A stretch of 64,000 nucleotides of DNA, taken from assembly GCA_019096065.1 (NCBI GenBank), contig JAGUCH010000001.1, positions 8,990,001 through 9,054,000 on the forward strand, in the 5' to 3' direction. Every line of letters begins with the position of its first letter. Within the stretch, counting starts at the first letter, position 1. The DNA is from Paracyclopina nana. Lineage: Eukaryota > Arthropoda > Copepoda > Cyclopoida > Cyclopettidae. The notes beneath the pieces were generated by a model, which was given only the letters and a program-made list of their open reading frames with translations, ran no database searches and was not told where the DNA came from. Shown in pieces: positions 1 through 64,000 of the stretch. A program made the translations under genes and the position numbers.

Positions 1-3000
1 CCTTGCTAGCACTACTTGTAGTAGAAGTAGTATGTGGCTCAGTAAGGAATTTTTTGTTCCTGATGATGATGGTTGTGAGATGAGTTTGAAGGATTTCAAA
101 ACTCGACGTGAAGGAATGTTCGACCCACGCCATCTTGGCTCAATAATAAAATAAGGCCTTAGACATTCCATACCTGCAGAATCACCACCACCTGCTATGA
201 AACAACGGTTTTCACGAGTTTCCTGGATATTTTCGAGCGTTCAAACCATTAGCTCCTGATAGATTTCACTCTGTGTGTCTAGACAACAAATGCTGGTTAT
301 TAATACAAAAAAGAGATTCCATCTTTCTTCTTTCACATTTTTTGCTCCTCGGAATGCAGAGTCCGTTGGTAATTCCTTGTCCGAGTTTTTCTCACTTTTT
401 ACCTTTTGTTCACACACACACACGCTCAGTGGTTTGGCATGCGCTAAAAATTCATTGGAATTCCTGTGGATCCAACATGTTGCTTTACCTTGGTATACCT
501 GGGGGAGCCTAAGAGAAAAAAACGGTTACATTCCAATCCAAAGTATTTGGCAGGAAGCAACTGTAAAGACCCGCGATGCAGAGATGCGTTAAATTGTTAT
601 TCAACAAAATGCTGCCATGCTGAAGCATGATAACCCTAGATATTGGTGTATCTTCGGAACTGGTTGTTGGGTAGGTACTTAGTGGCTAATGCAGCATGCC
701 TGTCGCAGCAGAGAATCTCTACGCATACCAGGTCCCTACTCTACTTTTCTCCCATTTTTCAAACTAGCTGCCATGCATTGTAGTCGCACCAAACTTATCT
801 TAACTTTCGGTTAAATCTCAACTGAAAAATTCTTGCCTGCCTGGATAGCTAACAGGAATGTGTGATTAGTCAAAATTTTTACACAGGTGGGTGGCATAGA
901 AGAACGTTTTTGTCATTGATCGGAATTCTTGGCATTCCATTGAGGTGCTAAATAAACGCCTCTTTTGAGCAACTGCCACGGCTGTAAATTAAAGCGTGTG
1001 TTTATGGATTCCTTCCAGGGCATCGTCAACTGTCATGCTTCAAACGCCTCTCTCAGATGCGAATCTAATCAATATTAGCCTGAATTCCTATCGCTTGAAC
1101 TTGTTTCGGCGAGAGCAGTAATTTTTCCGGTTCTCTTGCTTGCAATTTAAAACGACTAGTTTTCTTTCGCAACTGAGAGAGCAAATGCGCTATCGAAAAA
1201 TACAGCTGATATGCACTTTTAGCCTCAAATTCTTGGCAAAGCATAAAAATAACTTTTATATAAATTCTCCCTCAGTTGAGTGCTAAGTTTGAGTATGCCT
1301 GGAATGTGTCCTAAGTTGGCAACTCTAGTTGAATCCCTAGTTCACATTAATTTCACGCGGCGGCGGCGGCAACTGCATTACAAGCAGTAATGTTAAAACA
1401 TTTTTGGAGATGATATTTTGGAACAAGCATGTTTAGTTAAGGATCGGGGGGGCGAGAGGAAAAATACACAGTTTTTTCTTGTTGGACAAAAACCACTTCT
1501 TTGTGTCAGCATCCACGCTGAATATTAACTTTGGACATGCCTGGAATGAAACCAGTCTTTGTTTTATGTATTTGTTCAACATGTTCGAGGCAGTTTTTGA
1601 CGTTTCGAGAAAATAGCCTCACCGCAATGGATATGATTTTTGTCGGGAAATCATCGAACCATCTCCATAAAAAGGTGGCACTTGGCCAATTTTCTAGCAG
1701 CAGATGAAAGAAACTAGCGAACCTGAAACATTGGCTTTTCCTGGAAGGCCATTAAATTATTACACCGGTTTCGAGGAACGATCGTTTTGCGCGTGCTACT
1801 TTTGACTCTCGATGCATCGCTGCTCCATTTCTTATCATCATCGCGAAAAATGCGGGCTACTTTTCATGGTGCAGCTCTGGATAAAGCCAACTTTTAATGA
1901 GGAGGGTGAACGAACCAAACCCCATAAAACATGCTAGCAGTTTTTTATATCAATGAATCTGAAATCTGCACAGGTAAAGTGGTGTGTGCACAAAATGATC
2001 ATGTCAAGTTCTTTGTTGCCCTGTGGTCAGCAGCAGCAGCTATGGTCTCTTTGTTCCCCTCCAGTTTCATCTTCGCGCCACTTCTTACCTGGCTGCGGGC
2101 TGGACCTCGTCGATGAATCATTGTATATACCAGTAGCTCAAACTCCTAGCTCCATCTCCACCCAGTCGTCATGCCACTGGCTTTTTTCGTCGCCAGATTG
2201 AATTAAACACGAAACGTCTATTTCACGCGCTCGCAGCTTGAGCTCCTGCCAATTTCGCCGGTTTATCGCAACGTGTCACAATAAGTCAAGCCGGAACAAA
2301 AAAAGTAGGCCTGCTGATGCACTGCATTCAGCCTCATGAAGAAATGCAAAGCAAAAGGCAGCCTCATGCTTTTCGATGAGCTCAATACGTCAAATTGCCA
2401 TACGAGGGAAATAAAGCCACTTCTTTACGAGGCACGGCGGAAAACTCGAACCCCCACGCACACCACGCTGGTATATATGGCGCGGTACATTGAGATTTTC
2501 ACGACTCTAATTTGGAACCTATCAAGGTGTGTGTGTTTGCCTGGGATGATGGCCAAATGCGTCTAGATCATTCATCTTTGTTTCGCCAGATTGGAACACA
2601 TTTCGAAATTGAATTTATGCTCGCTGCTGCCGTTGCGCCGCAACATATGGAATTCCAACCCACACACAAGATGCTGATTGACAGGCTGCAGATAGCTCGC
2701 TTGCCAAGTAATTCATGACCATAAACGAGTTCATTCATTGCTCCGAATAATCTGGCGTCCATGCTGATTGCATGACACCGGGCTAATTCATGCGCGCTCA
2801 CAGGCATTGATTTCTTTACCCAGTATGTTACTATTTATATGAAGTCGTTGTTTTGAGCAGGCCATTTTAAGCAGCCACTTTGTATGCCTGCAGACCCCAT
2901 AATTTTCGGGAATAAAAAATGCTAGCAATTCGTCAACAAGGCTCACTTTGACAGCAATGTAAAATGGCCACGCGAAGCCGGTCGATTTTGTCGTAATTTC

Positions 3001-5573
3001 CGCCGACTCTTGAATCGATTTCATTTTAATAGCCATCTACCATGACGACAGCATTGGATCGTCATTGCGTTGATGGAACGAAAAATCAGGAAAACAGATC
3101 AGCATTTATTACGCTTGAGAAATATGCGCGCGAATGCTTGTGGTTTACAGCCATCCATTAGCATTAAACTTTTACGAGTTTGGTGGTTGCTTTCACTTGT
3201 GTGGCTTAATTAAGTAGAAATTCCTGAGCAAAATGACTGATAATTATCGCTATTGACACAAAAAACCTCGTATGTTCCCGATCCATCAAGCAAAAACCAT
3301 AATTTGTTAGAGTCTCATTGTCGCATAAATCACATGACAGACCCCAAAAATGTGACATTTGAAAGGGTCACCCTATAAAGTCCCTTGCAATTGAACTAAG
3401 TTTTGAGAAGACAATGAACAACGCTGCTTCTCTTGTTGGGCTGAGAAGTCGTTGTGTGTGCTCTCATTACTTTGTGGTTGAGGATCAAGGTCAGTCCACA
3501 TTCCAACATGTAGTATCGTTGTCGTGCAAATTATCTTCGCTCCCTATGAAATGTTACTGGCTACGTATATATAGTACATGACGCGAAGAAAAATATGCCC
3601 ACAATGCAATGGCGGTAAAACTCTTCAAAGCTCGGCAAATAATGCACGTTTCCCCTTTTTTATAAGCGGCCCAAGAGTGCGTTGAATGCTTCAAAGTAGA
3701 GCTACTGGCAAATAACTTTGGCTGAAATCAAGATAGCGCGCATGCCTTTTTATCTTTAATAGCAGTAAAGCGTTGCATGCACCGCAAACTCAGAGTGGTA
3801 CTTCTACTAGCAAGGCTTGAAATCAAGATTTATTGAAGCAGTCGAAAATCGTAGCGTTTTTCATTTCCTAGAAGGTTACTTAGTTGCGGTTTGAATGCCA
3901 AAAGTCCAATTAAAACCTGTTCTGATTCCCCAAGCCAACAAGCAGCTTGGTCCAATCAGTTGTACACACCACCGTATCTGCTGAATCTTAATTCGAAACA
4001 TCAAGCTATGCTTTAGATCAATTAATTATTTTGTGTTGACTTCACAAATCAATTTGTCATCTTTTGCGCTGTTGCTCAAGAAATACAACAGATGCGCGCC
4101 TCCATTTAGCAGGAAGGATAGCAGAAAAATTGCACTTTTCTTCGCATTGTGTTCAATATCATATAGTGTACACTTTTGATCTTTTCGAGCTAGCCGAAAA
4201 ATGTATCAGCCCACACGTACGGTGAATCGTAGCAGATCGAGCATTGCATCGACAATAACTAGCACGCAATAAGCAATTGTGGGCTGGCTATTTTTAAATC
4301 TCTCTTGCATTCACCGGAGGAAAATCATTAGTTTTCCGTCTTGCTCGACTAGACCAGCACAGTTTTGCATCAATGAGTAGTGCTCCTATTCATGTGAATA
4401 TTCTGAAAAAGATCATTATGACGCAACTTTTACTACAAGGCCAAATTGCATTCTAGTCGAAATTGCCGCAGGCAAAATCTGAGCTTGAGAAAAAAGTACC
4501 CCTCAAGACATCAATTTAGTAAAAATGGAGCATTTTGGGGTCAGAAAAAAACCCGGCTGGGGTTTTCTGCCTAATTTGTAATGCTGATGCTGCCGTATAC
4601 CTAAGTTTCCAGCTGTTTTTAAAATCGGCCATATTCAACTTTGTGTCATTTGTGTGTGTCGTCAATTTTGTTGGGACACATCATGTGTGAGCGTTTCGTA
4701 CTATTTAGGTCGATTTTCTCACATAATTGAATTTGCCAAACTTCCTCCAATTTCTAAATATTTAGCTGGCGATAGTCAGAGGGGGGATGGGTGGTAAACA
4801 TCTGGATTCCCATCCCCTTGTCGTCAACTGTCAAAAAAGTACACCCTGTACTCTTTGCCTACTTTTGAAATGCTAGGTGCCGCACCAAAAGCAGCTGCTA
4901 AATGTCGCCTTTATATAAATGTTGCATGGTAAAATCCATCACGCTTTGCTGCTGCTGCTGCTGCTACATCGGCAGCAACAGCTAGAATGCAAATTTTACG
5001 CGCTGTAACGATCCCTTTAACCAAGTGTGTCATGCTATTGAATTAAAAAATGCTGACAATTTCAAATTTGGCCATAATGGCTCGCATTCAGAAATAAATG
5101 CTTGGTAGTGGTTGCAGGAAGGTTTTTGGAGCTGCAGCTGCTCGCGGTGGTCGTCGGCCCAAAATTAAAACCAGGAGTCATCCTATGATTTCCTTACTTC
5201 CTGTCTCCCTTTACAGCGTGTCCCTGGTACTCTAATAAATTCTGCGCGTATGAGGGCGGGGAAAGTAACAACCTCATCGCTTTTTTCTTCCTTTTCCAAC
5301 TACGCCTGTTGGCTCTGTAGCGTGCTTTTTTGCGCGTTGATGGTTAAGCATCGCCATGGCATGGGGAGCTTCCGCCGATGCATTCCAGTGTAAGAGGAAA
5401 GCTGGGGAATTCTCTCGCATATTGATCTGTTTTTGCCGAACTCGCGCTGGTGGCAGCCGTAATATGGGGTAGGAGCTGCTGCAGCAGTGGAGAGCATTGT
5501 TAGTCAAAGTTGGTGCAGCTGTCGCCAGTTTTTCAGTTACCCAATGGCGTTGAGCTGGTGAACATCTTTCACA
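1..5573. other. Non-coding region upstream of LATS, possibly its first intron
   Basis: I find no convincing exon here on either strand. The first half of the LATS UBA domain must be encoded upstream of 6341 and is not recognisable in this stretch, so it may be intron of LATS reaching beyond the window edge (inference). Visible small features are a CA run near 412-422, a GCG run near 1359-1372, a (GCT)6 run at 4948-4965, and a perfect 9-bp hairpin stem at 4783-4791/4809-4817. Confidence 0.5.
4948..4965. repeat. (GCT)6 microsatellite
   Basis: Six perfect GCT units in non-coding sequence upstream of LATS. Confidence 0.9.
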
Positions 5574-5876
5574 ATGCTGCAACGGATTCGAAGAAGTTTT
5601 CGCAAGAAAAAAGCCTCCGTGTGCATCAACTGCGGCCATGCCGACCGCCAGTGCTACCATAAAGAATATGAGAATATCAACATCATGGCCCAGGCCAAAG
5701 CTGACCATCTCAAGTGGTTGGACTTGGACTTGGAAGCTCCCCCCAAACTGAATAATGCAGTCAGACAAAGAGCCACTCATTTGGAACAACAACGGCCACA
5801 CAGTGTTTACAACGAGTACTCAAATGTGTCTTATAATTATCGAGAGCCACCAACGAGCAGCGTAAGCAGCGTATAA
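5574..5876 (+). CDS. Unrecognised 100-codon open frame; possible alternative LATS first exon
   Basis: The frame starts at an ATG with A at -3 and encodes 100 residues. It begins with a very basic segment (MLQRIRRSFRKKK), has a Cys pair (CINCGH) near residue 18, and ends in VSSV, which fits a class I PDZ-ligand pattern. I do not recognise the protein. A GTAAGC donor-like site lies exactly at codon phase 0 (5862), and the next LATS exon also begins at phase 0 (6341). Splicing into LATS is therefore possible and would give a form lacking the first half of the UBA domain. A separate small gene is equally possible. The opposite strand is also open here, which weakens the case. Confidence 0.35.
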   Translation: MLQRIRRSFRKKKASVCINCGHADRQCYHKEYENINIMAQAKADHLKWLDLDLEAPPKLNNAVRQRATHLEQQRPHSVYNEYSNVSYNYREPPTSSVSSV

Positions 5877-6340
5877 AGTATTTGTCAACAACGCAGCCGT
5901 AAAATTAAGACCTTTTTACTGCGGAGCATCAAAATTCCCAGAATTCCTAGATATAGTAGAGTGTAGTGTAGAGGCAGCAAAAGGTCAAAAGCTGAGAACG
6001 TTTTCCCCGCGCACGGGATCGATGCTTTCTCAACGCGAAAGGCTTGCCAAAATTCCTCACAGACTTTGAGGCGCGACATTCCTAGCTGCCTTAATTAAAG
6101 GTAAAGGTTTTTCGGAAAACACGTGTGTGCCAAGCAGAAAAAAGGCCGTTATCTATGTACTATTTGCGCACAGACTGACTCATGTGCGCTTATCAAGCCA
6201 TCGCGCGGTTTCTATCTCGACCCACATTCCATTCTGATGACAAATACACATAATTGTAAACACTGGGAAAAGCGCGATGTTTCTGCATTCATAAAAAGGG
6301 CGCATCCACCATATCTGATGTTTTTTATTTTCTTTTTTAG

Positions 6341-9300
6341 GAAACAAGTTGCCGAGCCTTGGTTCAAGGAGGAGGGCGGTTCGAGACCGCCTTGGACATC
6401 CTGCATAGGGTGTACGCCCAACAAGAAGGCCACCACCAGGATATGATGAACAACCACAAAATGGTCAATCATGCCCTGACTGCTCGAAACGTGGCAGCCT
6501 TGAGCAAGAAGCCAGAGTATTCCAACGGGGGCATCCATCGGGCGAGCCCCGCTCTTCGGTCCGAATCGCCGGCTGTCAACGGAGGGGCGTCCCTTGCACC
6601 GGCCCTACCCCCGAGGTCACATCACGTCGAGCCTCCAAAGGTGCCTCCCTCGCCCTCTGTCAATGGGCATCAGCCGCTGTCACGAAAGTACTCACCTGGC
6701 ACAAATGACCCGCCACCGCTGCCCCCTCCCAGGGGAGCACCAGCGCCCCCTCCGACGCCCCCGAGGGGCACAACGCCTCCGCCTATCAACGGTTTTGGCA
6801 TGGCCCAGTATAGCAACAGCCCTCTGCCTCCTCCACCCCTGCTAAAGAGAATGTCTCCCGTGCCAAGATCCAACCCTCAGAGCTCGGCACTGCTGCAGAG
6901 CCAAAGGGGCACTTCCCCAGTTACCACAATCACTCCCCTGAAGGTGCACAACTCGAGGGAAATTCAGCAGCAGTTTGCCCATCAGCTGCAGACCATGTCT
7001 AGTATTTTCCCCGCGGAGGGCTCCATCGCCACCGAGCCCCCGCCCCCGTACCCGATGGGCTCTGCAGTGGCCACCCAGGTCGCCGCAGCTTCTCCCTCCA
7101 TCACACCAACCCCCGTGGTGACCAATCCACCTCCCAGCTACAGCCAGTCCTTGGCCATGAGACAGTCGCCCACGTTGAGCTCCACGTCGAGTGACTACAG
7201 CAGGGTGGCCTCGAGCGACTACAGCAGGGTGACGACCAACGACTTCCGTCGCAGCCCAGCGCCTACCATGATCTACCAGCATCCAGCCTCGCCGTCGCCC
7301 TCAGCCTCTTCCCTGTCTTCCAGGGCCTCGAGCAGCCTCCAGGCCTGGGCCTCCAAGGCCCAATCGCCAGTGATCATGCAGTCCGTCAAGTCGACGCAGG
7401 TGCAAAAACCGATTTTGCAAACGGCCACAGCCTTGACCAAGATCTCAGAGTCGCCGACGCCCAGCGTAGCCTCGGCTACGCCTCCGCCCTCCTATGAGAT
7501 GTCCATCAAGCTGAAGACCTCGGTGACCACGGCTGCCAGTGCAGTGACCTCAACGCCCCCTGTGATAACTACAGGAGTCCCGCCTCCTCCTCCATATCCA
7601 TCAAGCATGGCCAAAAAGGCCACCTTGCAGAGGAAGTACTCCCCCATGACGTCCGAGACATCCTCCGCCTCGAGGTCGGAGTCGCCCATCTCCGACTCGC
7701 AGAACTCGGAGAACACGGTGTCCTGCTCACCATTGAGCTTCAGCGATGCTGCCAACTTGACCCTCACTGCAGACTCCGGATTTGAGGCCTCCTCGGCCTC
7801 CTCGGTCGGGCTGATGCCGCCACCACCGCCTCCCCCCTACAAAGCATCAACCACTCATCACACTTCACCGAAACCCGAGAGGCGGAACATTTCACCCGCC
7901 AAAGAGGAAACGAGAAAGTCCTACATTAAAAACTGCCCACCTCAGGTGAATGGCTTGTCTTATTTGCCAAATTACTCAGTTTACTTATTTGCTCATTTCA
8001 GGCTTTCAAATTTTTCATGGAGCAACATATTGAAAATGTGTGGAAGGAAAGGCGAGAACGCGAGCAACGAAAAGAGGAACTGAATATTCAGCTGGAGATG
8101 ACGTTCAATGCGAACAAAAGCTTCCAGGCGTTCTCCAAGGAGGACTATGTAAAGGCTATGGCTAAGCTCGAGTCCAACTATTTGCGCATGAAAAGAGCCA
8201 AGCTGAACAAAACGGATTTCCGAAAGATCAAAAGCATTGGGGTTGGAGCCTTCGGAGAAGTCAGCCTTGTTGAGAGGATTGGTTATTCACCTCCTGGCGG
8301 ACAAAGGCCGCGAGAGCTCTATGCCATGAAGACCTTGAAGAAGAGTCAAGTGGTCAAGAGGAAGCAAGTTGCGCATGTCATTGCTGAAAAGGACATTTTG
8401 GCCGAGGCCAACAATGACTGGATTGTCAAGTTGTATTACTCATTTCAGGTACAAAACGATTATTTTCTTTTAGATATATTGCGTCATTTAATATTGCTTT
8501 AAATTTTAGGATAAGGAAAACCTGTACTTTGTGATGGAGTACATTCCTGGTGGTGATCTGATGTCAAAGCTGATCAAGGAAGAAAAGTTCTCTGAAGACT
8601 TGGCCAGGTAATACCTAAAAAAAATCACCTTAGCTGGCCTTTACTTTATAAAGCTGTTGTCAATTTGCATTTTCAGATTTTATATTGCTGAACTGACCAT
8701 AGCTGTCGAAAGTGTTCATGCCATGGGATTCATTCATAGAGATATCAAGCCAGATAATATTCTCATTGATCGGGAAGGTCACATCAAGCTAACAGATTTC
8801 GGTCTTTGCACTGGCTTTCGTTGGACTCATTTATCTAATCAGTACAACAACCAGAACGGAGGTAAAATGCTTTTGCAGCAATCTATCTGGAGAATAGCTT
8901 TACCAACTTGTATTTTTTTTCAAAGGGGGAAGCCACTTTAGGCAGGACTCGATGGACCCTGGCAGCATGAACCTCAACCTTGATGCTGGTCACTGCTCGT
9001 GTTCTGATATGGAAAAAACTGGCAAAGTTTTAGAAAGGCGCAAGAAGCAGGAGCTGAAGCGTTGTACGGCTCTGTCTCTGGTCGGAACGCCGAATTACAT
9101 AGCCCCCGAGGTCCTCCTAAGAACAGGATACAACCAGTCCTGTGACTGGTGGTCAGTGGGCGTGATTCTGTACGAAATGATCGTGGGTCGACCACCGTTT
9201 CTTGATTCGAGCACGGCCAACACTCAGGCCAAGGTGATCAGATGGTACACCTATCTCGATATCCCGACCAACGAAATATCGCCCGAGTCTGCTGACTTGA

Positions 9301-9701
9301 TCAGAGGCCTTCTCCGAGAGTCCGAAAACCGATTGGGCTCGAAGGCGGGCGCTGATGAGATCAAAAGTCATCCATTCTTCAGCAAGGTTGATTTCTCCAA
9401 GCCCATCCGAAAGATGCCTGCCCCTTGGAAGCCTCCACTCGATCACGACGAGGACACTTCCAACTTTGATCCCATTCCCGAGAGGCTCCACGATCCCGAT
9501 TGTGATGCTGACTATGACGACGACGCAAATGGGAACAACGACAAGAAGTTCTACGGTTTTACATTCAGAAGGTTCCCGACCAACGGAGGACCACCACCTA
9601 ACTTTTTCATGGCCTCGGCCAATTCTTCCGCAACGACTTCTTCCGGGTCCTCTTCGGCATCTGCCACCAATCCAGCGGCTCCTGATCCGGTCTACGTTTA
9701 A
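6341..9701 (+). CDS. LATS (wts): Serine/threonine kinase LATS/Warts (Hippo pathway), N-terminus missing
   Basis: LATS phosphorylates Yorkie/YAP to restrain growth, acting with MOB cofactors downstream of Hippo. Exons are 6341-7945, 8002-8448, 8510-8607, 8677-8861 and 8926-9701; all phases join, giving 1036 residues here. The first exon opens inside the UBA domain ([20 protein letters not shown]), so an upstream exon is missing. A proline/serine-rich linker follows, with five PPxY motifs (about 7036, 7129, 7484, 7585 and 7825) that would bind WW domains. Then come the MOB-binding helix ([10 protein letters not shown], 8011), glycine loop GVGAFGEV, catalytic HRDIKPDN (about 8733), DFG (about 8797), the LATS activation loop [14 protein letters not shown] (about 9082) and the hydrophobic motif FYGFTFRRF (about 9550) with its regulatory Thr. 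Family identity is very secure. Introns are 56-69 nt. Confidence 0.96.
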
Positions 9702-9907
9702 TGACGATGATAAGTCACAAGGCGAAAACAATGAAGACCATGAAAAAGGTGTGATATGTGATACAATCTTGGACGGCTGTGCAAACTCAATTAATCAATT
9801 CCCCACCAATGTATAACTACTGTAGTCAATAATATTGCTACTCTTGAAGAACGGGCCATATCCTTACTATTCAAAGCTGAATGATGATATTATTGCCTTT
9901 CAAACGG

Positions 9908-9913
9908 AATAAA
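9908..9913 (+). promoter_or_regulatory. Polyadenylation signal of LATS
   Basis: AATAAA lies 207 nt after the LATS stop codon, just before the convergent FIS1 gene. Confidence 0.6.
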
Positions 9914-10024
9914 TCCAAGTCTTCTCTGGTATCAAAAAACTAAGTTGATCAAAATTTTCAATATATTCTATACCACAGCTACTATTTCAAAACTCACCAA
10001 AAACTACAAGAATAATTCAATTTA

Positions 10025-10528
10025 TCATTTGGAACCTTTGGCAAGAGCTATCCCAAGGCCAACGAGGCCTCCCAAGGCCAGCGTAGCACCACCAACGACT
10101 GCCATGCCAATTAGACCTTCGCGTTCCATTTTCTTCCGAATGATTTTTTCCAGCTCTTGTGCTTGGCGGTTTCCTGGCTCAACTTGCAGCAGCCCCCGGA
10201 CGAATTTCAAAGCCACTTGGTACTCTTTAATTCTTGCATTCCCAATGGCCAAGTAATACAGGTAGTCACGCTTGCCGCTTTCATCTCGATTCTAAAAGAG
10301 CGCATGAAAATGCTTGGCTTGCTTTCACCATTCGCTTACCTGGTACAGATCCTCCAAAAGCATCAATCCCTTGCGAATATCTGACGGATACTTGGAGCGG
10401 ACCAGACACCATGCATAGTCAAACTGAGCCGAGGCGCTGACCTGACCACCATCAAGCTCTGCGTGATATCTGGCCTCGAATTTCTTCAAATCTTCCGTGG
10501 CAACGTGCTCCTCCAGCAAATGCTCCAT
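10025..10528 (-). CDS. FIS1: Mitochondrial fission 1 protein
   Basis: FIS1 is a tail-anchored outer-membrane protein of mitochondria and peroxisomes that helps recruit fission machinery. Two exons read on the minus strand: 10528-10340 and 10291-10025, joined at phase 0 over a 48-nt intron, giving 151 residues, the usual family length. The N-terminal TPR-like helical bundle includes FDYAWCLVRSKYPSDIRKGLMLLEDLY, and the second TPR-like unit reads YYLAIGNARIKEYQVALKFV. The C-terminus is a glycine-rich membrane anchor (GMAVVGGATLALGGLVGLGIAL) followed by a short basic tail. The gene converges on LATS with about 320 nt between the stop codons. Confidence 0.95.
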
Positions 10529-10875
10529 TTTGTCTGATCTGCTGCAACAGGAGATGACTCAACACTCTGGATTCTAAACAAATTTCGTCATCCTTACAAA
10601 ATTCAACCAAATATGGCCCTATCCGTCGGGAACCGAGGATGTCAACCGAAAGCAACAGCAGCTTTTATGGTATGCCTTGATTCTGACTTGTCTACCGTAT
10701 TTTCCCAAAAGAAAAACTCTCGTTAAATCACTTTGTTTACCACTTGGTTTTAAGAGCTGGCTTTATAGTTAAAAGTCAAAAATGTTCATTAAAGGTCACT
10801 ACAACATTCAATTGAGGCAAGTTATCTGGTAACCCGGTTGCGCATAGGAAAAACGAATAATAGTTGAAAATTCCG

Positions 10876-10888
10876 CTTGGTGGCGCTG
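10876..10888 (+). promoter_or_regulatory. CTCF-like motif
   Basis: Contains GGTGGCGCTG, close to the arthropod CTCF core (AGRTGGCGC). It lies just upstream of FIS1. This is a sequence match only. Confidence 0.3.
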
Positions 10889-11070
10889 AATCGGGGATTT
10901 AATGTGGCGTTTTTGTGAATAGCGCTTTTAAAGTCTTAAGAAGGCCAGCAAAGCATCAAAACTAAGCGAACCATTTTGATCCATGTACATAGCACGAATG
11001 GCCCTCCCACAATTGAGCCCTAAATCTCGAATTTTACCGAAAAATGAGGAAATGTGGAGCATTTTTGTCG

Positions 11071-11082
11071 CAGCGCCATCTA
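11071..11082 (-). promoter_or_regulatory. CTCF-like motif
   Basis: The minus strand reads TAGATGGCGCTG, a close match to the arthropod CTCF core, 190 bp from the motif at 10876 and in the opposite orientation. Confidence 0.35.
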
Positions 11083-12940
11083 TAATGAAGTGTAAAGTAG
11101 TTTAAAGGAGGAAGGAGGAGCTTGGCCATGTTTGCCACAGCCGAGTAACTACAATTCCTAAATTACTCGAGTACCCAAAAAGCACCCTGAACCCGTGTAA
11201 AATTGGCTCCAGAGGCGAGTGGAGGTCGTGATAGCGACGCTGAACCGTGGATCTCCCACCCTGAGCACCTATTGGCTTCAAGTCCGGCCGAAAGTGGCGA
11301 AAATTCCTCCCAGTAGTCGTCCATAGCTGTAAGTATTGCCCTTGAAACCGAAGTCTAATTTTAGGCAAGTTGGATTGCACTTTTGCTCCCATCGCGACCG
11401 GAGGTGCAATAACGAGAGCCTTTCGGCCTCTGTGACCCGCATTTAGACCAGACTTGCCCATTGGGTTGGTATCAAACGTGTGCGGTGCACAAATGGCCAA
11501 GTTGTTATTATTTGCGTGCAGTAGCTGTCGAATCTAATAACGTGGCGAAGGTTGGAAATATGGCAGTGCTCGCGAGCATATTGGGCTCATCTACTCGGCT
11601 TCACCCTGGGGGTCTGCCAATGGGGCAATTGGGCGTCTTTAAACGCCTTTATTGTAGCTCATGCCTTATCCAGTTATGTCCCTTATCAACTTATCTGACG
11701 AGTCCAGAGTTTGAACCTTTAGAAAGTAGCATTCTTGGGCTACATCTGAGCTTGTGTTTTCTTCTCTGGAATCGTTCACTTTGAATCGATTCCTGAGTAA
11801 AAGTAGCTCATGGATGCCATTATCTAATATGGTTATGAAATGGCCAAAATATAGTTAAGATGATTTTTCGAATACCAAGGCTTGCCTTTGGGTTGGTCCA
11901 CTACATGGCGCATTTACCGTGCATGTTCAGAATGTATTGCAAATTGACGAAGTTGAAAGCAGCCAACTTGCTTGCTTTTCATTTCAACTAGGTATAGGTA
12001 TATAGATGTGCTGTCGTGCAATGACGTGGTAGGTAAAAGCAGGATGCATATTTAGGCAGGTTTGGGGGGAAACGCATCTGATTGAGGGGCCTCTTTGAGT
12101 AACGATCTCAAGTATCGGTACACCTAAGGTTATGAAAGAAACAGGCATTATAACGTGTTCTATATAGAGGGAAAACGCATAAATAAGAGCATGGGATAAG
12201 CCAGTGCTGACGATGAGTCGATGCAGCTGTTCTAGGGCACGCTTGCGAGCTCGCACCCCGTTATCTTGGGATGGGTTCATTTCGAGGATGATCAGGGCAT
12301 CGTCCTCGGTCATGATTATCGAGCTCGTGCTGGGAAACTCTGTTGCGCAGCCTCTTAATTGTGTGGTTGCTCGCTCCTTCTCGTACGTACGTGCATTACT
12401 TAGCAAGGTGGACATCTAGAGAACAGCCGCCCAGCCTCGTTTCTCGGCTGAATCGGCTGGCTATGATTTGGTCTTGCCAAAACGAGGTAGGCTCTCGCAA
12501 CCTCTTCATTGGACACCAAGCAGTAACTTTATGTTCGCCGATTAAGTCATCATCGCCTGCGCTAATCTCCCAGCCACCGCGTCGTCCTCAACGTCCTCGG
12601 CATGACCCAATGGTTCGACGAATGGCAAGAAATGGGCCCTCACGTTCGTCATGACGCTCACCAGATCACCGAGTGGCGTTGAGTACTGTTGTAGGTAGCT
12701 AGCCATGTAGTGACGACATCATATTATATCTACACCTCCGCGCTTGTGCAACTGCAAATACATCGATCGACCACCAGGTATTGCAACCCGTGGGCAGCCT
12801 CCCCGTTTTGCTAGAGATCGTAGGAACGCTTCCAATTTATGTCCAAAACTATTTTGAGGCCGCCATACACTAATATGCGAACTTTCTCAAAGCCATAACA
12901 TTGTGAATAGCATAGCTGATAAGGTACACTCGCTTGCAGA

Positions 12941-12952
12941 ATGCCATCATGA
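12941..12952 (+). promoter_or_regulatory. Minimal upstream ORF overlapping a start codon
   Basis: A 3-codon frame (ATG CCA TCA TGA) ends so that its stop overlaps the main ATG at 12949 as ATGA. If the transcript begins upstream of 12941, this could tune initiation of the multi-module gene. The preceding cgcttgcag could also be a splice acceptor, which would leave the small frame in the mRNA. Confidence 0.35.
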
Positions 12953-15900
12953 CCGAGCCCGACTCCATCGGGAGTGACAATCCTGATGAAGAGGTATCTT
13001 CGGAGAGCATCGATACTTCAAAGGTAATCGAAGACGTGTCCATGGAGGTCACCCCGGCAGCAGCTGAAGAAAGCCAGCTTCCAGAGGCTCCACCTTGCCC
13101 CACTGCACCCGCTTCCGAAGACGGTATAATTTGAATTCAGAGGTCTTTTTCCACTTGGAGCTAATATAACGTCCTTTTTTAGGCTGGAGCAAAGAAGACC
13201 TGGAAAGGCTTAGACTGTGCCGTAACCGAGCTTACTACAAGGTGAATACCAAAAGAAGGCAGCATTTGCAAGCAAGCTTGAGCACCTACCTGCATAAAGA
13301 GTGGATCTCGCATTACCCCGACCGAGGCTTGAGTCCCAAAGACCTATTAAAGGTGTACCAAGATCACTTTGAGCCGGAGCAGCCTCCCAAGAGGGCCAAC
13401 CCTTGGCATTCCAGAGGCAGAGGAAAACGCTCCGTTGTCTCGCGCCCCATAAATGTACCTGTCGCAGCCAACGTCCTAGATAGCAGGCCCAAATTGGAGG
13501 ATCATTCTGATAAGCAATGGACGGATTCCATGATGGTGAATCTGATGCGCTGCAATGAAATTGTCAGCCAAAGGCAATCAGTTAGTCAACCTGGTGACAA
13601 ATTCGATTTCTCTACTGCATTGCACGAGGAGTGGAAGAAGATTTATCCCGACTCCACGTTGACGGCAAGAAATATTAAGTCTAGGCTGACTGTGTATGTC
13701 AAGACCATGGGCGAGGTGCCGCCTCCATCCAAACGAAGAAAGTTAACCAACGACATAAACACCTTTGTTTGGACACCAGAGAAGAAGGAAAAGTTGATGA
13801 CGATCCTTGACGAGGTGAAAAAGGGTCCTGATGTCAGAGACTTGGAAGAGGATGAGTTGGCTGCTGCAGTGTTTCAAGAGTGGGCTAAATGTCATCACTA
13901 TGGAACTCTACCCGACATCAAGAAAGCTCTTACTGAAATGGTTTTTAGCTCCAGAGAGGTCACTGATCATGTGGTGACCCCTCTGTCTGAACATATCATT
14001 CCTACTGAAGTGATAGATGAATTTGCACCTGAGCACGAAAGCAATCCTATCAAGACTGAACTTCAGCCAATTTGTAGCAAGAATCACTGGGTGCATTTGT
14101 TCCCTGATGGCGATGACAGCTCAGGATGCAATTTAACGGACCAACTCCTCACCATAAGGGAATCGCTTAAGATCTCCAACCAAGGCTGTGACTCTACCAA
14201 ACCAAAGAAGCCAAAAGGTAACCCTGACCTGCAATAATGCATTGAATATCTAAAATAGAATATGTTTCTTCTTCAGTTTTATCTAGCTACGTGTTAGACG
14301 AATGGAGAAAGCAATATCCAAGATCGGGAGAAACAGTCAAATCCATCGCTTTCAAATTGAGCAAGTATGACAGAGCTCCGGATAAGCTGTCACATCAGGT
14401 TGTGAAGATGAGCCCCTCTGGAAGGATCATGTGGAGCCCTCAAATGCTGCAAAAGCTGCAAGAGGCAAGGCAAGTAGCTCAAGGGATTGTTGCACGTTCC
14501 GGCCACACTCTTTCATTGAACAAAACCTGGAAGGAGGAATGGCAAAAGTCTTTCCCTGATCTCAACCTCGACTGGAGGACAGTGCTAAGCAGGTACAACT
14601 ATCATTTCGGGAGCGCAGAGGCATTGAGCACCTCAAACAAGGAGGACCAAGAGGCCATTAAGTCTGATAATAATTCGAAAATGGACTTTTTCGAAAACGG
14701 CCACTCATCAGGAAAAGTGAAAGGATTCCGCAACTGGACTCAGACTATGGAGCAAGACCTACTCATCACCAAAGCTAAAGTCTTGAAGGCTGACCCAACT
14801 TTGGATAAAGGCTCATCAGAGTTCAACAGAGCCCTTTTGAAAGAGTTCAATTCACTCTATCCCAAGTGTATGGAGAGTGCAAGGAGCCTTTATAGCAAGT
14901 TACAGTCCGTCGAAAAAGACTATGCATCTTCGCCTGCAAAAGCGATTGGACCATCATCAAGGACAAGTAGCACCGATTCAACCTCCCGCCTTCAGGGCCT
15001 AGAAATCAATCAAATTGGTAAGTTGACTCAAAGTTGGCTCTCTTTATCAGTTCATCATCAATTGTTTTCAGACCCCGTCGTAAATGGAAGTAAAGTTGAA
15101 GTTAAGCAAGAGCCACTTGAAGCTCAGCCTTTAGCGGAAAATATCAAGGCCGAAGACGAATATCCTCCTTCTGAGATTGAAGGTTTTGAGGAGTGGAACT
15201 TGCCCATGATTCGGGACTTTATTGGATGTATGGATACAGCCAGAAAAAAGTATGCAACTCTGAAAGAAAAGGACCCTGACGGCCAAGTCAAGCTTGTTCC
15301 TTTGCTCCTGGACGAGTGGAAAATTCTTCATCCTCAAACTCCGGAGACAGTCAAAACCTTCTTGACCAAGATAAAGCATCTGAAATCTCAAAAAGAGGTA
15401 ATCAAGAAGCACTTGGGTGTTTCAGGCCTCCTACCTAAAATGGATGCGGCATCTGATAATGACCAGCAAATCATCAAGCAAGAAGCAGCAGAAGCTGAAG
15501 AAGTTGCTCCAAAGTTAACGGAACCTGCCATTGAAGTGAAAAAAGAGCCATCCAGAGGGGAGCCGTTCAAATGGCATCGTGATATGATTCCTGATGTGAT
15601 AGAATCTCGCCGAAGCGCATTGCAAATCAAAGACGATGAGTTGGCTAAAGGCAATAAGGTTTCCTTTCACAGCCTATGGGCTCAAGAGTTCAAGAAAATT
15701 CACCCCACTTCAACGTTTACCAGCAACAACCTCAGTGTTCATTTTTGGACTTGGAGGAAGCAGCAAGAGAAGCAACGGAAAAAGGTCAAGGTTGAACCAA
15801 CAGAAGAGGAAACAGCAAAGCCTGTTGAAGCTCCCAGAGAAAAAGCAGTTCAGCCTATTGCTTCTGCTCTACCTAAAAAGCCACCTAACACAAGTAGTGG

Positions 15901-18900
15901 AACTTTCAAAGATGCTCTTGCTCGTGAGAAACTTATTGCCATTGGGCGAAAAGTGGAGCAAATGCTACAGGACCCAGACACTCCCAATGAACTTAAACTT
16001 AGAGGCTTCGCCAATGTTCTTCATGAAGAATGGACCAAAGAATGCCCTAATAGCCCTGAATCAAGTCGATCTTTGAATATGATGTACTCCAGGCTGCTCC
16101 GCCAGGATCAAGACCCAGAGCCAGTGATTCAGGCTACTTGGACCCCGAAACACAATGGGGTTCTTTTCGCTTGCATGGAGGAGTTCAAAGAGGCCTACGC
16201 TGCTAATCTAATGAGTGAAAGTACATTTTTCGACAATGTCGTTCGCAGCTGGCGATCCAAATTCCCCAAATCTTCAGTCTTGCATGAAACGCTCGTGACC
16301 AAAATTAGAGAGTTGGAAAGGGAGGACCAAAACAGCATTTTTGAGCCGGTCGCTGTCCCTAAGAAAGACATTCTGCCTGGAAGAAAAGCTGTCAATGGTA
16401 GTCACGACAAAGGCTTCGACATCCGGAGGCCTAATAATCGGGGTCAAATGAATTGGAACAAGCTGGCCATTCAGGATTTATTGGAGTGCCACATAGCTTC
16501 GCAAAAGCAGCTCAAGTACCTCATTGAGAATGGTGGCAAGCGAAGCAGTCCTAAATTGTCAGAGTTAGTGCATCGAAAATTCACCGAGCTTCACCCCTAC
16601 TGCAAACTGACCCCCGCCATCTTGATGACCAAATGCTACACCTACAAGAGTGCCATAGAAAAGGGAAATTTGCAAATTGAACTGAGCTCAGCCAATGTTA
16701 AGCCCGTGCCAGCTGCTCCAGAAACCTTAGCTGAAATTCCAGCATCCAGAAATAAGCGCAGCTCCAGCAGAGATCTCGTGTTCCGAACTTGGACCCAAGA
16801 AATGATTGACAACATGCTCAAAACCAGGAAAATTGCCATGCTCAAGAAAAAGAAAATGGGATCCGCCTTGGCTGGTGGGAAGAGTGACTTGGTGACAATG
16901 ACCGAAATTTGGCATGAGGAATTTCTGAAGCTCCATCCTGATTACAAGTCGAGCAAAAAGAATCTGTGGAGAAAGTACAAATGGTACAAGTTGAGGATGG
17001 CGGAAATGTCCTCCTCGGGCAACAACAGCCTCGAGATGGCCGAAGACATTGATGAGATCACCGACCAACAGCTCCAGGAGGAAAGTTTCGAGTCCGAGTC
17101 GAATCAGCAACAACAGCCACTTTTACGCATGAAAAGTATCCGTAAAGATGTGTTCAGCTATGTCAAAGCGGTTCTGCAAGAGTCGAGAATCTATTTGCCG
17201 ATGAAGCTACCCGAGGAATGCAGTCATCAAGACTCGTTTCAAGTAAGCGCCCTAATTTTCGCACCAAAATATTTTTACTCATCCTTCTCTTGTTAAATAT
17301 TAGGCTACTTCAACGATTACGACTTTTCCCAATCAGCCTGTTTCGCACCATTCTTGGATCATGCCTCAACTGACTATTCCTGTCAAGCAAGGTGAAACAG
17401 TTGATTCGTCAGTCCATCAAGGAGCGAATCAGAGTGATTCTAGCTCCATCAAGCTTCCGGGAGGAGCTACACTTGTTGCAGTCACCGATCGAAACGCTGA
17501 TCTCCTGTTGAAGCCAAAACAGCTTGAAAAGCCTCACGTTACCATAACCATTGGAGACAAGCAGCTTGAGCAGCAGCCTCCAATTCAGCCTCAAATGATG
17601 ACAGCCATTATGTCAACTCCTACTGCGCAAATTCCACTGTCGATTCCATACTTGCCGAATTTAGTGCAGCCCCCTCCCTTGCCTCAGCTTAAGCCTTACG
17701 GTCTTGATCCTAACCAGTCTGCTGCCATACCTTCCAAAATCAAAGCTAGGCTGATTGAGCTCAACATCACGGATGACATGTTCAGTGACTTAATTAAGAT
17801 GTACGACAGTGTTCGCGAGGAGTACATCCAATTGATGAAAAAAGGCTTTCTGGTCTTCTTCCCTTACCTGTTCGGATCAAGATGGCGGCAGTCAAGGCCT
17901 AACTCCATGCTGACTGGTCGCAAGTTGACAACCTTAATTGACATGTATGGCGAGGAACGGAGACGGGGAATGAGCCTGAGCCCTGAATACTTGACCAAGT
18001 CACCATGCGGCTATGAAGTGACCGAACTCCTCCTCAAGCAGATACTCGTATGCTACGCAGAGACCAAGAGACTCGTGCTGAGCGATGAGCCGAATCCAGA
18101 TGAAATCTCTCTGGACCTGGAAGGACAAGCTCGCGTTTACACTGAAATGATCAAAAGATGGAGCAAGGTTCACCCTGAGGTCAGAATGACTGCCAAGCAG
18201 ATGGTCAGCGTTCACCACATGCTCAACTTTGAGCCGGGTAAGGATGACCCCAGTCCCGAAATCGTTTGCTATTTGACAGAAACCTTACGGCTCATGGACA
18301 AAGAAGTACCCTTCATCCGTTCTCTGGATCAGTCCGAATTGGAAGATCCTGAGAATGATCTGGATTTCGACTTTGACCTGGATCAATCCTATGACGAATC
18401 GAACATGTCAATGGAGCAGATACAGGAACTTTTCCTCGCTACTCAAGGATTGAAAAGAGTCATCAAGTCCACTTGTAGAAGGCCTCGGTTGGTATCAAAG
18501 AAACGGAAACTCTTTTGGACTTCGACGAGGGTGGATGATCTGTACTTGGCCAGCTTGAAAGCCCTGCATCGATTCAGAGCTTCACGGTGTAAGCGCAATA
18601 AGTCCATCATCGATTTGATGCACAAGGAATGGCTGTACATGAACCCTGGATGCTTGGGCATAACGAAAGCTCAAGTTGCTGCAAGGTATAAGTACCAACT
18701 GCGACTTGAAAGAAAAGCCTCCAACATGCAGATAAACAAAGTCATTGCTCGTTGGAAAGTCATGTGCGACCAGTACAGAATCAGTGAAGAAAATACTGAA
18801 GTCGTTGACGAAAACGATGACTTTAAGGCTGAATTGGAAGAGGCCTCAATCGAGAAATTAGAGTGCGAGACACTAGAGTACAATGGCAACGTCGCTGGCC

Positions 18901-20117
18901 GAGATTACAACAGGGACGAAGACGTCCTCAGCTACATGAGAGATCAGCAGACTGCTTCAAAATCGCAACATGCCATAACCTGGACGCCTGATGTCATCGC
19001 TGATCTCATTGTAGCACGTCGTGAAGCGAGAAGAAGGAAGAAAGCATGGGAGACTTGGGCCATAAAAAAGTATGGTGGAGTTGGAATCGCATATAACACA
19101 CCCAATGTGACATTCTCCAAGGTGGATGACATGTTCAAGGAAGAGTGGGCAAAAAGGAGGCCGGAGTTGGCCAACCTGTCCATCTGGACCTTGGTCAGCT
19201 ATGCCCGAAAGTTTGACACCTTGAAAAAACAGCTCATTCTACAGCATAAGCAAGTTTATCGTGGTGGGGACAGACGGCGAAAGGATTACATTGAAGAACC
19301 TCTAGACTCGAAGCCTATTTTGGCGTCCTCGGTTGTTTACTTTGAGGAGTCCTCCATCCCAAAATACGACCTCGAAGAAATCGAGGGTTTGCCAGTTGGC
19401 CAAGATCTGAAAGATTTGCTGAAAAGTCGGCAGCTCGCAAAGATGCGGCAAGAAACAGAAGAGGAATCGAAGCTCAGCCTCAATTTCTTGTGGGAGGATG
19501 AGTGGAAGAAACTGCATCCGGATCACCATGATGTGACTGGACCACTACTAATGCAAAGGCTGTACTTGCTTGAAAGTCGTCCATTGGTGAGGCAGGAATT
19601 GAAGCAAGCCATTTTGAGGTCTAGCCAGAATGTCACTGTGCCAATGGAGAACGATGATGAGACCTTAAAAGTCAAGCCTCGTCATTTCGTGTTCCCCGAA
19701 GCAGAACGTGAAGGCCTCAATATTTTCTGCTATATCGACATTCCCCTACCCAAGGGGCCAAAAGAACGGTGGTATGTTGAGCTTGAGCGAGATGTTTACA
19801 ACAAGGACACCTTGTTACTGCCAATGCTGGAGGATGGGCGAGGTCCTGCTGACGAAGAGGACGAGGTGACGAAATTTGCTGCCAAAGCCTATAATCATTG
19901 GGAGCACAAATTGTCGGCTAAGCTAGAGGTTATTCCATCCGAAGCTGGTAAGTTAATTCGAGAATGATCCGAAATAGTAAGGTTTTCATAAACGATTTCC
20001 TTTTGTTTTGCAGCCGATTTCCAGTGCAAGTTTTGCCAAAAAGTCTACTCCAATTTTAACAACTTGAAGTACCACCAGGAATTGCATCATCCTCTCCTCG
20101 ACCCTGCCGCCTGTTAA
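12949..20117 (+). CDS. Giant multi-module (about 17 Myb/SANT- or MADF-like units) C2H2 zinc-finger protein
   Basis: Six exons (12949-13123, 13183-14217, 14277-15017, 15072-17242, 17304-19947, 20014-20117) join at consistent phases to give 2289 residues. An in-frame stop at 12913 lies upstream of the ATG. After an acidic N-terminus the protein is a string of units of about 65-75 residues with the pattern W(T/S)...hydrophobic helix...L...EW...P.....L....Y. They start near 13183, 13512, 13766, 14090 (degenerate), 14426, 14722, 15190, 15567, 15904, 16132, 16447, 16783, 17770 (degenerate), 18003, 18512, 18977 and 19367. The last exon carries one C2H2 finger (C-x2-C-x12-H-x3-H, 20025-20090). The fold suggests three-helix DNA- or protein-binding modules in a nuclear protein (inference). 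I do not recognise a named gene. The intron at 15018-15071 is 54 nt, frame-neutral and stop-free, so its retention would add 18 codons. Confidence 0.9.
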
Positions 20118-21059
20118 AGAATGTTGTGATGCTGGCAGAAGAGCCCTAAGCAATTGCTTATATGTTACGAGTGGCCGTGATTAAAAATTATGAGCTAATA
20201 AAATAAAAGCTATTTTAGTGTCGTTTATATACTACAAGTAGTACATATCCCATTGATTTATTTTTGAAGTTATTCATCAACTGATGGTTTTCATGTGATG
20301 TGTGTGTGTATGTGTGTGATGAAACTTTTTTTGACACTTACAAAGAGAGGGAGACAATTAATATTAATAGTTATAATAGATATTTTCATCTTTCACGAGG
20401 TGTGATCGTTCTTTCAGAGAGCTGGGTGGTGAAGGCTGCCGATTTTTCTGAGAGGATAAGCGAAGAGTCTTCGTTTCATCTCGTTGAGCCTCTAAACGTT
20501 CTCAGGTCCGCAACTCTTCGGGGTTTTTTCATAGTAAGTACAACACCAATTTAGAAGTAATTCCTTTCCGTGACAACAGCATAGTAGTAGGGTGGTGGTA
20601 ACAGAAATCGCTTTAACTGATTACTCTGGTTGCATTGCAGTATTGATATTATAATTAACATGATTTTTCCTTTACTCGGAGCCTAAAATACAGCAGATAA
20701 CAAATGGTGGTTTTCTTTAGAAGGGGACAAAAATAAATCGTTGCAGGTACAGTGCATGACATCTCTCATGAGCAGCAAATCTTCGCCACTTTTTAGATGT
20801 CCAAATAACTGCAAAAAAATGTCATACAATGCATAAAGCTTCAGCAGCAAAATCGACCTTTTTTCTTATTTTGCGCCTAGTAAGTGATTATGTTTGTGTA
20901 GGTAATTGCTTTTTTCTGTCAGCAAGAAAAAGATACCATTCACCAATCTGTTTTGAAAAAAATATGCTTACGCAAAATTAGGAGGGGGGAAAGGGCCAAT
21001 TAAGGAAGGTGGGGTAGCCACATAATGATCCACAAAAAAATGCCACAACCAAAAAATAG
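20118..21059. other. Convergent 3' region between the multi-module gene and macoilin
   Basis: Contains the 3' UTR and poly(A) signal of the plus-strand gene, a TG-rich tract near 20297-20318 and the presumed macoilin 3' UTR. No additional gene is seen. Confidence 0.5.
20197..20202 (+). promoter_or_regulatory. Polyadenylation signal of the multi-module gene
   Basis: AATAAA (overlapping a second copy four bases on) lies 80 nt after the stop codon at 20117. Confidence 0.7.
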
Positions 21060-24000
21060 TTAATCCATATTGTTGCTGTTGCCATTGTGATTTTTGGGGT
21101 TGTAGGCTGTACCCCCAAGAGAGGCCGGCGTATAGAGGCTAGCAGTGAGCTTATCCTCTAGGTCAGCTAGGCCAAGGCCCGACAGCTTTCCCGTGGTGAA
21201 AGACGAGAGGTCAGTGGCAGTTGGCAAGTCGAGGGAGAGAGAGTTCACGGATGCAGAACCAGAGCCCACGTAATTGGCCAACCCAGAAACAGTCACAGGT
21301 GAACCCCTCATCCGGTTGGAACTAGTTGGCATGCAGGCCAGAAGTTCGGCAATCTTGGCGCTCAGATCCGCTACTTCCTTTTCCTTTCTATTGACTTGGT
21401 CTGCAAAGCAAAATCAATTACATTCCCGCGAAGCTCCACTCTTGGCAATATACGTACTGTCTCTAATGCTGATTTCTCTCTTCGCCTCTCCGAGCGCGGA
21501 AAACAAGTCCATCTTGAGCTTGGTCTCCTCGGACAACTTCATCTCGAGCTGTCGGTTCTTCTCCTGCACATTCTTGAGATGCCCAACCAAGACTTCGGGA
21601 TCACCGTGCATTTCTTTATACGACCTCAATTGATAAGCTTCACGTTCGGCGGCCTCGCTGATGGCGCGGGACCTGTCCAGCTCGCACCTCAAAGTCTTGA
21701 TTTCAGCCTCCAGCTTGGCAACTTCGGAGCGGTTCTGATTCTGCTGAGCGCAACGCTCGGCATTCGCAGCCTCTTTTTTGGTCTTACGCTCAGTCTCGAG
21801 CTTGATTTGGAACTCGGCCTTTTGCTTGCGCTCGTCGGCCAGTTTCCGCTCCAGACTGTTCAGTGTCGCCTTCTCGCCAGCCCGAGTGGACATGAGAGCG
21901 TTCACTCGGGACTCGAGCAAGGACTTTTCAACTTGCAAGTTGGATATCTCTGACTTGAGAGTTCGTTCTCCTAGAAATGTGGATCATGATTCTTACATGT
22001 GTGCACAATGCAGTTTTGTGGTCGCGCCTACCTGTCATATAGGACACGATCTGCTCGCGTAGGTCATTTTCCTTGTTCCTAGAAAGCTGGAGCTCCACCT
22101 TCAACCTCTTGATGTCTCCCTCTTGCTTAGAGATGACCTCATCTCTGGAGCTGGAGGTGGAAGTGGTGGTGGCCGAAGATGCAAAGGCACGACCCTTGCG
22201 GGAAGCGTCGCGGGGGGCAGCGTAGCCAGACTTGGCTGTTCGCTTGTAACCCCGATCTTCGGCATCGCCGTCATCACGCATCTTCTCCATGTAGTCCAAT
22301 TCTCCCCCAGCATTGTTATTCAAGCTGCCATTGGACAAGGGAGCACCAGCTACAAATGAAAATTAACATGGAAATGAAAGCGCATTGCACCGAGCTGAAA
22401 TTTACCAAAAGAGGCCGAGTGATTAAGATCCCCGTTGTGATGGTGCTTCCCATTGACCATCGTGGATGACACAAGTGAGCCGTTGGATGCCGAGGAGCCC
22501 GACGAGGTCGTGGTCCCTGCATCCCCGTTGAGCGTCGCCGATGACAGCGAAATCGCCGCCATCGAGGCTGTAGCTATAGAGGCCGAAGATGCTAACGAGT
22601 CCACTGCTGACAATGAAGACGATGTCAGTGAGGTGGATCCTGGAGTCGAAGGTGCTTCTGAGATTCGATCCTCCGAACTGCAAGGTTTGGGACTAGGCTG
22701 AGGATTCAGGTTGAACGCCTCCTCTCGTATTGGGCCCGGAGGAAGCGCCTCTCTCAGGAAATCGTAGTAGTACTCGTTCTCCTTCTGGACCTCTTTCTGC
22801 CTCCGAAGCCTCATGCGAAAGCCAACGTAGGACTTGAAGCCAAACCCTAGCGTGACAACTGGGTAGCCAATGCAATGGGCAGCGAACGGACGACAGAGAT
22901 CCAGGTGGAAGGGAAGATGCTTCAGGTCGAGCTGGGATTTGAACTCCATCAACCTGGTGGAAGCTTCGACGTAGACAAACAGAAACCACAGGAATACTGT
23001 TGGAACGCAAAAGCCTTTTTCTGCAAATTCGATGAGAAACCATTTTAACTACGGGGAATGCTCCACAGAATTGGAGGGAGGCTGGTTATACCTGTGTGCC
23101 AGACGTACTGGACCCAAACGTAGGTGCTGGCGGCGAAAAACAGCCAATGGACCGGGATGAACAGAAAGCAAATCATGTCGGACGTGATGGCAATGCAAAT
23201 GAAGAATACTGAGAACGCCTACAACAATTAGAGGAATGTTAGCCACTTGCGCTCGAAAAGCTCTGAGCCAGGGACTCACCAATCCTTGGTACTTGAAGGA
23301 ATCGTAGACACTCCTGAGGAAGAGCCAAAAGGGCCACAAATACTCAAAACGAAATTCCAGAAAGTGATCGGCAAGCATAACCAGATTCCATAGGAGCAGG
23401 AGTTTGATGTAAACCCAAGAGCTGAAAAAAAAAGAAAACATACGTGTATGGCAGGATTCTCTTTCTAAAGGTTGCTATAAGCACGTAATAAAATATTTTG
23501 TAAGTTTATGACGTTGGCAGAATGACTCTAATTTTTGGCTCGAGATTAGTTTTTTTAAAAATGGCAAAGCTGGCATATATCTATCTATTCCGCAAAAATT
23601 GGAAAATCGAAACTGAGCGTCAATTTTTGGCCGTTCGAAGAGAAGGTTCTCATATGCTAATTGACTATTGATTAGGAGAGAGCTAGCTAACCGTTTAAGA
23701 AGCTTGGAAGTTTCCGATGAAGGAGGCTGTTTTCTTCTAATTCTAATTTGAGGAGCCATCGCTTTCATCAAACTTTTATATCACCACCTGATGATCACAC
23801 TTTGTTGGACATGGACTAGCAAACCATCTATGCAGCTTTCTTCGTTCACCTGCTTGGAGCTTCAGTCAGCTCACTTCAGCCGGCAAGAGATGATATCACG
23901 TAGGGGATAAATGGACGCAAAAAAACTCTCTGACATCGACCTTCCTACGTGGGAGTTTTAATACTTAAAGCTGCAAGCTGCTGATTATTTTGAATTGGTT

Positions 24001-25371
24001 TATCATCGCCAACTCCCCACAGTGCAGATGATGAGAAAGCAACGAGCAAACTCACAAAGGAAAAAGAAAGCAACTTATACCATAGTTTAGTAGCGCTATC
24101 GTTGTAACTGTATCTTCCACATAATTTTGAGTCGACCATAACACGCATAATCAAATTGCCTAGCTATTCATGCAACTTTAAGAGACTCAACTTTAACAAA
24201 ATGCTGTCAAATAGTGTGTGCATTTCGAAATTGCAGAAATAATTTGCTTAAAATGTCAGGATACAACCAAAGGGCTGGACGTGCAGTTTTTTTCAACGAA
24301 ACGCAACAGTGCAGTGCAGAGTAAAAACAAGCTCTATATAGTAATGCCAGCATGAGGAGGAGTAATTTAGCACAAATATACATAAAAATTGTGTAATAAC
24401 AAGTCAAAAAGCCCCGAATCATCGCACAATGTAACAGACGACTGTAACTGCCGTCACTTTTGAAAACATATTTTGGCTGGGTGTTTCAAAAAGCATCGAT
24501 CAAGTTGATGAGTTCAATCTCTAGACATTCCAGATCTGCATCATGAGCAAGGAAGGAAAGCTTCGAAATTAATGATGCATTTTGGTGCTTTTTATAGCTA
24601 GTTCGCCACTTGCTTTCTAATTTCATTTCCAGAAAATCACGTTAGATGCAAAATTCTGACTAGGCTTTTTGTTTTGAGAGCGGAAAAGTGTGAGTGCAGG
24701 AATTTCAATGAAGAAACCATTTTTACTATAACAAGCCCAATTTTAGTAGCAGAATGAAACCATTTCAGGAGCATATGAAATCGATCATGGCAAACATGCA
24801 TCAGATAAACAAAAGCTATGCTATAGATGCTCCTGAGATAAAAAGGATCCATATTTGAAGCATAAACACGCTTTGTTTCATGTTATTGCTGCTAATGAAT
24901 GAGACATTGAGGCTGCTTAAAATGAGGAATCAGGTTTCAGTGCATTGCTAATCTTTACATTAAAACATGTCGATGTCACGCGCGTCCAAATCAAAATAAT
25001 AACAAAGGGCGATCCGCTCAAGTAATAAATGAGAAACAAAAAATGAAATTTCTCCTTACAAGCTGAGCACATGGCGAAATTCTTAAAATTTTGAAGGATC
25101 TGATAAGTCGGACGAGCGTGTCAACTAGTAATGAAGCTGACATGTTCATCTAACCATGTTTAACTGGGATGAGTTGCTGACGCCATTGGAGATATTGTAT
25201 CGGCGCAAGACGCCAAATCAATACCAGATGACAACAACAGGAAACCCAAAATAAAGGAGCCAAAGTCTTGGGCGCTCACCTTCCGTAAAAGTTTTCTCCG
25301 AGCTTGGATCCTGTAGCAGGTCGTTTCACCGGTCTGCGGGGCTTTCCATCGAGGACATTTCGTCTCTTCAT
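21060..25371 (-). CDS. MACO1 (macoilin): Macoilin (ER transmembrane coiled-coil protein)
   Basis: Macoilin is a multi-pass ER protein of neurons linked to excitability. Seven minus-strand exons (25371-25280, 23421-23280, 23218-23092, 23020-22406, 22349-22032, 21970-21458, 21400-21060) join in phase to give 715 residues. I chose the start at MKRRN, which matches the family's N-terminus; the frame stays open upstream. Diagnostic stretches include DHFLEFRFEYLWPFWLFLRSVYDS, STYVWVQYVWHT, and HLDLCRPFAAHCIGYPVVTL with FGFKSYVGFRMRLRRQKEVQKENE. Several hydrophobic segments sit in the first 200 residues, then a Ser/Thr-rich linker, then a long coiled coil (about residues 460-620), and the C-terminal IAELLACMP block. 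Intron 1 is 1858 nt; the others are 56-73 nt. Confidence 0.96.
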
Positions 25372-26049
25372 GACGTGCAAATCAGAATGGAAATTGGATA
25401 TTTCTTTCCCTCTGCTACTAGTTTGGTGGCCACTTTCAGAATTGATCAATCGAATAAAGCAACAATGACAATTGGAGGTCACGAGCGAGGCCGAGGTCGG
25501 CAAACCCATTCAAACTTGACCTTCACGTATTAGTAGGATTTCTCCACGGCGGCCTCAAGTTTCTGTGATTCCTTTTTTCACGAGAGATGGCGACCAGAAC
25601 TAACAGCAAAGCAGCAGCTGGAACTTCGACGAATGTGCGCACAGTGGCACCAGACCTACTTTTTGCAATGTAGCCGAACATCCTCCATTTTGGTCATAGT
25701 TTCCACCCAGGTAAATCAATGAGAACGTCGAGCAACCCTGTGACTTGTGTCTGCGAGGCCGAATAAGACATTGACCCTGATCGCGATCCACCGAACAAAA
25801 ACCGGGCCAGGCCAAGAACCGACCGTCACGGATCGATGTTCAATGACGCAAATTCTGAAATTATGGCTCAATTTCGCTGCACTGTCCACGCTTTTTCGTA
25901 ACAAAATGGCAGAAATTTAACTTGCCTCATTTTTCACTCGTGCCCCTTAGCGATTTGACGGAATATTTTCCTCAACTAATTCATGGTGTTTTGATTTCGC
26001 CGCATCAGCTGACGACGGCGCGGAAAAATAAAACAAATCTGTGTCAACC
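25372..26049. promoter_or_regulatory. Shared head-to-head promoter region of macoilin and HDAC8
   Basis: About 680 bp separate the two divergent start codons. The stretch must hold both 5' UTRs and both promoters. No clear TATA box is seen on either side and no other gene is visible. Confidence 0.5.
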
Positions 26050-27495
26050 ATGGAGAAGGAAAATATTCAAGTTAGGAAACTTATGCCTAAGGTCGGCCTG
26101 GTTATGGGCGAAGAGTGGCTCCAACAGTGTGATCGAATGCCTAAAATTGAGAAAAGAGTACGGTCACTTTAAGTTTTCCGTTCCCAGCCTCGCTCAAACT
26201 ATTCAAATCCGGATTCGTTTTTATTTTCAGACCTCTATGACACTGAGCCTGATCCAAAGTTACGGCTTACTTGCGGATCTTCACAAAATCAATGCGAGAA
26301 AAGCGACTCGAGAAGAGCTGGAAACCTTTCACTCAAAGGAGTACATCGATCAATGCGAGAAAACAAGGGCAACAGATGATCTGGAGAAGCTCGATATCTC
26401 AAGCAGCCAAAAGTTCGGACTGGAATATGATTGTCCGCTTGTCCCGGACATTTTGTCCTTGATCGAATGGGTTGCTGGTAAGACATATTTTAGCCCAGAA
26501 CTTTGTCTATAAGCATTTCACTTTCCAGGCGGGTCCCTTGCTGCGGCAGAATCCTTGATCAACGGAGACTGCATGTTTGCCATCAATTGGGGTGGCGGTT
26601 GGCACCATGGCCAGCGCGATGAAGCCTCCGGGTTTTGCTATGTCAACGACATTGTCCTCTCGATCCAGAAGTTGAGGCAAAAGTTTGACCGAGTTTTATA
26701 CATTGACTTGGACGTTCATCACGGTGACGGCGTGGAGAACGCATTCGCATTTTCGCCTAAAATATTCACGTTTTCTATGCACAAATACGAGGCAGGGTAC
26801 TTTCCTGGAAGTGGCAGCATCGGAGATGTAGGCCAAGGCAAAGGAAAATTTTACTCTCTTAATATTCCACTTCAGGATGGGATTGACGATGCGAGCTATA
26901 TTTACATTTTCAATAGGTATGGCGTTGCAACATCCACTCTATTATTAAGATGTAAAAAGCCAGAATCTTGTTTTCAGCCTTTTTTCAGAAATAATCTACG
27001 CATTTAAGCCACACTCCATTGTTGTCCAATGCGGAGCTGATTGTCTTGCCAACGATCCACTTGGAGGATTCAGTCTGACCCCTCGTGGAATCTCTGATTG
27101 CTTGTACAAAATCTGGTCTCAAAACTTGCCAACTTTGATTTTAGGTAACGCTTCATACTTATTTATTTTTGTGTTGATTTTTTATACATTTTACTGTTAG
27201 GTGGCGGTGGATATAACAAGGCTAATGCAGCTAGGTTTTGGACTTACTTGACAGCTCTCCTAGTTCGAGGGTCCGAGCTGCCTACAGATATTCCCGACTG
27301 TGATCCTTATTTCAAAAACTACGGCCCTTCCTTTGAGCTCACACTGTTACCTGGTAGAAGGCCGAACAAGAACTCTACAGAAAATGTTAATGATCTCCTC
27401 GAAGAAGCCTTCAGTAGGTTTCAATACACGGTTACATCATTTCTCTTTTTCTCACTGATGGATATTTTCTAGGAAACCTTGAGGAGCTTCCGTGA
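26050..27495 (+). CDS. HDAC8: Histone deacetylase 8 (class I, Zn-dependent)
   Basis: HDAC8 removes acetyl groups from lysines, notably on cohesin subunit SMC3. Six exons (26050-26157, 26231-26477, 26529-26916, 26978-27144, 27201-27413, 27473-27495) join in phase to give 381 residues, close to the 377 of the human enzyme. The ATG has a strong context (caaccATGG). Catalytic features are all present: the His pair in GGGWHHGQRDEASGFCYVND, zinc ligands in DLDVHHGDGVE, the Asp ligand in CGADCLANDP and the Tyr in GGGGYN. Like known HDAC8, it lacks the long C-terminal tail of HDAC1/2/3; HDAC8-like segments include MPKIEKRTSMTLSLIQSYGL and GYFPGSGSIGDVGQGKGKFYSLN. Confidence 0.95.
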
Positions 27496-27691
27496 TGTAT
27501 GGAAATATTTTAGCTTCTGACCAGAAAATATACGTATTTATTGCTGATTATTGATCACCCTTGTTTTGGAAAAGAAGGTAACCAAGCCCTCATTTTCCAT
27601 ATTATTTAACAATGCTCAACTGTCTTTGAACGTCCGGAAAAGGAGTATTGTAGTTTTAGCTCATTTATCTTGTCTAACTGCTCGTCGCGCA

Positions 27692-27697
27692 AATAAA
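27692..27697 (+). promoter_or_regulatory. Polyadenylation signal of HDAC8
   Basis: AATAAA lies about 200 nt after the HDAC8 stop codon. Confidence 0.55.
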
Positions 27698-29596
27698 GCA
27701 TAACTGTCATGAAATGTCTTTTGCACCTCCCTGCCGTGAGGGGACAAAGTATTGCAAATGAATAGGAGTGAAATTGGATGTGCTTTTTTTTCTTGCATTG
27801 TGTTTCTTTATGTGGGACGTTTCATGATGCTTTCAGATGCGACGAGAAAAGTGGTTCCTATACTTAAATCCTCTTTTCTCCGAACCAACGTCAAAATCTT
27901 GACAGTGGTAGGGGAAATAGTAAATCTAATATTTTATTTACAAGTGACCTCTTTCCCTCTGTTCACGAAAGAAAGCTTCTGCGACTCTTTGGGCATTGCG
28001 TAAACGGCAATTTTTCTCCCATCACCTGTAAGGATTTCATATCGCATCTGAAGAGATCGCTTTTTTTGATAGCATTGGCATTTTGTGAAAGCTTGCTTTA
28101 AAACGCCTTTTCATCACATTTTCAAGGCTTGCTCTCGTCAGTTCGATATGCGTAGAGTGATCATCGATCATGCGTCATCTATCTTTCAAGCATTCTTCAG
28201 TCCGGAACTGAACTACAAGAACGTCGGGTTTATGTCTGTCAGCATCTTATGCTTTATTCGTGAGATTGCACTCTCGATAGATGCAGTAAACGATTTCACG
28301 TTTCCTTTTTCGATAGAGAAATGGATTAATGCAAGTGAAAGCGAAGTACGCACATTCGCAGTTGGTAAGCACTAGTGGAAAAAGCCTCCATTAATGTCAA
28401 GCGCATTTTGGCAACCCTGTTTGACCAACTGACCTACATTGGTGATCTTTGATATGGCATAATCGTGTGATCTCTGAGTATGCGAGGAGAATTCTTTTTC
28501 TAGAAGTAATATTGGCACCCAAAAGTACATTAACCACTCGATCATCATCATCTTGCAGCCAGAATATTCTGACCGCTAAGTATACTTTGCTTGCTATTTG
28601 CCAAAAATGGTGCAAACTTATCTGTCCAAACACGCAGTTAGAGCACTAGCACACTGTACGAGATGCGTTCATATGTAAGCATGCCTATATTTATCTAGTT
28701 TCATCAAGTTTTCCATCACAATTCATCTATTTTTGTTTGAGTTACAGTTTCATTTTGTTTTTCTCTGGTATTTGATAGAGCTGATTTTTTGGCCCATTTC
28801 AGAAGTCTCAGAATGTTAGCGGTCTTGAGGAGAACTAGTAAATCCTCAAAGCACACAATTTCGTTTGGGCACTTTATAGGGATTCAGCGCACAGCTTGAA
28901 AAGTACAATTCTGGCCTACAGCTCAAATTGTTTGCCACACGTAAGCATCTACCATTTCGACTCTGCTTTCACTTTTTCGTGCCCTTCTGCCCCTCTGTGC
29001 ATCGGCACAGAATGAGACTAATCAGTTATAGTGTCTTAGCTGGCTTAATTGGCAGGAATTGTAGGGAGGGGTGGTCTAATTCGATAAAGAAGCCTTTGAT
29101 TATTAGCGTCTAATATATACACTCAGTATGGAGGAACATCTCCCGCCATGTTATTCCGTTGTGCAAAATCAACATTTTGATTAAGCTACAGCTCTCCAGC
29201 TATATGTACTATATGTAAGCTAGCTACCACGGCTAAGAAGATTGACTTTCCGTGAAATCCTTCGCAGGCTGTAATTAGATTATGAGGCCAAAAGCTGCCA
29301 GAAATATTTTCTTTGCTGCCAAGGTAGCAGGGCAATAAGTTATGCAACATTTTCCCGAGATGAAATAAATCTTCCTGCCACGAACGGGTGATTCCGGCAC
29401 TCAACCTTGAAATAAGATGGCTGCAACCAGGACTCGCATCCGTTTTCACTATTGACTCAAAATAGCATGTCGAAATTGCGACATCAGCCACTAGATTGGA
29501 TGAAAGTGTGAATCAAGGCCTGTGTGCGTCCTTGCAAAAAAGAAAAGAAATATTGTCGCCACGCCAACAACAACTGCAACAACAGCCATTGACGCT

Positions 29597-29612
29597 CCCT
29601 CTCTCTCTCTCT
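29597..29612. repeat. (CT)n microsatellite between CAA- and TTG-rich flanks
   Basis: The CT run is preceded by CAACAACAACTGCAACAACAG and followed by CTGTTGTTGTTGC, so the flanks can pair as an imperfect hairpin with CT in the loop. Confidence 0.7.
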
Positions 29613-32600
29613 GTTGTTGTTGCTTTCTTGCCAAAAGCTAGATTCGCATCTGAAAAACAAGAGAAAGACTGCTGATGGTGTGATCACATACGCTCGCTGA
29701 AATCTGCACCGTCAACACCACAAAAAAGTGTTTGCAATGGCGAAATTGGATCTTTATCTAAAGTTTCTTCTTCTTGGGATTTATCTTGCCACTTCCACAA
29801 TATATATCGGGCCTTTTTGGCAAGGCACAACGAGGTGGAGCTAAATTCCCGATCAGGCCAGAAATCGGGGGTTATCTAGCCCCATTCCTGTGAAGTAGGG
29901 CATGCTGAAATATAATGTTAATTTCCGCCGAATCGAAGAGCATATTTCAATGGTTGTGCTTGCGTTCCAATTCTTCTGTTCTAAAACGTACTTCATCATT
30001 TGTGAACATGGTCAGCTTTACTTCTTGGCCTCGCGCAATTCTACCAATGCTTAGGAACACAGTGTTATGTAAGACGCTTTGGGATAATCTTTCGGCGGTG
30101 GTTGGTGTGGAGGCTGCAACAGGAAAAGGTTAATCCTTGCAGCTATTAAGATGAACGAAGGGGAAATCCAAGGTGGCCTTAAGATGGTGTTTGTTTTCCA
30201 TTTCCTTGGAAATTATCAACTCCTTTCTCTATGCATTATTCCCATGGGAAATACAGGCCATTAGCGGGTTGTAGTGTTGTACAACTTAAAAGGTCTTTTG
30301 CGTCAGCAGCGAATATCCTCTTCCTCTGTATTAGCATGCACACGCCATGATGAGCCCTTAATAGCCGACCTGTGTGTGGATTGCATACTCAAAGCTGCAA
30401 AACATCGAATATGCTCTGCACAACTTCACATGATTTGCTGTCACATATTTCGAACAATGCCCTGCTCGTTTAGTCGAGGCCAATGGAGCAGAAAAAAACC
30501 GCGCGCGTCTACTTTTGACATTTGGAATACATCGGTGCTGCGCATGAATTCACATCTGGTTGATGATGTATGATGAAAAGTTTTCTTCAGTCTTTCATAA
30601 CAATGCTGGAGTCCACCAAGATTGAGGTTCACGATGTACTACTTCTTGTTCATGCGAATAATTAACATTCAGTGGGATCTCCCTGCATAATATATGGGGG
30701 TGGTTTTTGTACTTTTGAGGATAATCCAATTATCATCTGTCTCAGCCCCCCTCATTCAAACATAATACCTCGTGCAGAGACTCTTCTACAAGATAATCCA
30801 CTTGTGAGCAGTTCGCAGATTTCGCCATCAGATTTCGGCATCAACGCCATTTCTGAACTACATAGAAGATGAAAAAGTTGTTTAGTACTCCTGTCAACCC
30901 GATATATCGAACGCACAAGTAAAATGCATTGGTTGGCCCTTTTTGGCATCCAGTCGATTCATTTAGGGCCTTTGCCAGAGATGTCAACATTAATTGATGT
31001 CAACTAGCTATTAGCTGCGTCGAGAAAATACACACTATTGCTGCTACTCTGCCACCTCGAAGGCGTAAGAAAAAAGTTACACCAACTGGGTTTCACGCCA
31101 CCAAGTAATTAGCTACGGAACTTGGGCTCACTTTGTCACGCAACTAAGATTGTGATAGTCACGCAACCTATTCAATTTAAGAGCTTCAGTTGAGCGCCAA
31201 GCAAAATATATCAGGTTGTGCTAATGAGTCCGCCATTCGCACTGAGTAAGGGAATGTGCATCCTTCGCAAAACTTGAGATGGAAGGCAAATAAATGATCC
31301 CATCTTTTTGTTGTTGATTGATATCAGAGAGGCCTTTTTGTGCGTCGTCACCTCGCAAGCCAGGAGAAGAAAACCTTTGGCGAAAAAAAAAATACGGAAG
31401 AGAGACCCAGAGAAGAAAGCTTAATGACCTAGGAACGAAGCCTTTTGTCGAGAAGGATATTGGTCCTAGAGCAGAGAATGCATGTCCATGCCATTCTTTC
31501 TCATTTGGCGAGAGCCACCAGGCAAGATTTGACTTTCCATCTCAGTTGGCCACCCCCAAGAGACAGGAATGACGATATTGGTAAATATATTACCCCAACC
31601 TGATCAATATCCCTAATTCGAGGAGGAGAGCTTCGGCTCAATGCCACGGATAGTGACCAGAGATACCAATTCGGTGGCCACCTCCTCGGTCAGAATTCAA
31701 TGCATTCTGCTGATTTTAGCCCACGAAGGAGCTGACTTGATGTCGATATTAGACACATTCGAGTCCCACTGCTTTAATGGCTTTTTCTCCAAGCATCGTT
31801 TTTTGCACCATTACAGGGCTTGAGCGTTTCTTTTCGCGGAGCCTAATTTGATTGTGACGAATAGAATTGGATCGAAAGTCATTTTCTCACTTCTCCTCCT
31901 TCCCATTCTTTTTTTACCTCAGTTCATTGTGGTAGATACACAATGCCATCCCCATGATGATGATGAAGATATGTATGCACACACATATGACAAAAGGGCC
32001 AAAAATCTCTCAGCGCCATGACACATCTCTCTGATTTATTGCTCTTGACTCTGTCTCTATTCAAAGTAAGGCAAAAAGAAGCAAAGTGCTAGCCACAGCT
32101 GTGCTGCCAGATAGCTTTCTTTTCAACCTACTCTGTTGGAATAAAAAATTGCGCGGACTCAGCCCGATCATTAGCAAATCCAGATGCTCCTTTTTCGAGT
32201 AGTTGAGTATTTCGCTGTCATGATAGAGCCAACTCGCATTCTTTGGATAGCTGCAGCGCTAGCTCTTATTATCATGTGGCTGCATAACGCTATTTGAGCA
32301 ATTTCTGGCCAGTTTTTTGCCAGCAAATATTTTCCGACAACAGCATTATTATTGCCAAGATGACATTCTATTACATGTGTGGCATTGCATAGTGATGAGA
32401 CATTTTCATGAATATTAAGTACAGAGCGAGTGCTCGTAGTCATTGTTGTGGAAGTGCTTTCTTTCTTGGCTCGTTTGAAAAATGGCATTTTTCAAAGCAT
32501 GCCCATAGGCCCTCCTTTCCTCCTTCTGCTGATGATGCTTGTTGTATGTACTATGTAGTGGGCTCAAAATGTGCACTGTACCTTCTCTTTTCGAACAACA

Positions 32601-35600
32601 AGATCCTCCAGCTTGCTCTTTAAAAAAGCTAGGAACAAAAGTTTCGCCTATGGAGTGCAAATCTAGAAAAGCTTTGCAAAATCCATCAAATGGATGCATT
32701 CTGCTGCCAAGATAAGCTTAACTCGATGGTGCAAAATCTATTTTGAATTCAGCAGAGCTTCCGAAATCTCAGCTGCTCTTGCTGGAGAGCTAATCCGCCA
32801 AGTATCGAGCAATTCTAACGCTAATCGATCTTTCATCAACGTGGAGTCCTCGTCAAATGAAGCCCAATTACAGAAGAGTGACAAAATAATTTGCGAATAG
32901 AAAATATAAGGGGCGAGTGCCTTTGATGCATATGACTTGTTGCCTAACACCGAAGTAGGCTTTTTATTCGAAATTGGTTGCGTGCTAGGTTTTCCTTTCA
33001 TAAATTGAGCTGCTTTCTTAGCTAGTCTTATTAACCGCAACCACGATCAACTGCTGCAGGCAACGCAATTTCCACTGCACTGTAGTAATACATAAAAAAA
33101 GTGATAGTACACTAAGCAAGTTTGGTATCTTGCGAGGCATGAATTGTAAGCCACCCATAATGGCCTCGAAATAGCATTACATCAAAGCCATTCAGCCTCT
33201 AGCCAGCGTAGATGACTCGGCCTTTTTTCGCCGAAGTTTTCAAGCCTTTGCATGTCCACGGCCATTATGAGTGAAGCGGCAACGAGCTGTAACTCAATTT
33301 TCAGCTGGTTTCAAGGGCGACTGCGCTCTTCTTGCAAGCAAAATTCGGCCTTTGTGAATATTTCATTTTGGGCCCACTTGAGCTATGCAAATAGTGGCCG
33401 AGATTAAGGGCGGGAAATCCACTATTTGTCACTTTTTTGTTTGCAACCGACCAACAGGGCTCTAGATTGGTATTCTAAGAATGTCACTTAGGCAACTTTT
33501 CTGCTGCTCCACTTAAACAGGAATTGGAGCAAAAAGCTCGGATTGTTTTTCTTGGGCTTATAGACCGGCGCGCGACCACATAAAGCAGCTCGAATACCAT
33601 ACCGAACTCATTTCGGGCCGTTACTGTGCAATATTGGAAAAATCTTCTTGGCTTAATCGCGCAACAACGGTATCTCGGAGTAGCCAGGATATGGCCGAAA
33701 AGAGAAAGAAAAGCTGACTTGCTTGGATGCTCGATGATGGATTTCCCTTGATGGCTACTTGCCAGGGACGATGTTAGGTGACAGCTAAAATCTAGCTTGG
33801 AAATGCAATGCTGAATCCAATCCTCCGGCCATTTCCCCTTTTTCGCCCCCATAAGTAATTGCACGATATACTATGGTGTGCTACCAAGAAGGAGGGAGCA
33901 CATTTGGGAGGGGGGATCGGGAAACTACTAATTTTCCGGAATTCAGTTATTATGCAAGATGGATTTGTTCCTCACGCGATCTCCACAATCAGCAAGTATT
34001 CTTTTTTCCCAAACTCCTCTTTTAGACAGGAGAAGTAATATGAATACCTTCTTAGATGGAGGAAAATTGATTACCTCAAAATCAGTCCTCGGCTGATGCA
34101 TTGAAATCAGATTCCGTTTTTTCAAATTAGCTACCAAATGGTACCAAAAGTCATCCTACACCAATTTTAAAAAGTCTCAGTGGCTTGGTTTACCTGCGTG
34201 TTATAGCTGATACATTTTGGCTAAATATCTGAGCGAATATGAGCGACTTATTCATTTCTACCATACTCAAGATACCGCGGCTATTCTTAGGTCGACCTTT
34301 GTGCATTGCACATGCACTGTACTCATCAGTGTAAGCACGGTATTTAAGCTTGTGAAATTCAAGACATGTTCAAGGCTGCTTTTTGAGGAGCTGCTGCCAA
34401 GTTGTGCAAAATAGGGTCTTATTTGAAAATGTTCTTGGCATGAGGATGCTTTTACTAGCGAGGAAGTGAGGCCAGTAATACGTGTTCCAACATGCACACG
34501 ATCCCATTTTCCCGGCTAGCAGCTCCTTTTTGGCAGTAAAAAAGTTAGCAACAACAACAACATTCTCTCTCTACTACGCTGCGCAGCTAGCTATCTCAAA
34601 AACTCAACCAAGTGAAAATAATCTTTGAACCGACCATGTCGAAACAAGACCTCAAAGCAAGGCTACCAGATATATAAAAATCCTTCATGACCGCTCGTAA
34701 AAAACCCAACTCATCCTCCAGCTACTCTTTCTTGATGGAGAGGCCTTAAAAGGTTTTCCAAATCTTGCATGCATAAAGTAACTAAAAGTTTGAGGGCTTC
34801 TCCTTTAGCCGTAGTTTATGATGTGAAATGGTTCATTTCGTTATGCCAGCATCGTTTGGCGAAAGCGAAGCACCTCTTAAACAACACTTTTTCAATTTGC
34901 ATGCTCTACTGCGAGAGGCAAAAAAGAAAGAAAGGCTAATCACATAAATTAGGCATTTTCAGAGATTTTCTGTTTGCTTGCAACTACATTTTGATCACCT
35001 AAAAGTTTTCCCATTTAACCCATAGAGAAGTCATAAATCAAACCTGCTTGCTTGAAATCTGGCAAGTTGATCCAGATTTTCCAGTAGTAAAGTCTGATCA
35101 TATGGCACGGCTCATTTGGCCTGTAATTTATTGACTCCGGTACGTACGTCTTTATACAAGTCATATTACCGATTTTGAGTCACGACCAGGCTTTTGCAAT
35201 GCCCTGCTTGTTGGCTGCCAAGCCTTGACATTGCCAGTTGGATCCCAATTTCCAAAGGGGAATGCTAATGGCCAAGGATGTATGCATTAGGACTAGAATT
35301 CGGATTCTGGGGAAAAAGTGTTGCAAGAACATTCAGTTGGATACTAAGTAAGAAAAGAGAGTGTCTTTCCTTCCGCATGCGTGAATCTTCTTCCATTAGA
35401 ACTGCTTACTATACCATGTAGCATTGGTATAGCGATACAGTTATAAGAGCACTAGATACACTGCAAGACTATTATCAATTACATTTCTTTCACATAATCC
35501 AAATGGAGAGGTCCATCTTTTTTCAGCTATCCCAGGTGTTTTCAGAGCTACGGATTTTCTAGCCATATTTTGCTTTCATCTCGTTAAGTTGGTAGATGTC

Positions 35601-35793
35601 TGCTTGGGAATACATGTAACGCGCTTCCTCGATACAATGAGAAGAATACGTACAGGCCTATTACTTACCCATCCAGAGCGTCCACTCTTTTCACCAGGAT
35701 TGAGTGTCTGCTATACCCGTGGTATCCACGGAGGAGAATTAAAAGATAAAGGATTACCATTCCTCCCTATTAATGTACGTACGTGGGATTCCA

Positions 35794-35818
35794 CTGCTGC
35801 TGCTGCTGCTGCTGCTGA
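35794..35818. repeat. (CTG)8 microsatellite
   Basis: About eight perfect CTG units in non-coding sequence. Confidence 0.9.
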
Positions 35819-38043
35819 GAATAAGGGAGCCGATTGCGCATGTACTCAACATTTAACATTGGAGACTGGGAGGGCCTAATAATTCCACCAGTTTTCATTC
35901 AAGACCTGAATACAAATTCCAGCCTCGTTTTAAAATCTTCTCCTGTGCTCAAACTGCACAGCACTATTTAACAACGGGTGAGCAGATGGCAGCACATAAA
36001 ACGTAGAGGTTTTTATTCTAGCAAAAAAAAGCCTCGATTCCCTTCGGATATGCGTAGTACATCTCAATAATACTCATCAAAAATGCATTTTGGCATGAAA
36101 AAACGAATACATTTACGTAGGATTTACTGTATCTGTTCGAGATTCTGGCCAATATTTGGGACACACGAAAAGTCTCCATGCAAGATCATATACAGCCATC
36201 ATGCATTACCAATGGCTCAATTGAGATTTTCTCTCGGCGATTTTGGATGAAATCTTGGACAACAAGGGTGAAACACAGCAGGCTAAGGACCAGCCAGGTT
36301 TTTCCCGTTATTTATCAAAGTGTCCAATAATGCACCCACCACTTTTTCTTCGGGGCCCCCCTAAAATGAATACATTTCGGTGCGTAACAAAAAAATCTCA
36401 TCTCTCAAGGACCCAATACATCAAAAGCATCACAAAAAATGTATCCATGCGAAAATAGTTGTGCTTGCTGTGTAAGGATTACTACATCTCAAGGTCCCTT
36501 GAACATTAATACAAAGATCTGCATGAGTAGCGTATTAGAGCTACGGTTAGTTTTTCTACATTACAGAGCTGTATAGTACATGGAATACATACGTACTATA
36601 GTATAGCAGCTACTACAGCATCAGCAAGGTTCTTATATGTGATGATCCAAAGCCAGCTAGCCGACCTTTCCCTCCACATCCCTTGTCGTCCTCATGGTCA
36701 AGAGATGCGAGGCGGCAATGCAGTAGCCTTGAAGGCCAGAGGACGAGTGGGTTCCTAAACCAAAATATTCTGCCGCGGATCATGCTAGCTTTCAACCATC
36801 CACCACCAAGAGAAAAAGACAGTTTTGCTTTCAGGTGATGGAAGGAACATCTTCTTCTGCATTGGGCTTTCAGCTACTCGAGCGGAACAACTTCAAAGAC
36901 TCCGTTCTCGTTGAAATTTTCTTAGTAGTTTCGAAAAGCTCTCTCATTTCAATTTCGCAAACGATTTTCATTATCTGAAGGGCAGCGCGCAAAAAAAAAG
37001 CGTTCATGCTTTAACATTGAAACGACTAAATGCGAATAAAATCTGCTATCGCGCGAACAAGTGTTTTTAAAATGAATAGCTTATTATGGCAAACACGCCA
37101 CAAGAGAGGAACATCGTTAACTAACTCGTGACACCTGGGCTATGTTTGTTCGCTCTTTAATACGCATATTCTCTGCAACATTATAGGCAACAAAAGAATT
37201 TTCGGGAACGCTTCAGAAACAGGCACTGTCATTGACAAAATGAAGCTAAATTGGGCCTAGTTTTCTTCATCAATCATGGAAACTCAAATAAATGGATGAA
37301 GCAGGCAGGCCGCATAAACACGTGCCAACACTTCACCAACTTAACCGGTTTGAAGTCCCATCCAGTAGCCATCCAATCCATCCATAAAAGCGAGCGGCGG
37401 GCAACTTTTTTAAGAAGGAGTAGAGGAGGAAAAGTTAGGCTTGATTTATCAAGAGAGAGCGAGAGGCCGGCCTCCTCCCAAGGCCACCAAATCTTGTTCT
37501 CATCATTCCAAATTGTGGTGGTTTTTTTTCTAATGCATCTAGCAATAATTGTGCCTTTTCCAACGAAAGGGACATTAGCAATGAAGCTTTCTAGTTGGCT
37601 CTCTCAACCCTTTCCGGCACTCAACTTAAGCTTAGCAAGAGAGCACTTTTGCTGTGCATAATTGGAGGGCGAGGTCAATGGGACCAAGGGACTACCACTA
37701 CACATTCAGGCTCTTCATAACGGAGTGCATGTTATTTTGTCAGAGAAAAATTAGCTTTCTGCGACTCGAGTCAATCAAGGTATTAAAAAGTGGCACTCTT
37801 TTCAAAGAAGGAGGCCAAATTCGTAAACAATTGCGAATGCAAATGCAGAACTGCAGCTTAATGTAATGCTCTTCTCATGTAGGCTACAAACATAGCACAA
37901 AAAACACTTTATGGAGAAAGTTGCCTTGTGATAATTACAAAATCTGACTCAATCCAAGTCAACTTGAAATCAGCAAACCTCGATTTTTCTGATAACATAG
38001 AATACTTGATTGCTTGGAGTGAGCTTTGTTTTAGCTCAGTAGC

Positions 38044-38061
38044 GGCGCTAGGGGGCGCTGT
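38044..38061 (+). promoter_or_regulatory. CTCF-like site in the gene desert
   Basis: GGCGCTAGGGGGCGCTGT matches the general CTCF core (C-Y-A-G-R-K-G-G-C-R) very well. It lies 3.2 kb left of the large palindrome. Confidence 0.45.
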
Positions 38062-38428
38062 TAAAACTCGAACGCCAAATAATGGCGTATGAAGCGGTTT
38101 CACAGAAGTTTCCACTTTTTCTTGATTCTTTCATAAAAAGTCAGTGTTATAAATGGTTTCATTGCAATCTTTCCTACACCATAGAAGTATATCAGACCCG
38201 ATAACAGCAAAAAATCCAAAATTTGGGCTCAAATTACCATAAAAAGGTTTACATTCCCACACGCATAAACGCAAACAGACAATAATCCAGCCAGTTAATA
38301 TATCTTTAATTGATTTTCTTGCTTGCATATAATATTTTCTGGAATTCACTCAACAAAAAGCTCTAAATTGCATTAGATTTAGCCTAAATAATTACGTAAT
38401 CAAAGGGTTTTAAGAGCGCCAAGCATCT

Positions 38429-38442
38429 AACGCCATCTGTGG
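38429..38442 (-). promoter_or_regulatory. CTCF-like motif
   Basis: The minus strand reads CCACAGATGGCGTT, close to the arthropod CTCF core with one mismatch (GCGTT for GCGCC). Confidence 0.3.
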
Positions 38443-41298
38443 CGGCTTCGACAACTAAATCGGCGCAGTGCTAGCAATCAAGTATTCAATTTAAAAAAAT
38501 GTCCTAGAAAGCATTGCTCGGCTCCTAGCTGATCTGGCTGAGAGCTCCCCTAAAGTAGTAGCAACATGGCTGCTTTGCATAAAAGTACATTTTTTCCAAG
38601 CTTTAATTTAAGGCAATCTTTATGTATGAACAGAGCATAAGAGATCTTGACAGCACGAGTATCCGAGCAAAATCTACGGCTGTCAGTCCAAGGCAACAAC
38701 AGCATATGATGGAAAGTCTCAGGATCTATCATAATGACATATCGTTCTGTTTCAATTCACGACAAAGACTCGCCGCCATCACATTTGGCGAAGCTCATTG
38801 ACTTACATTTCAGGTCGCTGACTATGAATAAATAATCAATAACTTGCAGCTCGTTTTTGTGTGCTTCTTAAAATACAGGCCATGATCACAACTTTTTTGA
38901 ACTTGTGAAAATGTTACCTGGCACAAAAGGAAAGATTAGAAAACGAAGCAAGAAAAAAATCTGCAAGAGCATTGAAGAAAAGTATTTTAGCCAAATAATT
39001 CATTTTGCTTATACCAATGAAAGCTTTCTCAAAAAGTCTTAGGAGCTCAGGATCGCGACGTACAGAGCAATAACGTGATATTAAATGATTATTGGAAGCT
39101 TCAGTTTCTGTATATATGCTGGTAATATAAGGCTTTTAGGCTTAAAACTAGTCGTTTCGCATCACTCTTGGTGCTAACTGGAGCTTGCGTTATTTGCATA
39201 GTGTCTAGACCAACCAGATATGCCATTGTAATTACCCCACTAGCATGCACTTTTTGTGTAATTGAAGCTCTTTCCATGCTTGCTAGGAGACTCGGGAGAC
39301 TTTTGCTTTATTGTCACTTTTGCATTCTGTGCTGCTCACGGCATTTCCCCAAAAACTACACTTATTTATGTTAGCTTGTTTCAACAAGAGCATGTTTTAA
39401 AAAGCAACATTACTGCTTGAAGGGCCATTACAGCTGTAATATGGCCCACATGTGCAGTGAATATGAAAGCACCGTTTTTACGGCCAAATGCTCGAAAAAG
39501 TCAAACTCTTTCCAATCCAATGGACAGCTGCAAGAAGGTTTTCACATATGAGCCTAGTTATTGCCTACTATCTAGCTGTAACATTAAAAGCAAAGGCCAG
39601 ATTGGGTCAATGTAATGCTAACAAAGTCTCGAGAAAGCACAAACTCCCTCACACGATGGCAAGGTCGTCAAAAAGTCTGATACATTCACATTAATGAGAC
39701 TGTCAGAGTTTGTGACATGAAAAGGGCGCGCAAAAATAGACAGAGTGTCAGAAAGAGAACCTCTTTATCGTACATCGAGATCTGTTTGGTGAGATTGTTT
39801 GCAAAGCGTAAAGCCTTTTAACGCTCATCATTACTAAATGATAAAGCGCAATGTTTGAAAATGCCAATTCTCAACTTGCGTTACAAGATGAAATATTAAT
39901 GCTTGATATTTGGCAAATAACTATGACTATTTTATGCGAGATGCCAGGAACGAATGCATTATGACCGATCACAGCAAAAAAGTATCGATCTCTTAAGAAA
40001 AATGAAGCTTTTTATCAGCGGAAAGACACGAAAAAGTGTAATTCAACAAAGATAGGCTTAAATAATGAAGGTGAAATCGCGAGAAGATAGTGTTGGTTGT
40101 ACTTACATGATTTTGCAGTTCCTCAGATCTTTCGCTAGCGAACACTAACGCTGAACTGAAATCGAGTCAAAATTAGCTATTATTCTTCAGCTTGCGTTAA
40201 CACTTATCAGTTGGCTGAGCCAGCGAGTGCAGAGTCTCAACATGCCAAGGTAGCGGAACTTACTTTGCCAAAGCAAATCACTCAACCCAACATGAAGCCC
40301 TGTTAAAAAGTTTTTTTCATCCCATTTTTCCAAGGCCAAGTCATCTCTTGAAACAAGTCAAAAGGTCAAAAGTTTGAGAAAGTTCCAGCCTTGACACATC
40401 GGAGCCTGCTCCAACCAAGTTCCATTTTTACGGTCTTTTATAGTTTTTTATTCTCGTTTTTTAGTGTATCTTTTTTATAGAGGAATTGGAAGACATGGTA
40501 AAAAACCTTGTTATTTCTTACTGTAAAATCAATCCATGTCGCGGTGCCAAGAGTAGCTTTTCAATGAATGGAGGACAAACACAGTGGGCCGAAGAGACAA
40601 GAAAAGTACTACTCAAAAAAAAGCTAGAGATAAAAAGCCATATTTTGTTCTCACATTTTCCCCAGCTTTGCCGCGTAGCTAAAATGTGCCTTAGCTTAGT
40701 AAGCTGAAACGAATGCTCACGTGATTACATTCATGGTTTATGATCTTCATCTTGGCTACTTTACGCAGCTTCGCTCAATTATGCGCGTCCAGTTGTTTCT
40801 GAAAGCCAGATTTCATGCCTGCTAGCAATACTATTATCTTTAAGACCTAAAGTTTTTGGGTGATAATGTATCAAGAGGGTTTAGTTAGCGCAACTTTCTT
40901 TTCCCAAGAGCTGAAGTTCCGTTCATTACCAAGTTGTCAAGAAATGGCGGGAACTTTAAAAGTTGCTTCCTTCAAAGTTGATGATGCCCTGGAAGTAAAA
41001 AAGGAGAAAATCGTGCGTGAGAATTCAAACTGTTCGCCATTTATTCTCAGAGTAATTTTGTTCTTGGCAGGATAGTTGACAGTGTGTAAATAGTCTAGGA
41101 ATAATGGATATGGCTGTGAAAAAAGAAAACAGCCAAGAATCATTTCTGGCTGAATGAGCATTCAACGTTTTCATTAGTAATTGCTTTCAACATTTCCTCC
41201 ACGCATGTTCCTTCCTGTGTGTTGATCCACTATGGGCCATCAGGGATGTAAAAAATTCCCCATCACGGATGAACAGCGAGAAAAACTTAATGCATAGC

Positions 41299-42810
41299 TT
41301 AACAGACTGATTTTTTAGGCCAGAGCTTCGTTTGATACATCGATTCGGGTTTGATTTTTCAATTTTGGGCCCAAACCCCTTGTCACCATGTGGTTTGATG
41401 GGGTTTCAAGTTTGGCGGCCCCCAGGATGCTCTAAGGGGGTCAAATGGGGCCTGGTCTAATCAGCTGATTGAAACAAGGCAAATCTTTGCGGGGGCGTGG
41501 CTGGAGGAGTGGAGGGCAGCCAAAATCAACTATGCCCCAATTCTTGAGGCCCCTGGGGGGTGTCCAGATGTCAGGGGAAAAAAGTTGGAAAAAGTCCTCG
41601 GCAAGGCCAAAAAAAGCCAAAATTTGCGTTTTCGGACCCAACTTTGAGGCCGATTATCTCCAAAGGCTACGGATGGATTTTGGATTTTTTTGCTCCAAAT
41701 GGCAGATAAAGATCCAAATTAGTACCAAGAAAAAATTTGGGAGGGTGTTATTCCTCGTTTGTCCGCTACGAGCTCTCAAAGTTGGACAAAATTCACTTTT
41801 TCACAGTAGTAACAAAATGGCTACTTTTCTTCTGTCAAAAATTCTCGATTGGTCACAGTGGCCAAGTTGATGGCTGGAGTGTGGGCCATTTGGTCTGGAG
41901 GACACCTCTAGGGTCTCAGTGGTTGGTATCAGGTCCAACTTCCTTGGTAGGGCTAGGCCAGGCCCAGCCAGGAGCCTTGGAGCCGAGCCATCGCGACGGC
42001 CATTTCGATTCAGTGGCAATTCCAAGGGCCTTGCTGCCAATTCTGGGGACAGATTGTTGACCATTTGGCCTTGATCACTCCTTTAGGGTCCCAACAGATG
42101 ATTTCAAGGCTAACAGTCAAGGTACAGCAAGGTCAGCTTGATCCAGGGGGCTCAGAGTTCACTTGTGGCATTGGTGATTTGGCTACAGAAAGTCTTCGAG
42201 GGCCTCGATGGCCAAGTTCTCTGATCAGGTGAGGATTTTTTGAGCTGTATCACTCCTTTGACATCCCATGAGATGATTTCAAGTTCAACTTTGATGGTGA
42301 TCATCAGCTGACTGCTTCCAGGGCTACCAGAGCTTATTTGCCAGCTCAGCTGCCAATGGTTCAATGAAAGGCAGCATGGATCACAGCCAAGACCAAGGCT
42401 GGAAAGTGGATTTTTTAGGTGAATCAACTCAAATGGATGCAAGGAGATGAAAGACAGTCTATTTTTCATGGTGATATGCTCCCTTCTTCAACCAGGAGTG
42501 CCAAAGTTTCGTATGAACAAAAATCGAAAATGGCTTCAATAAAGAGCTCCTTTGATTGCAGCCAAGATGAGCAATGGCAAGTCACTTTTTTGCCCCAGCT
42601 CATCTCAGTGGGTGCCAAAGAGAATTTAGAAGGTGCAAACTGTCAGGTGTTGCGCACCTTTCATGGTTCTGGATGCGCAAACTTTCCTGTGACAGCCAGA
42701 GCTCTTATAATAACAACTGCTACTCGCAAACGGAAAACGCCTTGCGCTCAAAAATTCACGGATGGAACTTGACTTTTTTGGCCTAGATCACCTCAGTGGG
42801 TGCCAAAGAG
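41299..42810 (+). repeat. Left arm of the palindrome
   Basis: It starts with ttaacagactg and ends at gccaaagag. It carries an 18-nt segment (about 42703-42720) that the other arm lacks. Its sequence is the reverse complement of a series of diverged units of roughly 175-190 bp. Confidence 0.93.
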
Positions 42811-42841
42811 AATTTAGAAGGTGCAAACTGTCAGGTGTTAT

Positions 42842-43357
42842 GCGATTTGCTGCGCGCGAGCCCATTTTCATCCGCGAGTAGCAGCATATAGTATAATAGT
42901 GGCCATCACTCCATAAAACTTTGCCCAGTCCAGAATCATGAAAAATGGAGAACACCCGAAATTTTTCACATTCTACAGCCTCTTTGGCACCAATGGAGTT
43001 GAGCTGGACCAAAAAAGTCAAGTTCAATCCGCGATTTGTCGAGCGCGAGCCTTTTTCATCCGTGAGTAGCAGCATATAGTATAATAGTGGCCATCACTCC
43101 ATAAAACTTTGCCCAGTCCAGAATCATGAAAAATGGAGAACACCCGAAATTTTTCACATTCTACAGCCTCTTTGGCACCAATGGAGTTGAGCTGGACCAA
43201 AAAAGTCAAGTTCAATCCGCGATTTGTCGAGCGCGAGCCTTTTTCATCCGTGAGTAGCAGCATATAGTATAATTTAGTGGCCATCACTCCATAAAACTTT
43301 GCCCAGTCCAGAATCATGAAAAATGGAGAACACCCGAAATTTTTCACATTCTACAGC
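42842..43357 (+). repeat. 188-bp tandem repeats at the palindrome centre (nearly 3 copies)
   Basis: Copies start at 42842, 43031 and 43219; the landmark gcagcatata falls at 42881, 43069 and 43257, exactly 188 bp apart. Copies 2 and 3 are almost identical; copy 1 differs at a few positions; copy 3 runs into the right arm. Units have the same polarity as the units recognisable in the right arm. Confidence 0.92.
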
Positions 43358-44851
43358 CTCTTTGGCACCCACTGAGGTGATCTAGGCCAAAAAAGTCAAG
43401 TTCCATTCGTGAATTTTTGAGCGCGAGGCGTTTTCCGTTTGCGAGTAGCAGTGGCTGTCACAGGAAAGTTTGCGCATCCAGAACCATGAAAGGTGCGCAA
43501 CACCTGACAGTTTGCACCTTCTAAATTCTCTTTGGCACCCACTGAGATGAGCTGGGGCAAAAAAGTGACTTGCCATTGCTCATCTTGGCTGCAATCAAAG
43601 GAGCTCTTTATTGAAGCCATTTTCGATTTTTGTTCATACGAAACTTTGGCACTCCTGGTTGAAGAAGGGAGCATATCACCATGAAAAATAGACTGTCTTT
43701 CATCTCCTTGCATCCATTTGAGTTGATTCACCTAAAAAATCCACTTTCCAGCCTTGGTCTTGGCTGTGATCCATGCTGCCTTTCATTGAACCATTGGCAG
43801 CTGAGCTGGCAAATAAGCTCTGGTAGCCCTGGAAGCAGTCAGCTGATGATCACCATCAAAGTTGAACTTGAAATCATCTCATGGGATGTCAAAGGAGTGA
43901 TACAGCTCAAAAAATCCTCACCTGATCAGAGAACTTGGCCATCGAGGCCCTCGAAGACTTTCTGTAGCCAAATCACCAATGCCACAAGTGAACTCCGAGC
44001 CCCCTGGATCAAGCTGACCTTGCTGTACCTTGACTGTTAGCCTTGAAATCATCTGTTGGGACCCTAAAGGAGTGATCAAGGCCAAATGGTCAACAATCTG
44101 TCCCCAGAATTGGCAGCAAGGCCCTTGGAATTGCCACTGAATCGAAATGGCCGTCGCGATGGCTCGGCTCCAAGGCTCCTGGCTGGGCCTGGCCTAGCCC
44201 TACCAAGGAAGTTGGACCTGATACCAACCACTGAGACCCTAGAGGTGTCCTCCAGACCAAATGGCCCACACTCCAGCCATCAACTTGGCCACTGTGACCA
44301 ATCGAGAATTTTTGACAGAAGAAAAGTAGCCATTTTGTTACTACTGTGAAAAAGTGAATTTTGTCCAACTTTGAGAGCTCGTAGCGGACAAACGAGGAAT
44401 AACACCCTCCCAAATTTTTTCTTGGTACTAATTTGGATCTTTATCTGCCATTTGGAGCAAAAAAATCCAAAATCCATCCGTAGCCTTTGGAGATAATCGG
44501 CCTCAAAGTTGGGTCCGAAAACGCAAATTTTGGCTTTTTTTGGCCTTGCCGAGGACTTTTTCCAACTTTTTTCCCCTGACATCTGGACACCCCCCAGGGG
44601 CCTCAAGAATTGGGGCATAGTTGATTTTGGCTGCCCTCCACTCCTCCAGCCACGCCCCCGCAAAGATTTGCCTTGTTTCAATCAGCTGATTAGACCAGGC
44701 CCCATTTGACCCCCTTAGAGCATCCTGGGGGCCGCCAAACTTGAAACCCCATCAAACCACATGGTGACAAGGGGTTTGGGCCCAAAATTGAAAAATCAAA
44801 CCCGAATCGATGTATCAAACGAAGCTCTGGCCTAAAAAATCAGTCTGTTAA
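43358..44851 (-). repeat. Right arm of the palindrome
   Basis: Reverse complement of the left arm. Read on the plus strand it continues the spacer's 188-bp repeat in diverged form: the landmark tttggcacccactgag recurs at about 43362 and 43529, and a related caaaggagtgat-type landmark at about 43889 and 44066. Confidence 0.93.
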
Positions 44852-44896
44852 AAAATAACCTTTTTCACGAAAAATATAAACAGGCACTCGCACTAA

Positions 44897-45310
44897 TTGA
44901 CAAGCTTCCAGGAAACCTTGCAATCTCTAAAAGGCCAAGGCTTTGTGCATTGGTTGGGCGAAAATTGGATCAGATTTAATTCTAGCCAGCACCACGATTT
45001 GATTCCTTCTAGGGATGGAAATGGACTGGCACATCTAAAACGTTTGCAAAAGTATCTCTTTGGTGAAATAGAGAGCCCTGGAAAAAGATTTTCGAGAGCT
45101 CCTGGTGCATTGAATCAAACTCTATTTTTTGCAGCTTTAATGCATCGTTACGATGAAGCCTTAATTAAAGTGCATCGAATCGCTAGCAATCTTGAGCAAC
45201 ACTTCAGATTCACAGGAAAAGGAAGTGCACCACTTACTAGTCCAAATAGTTCGTTGTCAGCTGTTGCGAGCGCGCACATTGCTTATGGTTACAGAGCAAA
45301 CTTGCAATGA
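44897..45310 (+). CDS. Unrecognised coding-like fragment, about 133 codons
   Basis: The frame is open from about 44897 to a stop at 45310, without an ATG near its start. The beginning looks like a splice acceptor (gacaagcttccag at about 44899-44911), so this may be the last exon of a gene or element protein. The peptide looks like a folded protein (VHWLGENWIRFN..., ALNQTLFFAALMHRYDEALI, VHRIASNLEQHFRF) rather than random sequence. I recognise no family. It begins 46 bp after the palindrome and ends just before a MITE-like element, so it may belong to a mobile or duplicated segment. Confidence 0.4.
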   Translation: MTSFQETLQSLKGQGFVHWLGENWIRFNSSQHHDLIPSRDGNGLAHLKRLQKYLFGEIESPGKRFSRAPGALNQTLFFAALMHRYDEALIKVHRIASNLEQHFRFTGKGSAPLTSPNSSLSAVASAHIAYGYRANLQ

Positions 45311-45330
45311 TATTTGACACTCCATTTCCG

Positions 45331-45980
45331 AATCGTTTACAATGCACACAGGGCCAGTGACGCTTTATTTCGTCCGGTTTGATTTTTCCGTCAAATAGAA
45401 GCTGCTACAATGGCGCTCCAAAATAATAGCAAAATTTGACTTTTCGGCCTCCCAAAACTTCCAAGGTTGCAAAATGTAGCAGCTAAATTCAACTGGAATC
45501 AAGTATTTGAGTGTCAGGGAGACTCATAAGCCATGAATTTTGGTGATCCATGCTGATCCAAGAAAGAACAGCATATTTTGTTCTAATTTTGTTCTAGAAA
45601 ATGAACAGCTTTTTTTAGGCTGATTTGGAGGCAATTACTTTTAGGCAAGATCAACTACAATTGCTTGAATACTTTCAGCAAGATCAAAAATCATACTGAA
45701 ATGCAATTTTTTTTAGGTGTGCAGCTTAAAACAGGTTGTTTGTCACCATTTTCTTAACCATACTTTTTTGCTGCTTTTTTCCAAGTTTTGACTTGGTCTC
45801 AAAAATCAGACATTTATGATCAGCTGAACTGAGTTCATATGTCTCTGCTGAGTGAATTTGAATGAGTTGGACCATAAACTAAGTGTTGAAGCAAAAAAAG
45901 TTGAAAAATACTGATTTCCGATTTTGGCCAAAACGGACGAAATGAAGCCTCCCTGGCCTAGTGTGCAATGGAAACGAATC
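45331..45980. mobile_element. MITE-like non-autonomous element with imperfect TIRs of about 45-50 bp
   Basis: The left end (45331-45377) and the reverse complement of the right end (about 45934-45980) align with few mismatches. Shared blocks are CGWWTCGTTT, TGCACAC, GGCCAG and GCTTYATTTCGTCCG. The interior has no open frame of note and includes poly-T tracts. The TIR mismatches suggest an old copy. The superfamily cannot be told; target duplications are not clear. Confidence 0.6.
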
Positions 45981-46061
45981 GACGCACACACTGATGAAAA
46001 AAGTACACGTTCAGTCTTGGTTTTTAGCATTCTAATGCCACCAAGGACAAATTCTTTCGAT

Positions 46062-46215
46062 AGCCCGGTTCCAACAAGGAAAATCAGCAAAGTCAGGAGA
46101 CGTAACTTGACATTTTAGCATAGTCAGGTCACAGCTAGCTCGCGCGCTCAGCTCAACCTGACTTAACTGGTTTACCGTACTTTACTATGCTGATATCCCG
46201 TGTTGGAACCGGGCT
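46062..46215. mobile_element. Short MITE-like element, 154 bp, with 3-bp target duplication
   Basis: The ends are perfect 15-bp inverted repeats (AGCCCGGTTCCAACA at 46062-46076; complement at 46201-46215), extending imperfectly to about 32 bp. Both sides are flanked by GAT (46059-46061 and 46216-46218). A 3-bp duplication fits PIF/Harbinger- or CACTA-type insertion, but the family is uncertain. Confidence 0.6.
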
Positions 46216-46218
46216 GAT

Positions 46219-47380
46219 AGCTACGAGAATGACAGCTAAGGATGAGGTAGCATAGTAAATAATTTTCTGCGCATACCATTTGATAATTCTATTTGTGCTT
46301 TCAATAAGGCAGTTCGACCTTCGGCTTTGTAAGGTAGGTAGCTGACATTTCAAGACCATATTTACCATGTTAACAAAACGTAACATGTGTACCATCAGAA
46401 GCTTAGGAGGAGAAAATGGGTGTGTACAAGCCATGCATGGATGCATGTGGTTTAGGCCACATACTACATAAATACTTAGGCCATGCTCTCAGTGGCCTTG
46501 AACGGAAAAAGCAGCCTTGGCACTGGCTCTTTTATAAAAGAAAAGAGCCTTCGGCCAATAATTACTTACTATCCCCAACCAACCTTCTGGCTCTGGCAGT
46601 TGGGTGTCTCTGCTTTTTTGTCCCCTGCCTGAACTTAGCTTGTTACCGAAAAACGCACTTTTTTGCCATCATCCTGCTGTTACCGGCGATGGTATGAAGT
46701 TGCTTTGAGGAACTACATTTTTTTCTTATCTGCTCAGCCCAAAATTGAGTGGAATCTGGCCATAGCCTCAAGCCTGGTTTTTTTCTTCAATAGCATTGTT
46801 ACAGCTGTCGCGCGTGCGAGCTTTAAATCAGCTGACGCGAGCGACCAGAGGATCTATCATAATATCTACGGGTCCTCTGATACTTCGAGCGGAGCGATCA
46901 AATTAAAATGGGAGTCACGAGACCCTTGAATATTCTGACCAATTTGCAATAAAGTAAGATTTGACTAGTTCGACTGGACATCATTTTGATAGCGGAAGGT
47001 TTCCAGCGCACGCCACTGAGCAAATTGCAAAATGCGCGCCACTCAACTTTGCTTATTTATGGCACGGTGGAGCTTTTGAACAAAAAAATCACCTCACAAA
47101 TTGCCTGAATCGCACAGTGGGTTTGTGATGTAATGTTTGTGGTGCTTATGAATAAAAGAGGCTTTGCCTTGAACAAATATTTTCATATATATAAGTTGCC
47201 CAATTGATCCATTGATTAAAACCACTAAGTTTTGAGCAAAATGCTTGGTTATTATGGCGCAGTGAGACTCATTGGATAAAACCCAAGCAGCCTAAAATGT
47301 GTTGTCGGTGCACTGTAGGGTGATGTGGCTGAAAAAGGTTCCTTTACGAAGGCTGCCAAAAGCTTATTGGAGACAGAAAA
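46219..47380. other. Non-coding stretch
   Basis: No supported gene. A short GC-rich inverted patch near 46845-46885 (agaggatc ... gggtcctct) could form a hairpin. Confidence 0.4.
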
Positions 47381-47662
47381 ATGAAGAAATCACGTGTTGT
47401 GTTGACAATGCTTTCGTTGCTAGTGCTTTCATTTGTTGCAGAGGCCCCACTGAGCCTGTGCCACCCCCCACTCGAATTCCAGGTCGTTAATTTTGGTAGC
47501 TGCCCAAACTTTGACATGAGTGAGAAAAATTCGGGCCTTTCTTTCCGTGGACCAAATAGTTCGGAAGAGAGAATCTTCTCATTGGGACGAGTGCATTGCT
47601 TGTGGATCCATAAAAATCATTGGCTCAAAAATGCGTTCCCAGCATTTTATGCTAATGCTTGA
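47381..47662 (+). CDS. Candidate secreted-protein first exon (signal peptide)
   Basis: An ATG in good context (gaaaaATGa) opens a 93-codon frame whose first 22 residues form a typical signal peptide: basic start MKKSR, hydrophobic core VVLTMLSLLVLSFV, small residues before the expected cut (AEA). The next residues include FGSCPNFD, reminiscent of the GxCP...FD start of lipocalins, but no following WYE block is seen. Possible donor sites occur at about 47484 and 47495, so only the first part may be coding. Function unknown; chance is not excluded. Confidence 0.3.
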   Translation: MKKSRVVLTMLSLLVLSFVAEAPLSLCHPPLEFQVVNFGSCPNFDMSEKNSGLSFRGPNSSEERIFSLGRVHCLWIHKNHWLKNAFPAFYANA

Positions 47663-48694
47663 TCCTAGAAATGCTGCCACTGCTGCTGGCCTCCTCCTCG
47701 AAGATGTTGTGGAGGAGAAATGACCATGTAGTAAAAAGGCCCACTCTGGGCCGAAGCTGAGAAAACCGTAGCCGGAGCATAAGCAGCATTCCATAGTGAA
47801 GAGTCGACATTCTGTATGGGATGAAACACAGTTGGCCAACTGCAAGATATGCTTTTTTGGCCCACAGTGAGTGAGCCTAGTTGGTTGGTTGCTGGCCTTT
47901 TTTACTACTACTTACTTGGACAAGCAGCCTTTTTCCTATTTCCTCTATTCCAGGATGAATGGGCATTCTCTTCCACTCACTTTCTTTATGCCTCCAATGG
48001 AACATCTTTTAAACAGACCGGCCAAGTTCCTCCAGAACTTTTGAGGTCCAAATGCGGCACTCTCCGCCTTGGCTGTTGTTTTGCATTGCTGGAGTAAGCA
48101 TCGGCTTCGACCGTAATTTAATTGTCGGAACCGCATATCAATCAGTGGTAGAACACTTGGTGTCGCACCAAGGCCTCAAATTAGCCAGCTAAATGTGCGA
48201 GGAAAGGCTGAAGTCGTCTAAAGGGAGTTGGTATTGACGGTGCAGTCAATCATGTCTGCTAGCTCTTCTCATTCTGTCCATTGTTTGCAAAGTTGTTACA
48301 AAAATGTTTGTCCAAGCAAAAGTGCTTCAGCATAATCCACTGGCTGTTTGCAGCACTTGGCTGCACCATCACATACGCGTACTGCTACAGTCGTACACAC
48401 AATCCAATTATAACACAAAGGTGGTGGTCTTCGAATATTTCAGCACATTTTGCTCATTTTGGCATGGATTGGTCAAGCCCCTAAAAGTAAACGTAATGAA
48501 CTATTTTGGCATGCAGATATAACGTCGTAGCTGCAGCCTATTTGAGTCCCAAGGTGTCTCGTTTTAGGGAGACGAAGAAGCAAGTTTGATTGCATCTTAA
48601 GATTCCCAGGCGAAATGCTTGGGAACCGCTCACGAGGCGCGTTTTTTCCTCCATCCACTTGATTTCCCCAAAGGAATAAGCCAAGTTGTCATCT
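47663..48694. other. Non-coding stretch
   Basis: I see nothing identifiable on either strand. Confidence 0.4.
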
Positions 48695-49620
48695 CTATCT
48701 AACCGAGTCAATAGTTATGACCCTGACGACAGCAACACAAGACCATGTGAGGGAAATGCGCCAAAGCCCCTCCATGATAGAGTATTGTAAAATATAAATT
48801 AAAGCTGCATGAACAGCACCGAGCATTGGCCCTTCCATGGACATTTTGAAGCATCTCGTTCCACCAAGTGCAGATGCAACTTTCTCGATCTCTCTGATCT
48901 CCAGGGCTTGTGACTTTCTGACAGGAAGATAATCAGGAAATGAAGTATCGAGAATTACGACCAGCACTAAAGTAAAAAAAGAGACAAAGAATCCACTGTA
49001 ACAAAATTACATAAAGATGAAGCCTGCTTAGATGGATGCCATGAAAAGCCTGGACTGCTCGGTTTCAGCGCGGGTCTCTCTAAAGATGGACGGTCGTTAA
49101 AAGAAGATCTGGATTTAGTGCTCCCAGCCAAGGATCCATGAATTTTGTTGCCAAAGGATTTTAGTTTAGTGGTCAAGCCATCAATCTCGCTTCAACTACT
49201 GGAAGGCCTCTTACTCTGCCCACGAAAAGGAAGCTGTTTAAAGCCATATCCTTGAAAAAAGACAGCATCTCGTTTACCTAATAATAAATTATCAGCAAGG
49301 ATGCAACATTTCTTTGCTTTGCCTGCATTGCAAGACTCGCTTTCTTTAACAACAGCAAACCAAAAAAATTGAGCTACACTCTACTCACAATGAGATCAAT
49401 TTAAAACTCTTTTTGCTCTTAAGCCAATTATCAAGGGGACGATCAATTAAGCTGTCAACCGCTGTCTCCCGATTCCTCACCCAAGGCCAATCACCAATAA
49501 GCCCCTACAAATTGATTTTCAGCTGAGAAAGATCATTAATAAAAGAAAGAGAGGACTTCCGGATAACTTTTACAGATAGCGGAAACTGCCCCCGTGGTTC
49601 ACATAAGTTTTCACTAAAAA
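48695..49620 (-). pseudogene. Decayed coding remnant, family uncertain
   Basis: Several short minus-strand segments read as protein-like sequence in neighbouring frames (for example EPRGQFPLSVKVIRKSSLSF, GYGFKQLPFRGQ and SSFNDRPSLERPALKPSSPG). The region looks like a broken coding sequence with several interruptions. The style is loosely like a retroelement structural protein, but I cannot assign it; an old host gene copy is also possible. Confidence 0.3.
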
Positions 49621-49834
49621 ACAGATTAAAAGCTACTTTAGGGTCAAACTGCATGCAATTGCCAATTTGTCGAGATTCTTACCTACTTTTGAAATTTTAA
49701 ATTTGACTATTCGCTTTTTCGAGTTTCCAGTTTTCAGTCTTCGTAATTCACTTTTCGATAATTTTTCTTTTGATTTTCAGCTTTGGCAGTTTAGCTAACT
49801 TATTGCAAGGTGGTTAATACTTCTTGGGCTTCAT

Positions 49835-50039
49835 TCATTCATAATTGCCTTGAAAACACCAACTACAAGCATACAAATATCGGTTTTTATTGATAACTCT
49901 GCTGAAATGCCGAAAAGAGTGCCCGTGATTAACCCATGCGCTGCACAGGTGGATCAAAAAGCCGTTTTCACGCGCATGCTGCCAGATGCGCCAAAAATCC
50001 GAATTGGCTCCTCATTACTAACTGAAGCAGCGAAGTAGT
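49835..50039 (+). CDS. Unrecognised short coding-like frame
   Basis: The plus strand is open to a stop at 50037-50039, with a protein-like peptide (TTSIQISVFIDNSAEMPKRV, VINPCAAQVDQKAVFTRMLP). There is no good ATG near the beginning; the segment could be an exon or a relic. The ISVFID...INP style faintly recalls the region after the N-terminal domain of BUB1/MAD3-type proteins, but this is only an impression. Confidence 0.25.
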
Positions 50040-51476
50040 AAAATAACCTACGTACTGAGGGAAACTGAGAAGCGACATGTGAGCGCTTTTGATTTTGAGG
50101 CATTCAACCCTCTGTCTCTACATTTGGCCACATCTTCTCAAAATTAAAATCTAGTCAACAATATGTCAATTCAATTAATCATTCATCCAATATTTTCCAA
50201 TGAGAGTCAAAATTTCTCACAAATTCAAATCAAGACCGTAAATGTTCATCAAATATTGTGGTTAAAAAGATGTGAGAAATTGGCTCTTGTAGGATGGTCA
50301 TAAAAAAGTTAGGCTCAAATTCACAACAAGTCTTTAATAAAATTACCTGCTGACCATGAGAGCGCGCTCACACTCTCAGTTTGTAGGCTACTTAGCTACT
50401 TTGCTGCTTCATTCGCAACAATTAACAAAAACAAACAACACTTTTAGAGGGCTAGATTGACGAGCAACTGTTTGGTAAGCATGTCCTTAATACTGTTATT
50501 GAGCTTCTAGGTTAACTATCGTTGCTGAGCTATAGATAAACTTAAGTTTTCTTCTGGCTGATTTATGACCGTTTTTATGGACGCTTCTAGTGGGATTTTT
50601 TTCAGCGTCAACGATCCGAATTCGGCAGAGACATAAGAGTAATTTTCCGCCCTTTGTAACGACTCAGCAAAAAGAACCCTCCTCTTTCTTTTGGAACCTT
50701 TATTTGAAAAAGCTCCATGGTACTTCCTAGCTCAGATGCTGCCATAAATGAGACAGTAAAACGAATGATAGTCATGGGTAAACTGCTCTTTGATGAACGC
50801 CATTCAGTCAGCTATCTGGAAGAAAGGCATGAAAGTGTGATTGCATAGATAGGCTCCCTAAAAATGGCACTCTCTGTTCTTCTTGCATTTTATGCTTTGC
50901 TCGAAACTTAGCATTTGACCGGGCTTCTTGACTCTTAGTAAAGCGAAACATTGCTATTAACCTCAAATCCCCTCGGATAAGCCTCAGCTCAGGGGGCCTT
51001 GGCCTTGCTCTTCGGTCACTTGGAGCCCTTGCGCCCAAAAACATCAGCAAGACAAATTATTATTATTTTTATTTTGGCTAGTCATAGCCCACGAATCCAA
51101 GTTAAGCAAACATTTCCTGGAGCCTCAAAAGTATGGGCATTTTTTCACCTCAGTGGCAGCTTGATAAGCCTTACAAATTGGCTACCACCACCGGGTCTAA
51201 ACTTCTTCTTTTTTGGCTTTCCCTGAAATTGGAAATAAAATCTAGAAGCTCCTATTCATTTAAACTCTATAGGAACCCGAAAGGCCTCAGTGCCATTTTG
51301 CTATCACGAGGAAGCTCACCAATGAGCAAGGCAATGATCTAACAAAAAGAGCATAGAAACAGCAAAATCATCTTGGATGACAAATATTTTCAAAGATGCT
51401 CATGATAATAGTTGCTATGTTGAAGTAGGCCTGCAGAAAAATAACTTTCGTTGACTTCTCGGATAAAGAAAGCTAA
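50040..51476. other. Non-coding left flank of the transposon
   Basis: No gene supported. Ordinary AT-rich sequence up to the hairpin beside the transposon. Confidence 0.4.
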
Positions 51477-51507
51477 GGGGATTCGGAGAAGTTTGGTGCG
51501 AATCCCC
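51477..51507. repeat. Perfect 9-bp hairpin beside the transposon end
   Basis: GGGGATTCG (51477-51485) and CGAATCCCC (51499-51507) form a perfect stem with a 13-nt loop, eight bases left of the terminal repeat. It has no partner at the right end, so it is probably part of the target site. Confidence 0.7.
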
Positions 51508-51515
51508 TACAAATC

Positions 51516-51529
51516 CCCAACCAGAAATT
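51516..51529 (+). repeat. Left terminal inverted repeat of the transposon
   Basis: CCCAACCAGAAATT, preceded by TC. It is followed immediately by a subterminal direct repeat (51526-51542). Confidence 0.75.
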
Positions 51530-51542
51530 CTCTCAGTGCCAT
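51526..51542 (+). repeat. Subterminal direct repeat, left copy
   Basis: AATTCTCTCAGTGCCAT; 16 of 17 bases match 59841-59857 in the same orientation. Both copies are followed at 15-25 bp by a CTAGT/CTAGGTAGT-type block and then ATGACC. Confidence 0.7.
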
Positions 51543-52181
51543 CTAAGTTTTTACTAGGTAGTAAAATATGACCTTAGTTTTTTCATCATTTTTTAGACGT
51601 CCTGTAACGTGATAAAGTACAAGGTGAAGATCCTAAAATGTTATCAAGTTTTTTAGCAGTTTTATCATGTTCATTACATAGTAGTTTATTTCTCAAAATA
51701 ACTGCATAGAAAACTAAAGTTTTTTTATTGTTTCAAGAAGTTTAAAACTGCTCAGTGGTCAATGTACAAAAACTGCAGTAAATGCACTGAAACTTGAAAT
51801 ATGCTTTATGTTATTTTTATGCATGTACTGACATTTCTTTATATTTCAGGTTTTATTTGGCCACATTTTAAGTGGAATTAAGCCAGCCTTGTCAATGCCA
51901 CAGGAATGCGCTCACCAAAATCAATCTAAATTTATTCATAGTTTTTTCAATGTGTACCACCATAAAATGACAGAACAAAAGACAAAGAAATACACTTTAT
52001 ATTATTTGTTAATTTGATGTATTTCACAAATTGCGATGCATTTACTTCATTTACATTGTTCTCAAACATATGATCTTCACTGTAATAACATACATGACAT
52101 TTTTATATTTTTTTTGCATATTTGAGCCAGTAACATTAATTTTTCATTTCAAAAAACTTTGTTTCATGTTTGTGATCATTA

Positions 52182-52196
52182 TCACAGTTTTTTTCA
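52182..52196 (-). repeat. Internal A-run motif copy (ACTGTG type)
   Basis: tcacagtttttttca; complement matches the recurring (A)n-ACTGTGA core. It lies just downstream of the transposase stop codon. Confidence 0.6.
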
Positions 52197-52221
52197 CGTG
52201 CATTTGAAGTAATTGATACAA

Positions 52222-55200
52222 CTACGAAAAAAGAGCATCCATTGGAATTGCGATCATTAAGCGTCCATCTCTGACTGCTTTGCCAACAATCTTTCGCTTC
52301 TTCACTTCAACAATTTCAGAATCATACTTTTTGAACAGTTCGACACCAACTACACTGAAGTCAAGCTTGAACACGTCTGGATTTCGGTACTTGCCAGTTA
52401 TGATTTTCTTGCAATGATATGTATCCTTGTCTTTAATGTCAACAACCTCGAAAAATTCACGATCACTTGTGTAGACCATATTGTCTTGAGTATTAGCTCG
52501 AGTCATCTTCTTGCTAATTTTCAAGGTTCTTTCACAGTTATGGTCACGTACACCTGCAATGAACGCTTTTTGCAAGGCTTGTTTTGTGAAGCTCTTAGTA
52601 TTAGCCACAAGCACTCTCTTAATGAATCCATAAAAAGATTCAAAAGGTTCTGCTGAAATTTCACTCATGCGATGTCGTTTCCTTGTCTCACGAAGGTGTG
52701 AAAATAGGTGGAGGTTGAATGAGCATTTCTGCTTGCCAAAAACATTCTCAAACATAAAGTAGAATGTTTGCATAAGCTCACTGAGGTTGACTCTCCTGCA
52801 GATTTGACGATACATCTCATCATTGAAGAAAACAGAGCGTAGCAAGTAGATGAAGTAGTACCACACTTTTCTAAATTTTTGATTTTCCGCACCAACAAGA
52901 GCCCGTCCAAAACTCATGAACCCGCACATAGTTATTGCGAGGTATTCTGAGGATTTATAGTGAATCAACCCCTTACGCATTGATCTGGGTCGACGTGTGA
53001 ATTCTGATGGAATGCGAAGTTTCAGCCATCTTTGATCAAATTCGTACATCAGTCGCAATGTTTGTGCACTGAACTTGTCTGTTCCACACCTCCTAGGATT
53101 GATGATCTCATTTATGATTTGGCGAGCCATCCCCAAAAACAAGTTATGCATTGGCTCGATTGGAACATTTTCTATGAGGTCAAATCCATCAATTTTCAAT
53201 AGTGGAGATCGTCCTTGAATGCCGAATGTTTGAGCATCATCAGGCTTCTTTCCGTCTGCAATCTCCTTTAGTACGATCTCAACATCTCTTAGCCATTTTT
53301 GCATCGTTCGTCTCTGGTAAGCCAAAGTTCGAGGTGAAAACAACATTTTTCCTTCGTGTACCCCAACACAAAGGCAAACATCGCATGAACAAAAGCCAGC
53401 GTGTCCCTTCAAGCATTTTAGTTTGGCTCTTGCTGGAGCATCTGCAATCACATTGTTCAGCTTGAAGTTGCTCTCTTTTGCCTGCACAATGAACTCTTCA
53501 ACACATGAATTTAATGACATATTAGCACCAGTTCTGTGGACATAAATGCCAGCCAAGTAGACAATTTGACAGCCTCTAAATCTCACACAAACAAGGTCCA
53601 TTTTGTCTATTCCAGCGTGAGAAAGTGGCACCCCGTCCACAGCGAGATCATAGATTTTCTTTGTTCTCCTTGAGTGCTGTGGATACGTTCTGAGATGAAA
53701 ATCAAAGATGTCATCAATTCTTGTGCGCGTCCACTCTGACAGCTTTTCGTAACGAGATGTTGGTAACGTTTTTTCGGGGTACACTGGACCATTATGCTGA
53801 AATGTTTGATTTGTGTCTTTGTCCAGGATTTCAAATCTCATGAAGATTGTTGGCAGGTGTTCCTTGATGCGATTATAAATAGTCTTAAAGCACTTCATCT
53901 TCCTGTCAATGTTCATTGCTCTTACAAAGTTCCAAAGATCATCAGCAGCCTCGTTGGAAATGCAATGCCTTGACACAATGCTAAGAAATCTTTGGGCGCA
54001 CCTATCATTTCTTGCAAGTAAGTCATCTAAGGCATCTTCCTCCTGCTGTGCACGAATCAGCTCAGTCAAAGAAAATTTTCGAATGCTCATTGAGCTGAAA
54101 GCATTGCAGAGTGCAGTGTCATCAAACACAGCTTCTTCTGGCAGTTCATCTTCATGTTGCGAAGTCTACAAAAATATAACAATTAATTTAACATTATTTT
54201 ACAGTAAACCATGTACTTACTGATGAAGCAATAGAGATTTCTAGATCATTTCTCTCAATCAGTTCATTCGCAGGTTCATCGCCATCACTCAAATAGATGC
54301 TTCTTGTGTCCATATCATCTTCATTGACCTCTGGAAGCAGTTCATCTTGGTCACCAGACTTAGGAGCAAAGCTGCTTCTTGAACGGAGGAATAATGCAAA
54401 CTCCTCATCACTCTCTGTTTCCATTTGGTCCGTACTAGAGCTGGACGAGCTTTGCTGATCATCGTTTTCAGGCAGTTCATAGTCAAAAACCATTACTTGA
54501 GCACATTGAACATCATCATTTGTCTCATCGTTGTTTTGCAGTACACCTTGATTTAACTGTGATTCAACGTTGCTTAGTTCATCATGGATTGCCAAACTGT
54601 TTTGCCAGTTTGTGACTGGCTCTTCTGGCAATTCAGAGTCAAACTTGCTTGCCTGAGGTGGAACCCATTCTTCATCCAAATGCATTTCAAGACTGTTTCC
54701 AGCATCAACTTCAGGCACATAAAGAGCCTGTGATGCTTGTGCAAAAGCCTCGCGCCTTTTTGATTTTCCTTTCTGTGAAATAGCCTCATGATGTCTCTTT
54801 TGATACTGCTTTATGCAGTCAGTCCATCTCATGTTTGGATCATACATTTGAGGATTATCTTGAATTTGCTGTATTAAAGCGTATTCATCCTCGTAGAAGA
54901 TTGGAAAAGAGGCATCATCAATTGGCACAATGTAGAAATTGCTAGTGGTTGGATCCACAATATCCATCAATGAAATCGCTTTTGTAACAACGTCAGTTAT
55001 TGTAACGTAGTTTAAAGGTGCACGTTCAGTTTCACCTATTAATTTCTTCGCTTCAATTAGCAAGTTGGTCGCTCCTTGAGAAAGTGGAGCATTTTCATTA
55101 ATCATGAGATCTTCATTGTTTGAAATGACTCCCTTGATGCCGTTACTGACATTTTTAATGATTTCAACTTCAATCGGCACTGGATTGTCCTCAAGATAGA

Positions 55201-55336
55201 TCAAGTTGTTTGCAGCAGCTCCTAGCTTCCTTGACTTTTCACGTAAATCATTGATGAGTTGATCAAGCTCAAGTTGTTGGCGACGTCTACGCATCCGCAT
55301 AGCTGGTGTAGACATTTTCTTTTTCTTTCGAGGCAT
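52222..55336 (-). CDS. CACTA/EnSpm-type (Tnp2-like) transposase
   Basis: It should cut and join the transposon ends. Two minus-strand exons, 55336-54221 and 54165-52222, join at phase 0 over a 55-nt intron, giving 1019 residues. The N-terminus is strongly basic (MPRKKKK, MRMRRRRQQ). It is followed by an acidic region repeating ELPE-type words (SELPEEPV, YELPENDD, ELLPEVNED, DELPEEAV). The C-terminal half has the Tnp2-like core: LAVDGVPL with the first Asp, IADAPARAKLKCLKGHAGFCSCDVC with the second Asp and a Cys cluster, and DLIENVPIEPMHNLFLGMA. A DUF4218-like part follows (FNLHLFSHLRETRKRHRMSEISAEPFESFYGFIK). A minus-strand AATAAA lies at 51936-51931. Frames and splice sites are whole. Confidence 0.88.
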
Positions 55337-55703
55337 TTTTCTCTGAAATAAAAATTTGAGGTGCGTATATTATGAAAAAACTGTGAAAAAATGTCAAAAA
55401 ATTAACGTTTGTGTTGTAGTCGTTATTAACGATTTTTAACGTTACAATAATTTTTAAAATAGTATTTTTCTGACCTGCTATTGTTCACGTTTAATTTTGA
55501 GATGTTAATCGTTGTTGTTGCGTTTCAACCGGCGTTTTTGGTGTTTTTCCGTCAAATGACCTGGTAACATATATATAGCTGAGGCACGCCCGGTCAGCTG
55601 TCAGTCGCCGCTCAACCACTGAAGTGAGCGCACACGCCCGATAAATTTACTACGTGGCCCACCCAGTAAATACGTAGATTTTTCACAGTGTTTACAAAGT
55701 GCC
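55337..55703. promoter_or_regulatory. Divergent promoter of the transposon's two genes
   Basis: The 367 bp between the two start codons include TATATATA at 55570-55577 and, 31 bp on, an arthropod initiator TCAGT (55601-55605), which fits the plus-strand gene. The minus-strand side has an ACTGTG motif copy at about 55375-55392 and several AACGTT-type words near 55403-55443. A second core (tttttcacagtg) sits in the plus-strand leader near 55679. Confidence 0.65.
55375..55392 (+). repeat. Internal A-run motif copy (ACTGTG type)
   Basis: aaaaaactgtgaaaaaat, in the leader of the transposase gene. Confidence 0.65.
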
Positions 55704-58700
55704 ATGTCGAAAACACCTAGTGAATGCGGAAGTATCCGGACGAGCAAGTCAGTCTCTCCTCATGATGAAGACGGCAGAATCTACGACACGTTCATCATTG
55801 CGCAGTTAGACGATGAACCAGTGTTTTCTTTGATGAGCGCCGACACTGTCTTGGATGATGGAAAGTCCTTCAAGGATATCTTTTCTTTTGACCCATCCCA
55901 ACCAATGGATGATCTCATGCGTAGCTACAGGAAGTATGCGACCGTTGATGGCAGAGAGATACAGTTCAGTATCTTTATACGAATCGAGAAAGGTAAGATT
56001 CTTAAAAAATGCAAGTCATTTGTTTACATAGTTTTTTTAACGTTTTTTTGACGTTTACTAATCATTAACTCTTTCAGATACTCCAAACGAATTCATTTCG
56101 AAGTACATTCGTGATGCCAATGGCGAGATCAGAAAGTACAAAGGAAGGAAGCGTGCTGAAAAGTACGATGAGATGATCAAACGCTATCGAGAGAAGATGA
56201 GCAAAAACTACATTTATGTACCACGAGCCACAGAGCATGACAAGTATGTGGGAGCACCTATTGAAACTGGAAAGCATGCCACTAGATCATCAAAGACTAT
56301 TGATCCAACCACAGAAGAATCTGATGCTGCACCAGGGCCATCCAGGGAAACCCACGTTCAACCTGCCTCTGGTCATTTACTGAAAATTGCAGCGGCGAAA
56401 GCAAGAAAAGAGGTACGTTTTTTTAAAGACTACTTAACAAACACGATGTAAACACGATGTAATTTAGTTGAAAGAAAAGGGCTCAAGTCAAGTCATTGAG
56501 TCAGACAATGATGAGGAAGACTTTGAAACACAAACAAAGTCATCCAAGAGGCCGGCTAAAGAGGCATCCAAGAAGCAGACGCCAGCAAAGAAAGCAAAGA
56601 CTCCAGCAAAAGGATCTACGCCAGCTAAAGCTGCACTTTCTAGAAAGTCACCTCGAGCAGCTTCAAAGATACAGCCACTTAAAATTGTGACTGTCCCGTC
56701 TGTTCGCAAAAAGACTATTCTGCCACCTCCAAAGGATTCGCCGAGTCAAACCCGAAAGAGAGCTTTGTCACCAGAATCGGTGTCATCTTGCAGTTCACCT
56801 GAAAAACATCTTAAAATAACTGAGAAGACTTCGTCCAATGTTCGAGATGAAAACAGCAATACGCCTGATCAAGAGCCATCTGGCCCTCCTCTTGTTGACA
56901 CTACCTTTGGCGTAGCAATAAGAACACCAACTAATTTGCCATCTGCCAGCAATGAACGGCTGCTGTCAACATTTGCAGTTACGCCTGAGTCTCAAGAGGG
57001 TCAAGAACTTGAGCAGCCAACATTTCACGGCACACCAGATACAAGTCCAGGCACATCAAGAATTGGTGGAGGTTCTTTCGCCGATTTTAAGAAGTATTTG
57101 GATGAGAAGGAGAAGCGGGAAATTGAGCGAGAGCAGAAACTTAAAGTAAGTTTTTTTAACGTTTTTTTAAAGTATACCTAATTTTAATTGTGTAAAATAG
57201 GAACTGATCATTGCCGAGATTGATAAGGTGTCAAGACGACAGTACAAGATCCTTTCTCAAATGAAAGAGTTGAAGACTGAACAGGACAAGTTCAAAGAAA
57301 ATGTGACGGATCTCATCACATCTAATTCAAAGATGTACAACAAGCTCAAGTTGATTGGAAATCAGGCTGCAGAACGTAAAGGGGCGATTGCTGCAACATT
57401 GCTCAGATTTTTCCCACTTGATTTGGTTGGTGTTTGTGGAGATATTTTGCTGTCCTCGAGCTTTGTACAAAGACATCTTCCTGCACTCATCGCTCGTCAA
57501 ATTGAGTTGATTAAGAATCATGATGTCAACAAGACAATTGGCAAGGGCATCATGCATTTTCTCTTCAGCAACTATGCCCTCTCACATTTTATTATTGGGG
57601 ATACAAAGAAGTATACCTTGATATAACTGTGCAATAATTATAAATAACAATAATGTTCTGTTACATTTGCAGGAGCCTCAAGGGGTTGAAAGCCACCAAT
57701 CGTCCAATTCCAAAGGGGGTTTTGAGCAACATTATCCCTTCTGTCGTCGAAATCATGGACAAGAAAGTCACCTTGAAGGGGAAGTCGACAAAGGAGAATG
57801 TCAAACTGATTAGAGCGTCTTTTTCGGACCTTTTTGGCAACACACGCTCAACATACATATGTCAGCTAAATGACTTCTGCAAGGATATGGCTGACTTGTA
57901 CAAGGCTCTCTACCTTGGTGATAAGGTTTTCTTCGAAGCAAACAAGGTGAATATATAGTTTATGTCAAAAAAACTGTGAAAAAACGTTATTATTTTCAGT
58001 ATGTCCACGGTCCAAATCCACAGTTCTTCTCTGAAGCGGACCACAAAGAGCTGATGAAAGGACGCGACTACATAACTGATCGTCAGGAGTTGGAAGATTC
58101 AGGATTGGTTCGTAAAGAGAAAAAGAAGCAATTTCTTTCCCCAGGAGAAGCTGTCATGACGCTGAGGACTAATGTTGGCAATGATCAACTTAGTGCACGA
58201 GAAACGATAGCATTTCTCATTGACGCTGCGCGAGAGGCAGGGGAGAATTTTGAGAAGATCACCTTTGACAAGGAATGCAAAGTCAGAAATGTAATTAACA
58301 TTTTTTCACAGTTTTTTTATGGTGTACTACAGTAAAATTATGCAGGTTGAGGCAATCTACAAGACTGTGCTTGAGGAAAAGAAGCAGGAGTATGCTAAAG
58401 AGCCACAACAATGTCAAGTTCCAGTGCAGGCCTCTGAGCAATTGGCACCAGAAAAAGATGTTTTTGGAGAAGAAAGTCCACCTCAAGCGTCAACATCTAG
58501 GGCTCCAAGAGATTCAGTCAAGGCTATCATATCTCAGAGGAAATCTGATGAACATTTCCCTGACAGAAAAATGACTACAAGCTCATCCAATGACAACATG
58601 GTAATTGATACTGACCCAGAGGCAGGTGAGGAAGAAGTATTCGAGAAAAGAAAGACAAAGAAAGTCATCAAGAAAAAGGAGCGAAAACAAACGAAAAAGG

Positions 58701-59169
58701 TATGTTTTTCAGATTTACGTAAAAAAAACCATAAATTAACTGTGAAACATTTCAGCGAGATGAAGAAATTCAATCAACAACTGATGAAGAGGAGCACGAA
58801 ATGTCAGACGGGGAAACAAGCGAGGAGGGATTGGATGATGTCATCATGCAAGGAGAAAATGATTCTGACAAAGATCAAGAAGCAGATGAAGCAACATCTG
58901 CAATGGAGGAGGATGCACATCAAGGCAATGAAGACAGACCAGATGCAGATGCTGAACAATGTGATGAAAGTGCCGAGCACGCCGGCAACGAAAGTGCCGA
59001 TGAAGCATCAGAACAAGGTGAAACTGACAATAATGCCAATATAACTGCGTCAACACCTAGTAATGTCACACCTCCTGTAAGTCCCATGTTCTTATCCTAT
59101 GACTCTCTCTCCTTTATCACAAGCCTTTTTATTTTATAGGTGCAAGAAGCCGATGGATCAGCCAATTGA
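55704..59169 (+). CDS. Transposon accessory protein, unrecognised (993 residues)
   Basis: Nine exons (55704-55992, 56078-56412, 56468-57145, 57201-57610, 57673-57946, 58000-58290, 58346-58699, 58756-59076, 59140-59169) join in phase to give 993 residues. The N-terminal part is a compact charged region (RDANGEIRKYKGRKRAEKYDEMIKRY). A Lys/Pro/Ser-rich low-complexity part follows (KRPAKEASKKQTPAKKAKTPAK, AT-hook-like), then a coiled-coil-like helix and a structured central region (VTLKGKSTKENVKLIRASFS, QLNDFCKDMADLYKALYLGD, VHGPNPQFFSEADHKELMKG). The end is very acidic. By position and pairing it is analogous to the TNPA DNA-binding partner of plant CACTA elements, but I see no homology. A nuclear DNA-binding helper is the best guess. 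Confidence 0.82.
56031..56053 (+). repeat. T-run motif copy (AACGTT type) in intron 1 of the accessory gene
   Basis: gtttttttaacgttttttt followed by gacg; almost the same as the copy in intron 3. Confidence 0.65.
57150..57172 (+). repeat. T-run motif copy (AACGTT type) in intron 3 of the accessory gene
   Basis: gtttttttaacgttttttt followed by aaag, placed directly at the donor site. Confidence 0.65.
57967..57988 (+). repeat. A-run motif copy (ACTGTG type) in intron 5 of the accessory gene
   Basis: aaaaaaactgtgaaaaaacg followed by tt; 21 of 22 bases match the subterminal copy at 59792. Confidence 0.7.
58298..58320 (-). repeat. A-run motif copy (ACTGTG type) in intron 6, reverse orientation
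   Basis: acattttttcacagtttttt on the plus strand; complement is the same motif as at 57967 and 59792. Confidence 0.7.
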
Positions 59170-59253
59170 TGAGCATACAGCATTCACACTATTGAAAAGA
59201 CGTTTGGAACAATGCACCCTTTTAGGTCACCTGCTCTGCAATGAGCAAAATTA

Positions 59254-59271
59254 TTGATTGATTGATTGATT
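59254..59271. repeat. (ATTG)n microsatellite inside the transposon
   Basis: About four GATT units after the accessory gene's stop codon. Confidence 0.85.
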
Positions 59272-59791
59272 TATTATCTACTTATTCACAATATGGAAAT
59301 TTATAATGAATTATCTGAATGCCAATTATTTTTTATGCCAATCATACACAATTACAAAAAGCATGAAAAATATATAACCAAATATTTCACATTCTCTACA
59401 GTTGTTTTAGCGTTGACATTGAATTCACGTTGAAAAAATGCCCCAGTTAGCAAAGTAGTGCACATTGACAAACATCTTGGTTGTATCATCCTAGAAAAAT
59501 CTTCAACAGTCAACTGGAATGAAAAAAAACATTATTTCTTGGTTTTTGATCAATGGCACTGTGATAAATGTATATAGGTGCATTCTATGTGGCCTAATCT
59601 AGTACTTTACTAAGTAACGATACATCAACTTTGCTACATGAATTTCACATAAATCATGAAGCATATACTTCATTTGACATGCAAAAGTTCATTGCAACAT
59701 TATTACCATAATGTTTTCAAGGTACTACAGCAGTGGCACACAATTTTATTTATGCAGTAATGCATACCATAGAGTTTATTATATTTTCATT

Positions 59792-59813
59792 AAAAAAACT
59801 GTGAAAAAATGTT
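59792..59813 (+). repeat. A-run motif copy (ACTGTG type), right subterminal region
   Basis: aaaaaaactgtgaaaaaatg followed by tt, about 210 bp from the right end. Confidence 0.7.
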
Positions 59814-59840
59814 CAAGTACATGATGTGACAACGTATGAG

Positions 59841-59857
59841 AATTCTCTCAGTGCTAT
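59841..59857 (+). repeat. Subterminal direct repeat, right copy
   Basis: AATTCTCTCAGTGCTAT, in the same orientation as the left copy, about 170 bp inside the right end. Confidence 0.7.
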
Positions 59858-60011
59858 GTTGAATGTTATAGGAGTTGATTAACCTAGTAACTAATGACCG
59901 GTCCATATTTTATTAAGGTGCCACGTACGTTAATGTTACATAACCCTATAGGCAACATGGCAAAAAAACTTGATAGTGTCATGTAGATTTTTATATAAAA
60001 AAAGGACTTGA

Positions 60012-60025
60012 AATTTCTGGTTGGG
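60012..60025 (-). repeat. Right terminal inverted repeat of the transposon
   Basis: AATTTCTGGTTGGG, exact complement of the left end, followed by TC. Confidence 0.75.
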
Positions 60026-63000
60026 TCATGTCCGATTTTTTTAGAGCGGTTCAGAAAGCAACTGAGCTTGCTGACAAATGACCCTCATCATTTCGGCCAA
60101 CTACAACAACATTGAGGCTCTCAAAATATTGACATACTGAGACTGGCCCCTCTCCATCACTAGTGCAAATTGAGTGCACCAGATTCCTCAGGAATGGAGC
60201 CATCTGAAATTGTTTGCTGTGTTGTAAATCTAGCAATAATGCTACTTAATGAACGAGGATAATTTTTATAGGTCATTTTTTACAGTTAATGAGACACAAA
60301 AAACATTAGCAGCGATAATAATGTCCAGGCCAAGATTTTTTCCTGCTGCTGAATTGGCGTTGCTGATAAAATCAAAAATCTTGGTAAGCTGTAATTATTT
60401 GTGTGGGCGCGTTGTTCGGTTACGTGGTAATTTGTAACTTTGGTATATCAATATCCTTGTCATGCTTTTTGTTCAGGCAGCATGCAGTCACGACACTGAA
60501 AAGCCCCGCGAGCATGTCAGAATTATGAGCATGTATGTAGTACTACGTAGTCCCCTGCATCTAATGGTTTCCTGGTATTTTTAAAGCAACCAGGAATTTT
60601 AGCAGCCATTTATCATCTTTGGAAGCATCTTGTTTGAACTTTAGGGGCTGTGGTGGCTGGAGCAGCAGCATTACCTATTCTATGCATGGCGTGAGACGGT
60701 TGCAGGGATCAATGTCTCAATGTGTTCAACCAAGTATGGGATGAGGAACGAACGAACCAACTACTCGATCATGGCCTCTAAGAGGACAAAACTTGAGGCC
60801 TCAAGTTGCTGCTTTCTAGATTGCAGCTTTCTTTTTCAAGGATGATTTACTTTTTCAATGGACTGCTTGCATTTGCTATTCAAGGACAATGTTTCATTGT
60901 TCCCCTCTTCTTCAGTGCTGCTGTTGCGAGATCCATGCTTTTGTCAAAATGAGAAGGAGAAAGCAAAATACTAGTCCCCAAAACATTGGTAAAAGTGGAC
61001 TTGGATTTTATCCCATAGCTACTATGCCCGGAGGTTCATTGTGTCATTAGTTTAACGAGACTAGAGAGACTCATTGAGACGATGCTACATTAATTATAGC
61101 CTAGCCAGCAGTTTGGTCTGCAAGAGATCACACACTAGCTTTTTAGGCTTTTACGACAGACTTTGATCACAATTCCATGAATAAGAATGCTGTATTTATC
61201 ATCTGGTGGAATTGTTGTTTTGAATATTCTGCATTGAGTGGGCAAATAAATGACAAACTGCTGATGTAGTTTGTTACCATGATGACTATTGGTCTTCCCC
61301 AGCTCCATTTGGGGACCCCCTTGCAAAACCAATGCCAACTTGACATGGGGTGCATAATTATATGGAAGATTGATGTACAAAATTGACGTCAGGATTCCAA
61401 GGAATTTCCCCCTGCCTCTGCAAGAAATGTGAATTCTAATAATGTTCTTGACAATTCTTCGCATTCTAAATGCCATGTTAAGCCTTTTGATTACTCTTTG
61501 TTGTAAAGATGCATTGCTTTTTGCCCTCATTTTTGCGTCACACATTCTCAAGGGAGTCCTGGAGTAATTTGGAAGATTTCCCGTGTTTGGACTGACCTGA
61601 CGGCACCATTTATATGCATCTTGGGATCGAGGAGATGAAGTCACGTCACCCCGATAGAGCAGGTTGCAAAAAAAGCTTTGATGTCGTGCCTCAAAGAAAA
61701 TGATGCCAACAGATAGCAAAAACTGCAGATGATGGCCATCATATTTCATTGTAGTTAACCCGCCCACAGATGACTGACTAAAAAGCGCATCAGTCAAATC
61801 TGCCTTGCATTCATTAGGCTAAAAACTTCGCTCTTACCCGTTGGCTGCTGATTATTTTCAGTAAATGCTTTCGCCCAAACTTCGCGCTTAGTGGATTTGA
61901 CCTCTGCCTTGAACAGATTTTCGTGAGATGCCACTAGTCCATCATCATTAAGTGTAGTCTTTCATTTCCTGCTTTCTATAAGGCCACATCATGTTCTTCC
62001 TTCGTTTGCTCGTTTCCACTCATTTTGATGGCACAAAAACTGGATTTTTCAGATATTGGCCTATGATACTTGACGTTCTTTGCTCAGAGCCTGTAATAAT
62101 GTGTAATGACTTGGACTGGCAAGGGTTTTGCTGAGTCATCTGCAGACGTTACACTTTTTGGAAATCTCAATGAAAAATCAGTTTTACGAAGCACTTCTCC
62201 GCCTACTTCGCTACAATTTGTCTCTTTTTAATCAAGTTTGCGGGCACGATTTACCGATTATCCCACACTACGTACCATGCAGCTGTGCTAAGCCCAAATA
62301 AATCCCACTAGAAGTGCTTTACTACTGCCCCATGAAATTCTTATGAAATTGTTAGTGACCATTCTGCATACGACTGTATGAAGAAAACGCCATCTGACGT
62401 TTATTTCATATTCATTCACCCCGTAGCCAAATGGAGAAAGCAAGGGCTAGTTTGGGGGACTAGCGGCGAGCACTTCCCTAGCTTTTTGGCTGGACGACTA
62501 ACCTAGAAAAAGTTTCTGCCATAAATGAGGCACAAGGAATGGCAGCAGAGTTTCTGAAAACAGTACCAATCCTTTGAAGCACTATTTGAGAAATTGGGTC
62601 ATGCACAAAATGTGTCAGCTGATTGCTTATTCAAATGTGTGGCTGCCAACTAAACTAATTACAAGTAGAACAATACATTATACTTCTGTAGTAGCTAGCA
62701 GTCTTCGCCTCCCCACCATACAGCATTGATAAGAAAATCAAGATGTTCTGGCTCGGGTTTGAGGATATTGGGTATCGAATGCCTTACTGCACTGGCTGCC
62801 ATATTTCACATTGACACATTGCTGCTAATTTTAGCGATGGCCTAAGCTCTAATTGCTGCATTCAGGTACCTTTTCTTGCGTCTTTTTCCAAAGAGCCTTT
62901 TTGGCCATTTTGGGAGCTTCCACTACTAAGTGCATTCAACTCAAACAAGCACAAATTGTTTTCTGCTGTAGAATCAATCTCCTTGCCAGTCACGTTTGAG

Positions 63001-64000
63001 CTTCCCATTTATTTACGATCCATGATACCACCTTTTACTCGGCATGGCTGGCCTTACATTGGGATGGTTTCATAAATCTGGAGGAAGCACCTTTTTCCCT
63101 TTTTGCTAATATGCTGGCTCCTCTGTTCTCTCCGTTCTCGTTGGTAATACTTACGAGAGTAGAGCTCTCAGAAAGTTTGCAAGATTCAATTACAGTTTCT
63201 GCAGATTTCTGTGCCCGCATGGCAATAAAGTACTACTGGTTAATGTTTCATGTGGACGACAATTGCTGCTTTGAATGAAAAAAGTTTTTTCGTTCAACTG
63301 AAAGAGGCGCTCATTCTTTCCAACAAGCTTTTTAAAGCAGCGGACGAATTTGCATAGGCAAAAACATTAATTCAAAATGCATGTTCTAGCATATTCAATC
63401 GTGAAGGGCTTTTAATAAGCTATGAGTTAAATCACATTCTAAAATAGAGAATCTTTTCTCATTTCACACAAAAAGCAAAGTCGGCCCAGTTTTGCAGATA
63501 ATTATTTTTGTGCGGCAAAAACATACGCTCGTTTGTTCTAGCTCGGAAGTGAGTTTTAAACAAACCGACAAAAAGCCGGCGTCTCGATTGAGGTCTTAAC
63601 TTATCAGACACTAATTGTTTTCCATAATTGGATCCAAGGCAAGAAAAGCGAAGGCAAGTATTGTCGATTCGAACCAACAACGTCAAAGCAACCGGATAAA
63701 ATACATGATCAAATTAGACATCAAACTAGAAGGAAAACTGTGTCATGGCTTTCATTGTAGTTCGTATAGCTCCAATATGGAAGCAATAGAGGCGTACAAA
63801 TGGTATTTCAAAATTCAACCAGGAAAAGAAAGATGGTTTTCTCTGTCAATGTGCTCCGTATTTTCCAGAGCATAGAACATCCTTGCTGGCTGGCGTGTGC
63901 AGATCGAGTAAATGCAGCCACTTTTTCCCTTCCGTGATTCAGATTGACGGGATTTTTAAAGAAAGTGTCAAAACACGTCAAATCTTTTCAAAAAGCACAC
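60026..64000. other. Non-coding region right of the transposon
   Basis: A long minus-strand frame (61797-61135, 220 codons, no ATG at its beginning) has no recognisable or protein-like signature and is probably chance. A CTCF-like motif lies at 62386. Otherwise I see nothing. Confidence 0.4.
62386..62397 (-). promoter_or_regulatory. CTCF-like motif
   Basis: The minus strand reads TCAGATGGCGTT, the same core as the motif at 38429. Confidence 0.25.

Follow-up and report, generated by a model that had tools for sequence, protein, structure and literature searches.

A complete two-gene DNA transposon with ends beginning CCCAACC in the copepod Paracyclopina nana

Structure of the element and its two genes

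The window analyzed here is a stretch of 64,000 bp from the genome of Paracyclopina nana. It also contains a Macoilin gene, which we take to be a mark of animals and which bears out the animal host suggested earlier; a search for SL1 RNA gave no match, and its control was silent as well. A complete DNA transposon of 8,510 bp was located at positions 51516-60025, with a perfect 14-bp inverted repeat at its two ends and two divergent genes between them. The features are listed below, with the evidence in brackets.

51514-51515, no strand: left target-site duplication, 2 bp, TC (other copies have 2-bp duplications of other sequence)
51516-51529, + strand: left terminal inverted repeat, CCCAACCAGAAATT (sequence; shared with the second copy; genome-wide 14-mer matches)
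52222-54165, - strand: transposase exon 2, 647 aa plus stop, catalytic core (open frame; invariant residues in 21 copies)
54166-54220, - strand: transposase intron, 55 bp, GT-AG (sequence; comparison with diverged copies)
54221-55336, - strand: transposase exon 1, 372 aa, basic at its start and then acidic, ATG at 55336-55334 (gaps against diverged copies mostly in frame)
55337-55703, no strand: spacer between the divergent genes, putative promoter (sequence)
55704-59169, + strand: gene 2, nine exons, 993 aa (splicing and stop codon read; homologues beside the transposase elsewhere; pN/pS)
55704-55992, 56078-56412, 56468-57145, 57201-57610, and 57673-57946, + strand: gene 2 exons 1-5
58000-58290, 58346-58699, 58756-59076, and 59140-59169, + strand: gene 2 exons 6-9
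60012-60025, - strand: right terminal inverted repeat (sequence; shared with the second copy; genome-wide 14-mer matches)
60026-60027, no strand: right target-site duplication, 2 bp, TC (sequence)

The ends were confirmed to start with CCCAACC, and the CACTA ends of plant elements were not seen. Exact matches to the 14-mer numbered 485 genome-wide (233 + 252), compared with 1 (1 + 0) for the reversed control. A 2-bp duplication was found at all seven long copies with both flanks read (TC, AA, GA, TT, CG, CA, and AT), the last three of which had been chosen since both of their ends equaled the exact 14-mer. The duplication proposed for this locus was real, but its sequence, TC, was not fixed and varied among the copies. 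The element was indeed complete. When the two sequences flanking the window copy were joined and searched for, the matches were just those flanks themselves, and no empty site was found by this search. In plant CACTA elements, the accessory protein binds subterminal repeats. Subterminal 8-mer repeats between the transposase stop and the nearer end were analyzed in 11 copies; they were above all 200 shuffles in two (L018 and L030), equal to the highest of the 200 shuffles in the window copy, and within the shuffles in the remaining 8.

The spliced transposase was open for 1,019 aa over two exons from the ATG at 55336. The alignment of transposases comprised 21 of the 30 loci L011-L040, leaving out the near-twins L014, L019, and L022 and those that were broken, partial, or from the second copy (L017, L020, L026, L027, L029, and L031). 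The residues D173, D177, D242, C261/C264, H486/H490, and E509 were invariant in all 21, with either D173 or D177 as the first catalytic D. An invariant D-D-E core thus stood together with a C(2)C motif and an H(3)H motif, in agreement with the CACTA-like catalytic core noticed in the first-pass annotation; narrower text patterns, one for the H motif and one for the E motif, were found in 20 and 16 of the 21 proteins, respectively. Single-sequence structure prediction of exon 2 was unusable (pLDDT 33), so the DDE fold of the transposase is predicted from the motifs. A PDB sequence search with the transposase profile gave no meaningful match, and a scan of viral_contigs gave no relatives. Of the 85 matches at the protein level, 46 spanned at least 585 of the 647 aa in a single frame and without a stop. 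When the window copy was compared with four others, the pN of the transposase was 0.19-0.23 and the pS was 0.78-0.81. In three diverged copies, the aligned donor of the intron was kept in all three and the aligned acceptor in one.

The frame of gene 2 was open through all nine spliced exons, and pN was well under pS in exons 1, 3, and 4. For the eight introns of gene 2 in three diverged copies, the GT start was aligned in 18 of 24 cases and the AG end in 20 of 24, and the non-coding identity of those copies (left, middle, and right) was 48-56%. Purifying selection acts on both genes, and diverged copies have introns at the same positions, which supports the eleven exons of the element. The two divergent, heavily spliced genes (nine and two exons) and their consistent splice structure stood as first described; the number of exons was not unique, since up to eleven are reported in maize CACTA transposases (PMC4158355). 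The spacer, which carries TATATATAG at 55570-55578 ahead of gene 2, is a probable two-way promoter. The gene 2 protein contained low-complexity charged regions and matched no Pfam family above the cut-off, with one match below it (Phi29 scaffolding, E 0.0024), and a PDB sequence search with exon 4 gave nothing meaningful. A BEN domain, guessed by eye, was rejected as no match to it was obtained at E up to 10; for CACTA with BEN, the literature matches listed concerned just lateral transfer in Lepidoptera.

Placement among CACTA relatives

The C(2)C / H(3-4)H signature is described as that of EnSpm, Mirage, Chapaev, Transib, and their kin (PMC12730594), and the CMC group is also defined in PMC4592977. 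The element carried terminal inverted repeats with a duplication of 2 bp, in the CMC range of 2-5 bp (at each of the seven long copies with both flanks read and at 19 of the 20 short ones fetched), and the catalytic signature in invariant columns of all 21 aligned transposases. By its motifs, ends, and duplication, the element is filed in the CMC group as TRC-like and, with neither Transposase_21 nor the strict TRC motifs found in any of the 21 proteins, not as a proven TRC member. The CACTA ends and 3-bp duplication of plant CACTA elements were not found, the ends being CCCAACC and the duplication 2 bp.

Probably, the element is a plain TRC or animal EnSpm element in the strict sense. CCC-starting ends and 2-bp duplications are the features of TRC, the animal CACTA relatives described by DeMarco et al. 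in 2006 (PMC1636069), and both were present here. The CxxC motif was found in all 21 transposases, as was [DEK]-x-M-H-x3-L-[GC], which resembles the D-x-[LM]-H-x3-L-G of TRC; with D as its first residue, this relaxed box A was found in 7 of 21, and with D, E, or K in all 21. However, the Transposase_21 domain (PF02992) that DeMarco et al. report in TRC elements was matched by none of the 21 transposases at E up to 1, and the strict box I and box A of the same authors were found in none of the 21. The miss may be due to the make-up of the Pfam model, which we assume to be built mostly from plants; a genome search with PF02992 gave no match, and the control genomes were silent too. The earlier Tnp2-type label is not supported by Pfam, PF02992 matching none of the 21 transposases, but the CMC signature is present.

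It is possible, though doubtful, that the element belongs to Mirage or forms a distinct CMC-type lineage that has an accessory gene to itself. The shared CMC signature, the missing Pfam match, the absence of the strict TRC motifs, and an accessory gene without a Pfam family above the cut-off are consistent with this placement, but the CCC start and the 2-bp duplication fit TRC well. Mirage elements are known from nematodes. Somewhat less likely still, and tentative, is a separate and so far undescribed CMC-type lineage of animals, whose elements would begin with CCC, duplicate 2 bp of target, encode a transposase that the Transposase_21 model does not reach, and carry along a divergent gene for a partner protein from a new family; several diverged, largely intact subfamilies would be present in one 92-Mb genome. 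As a kind, the element could not be called "not yet described" because TRC with CCC ends and 2-bp duplications was published in 2006 (PMC1636069). It is a good new example and not a new kind, such ends having been known in animals since that year. The end CCCAACC, searched together with CACTA and terminal inverted repeat, was absent from the literature matches listed, and for this reason "not described" is not claimed for the lineage.

Other copies and recent movement

The genome search for further copies revealed a second copy at C1:839902-848418 (- strand), which aligned over the full length of the element with 99.34% identity in 8,529 columns, including one matching flank base. It had different flanks, an AA duplication, and a broken transposase, and apparent scars were clustered in this copy at C1:846-848 kb. 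In 1,926 non-coding bases (left, spacer, and right), the two copies showed no differences except one flank base within the cut. Non-coding copies of 285 bp had end sequences identical to those of the long element. Scoring covered the best 40 among 411 candidates, which were near-full-length matches (278-285 bp) with 95-100% identity, the floor of that range reflecting the selection, and near-identical short copies were spread over several contigs. An exact 2-bp duplication flanked 19 of the 20 short copies fetched and none flanked the other one. Elements of 0.8-1.4 kb were visible so far just as end pairs.

The transposon was apparently active recently; the possible mobility proposed at first gains support from the intact genes and the near-identical copies, and the element may be active at present. 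A dead element whose intact frames are leftovers is unlikely: the transposase of the sole further close copy is broken, as would be expected, but both genes of the window copy are intact, its non-coding bases match those of the second copy, and near-identical short copies lie on several contigs. A single compact genome can thus harbor the family over time in numerous lineages that have diverged and yet are intact.

Proposed mechanism and comparison with known systems

In the reading that we prefer (probability about 0.86), this is a CMC-type cut-and-paste element with a transposase and a divergent helper, gene 2, likely moving the 285-bp copies. The 1,019-aa transposase would bind the 14-bp ends, and its D-D-E core would excise the element, which would insert through a 2-bp staggered cut with no fixed target sequence. 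The conserved 993-aa helper would most likely join the transposase in one complex or work at sites inside the element, in the manner of TNPA in plant CACTA. These proteins would probably also move the 285-bp non-autonomous copies in trans through their identical ends, and the 0.8-1.4 kb elements may be mobilized likewise.

Gene 2 is most likely a TNPA-like helper. Among the 67 listed transposase loci, 15 (all 13 nearest ones and 2 of the 54 others) had gene 2 lying 5' of the transposase and encoded by the other strand, as did a sixteenth locus outside the list; it was not detected at 52 of the 67 (46 of 558 candidates scored), and three more distant gene 2 matches had no listed transposase adjoining. 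A very unlikely alternative is that the element captured gene 2 from its host and that the gene stands outside the transposition machinery. The missing Pfam family, the charged low-complexity regions, and the 52 loci of that capped search would suit a passenger, but the gene is under purifying selection and lies divergently next to every one of the 13 nearest transposases and next to three distant ones, and a passenger would hardly be retained so long.

Among the animal CACTA relatives compared, as their sources describe them, none unites a transposase and a partner gene that are both intact with exact ends and young non-autonomous copies. With this full set, a cell assay can test what the second protein does, and the element could yield a CACTA-type tool for animals. 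The TRC elements (SmTRC1 of Schistosoma and those of Aedes and Tribolium) are described with CCC ends, a 2-bp duplication, animal hosts, spliced genes, the CxxC and DG motifs, and a related D/E-x-M-H-x3-L-G motif, and the Aedes element, with ends CCCAGTCAAC, is close in size at 9.2 kb (PMC1636069). In contrast to TRC, Transposase_21 was not detected in the present transposases and the strict boxes I and A were lacking; SmTRC1 is reported to have alternatively spliced products (PMC1636069), whereas a divergent second gene is present here. Spongebob (EnSpm-4N1_HM) of Hydra, with ends CCCAGCCAACATTGAC, resembles the element in its CCCA(G/A)CCA ends, 2-bp duplication, and non-autonomous copies; its exact transposase is reported as not found, owing to stops or frameshifts (PMC4298943), whereas many copies here have intact genes. 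Plant CACTA (En-Spm) elements share the CMC catalytic signature, an accessory protein beside the transposase, and, in maize, the many exons, but are described with CACTA ends and a 3-bp duplication (PMC4158355), and the products of Spm are reported to come from one transcription unit (PMC1636069) and not from divergent genes as here. A similar arrangement is that of the CMC element Sly1-1 of Neurospora, in which the transposase is accompanied by a divergent gene of unknown function (PMC4592977), although its host is a fungus and the second genes are likened by their arrangement.

Element boundaries, copies and target-site duplication

The 8,510-bp element was bounded by perfect 14-bp inverted ends and flanked by TC on the left and right. 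Its features and those of the rest of the window are listed below; the two consecutive open frames had no Pfam match above cut-off, and the Macoilin gene presumably marks the host as an animal.

8898-9698 (+), protein kinase, host gene
14246-17293 and 17304-19964 (+), two consecutive long open frames of 1,016 and 887 aa between stops
22353-23048 (-), Macoilin, host gene
25859-27004 (+), histone deacetylase, host gene
51516-60025, the element, with transposase (-) and divergent gene 2 (+)
52530, 55380, 55681, 57973, 58304, 58739 and 59798 (either strand), starts of the 9-mer ACTGTGAAA

A second copy was located on the same contig (C1:839902-848418, locus L008; genome of 92 Mb in 10 contigs). 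It aligned at 99.34% identity over the full length of the element, with no more than one matching flank base beyond, and was flanked by AA. Because this alignment stopped at the outermost bases of the element and the flanks were different, the ends are fixed, which confirmed the 14-bp ends read in the first-pass annotation. The search for other copies proposed there also revealed that the outermost AATTTCTGGTTGGG was the end of six more copies (L012-L017, of which L013 and L014 were near-twins), with transposase identities of 62-72% and this end about 470-720 bp past the transposase stop. In remoter subfamilies, the ends that could be placed were TTCTGGTGGGG or TTCTAGTGGGG (L018-L022, L024, L028, L030, and L033); no end could be placed in further subfamily copies such as L023, L025, L031, L032, and L034.

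The differences between L008 (matching window 52807-54412) and the window copy fell in 18 small clusters, 16 in transposase exons, as frame-breaking small insertions, deletions, and substitutions, and two in gene 2; the non-coding DNA at the left, in the spacer, and at the right contained no such cluster. This clustering may reflect either assembly error or real local scars.

The exact 14-mer occurred 233 times forward and 252 times reverse in the genome, whereas the reversed control gave one forward match and no reverse match. Twenty copies of a non-autonomous 285-bp family with these ends (e.g., C1:678766-679050) were fetched from the 24 pairs at this spacing among the listed exact 14-mer places, all on C1, and showed 89-100% mutual identity (mean 94%). 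Inside the ends, one such copy had only short stretches in common with the window element, of 38-39 bp (82% identical) at most. For this copy, the 40 best of 411 candidates were near-full-length matches of 95-100% identity on nine contigs, and some copies on different contigs were 98-100% identical; the simplest reading is recent movement. Judged from the common ends, these copies may be mobilised by the proteins of the window element. Among the matches listed, other 14-mer ends were paired 0.8-1.4 kb apart.

A 2-bp match flanked all seven long copies with both flanks read (TC, AA, GA, TT, CG, CA, and AT), the far ends of L013 and L014 being outside this count. The transposase was interrupted by a single stop in the copy at C1:600200-608892 and was incomplete in the one at C1:1434591-1443422. 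Exactly two flank bases matched in 19 of the 20 fetched 285-bp copies and none in the remaining one (L063). The target-site duplication is 2 bp with no obvious target sequence: the possible TC duplication noted at first was real as a duplication, but TC was not fixed and the sequence varied by copy.

Two conserved genes and their pairing

Both genes had open frames: the transposase gene encodes 1,019 aa in two exons on the minus strand, and gene 2 encodes 993 aa in nine exons on the plus strand. Three diverged copies were aligned to the window copy (L052 without its last 248 bases). The identity was 48-56% in the left, spacer, and right non-coding DNA, 39-72% in introns, and 52-64% in gene-2 exons 1-8. 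Across the eight gene-2 introns, an aligned GT start was present in 18 of 24 cases and an AG end in 20 of 24; the misses were gaps or shifts, and intron 8 was without an aligned AG in all three copies. For the transposase intron, the alignment retained the donor in 3/3 copies and the acceptor in 1/3. These results upheld the predicted two divergent, spliced genes. Gaps in transposase exon 1 were mostly multiples of three (8/11, 8/10, and 7/8). In the transposase core, compared with four other copies, pN was 0.19-0.23 and pS 0.78-0.81; in three copies, gene-2 exons 1 and 4 gave 0.24-0.32 and 0.71-0.80, and the looser exon 3 gave 0.34-0.39 and 0.67-0.75. Since pN was well below pS, both genes have been kept as proteins.

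The transposase search gave at least 85 matches at no fewer than 67 loci by manual count (68 of 236 candidates scored), and 46 of the 85 listed matches spanned at least 585 of the 647 aa of exon 2 in a single stop-free frame (hand count). Of the 30 loci cut out of the genome, 21 entered a tree with well-supported groups, in which the window copy fell with L012, L013, L015, and L016, adjoined by L018. Comparison of the two match lists placed gene 2 on the opposite strand, 5' of the transposase, at 15 or more of the 67 listed loci, a lower bound with 46 of 558 gene-2 candidates scored. The pairing held at 13/13 of the nearest loci, counting the window and second copies, and, among the 54 remaining loci, at least at the two near C4:359 kb and C3:7784 kb; a sixteenth pair was seen in the fetched surroundings of C1:11289669. 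Distant gene-2 matches at C1:16849284, C7:5922790, and C3:3544930, with no transposase nearby among the matches listed, may be further families or stray copies.

Proposed mechanism and relation to known elements

The family signature and the duplications suggest that a D-D-E transposase moves the element by cut-and-paste, making cuts staggered by 2 bp. Gene 2 probably encodes a helper protein, given its pairing with the transposase and the model of plant CACTA, in specific families of which the ORF2 protein aids excision and transposition, according to excerpts of PMC4158355. Of the seven occurrences of the 9-mer ACTGTGAAA in the element (0.24 expected), six lay in introns, the spacer, or the right end; 24.5 kb of other window DNA contained two (0.36 expected). 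Three diverged copies contained it 1, 1, and 0 times and repeated other words of their own. It may be an internal binding site or a private functionless repeat.

Residues D173, D177, D242, C261, C264, H486, H490, and E509 were invariant in all 21 aligned transposases. By sequence, these columns correspond to the C(2)C and H(3-4)H signature common to EnSpm/CACTA, Mirage, Chapaev, Transib, Plavaka, and others in the portion of PMC12730594 consulted, which bore out the CACTA-like core. The label "Tnp2-type" was not supported by Pfam, as Transposase_21 matched 0/21.

The element had been proposed as an animal CACTA-like lineage not yet described. As a kind it is known, because the TRC elements described in 2006 (PMC1636069, in part) are animal transposons whose core is CACTA-like, whose ends start with CCC, and whose insertions duplicate 2 bp, all of which it shares. 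It differs in that Transposase_21, a TRC feature, was undetected and that the TRC motifs printed there appeared in the aligned transposases in relaxed form only. The element probably works like TRC elements and is probably one of them; it is not filed as a member here because of the Transposase_21 result. Compared with that description, a transposase not recognised by the standard model, many intact diverged lineages within one genome, and a divergent partner gene retained across the near family are added here.
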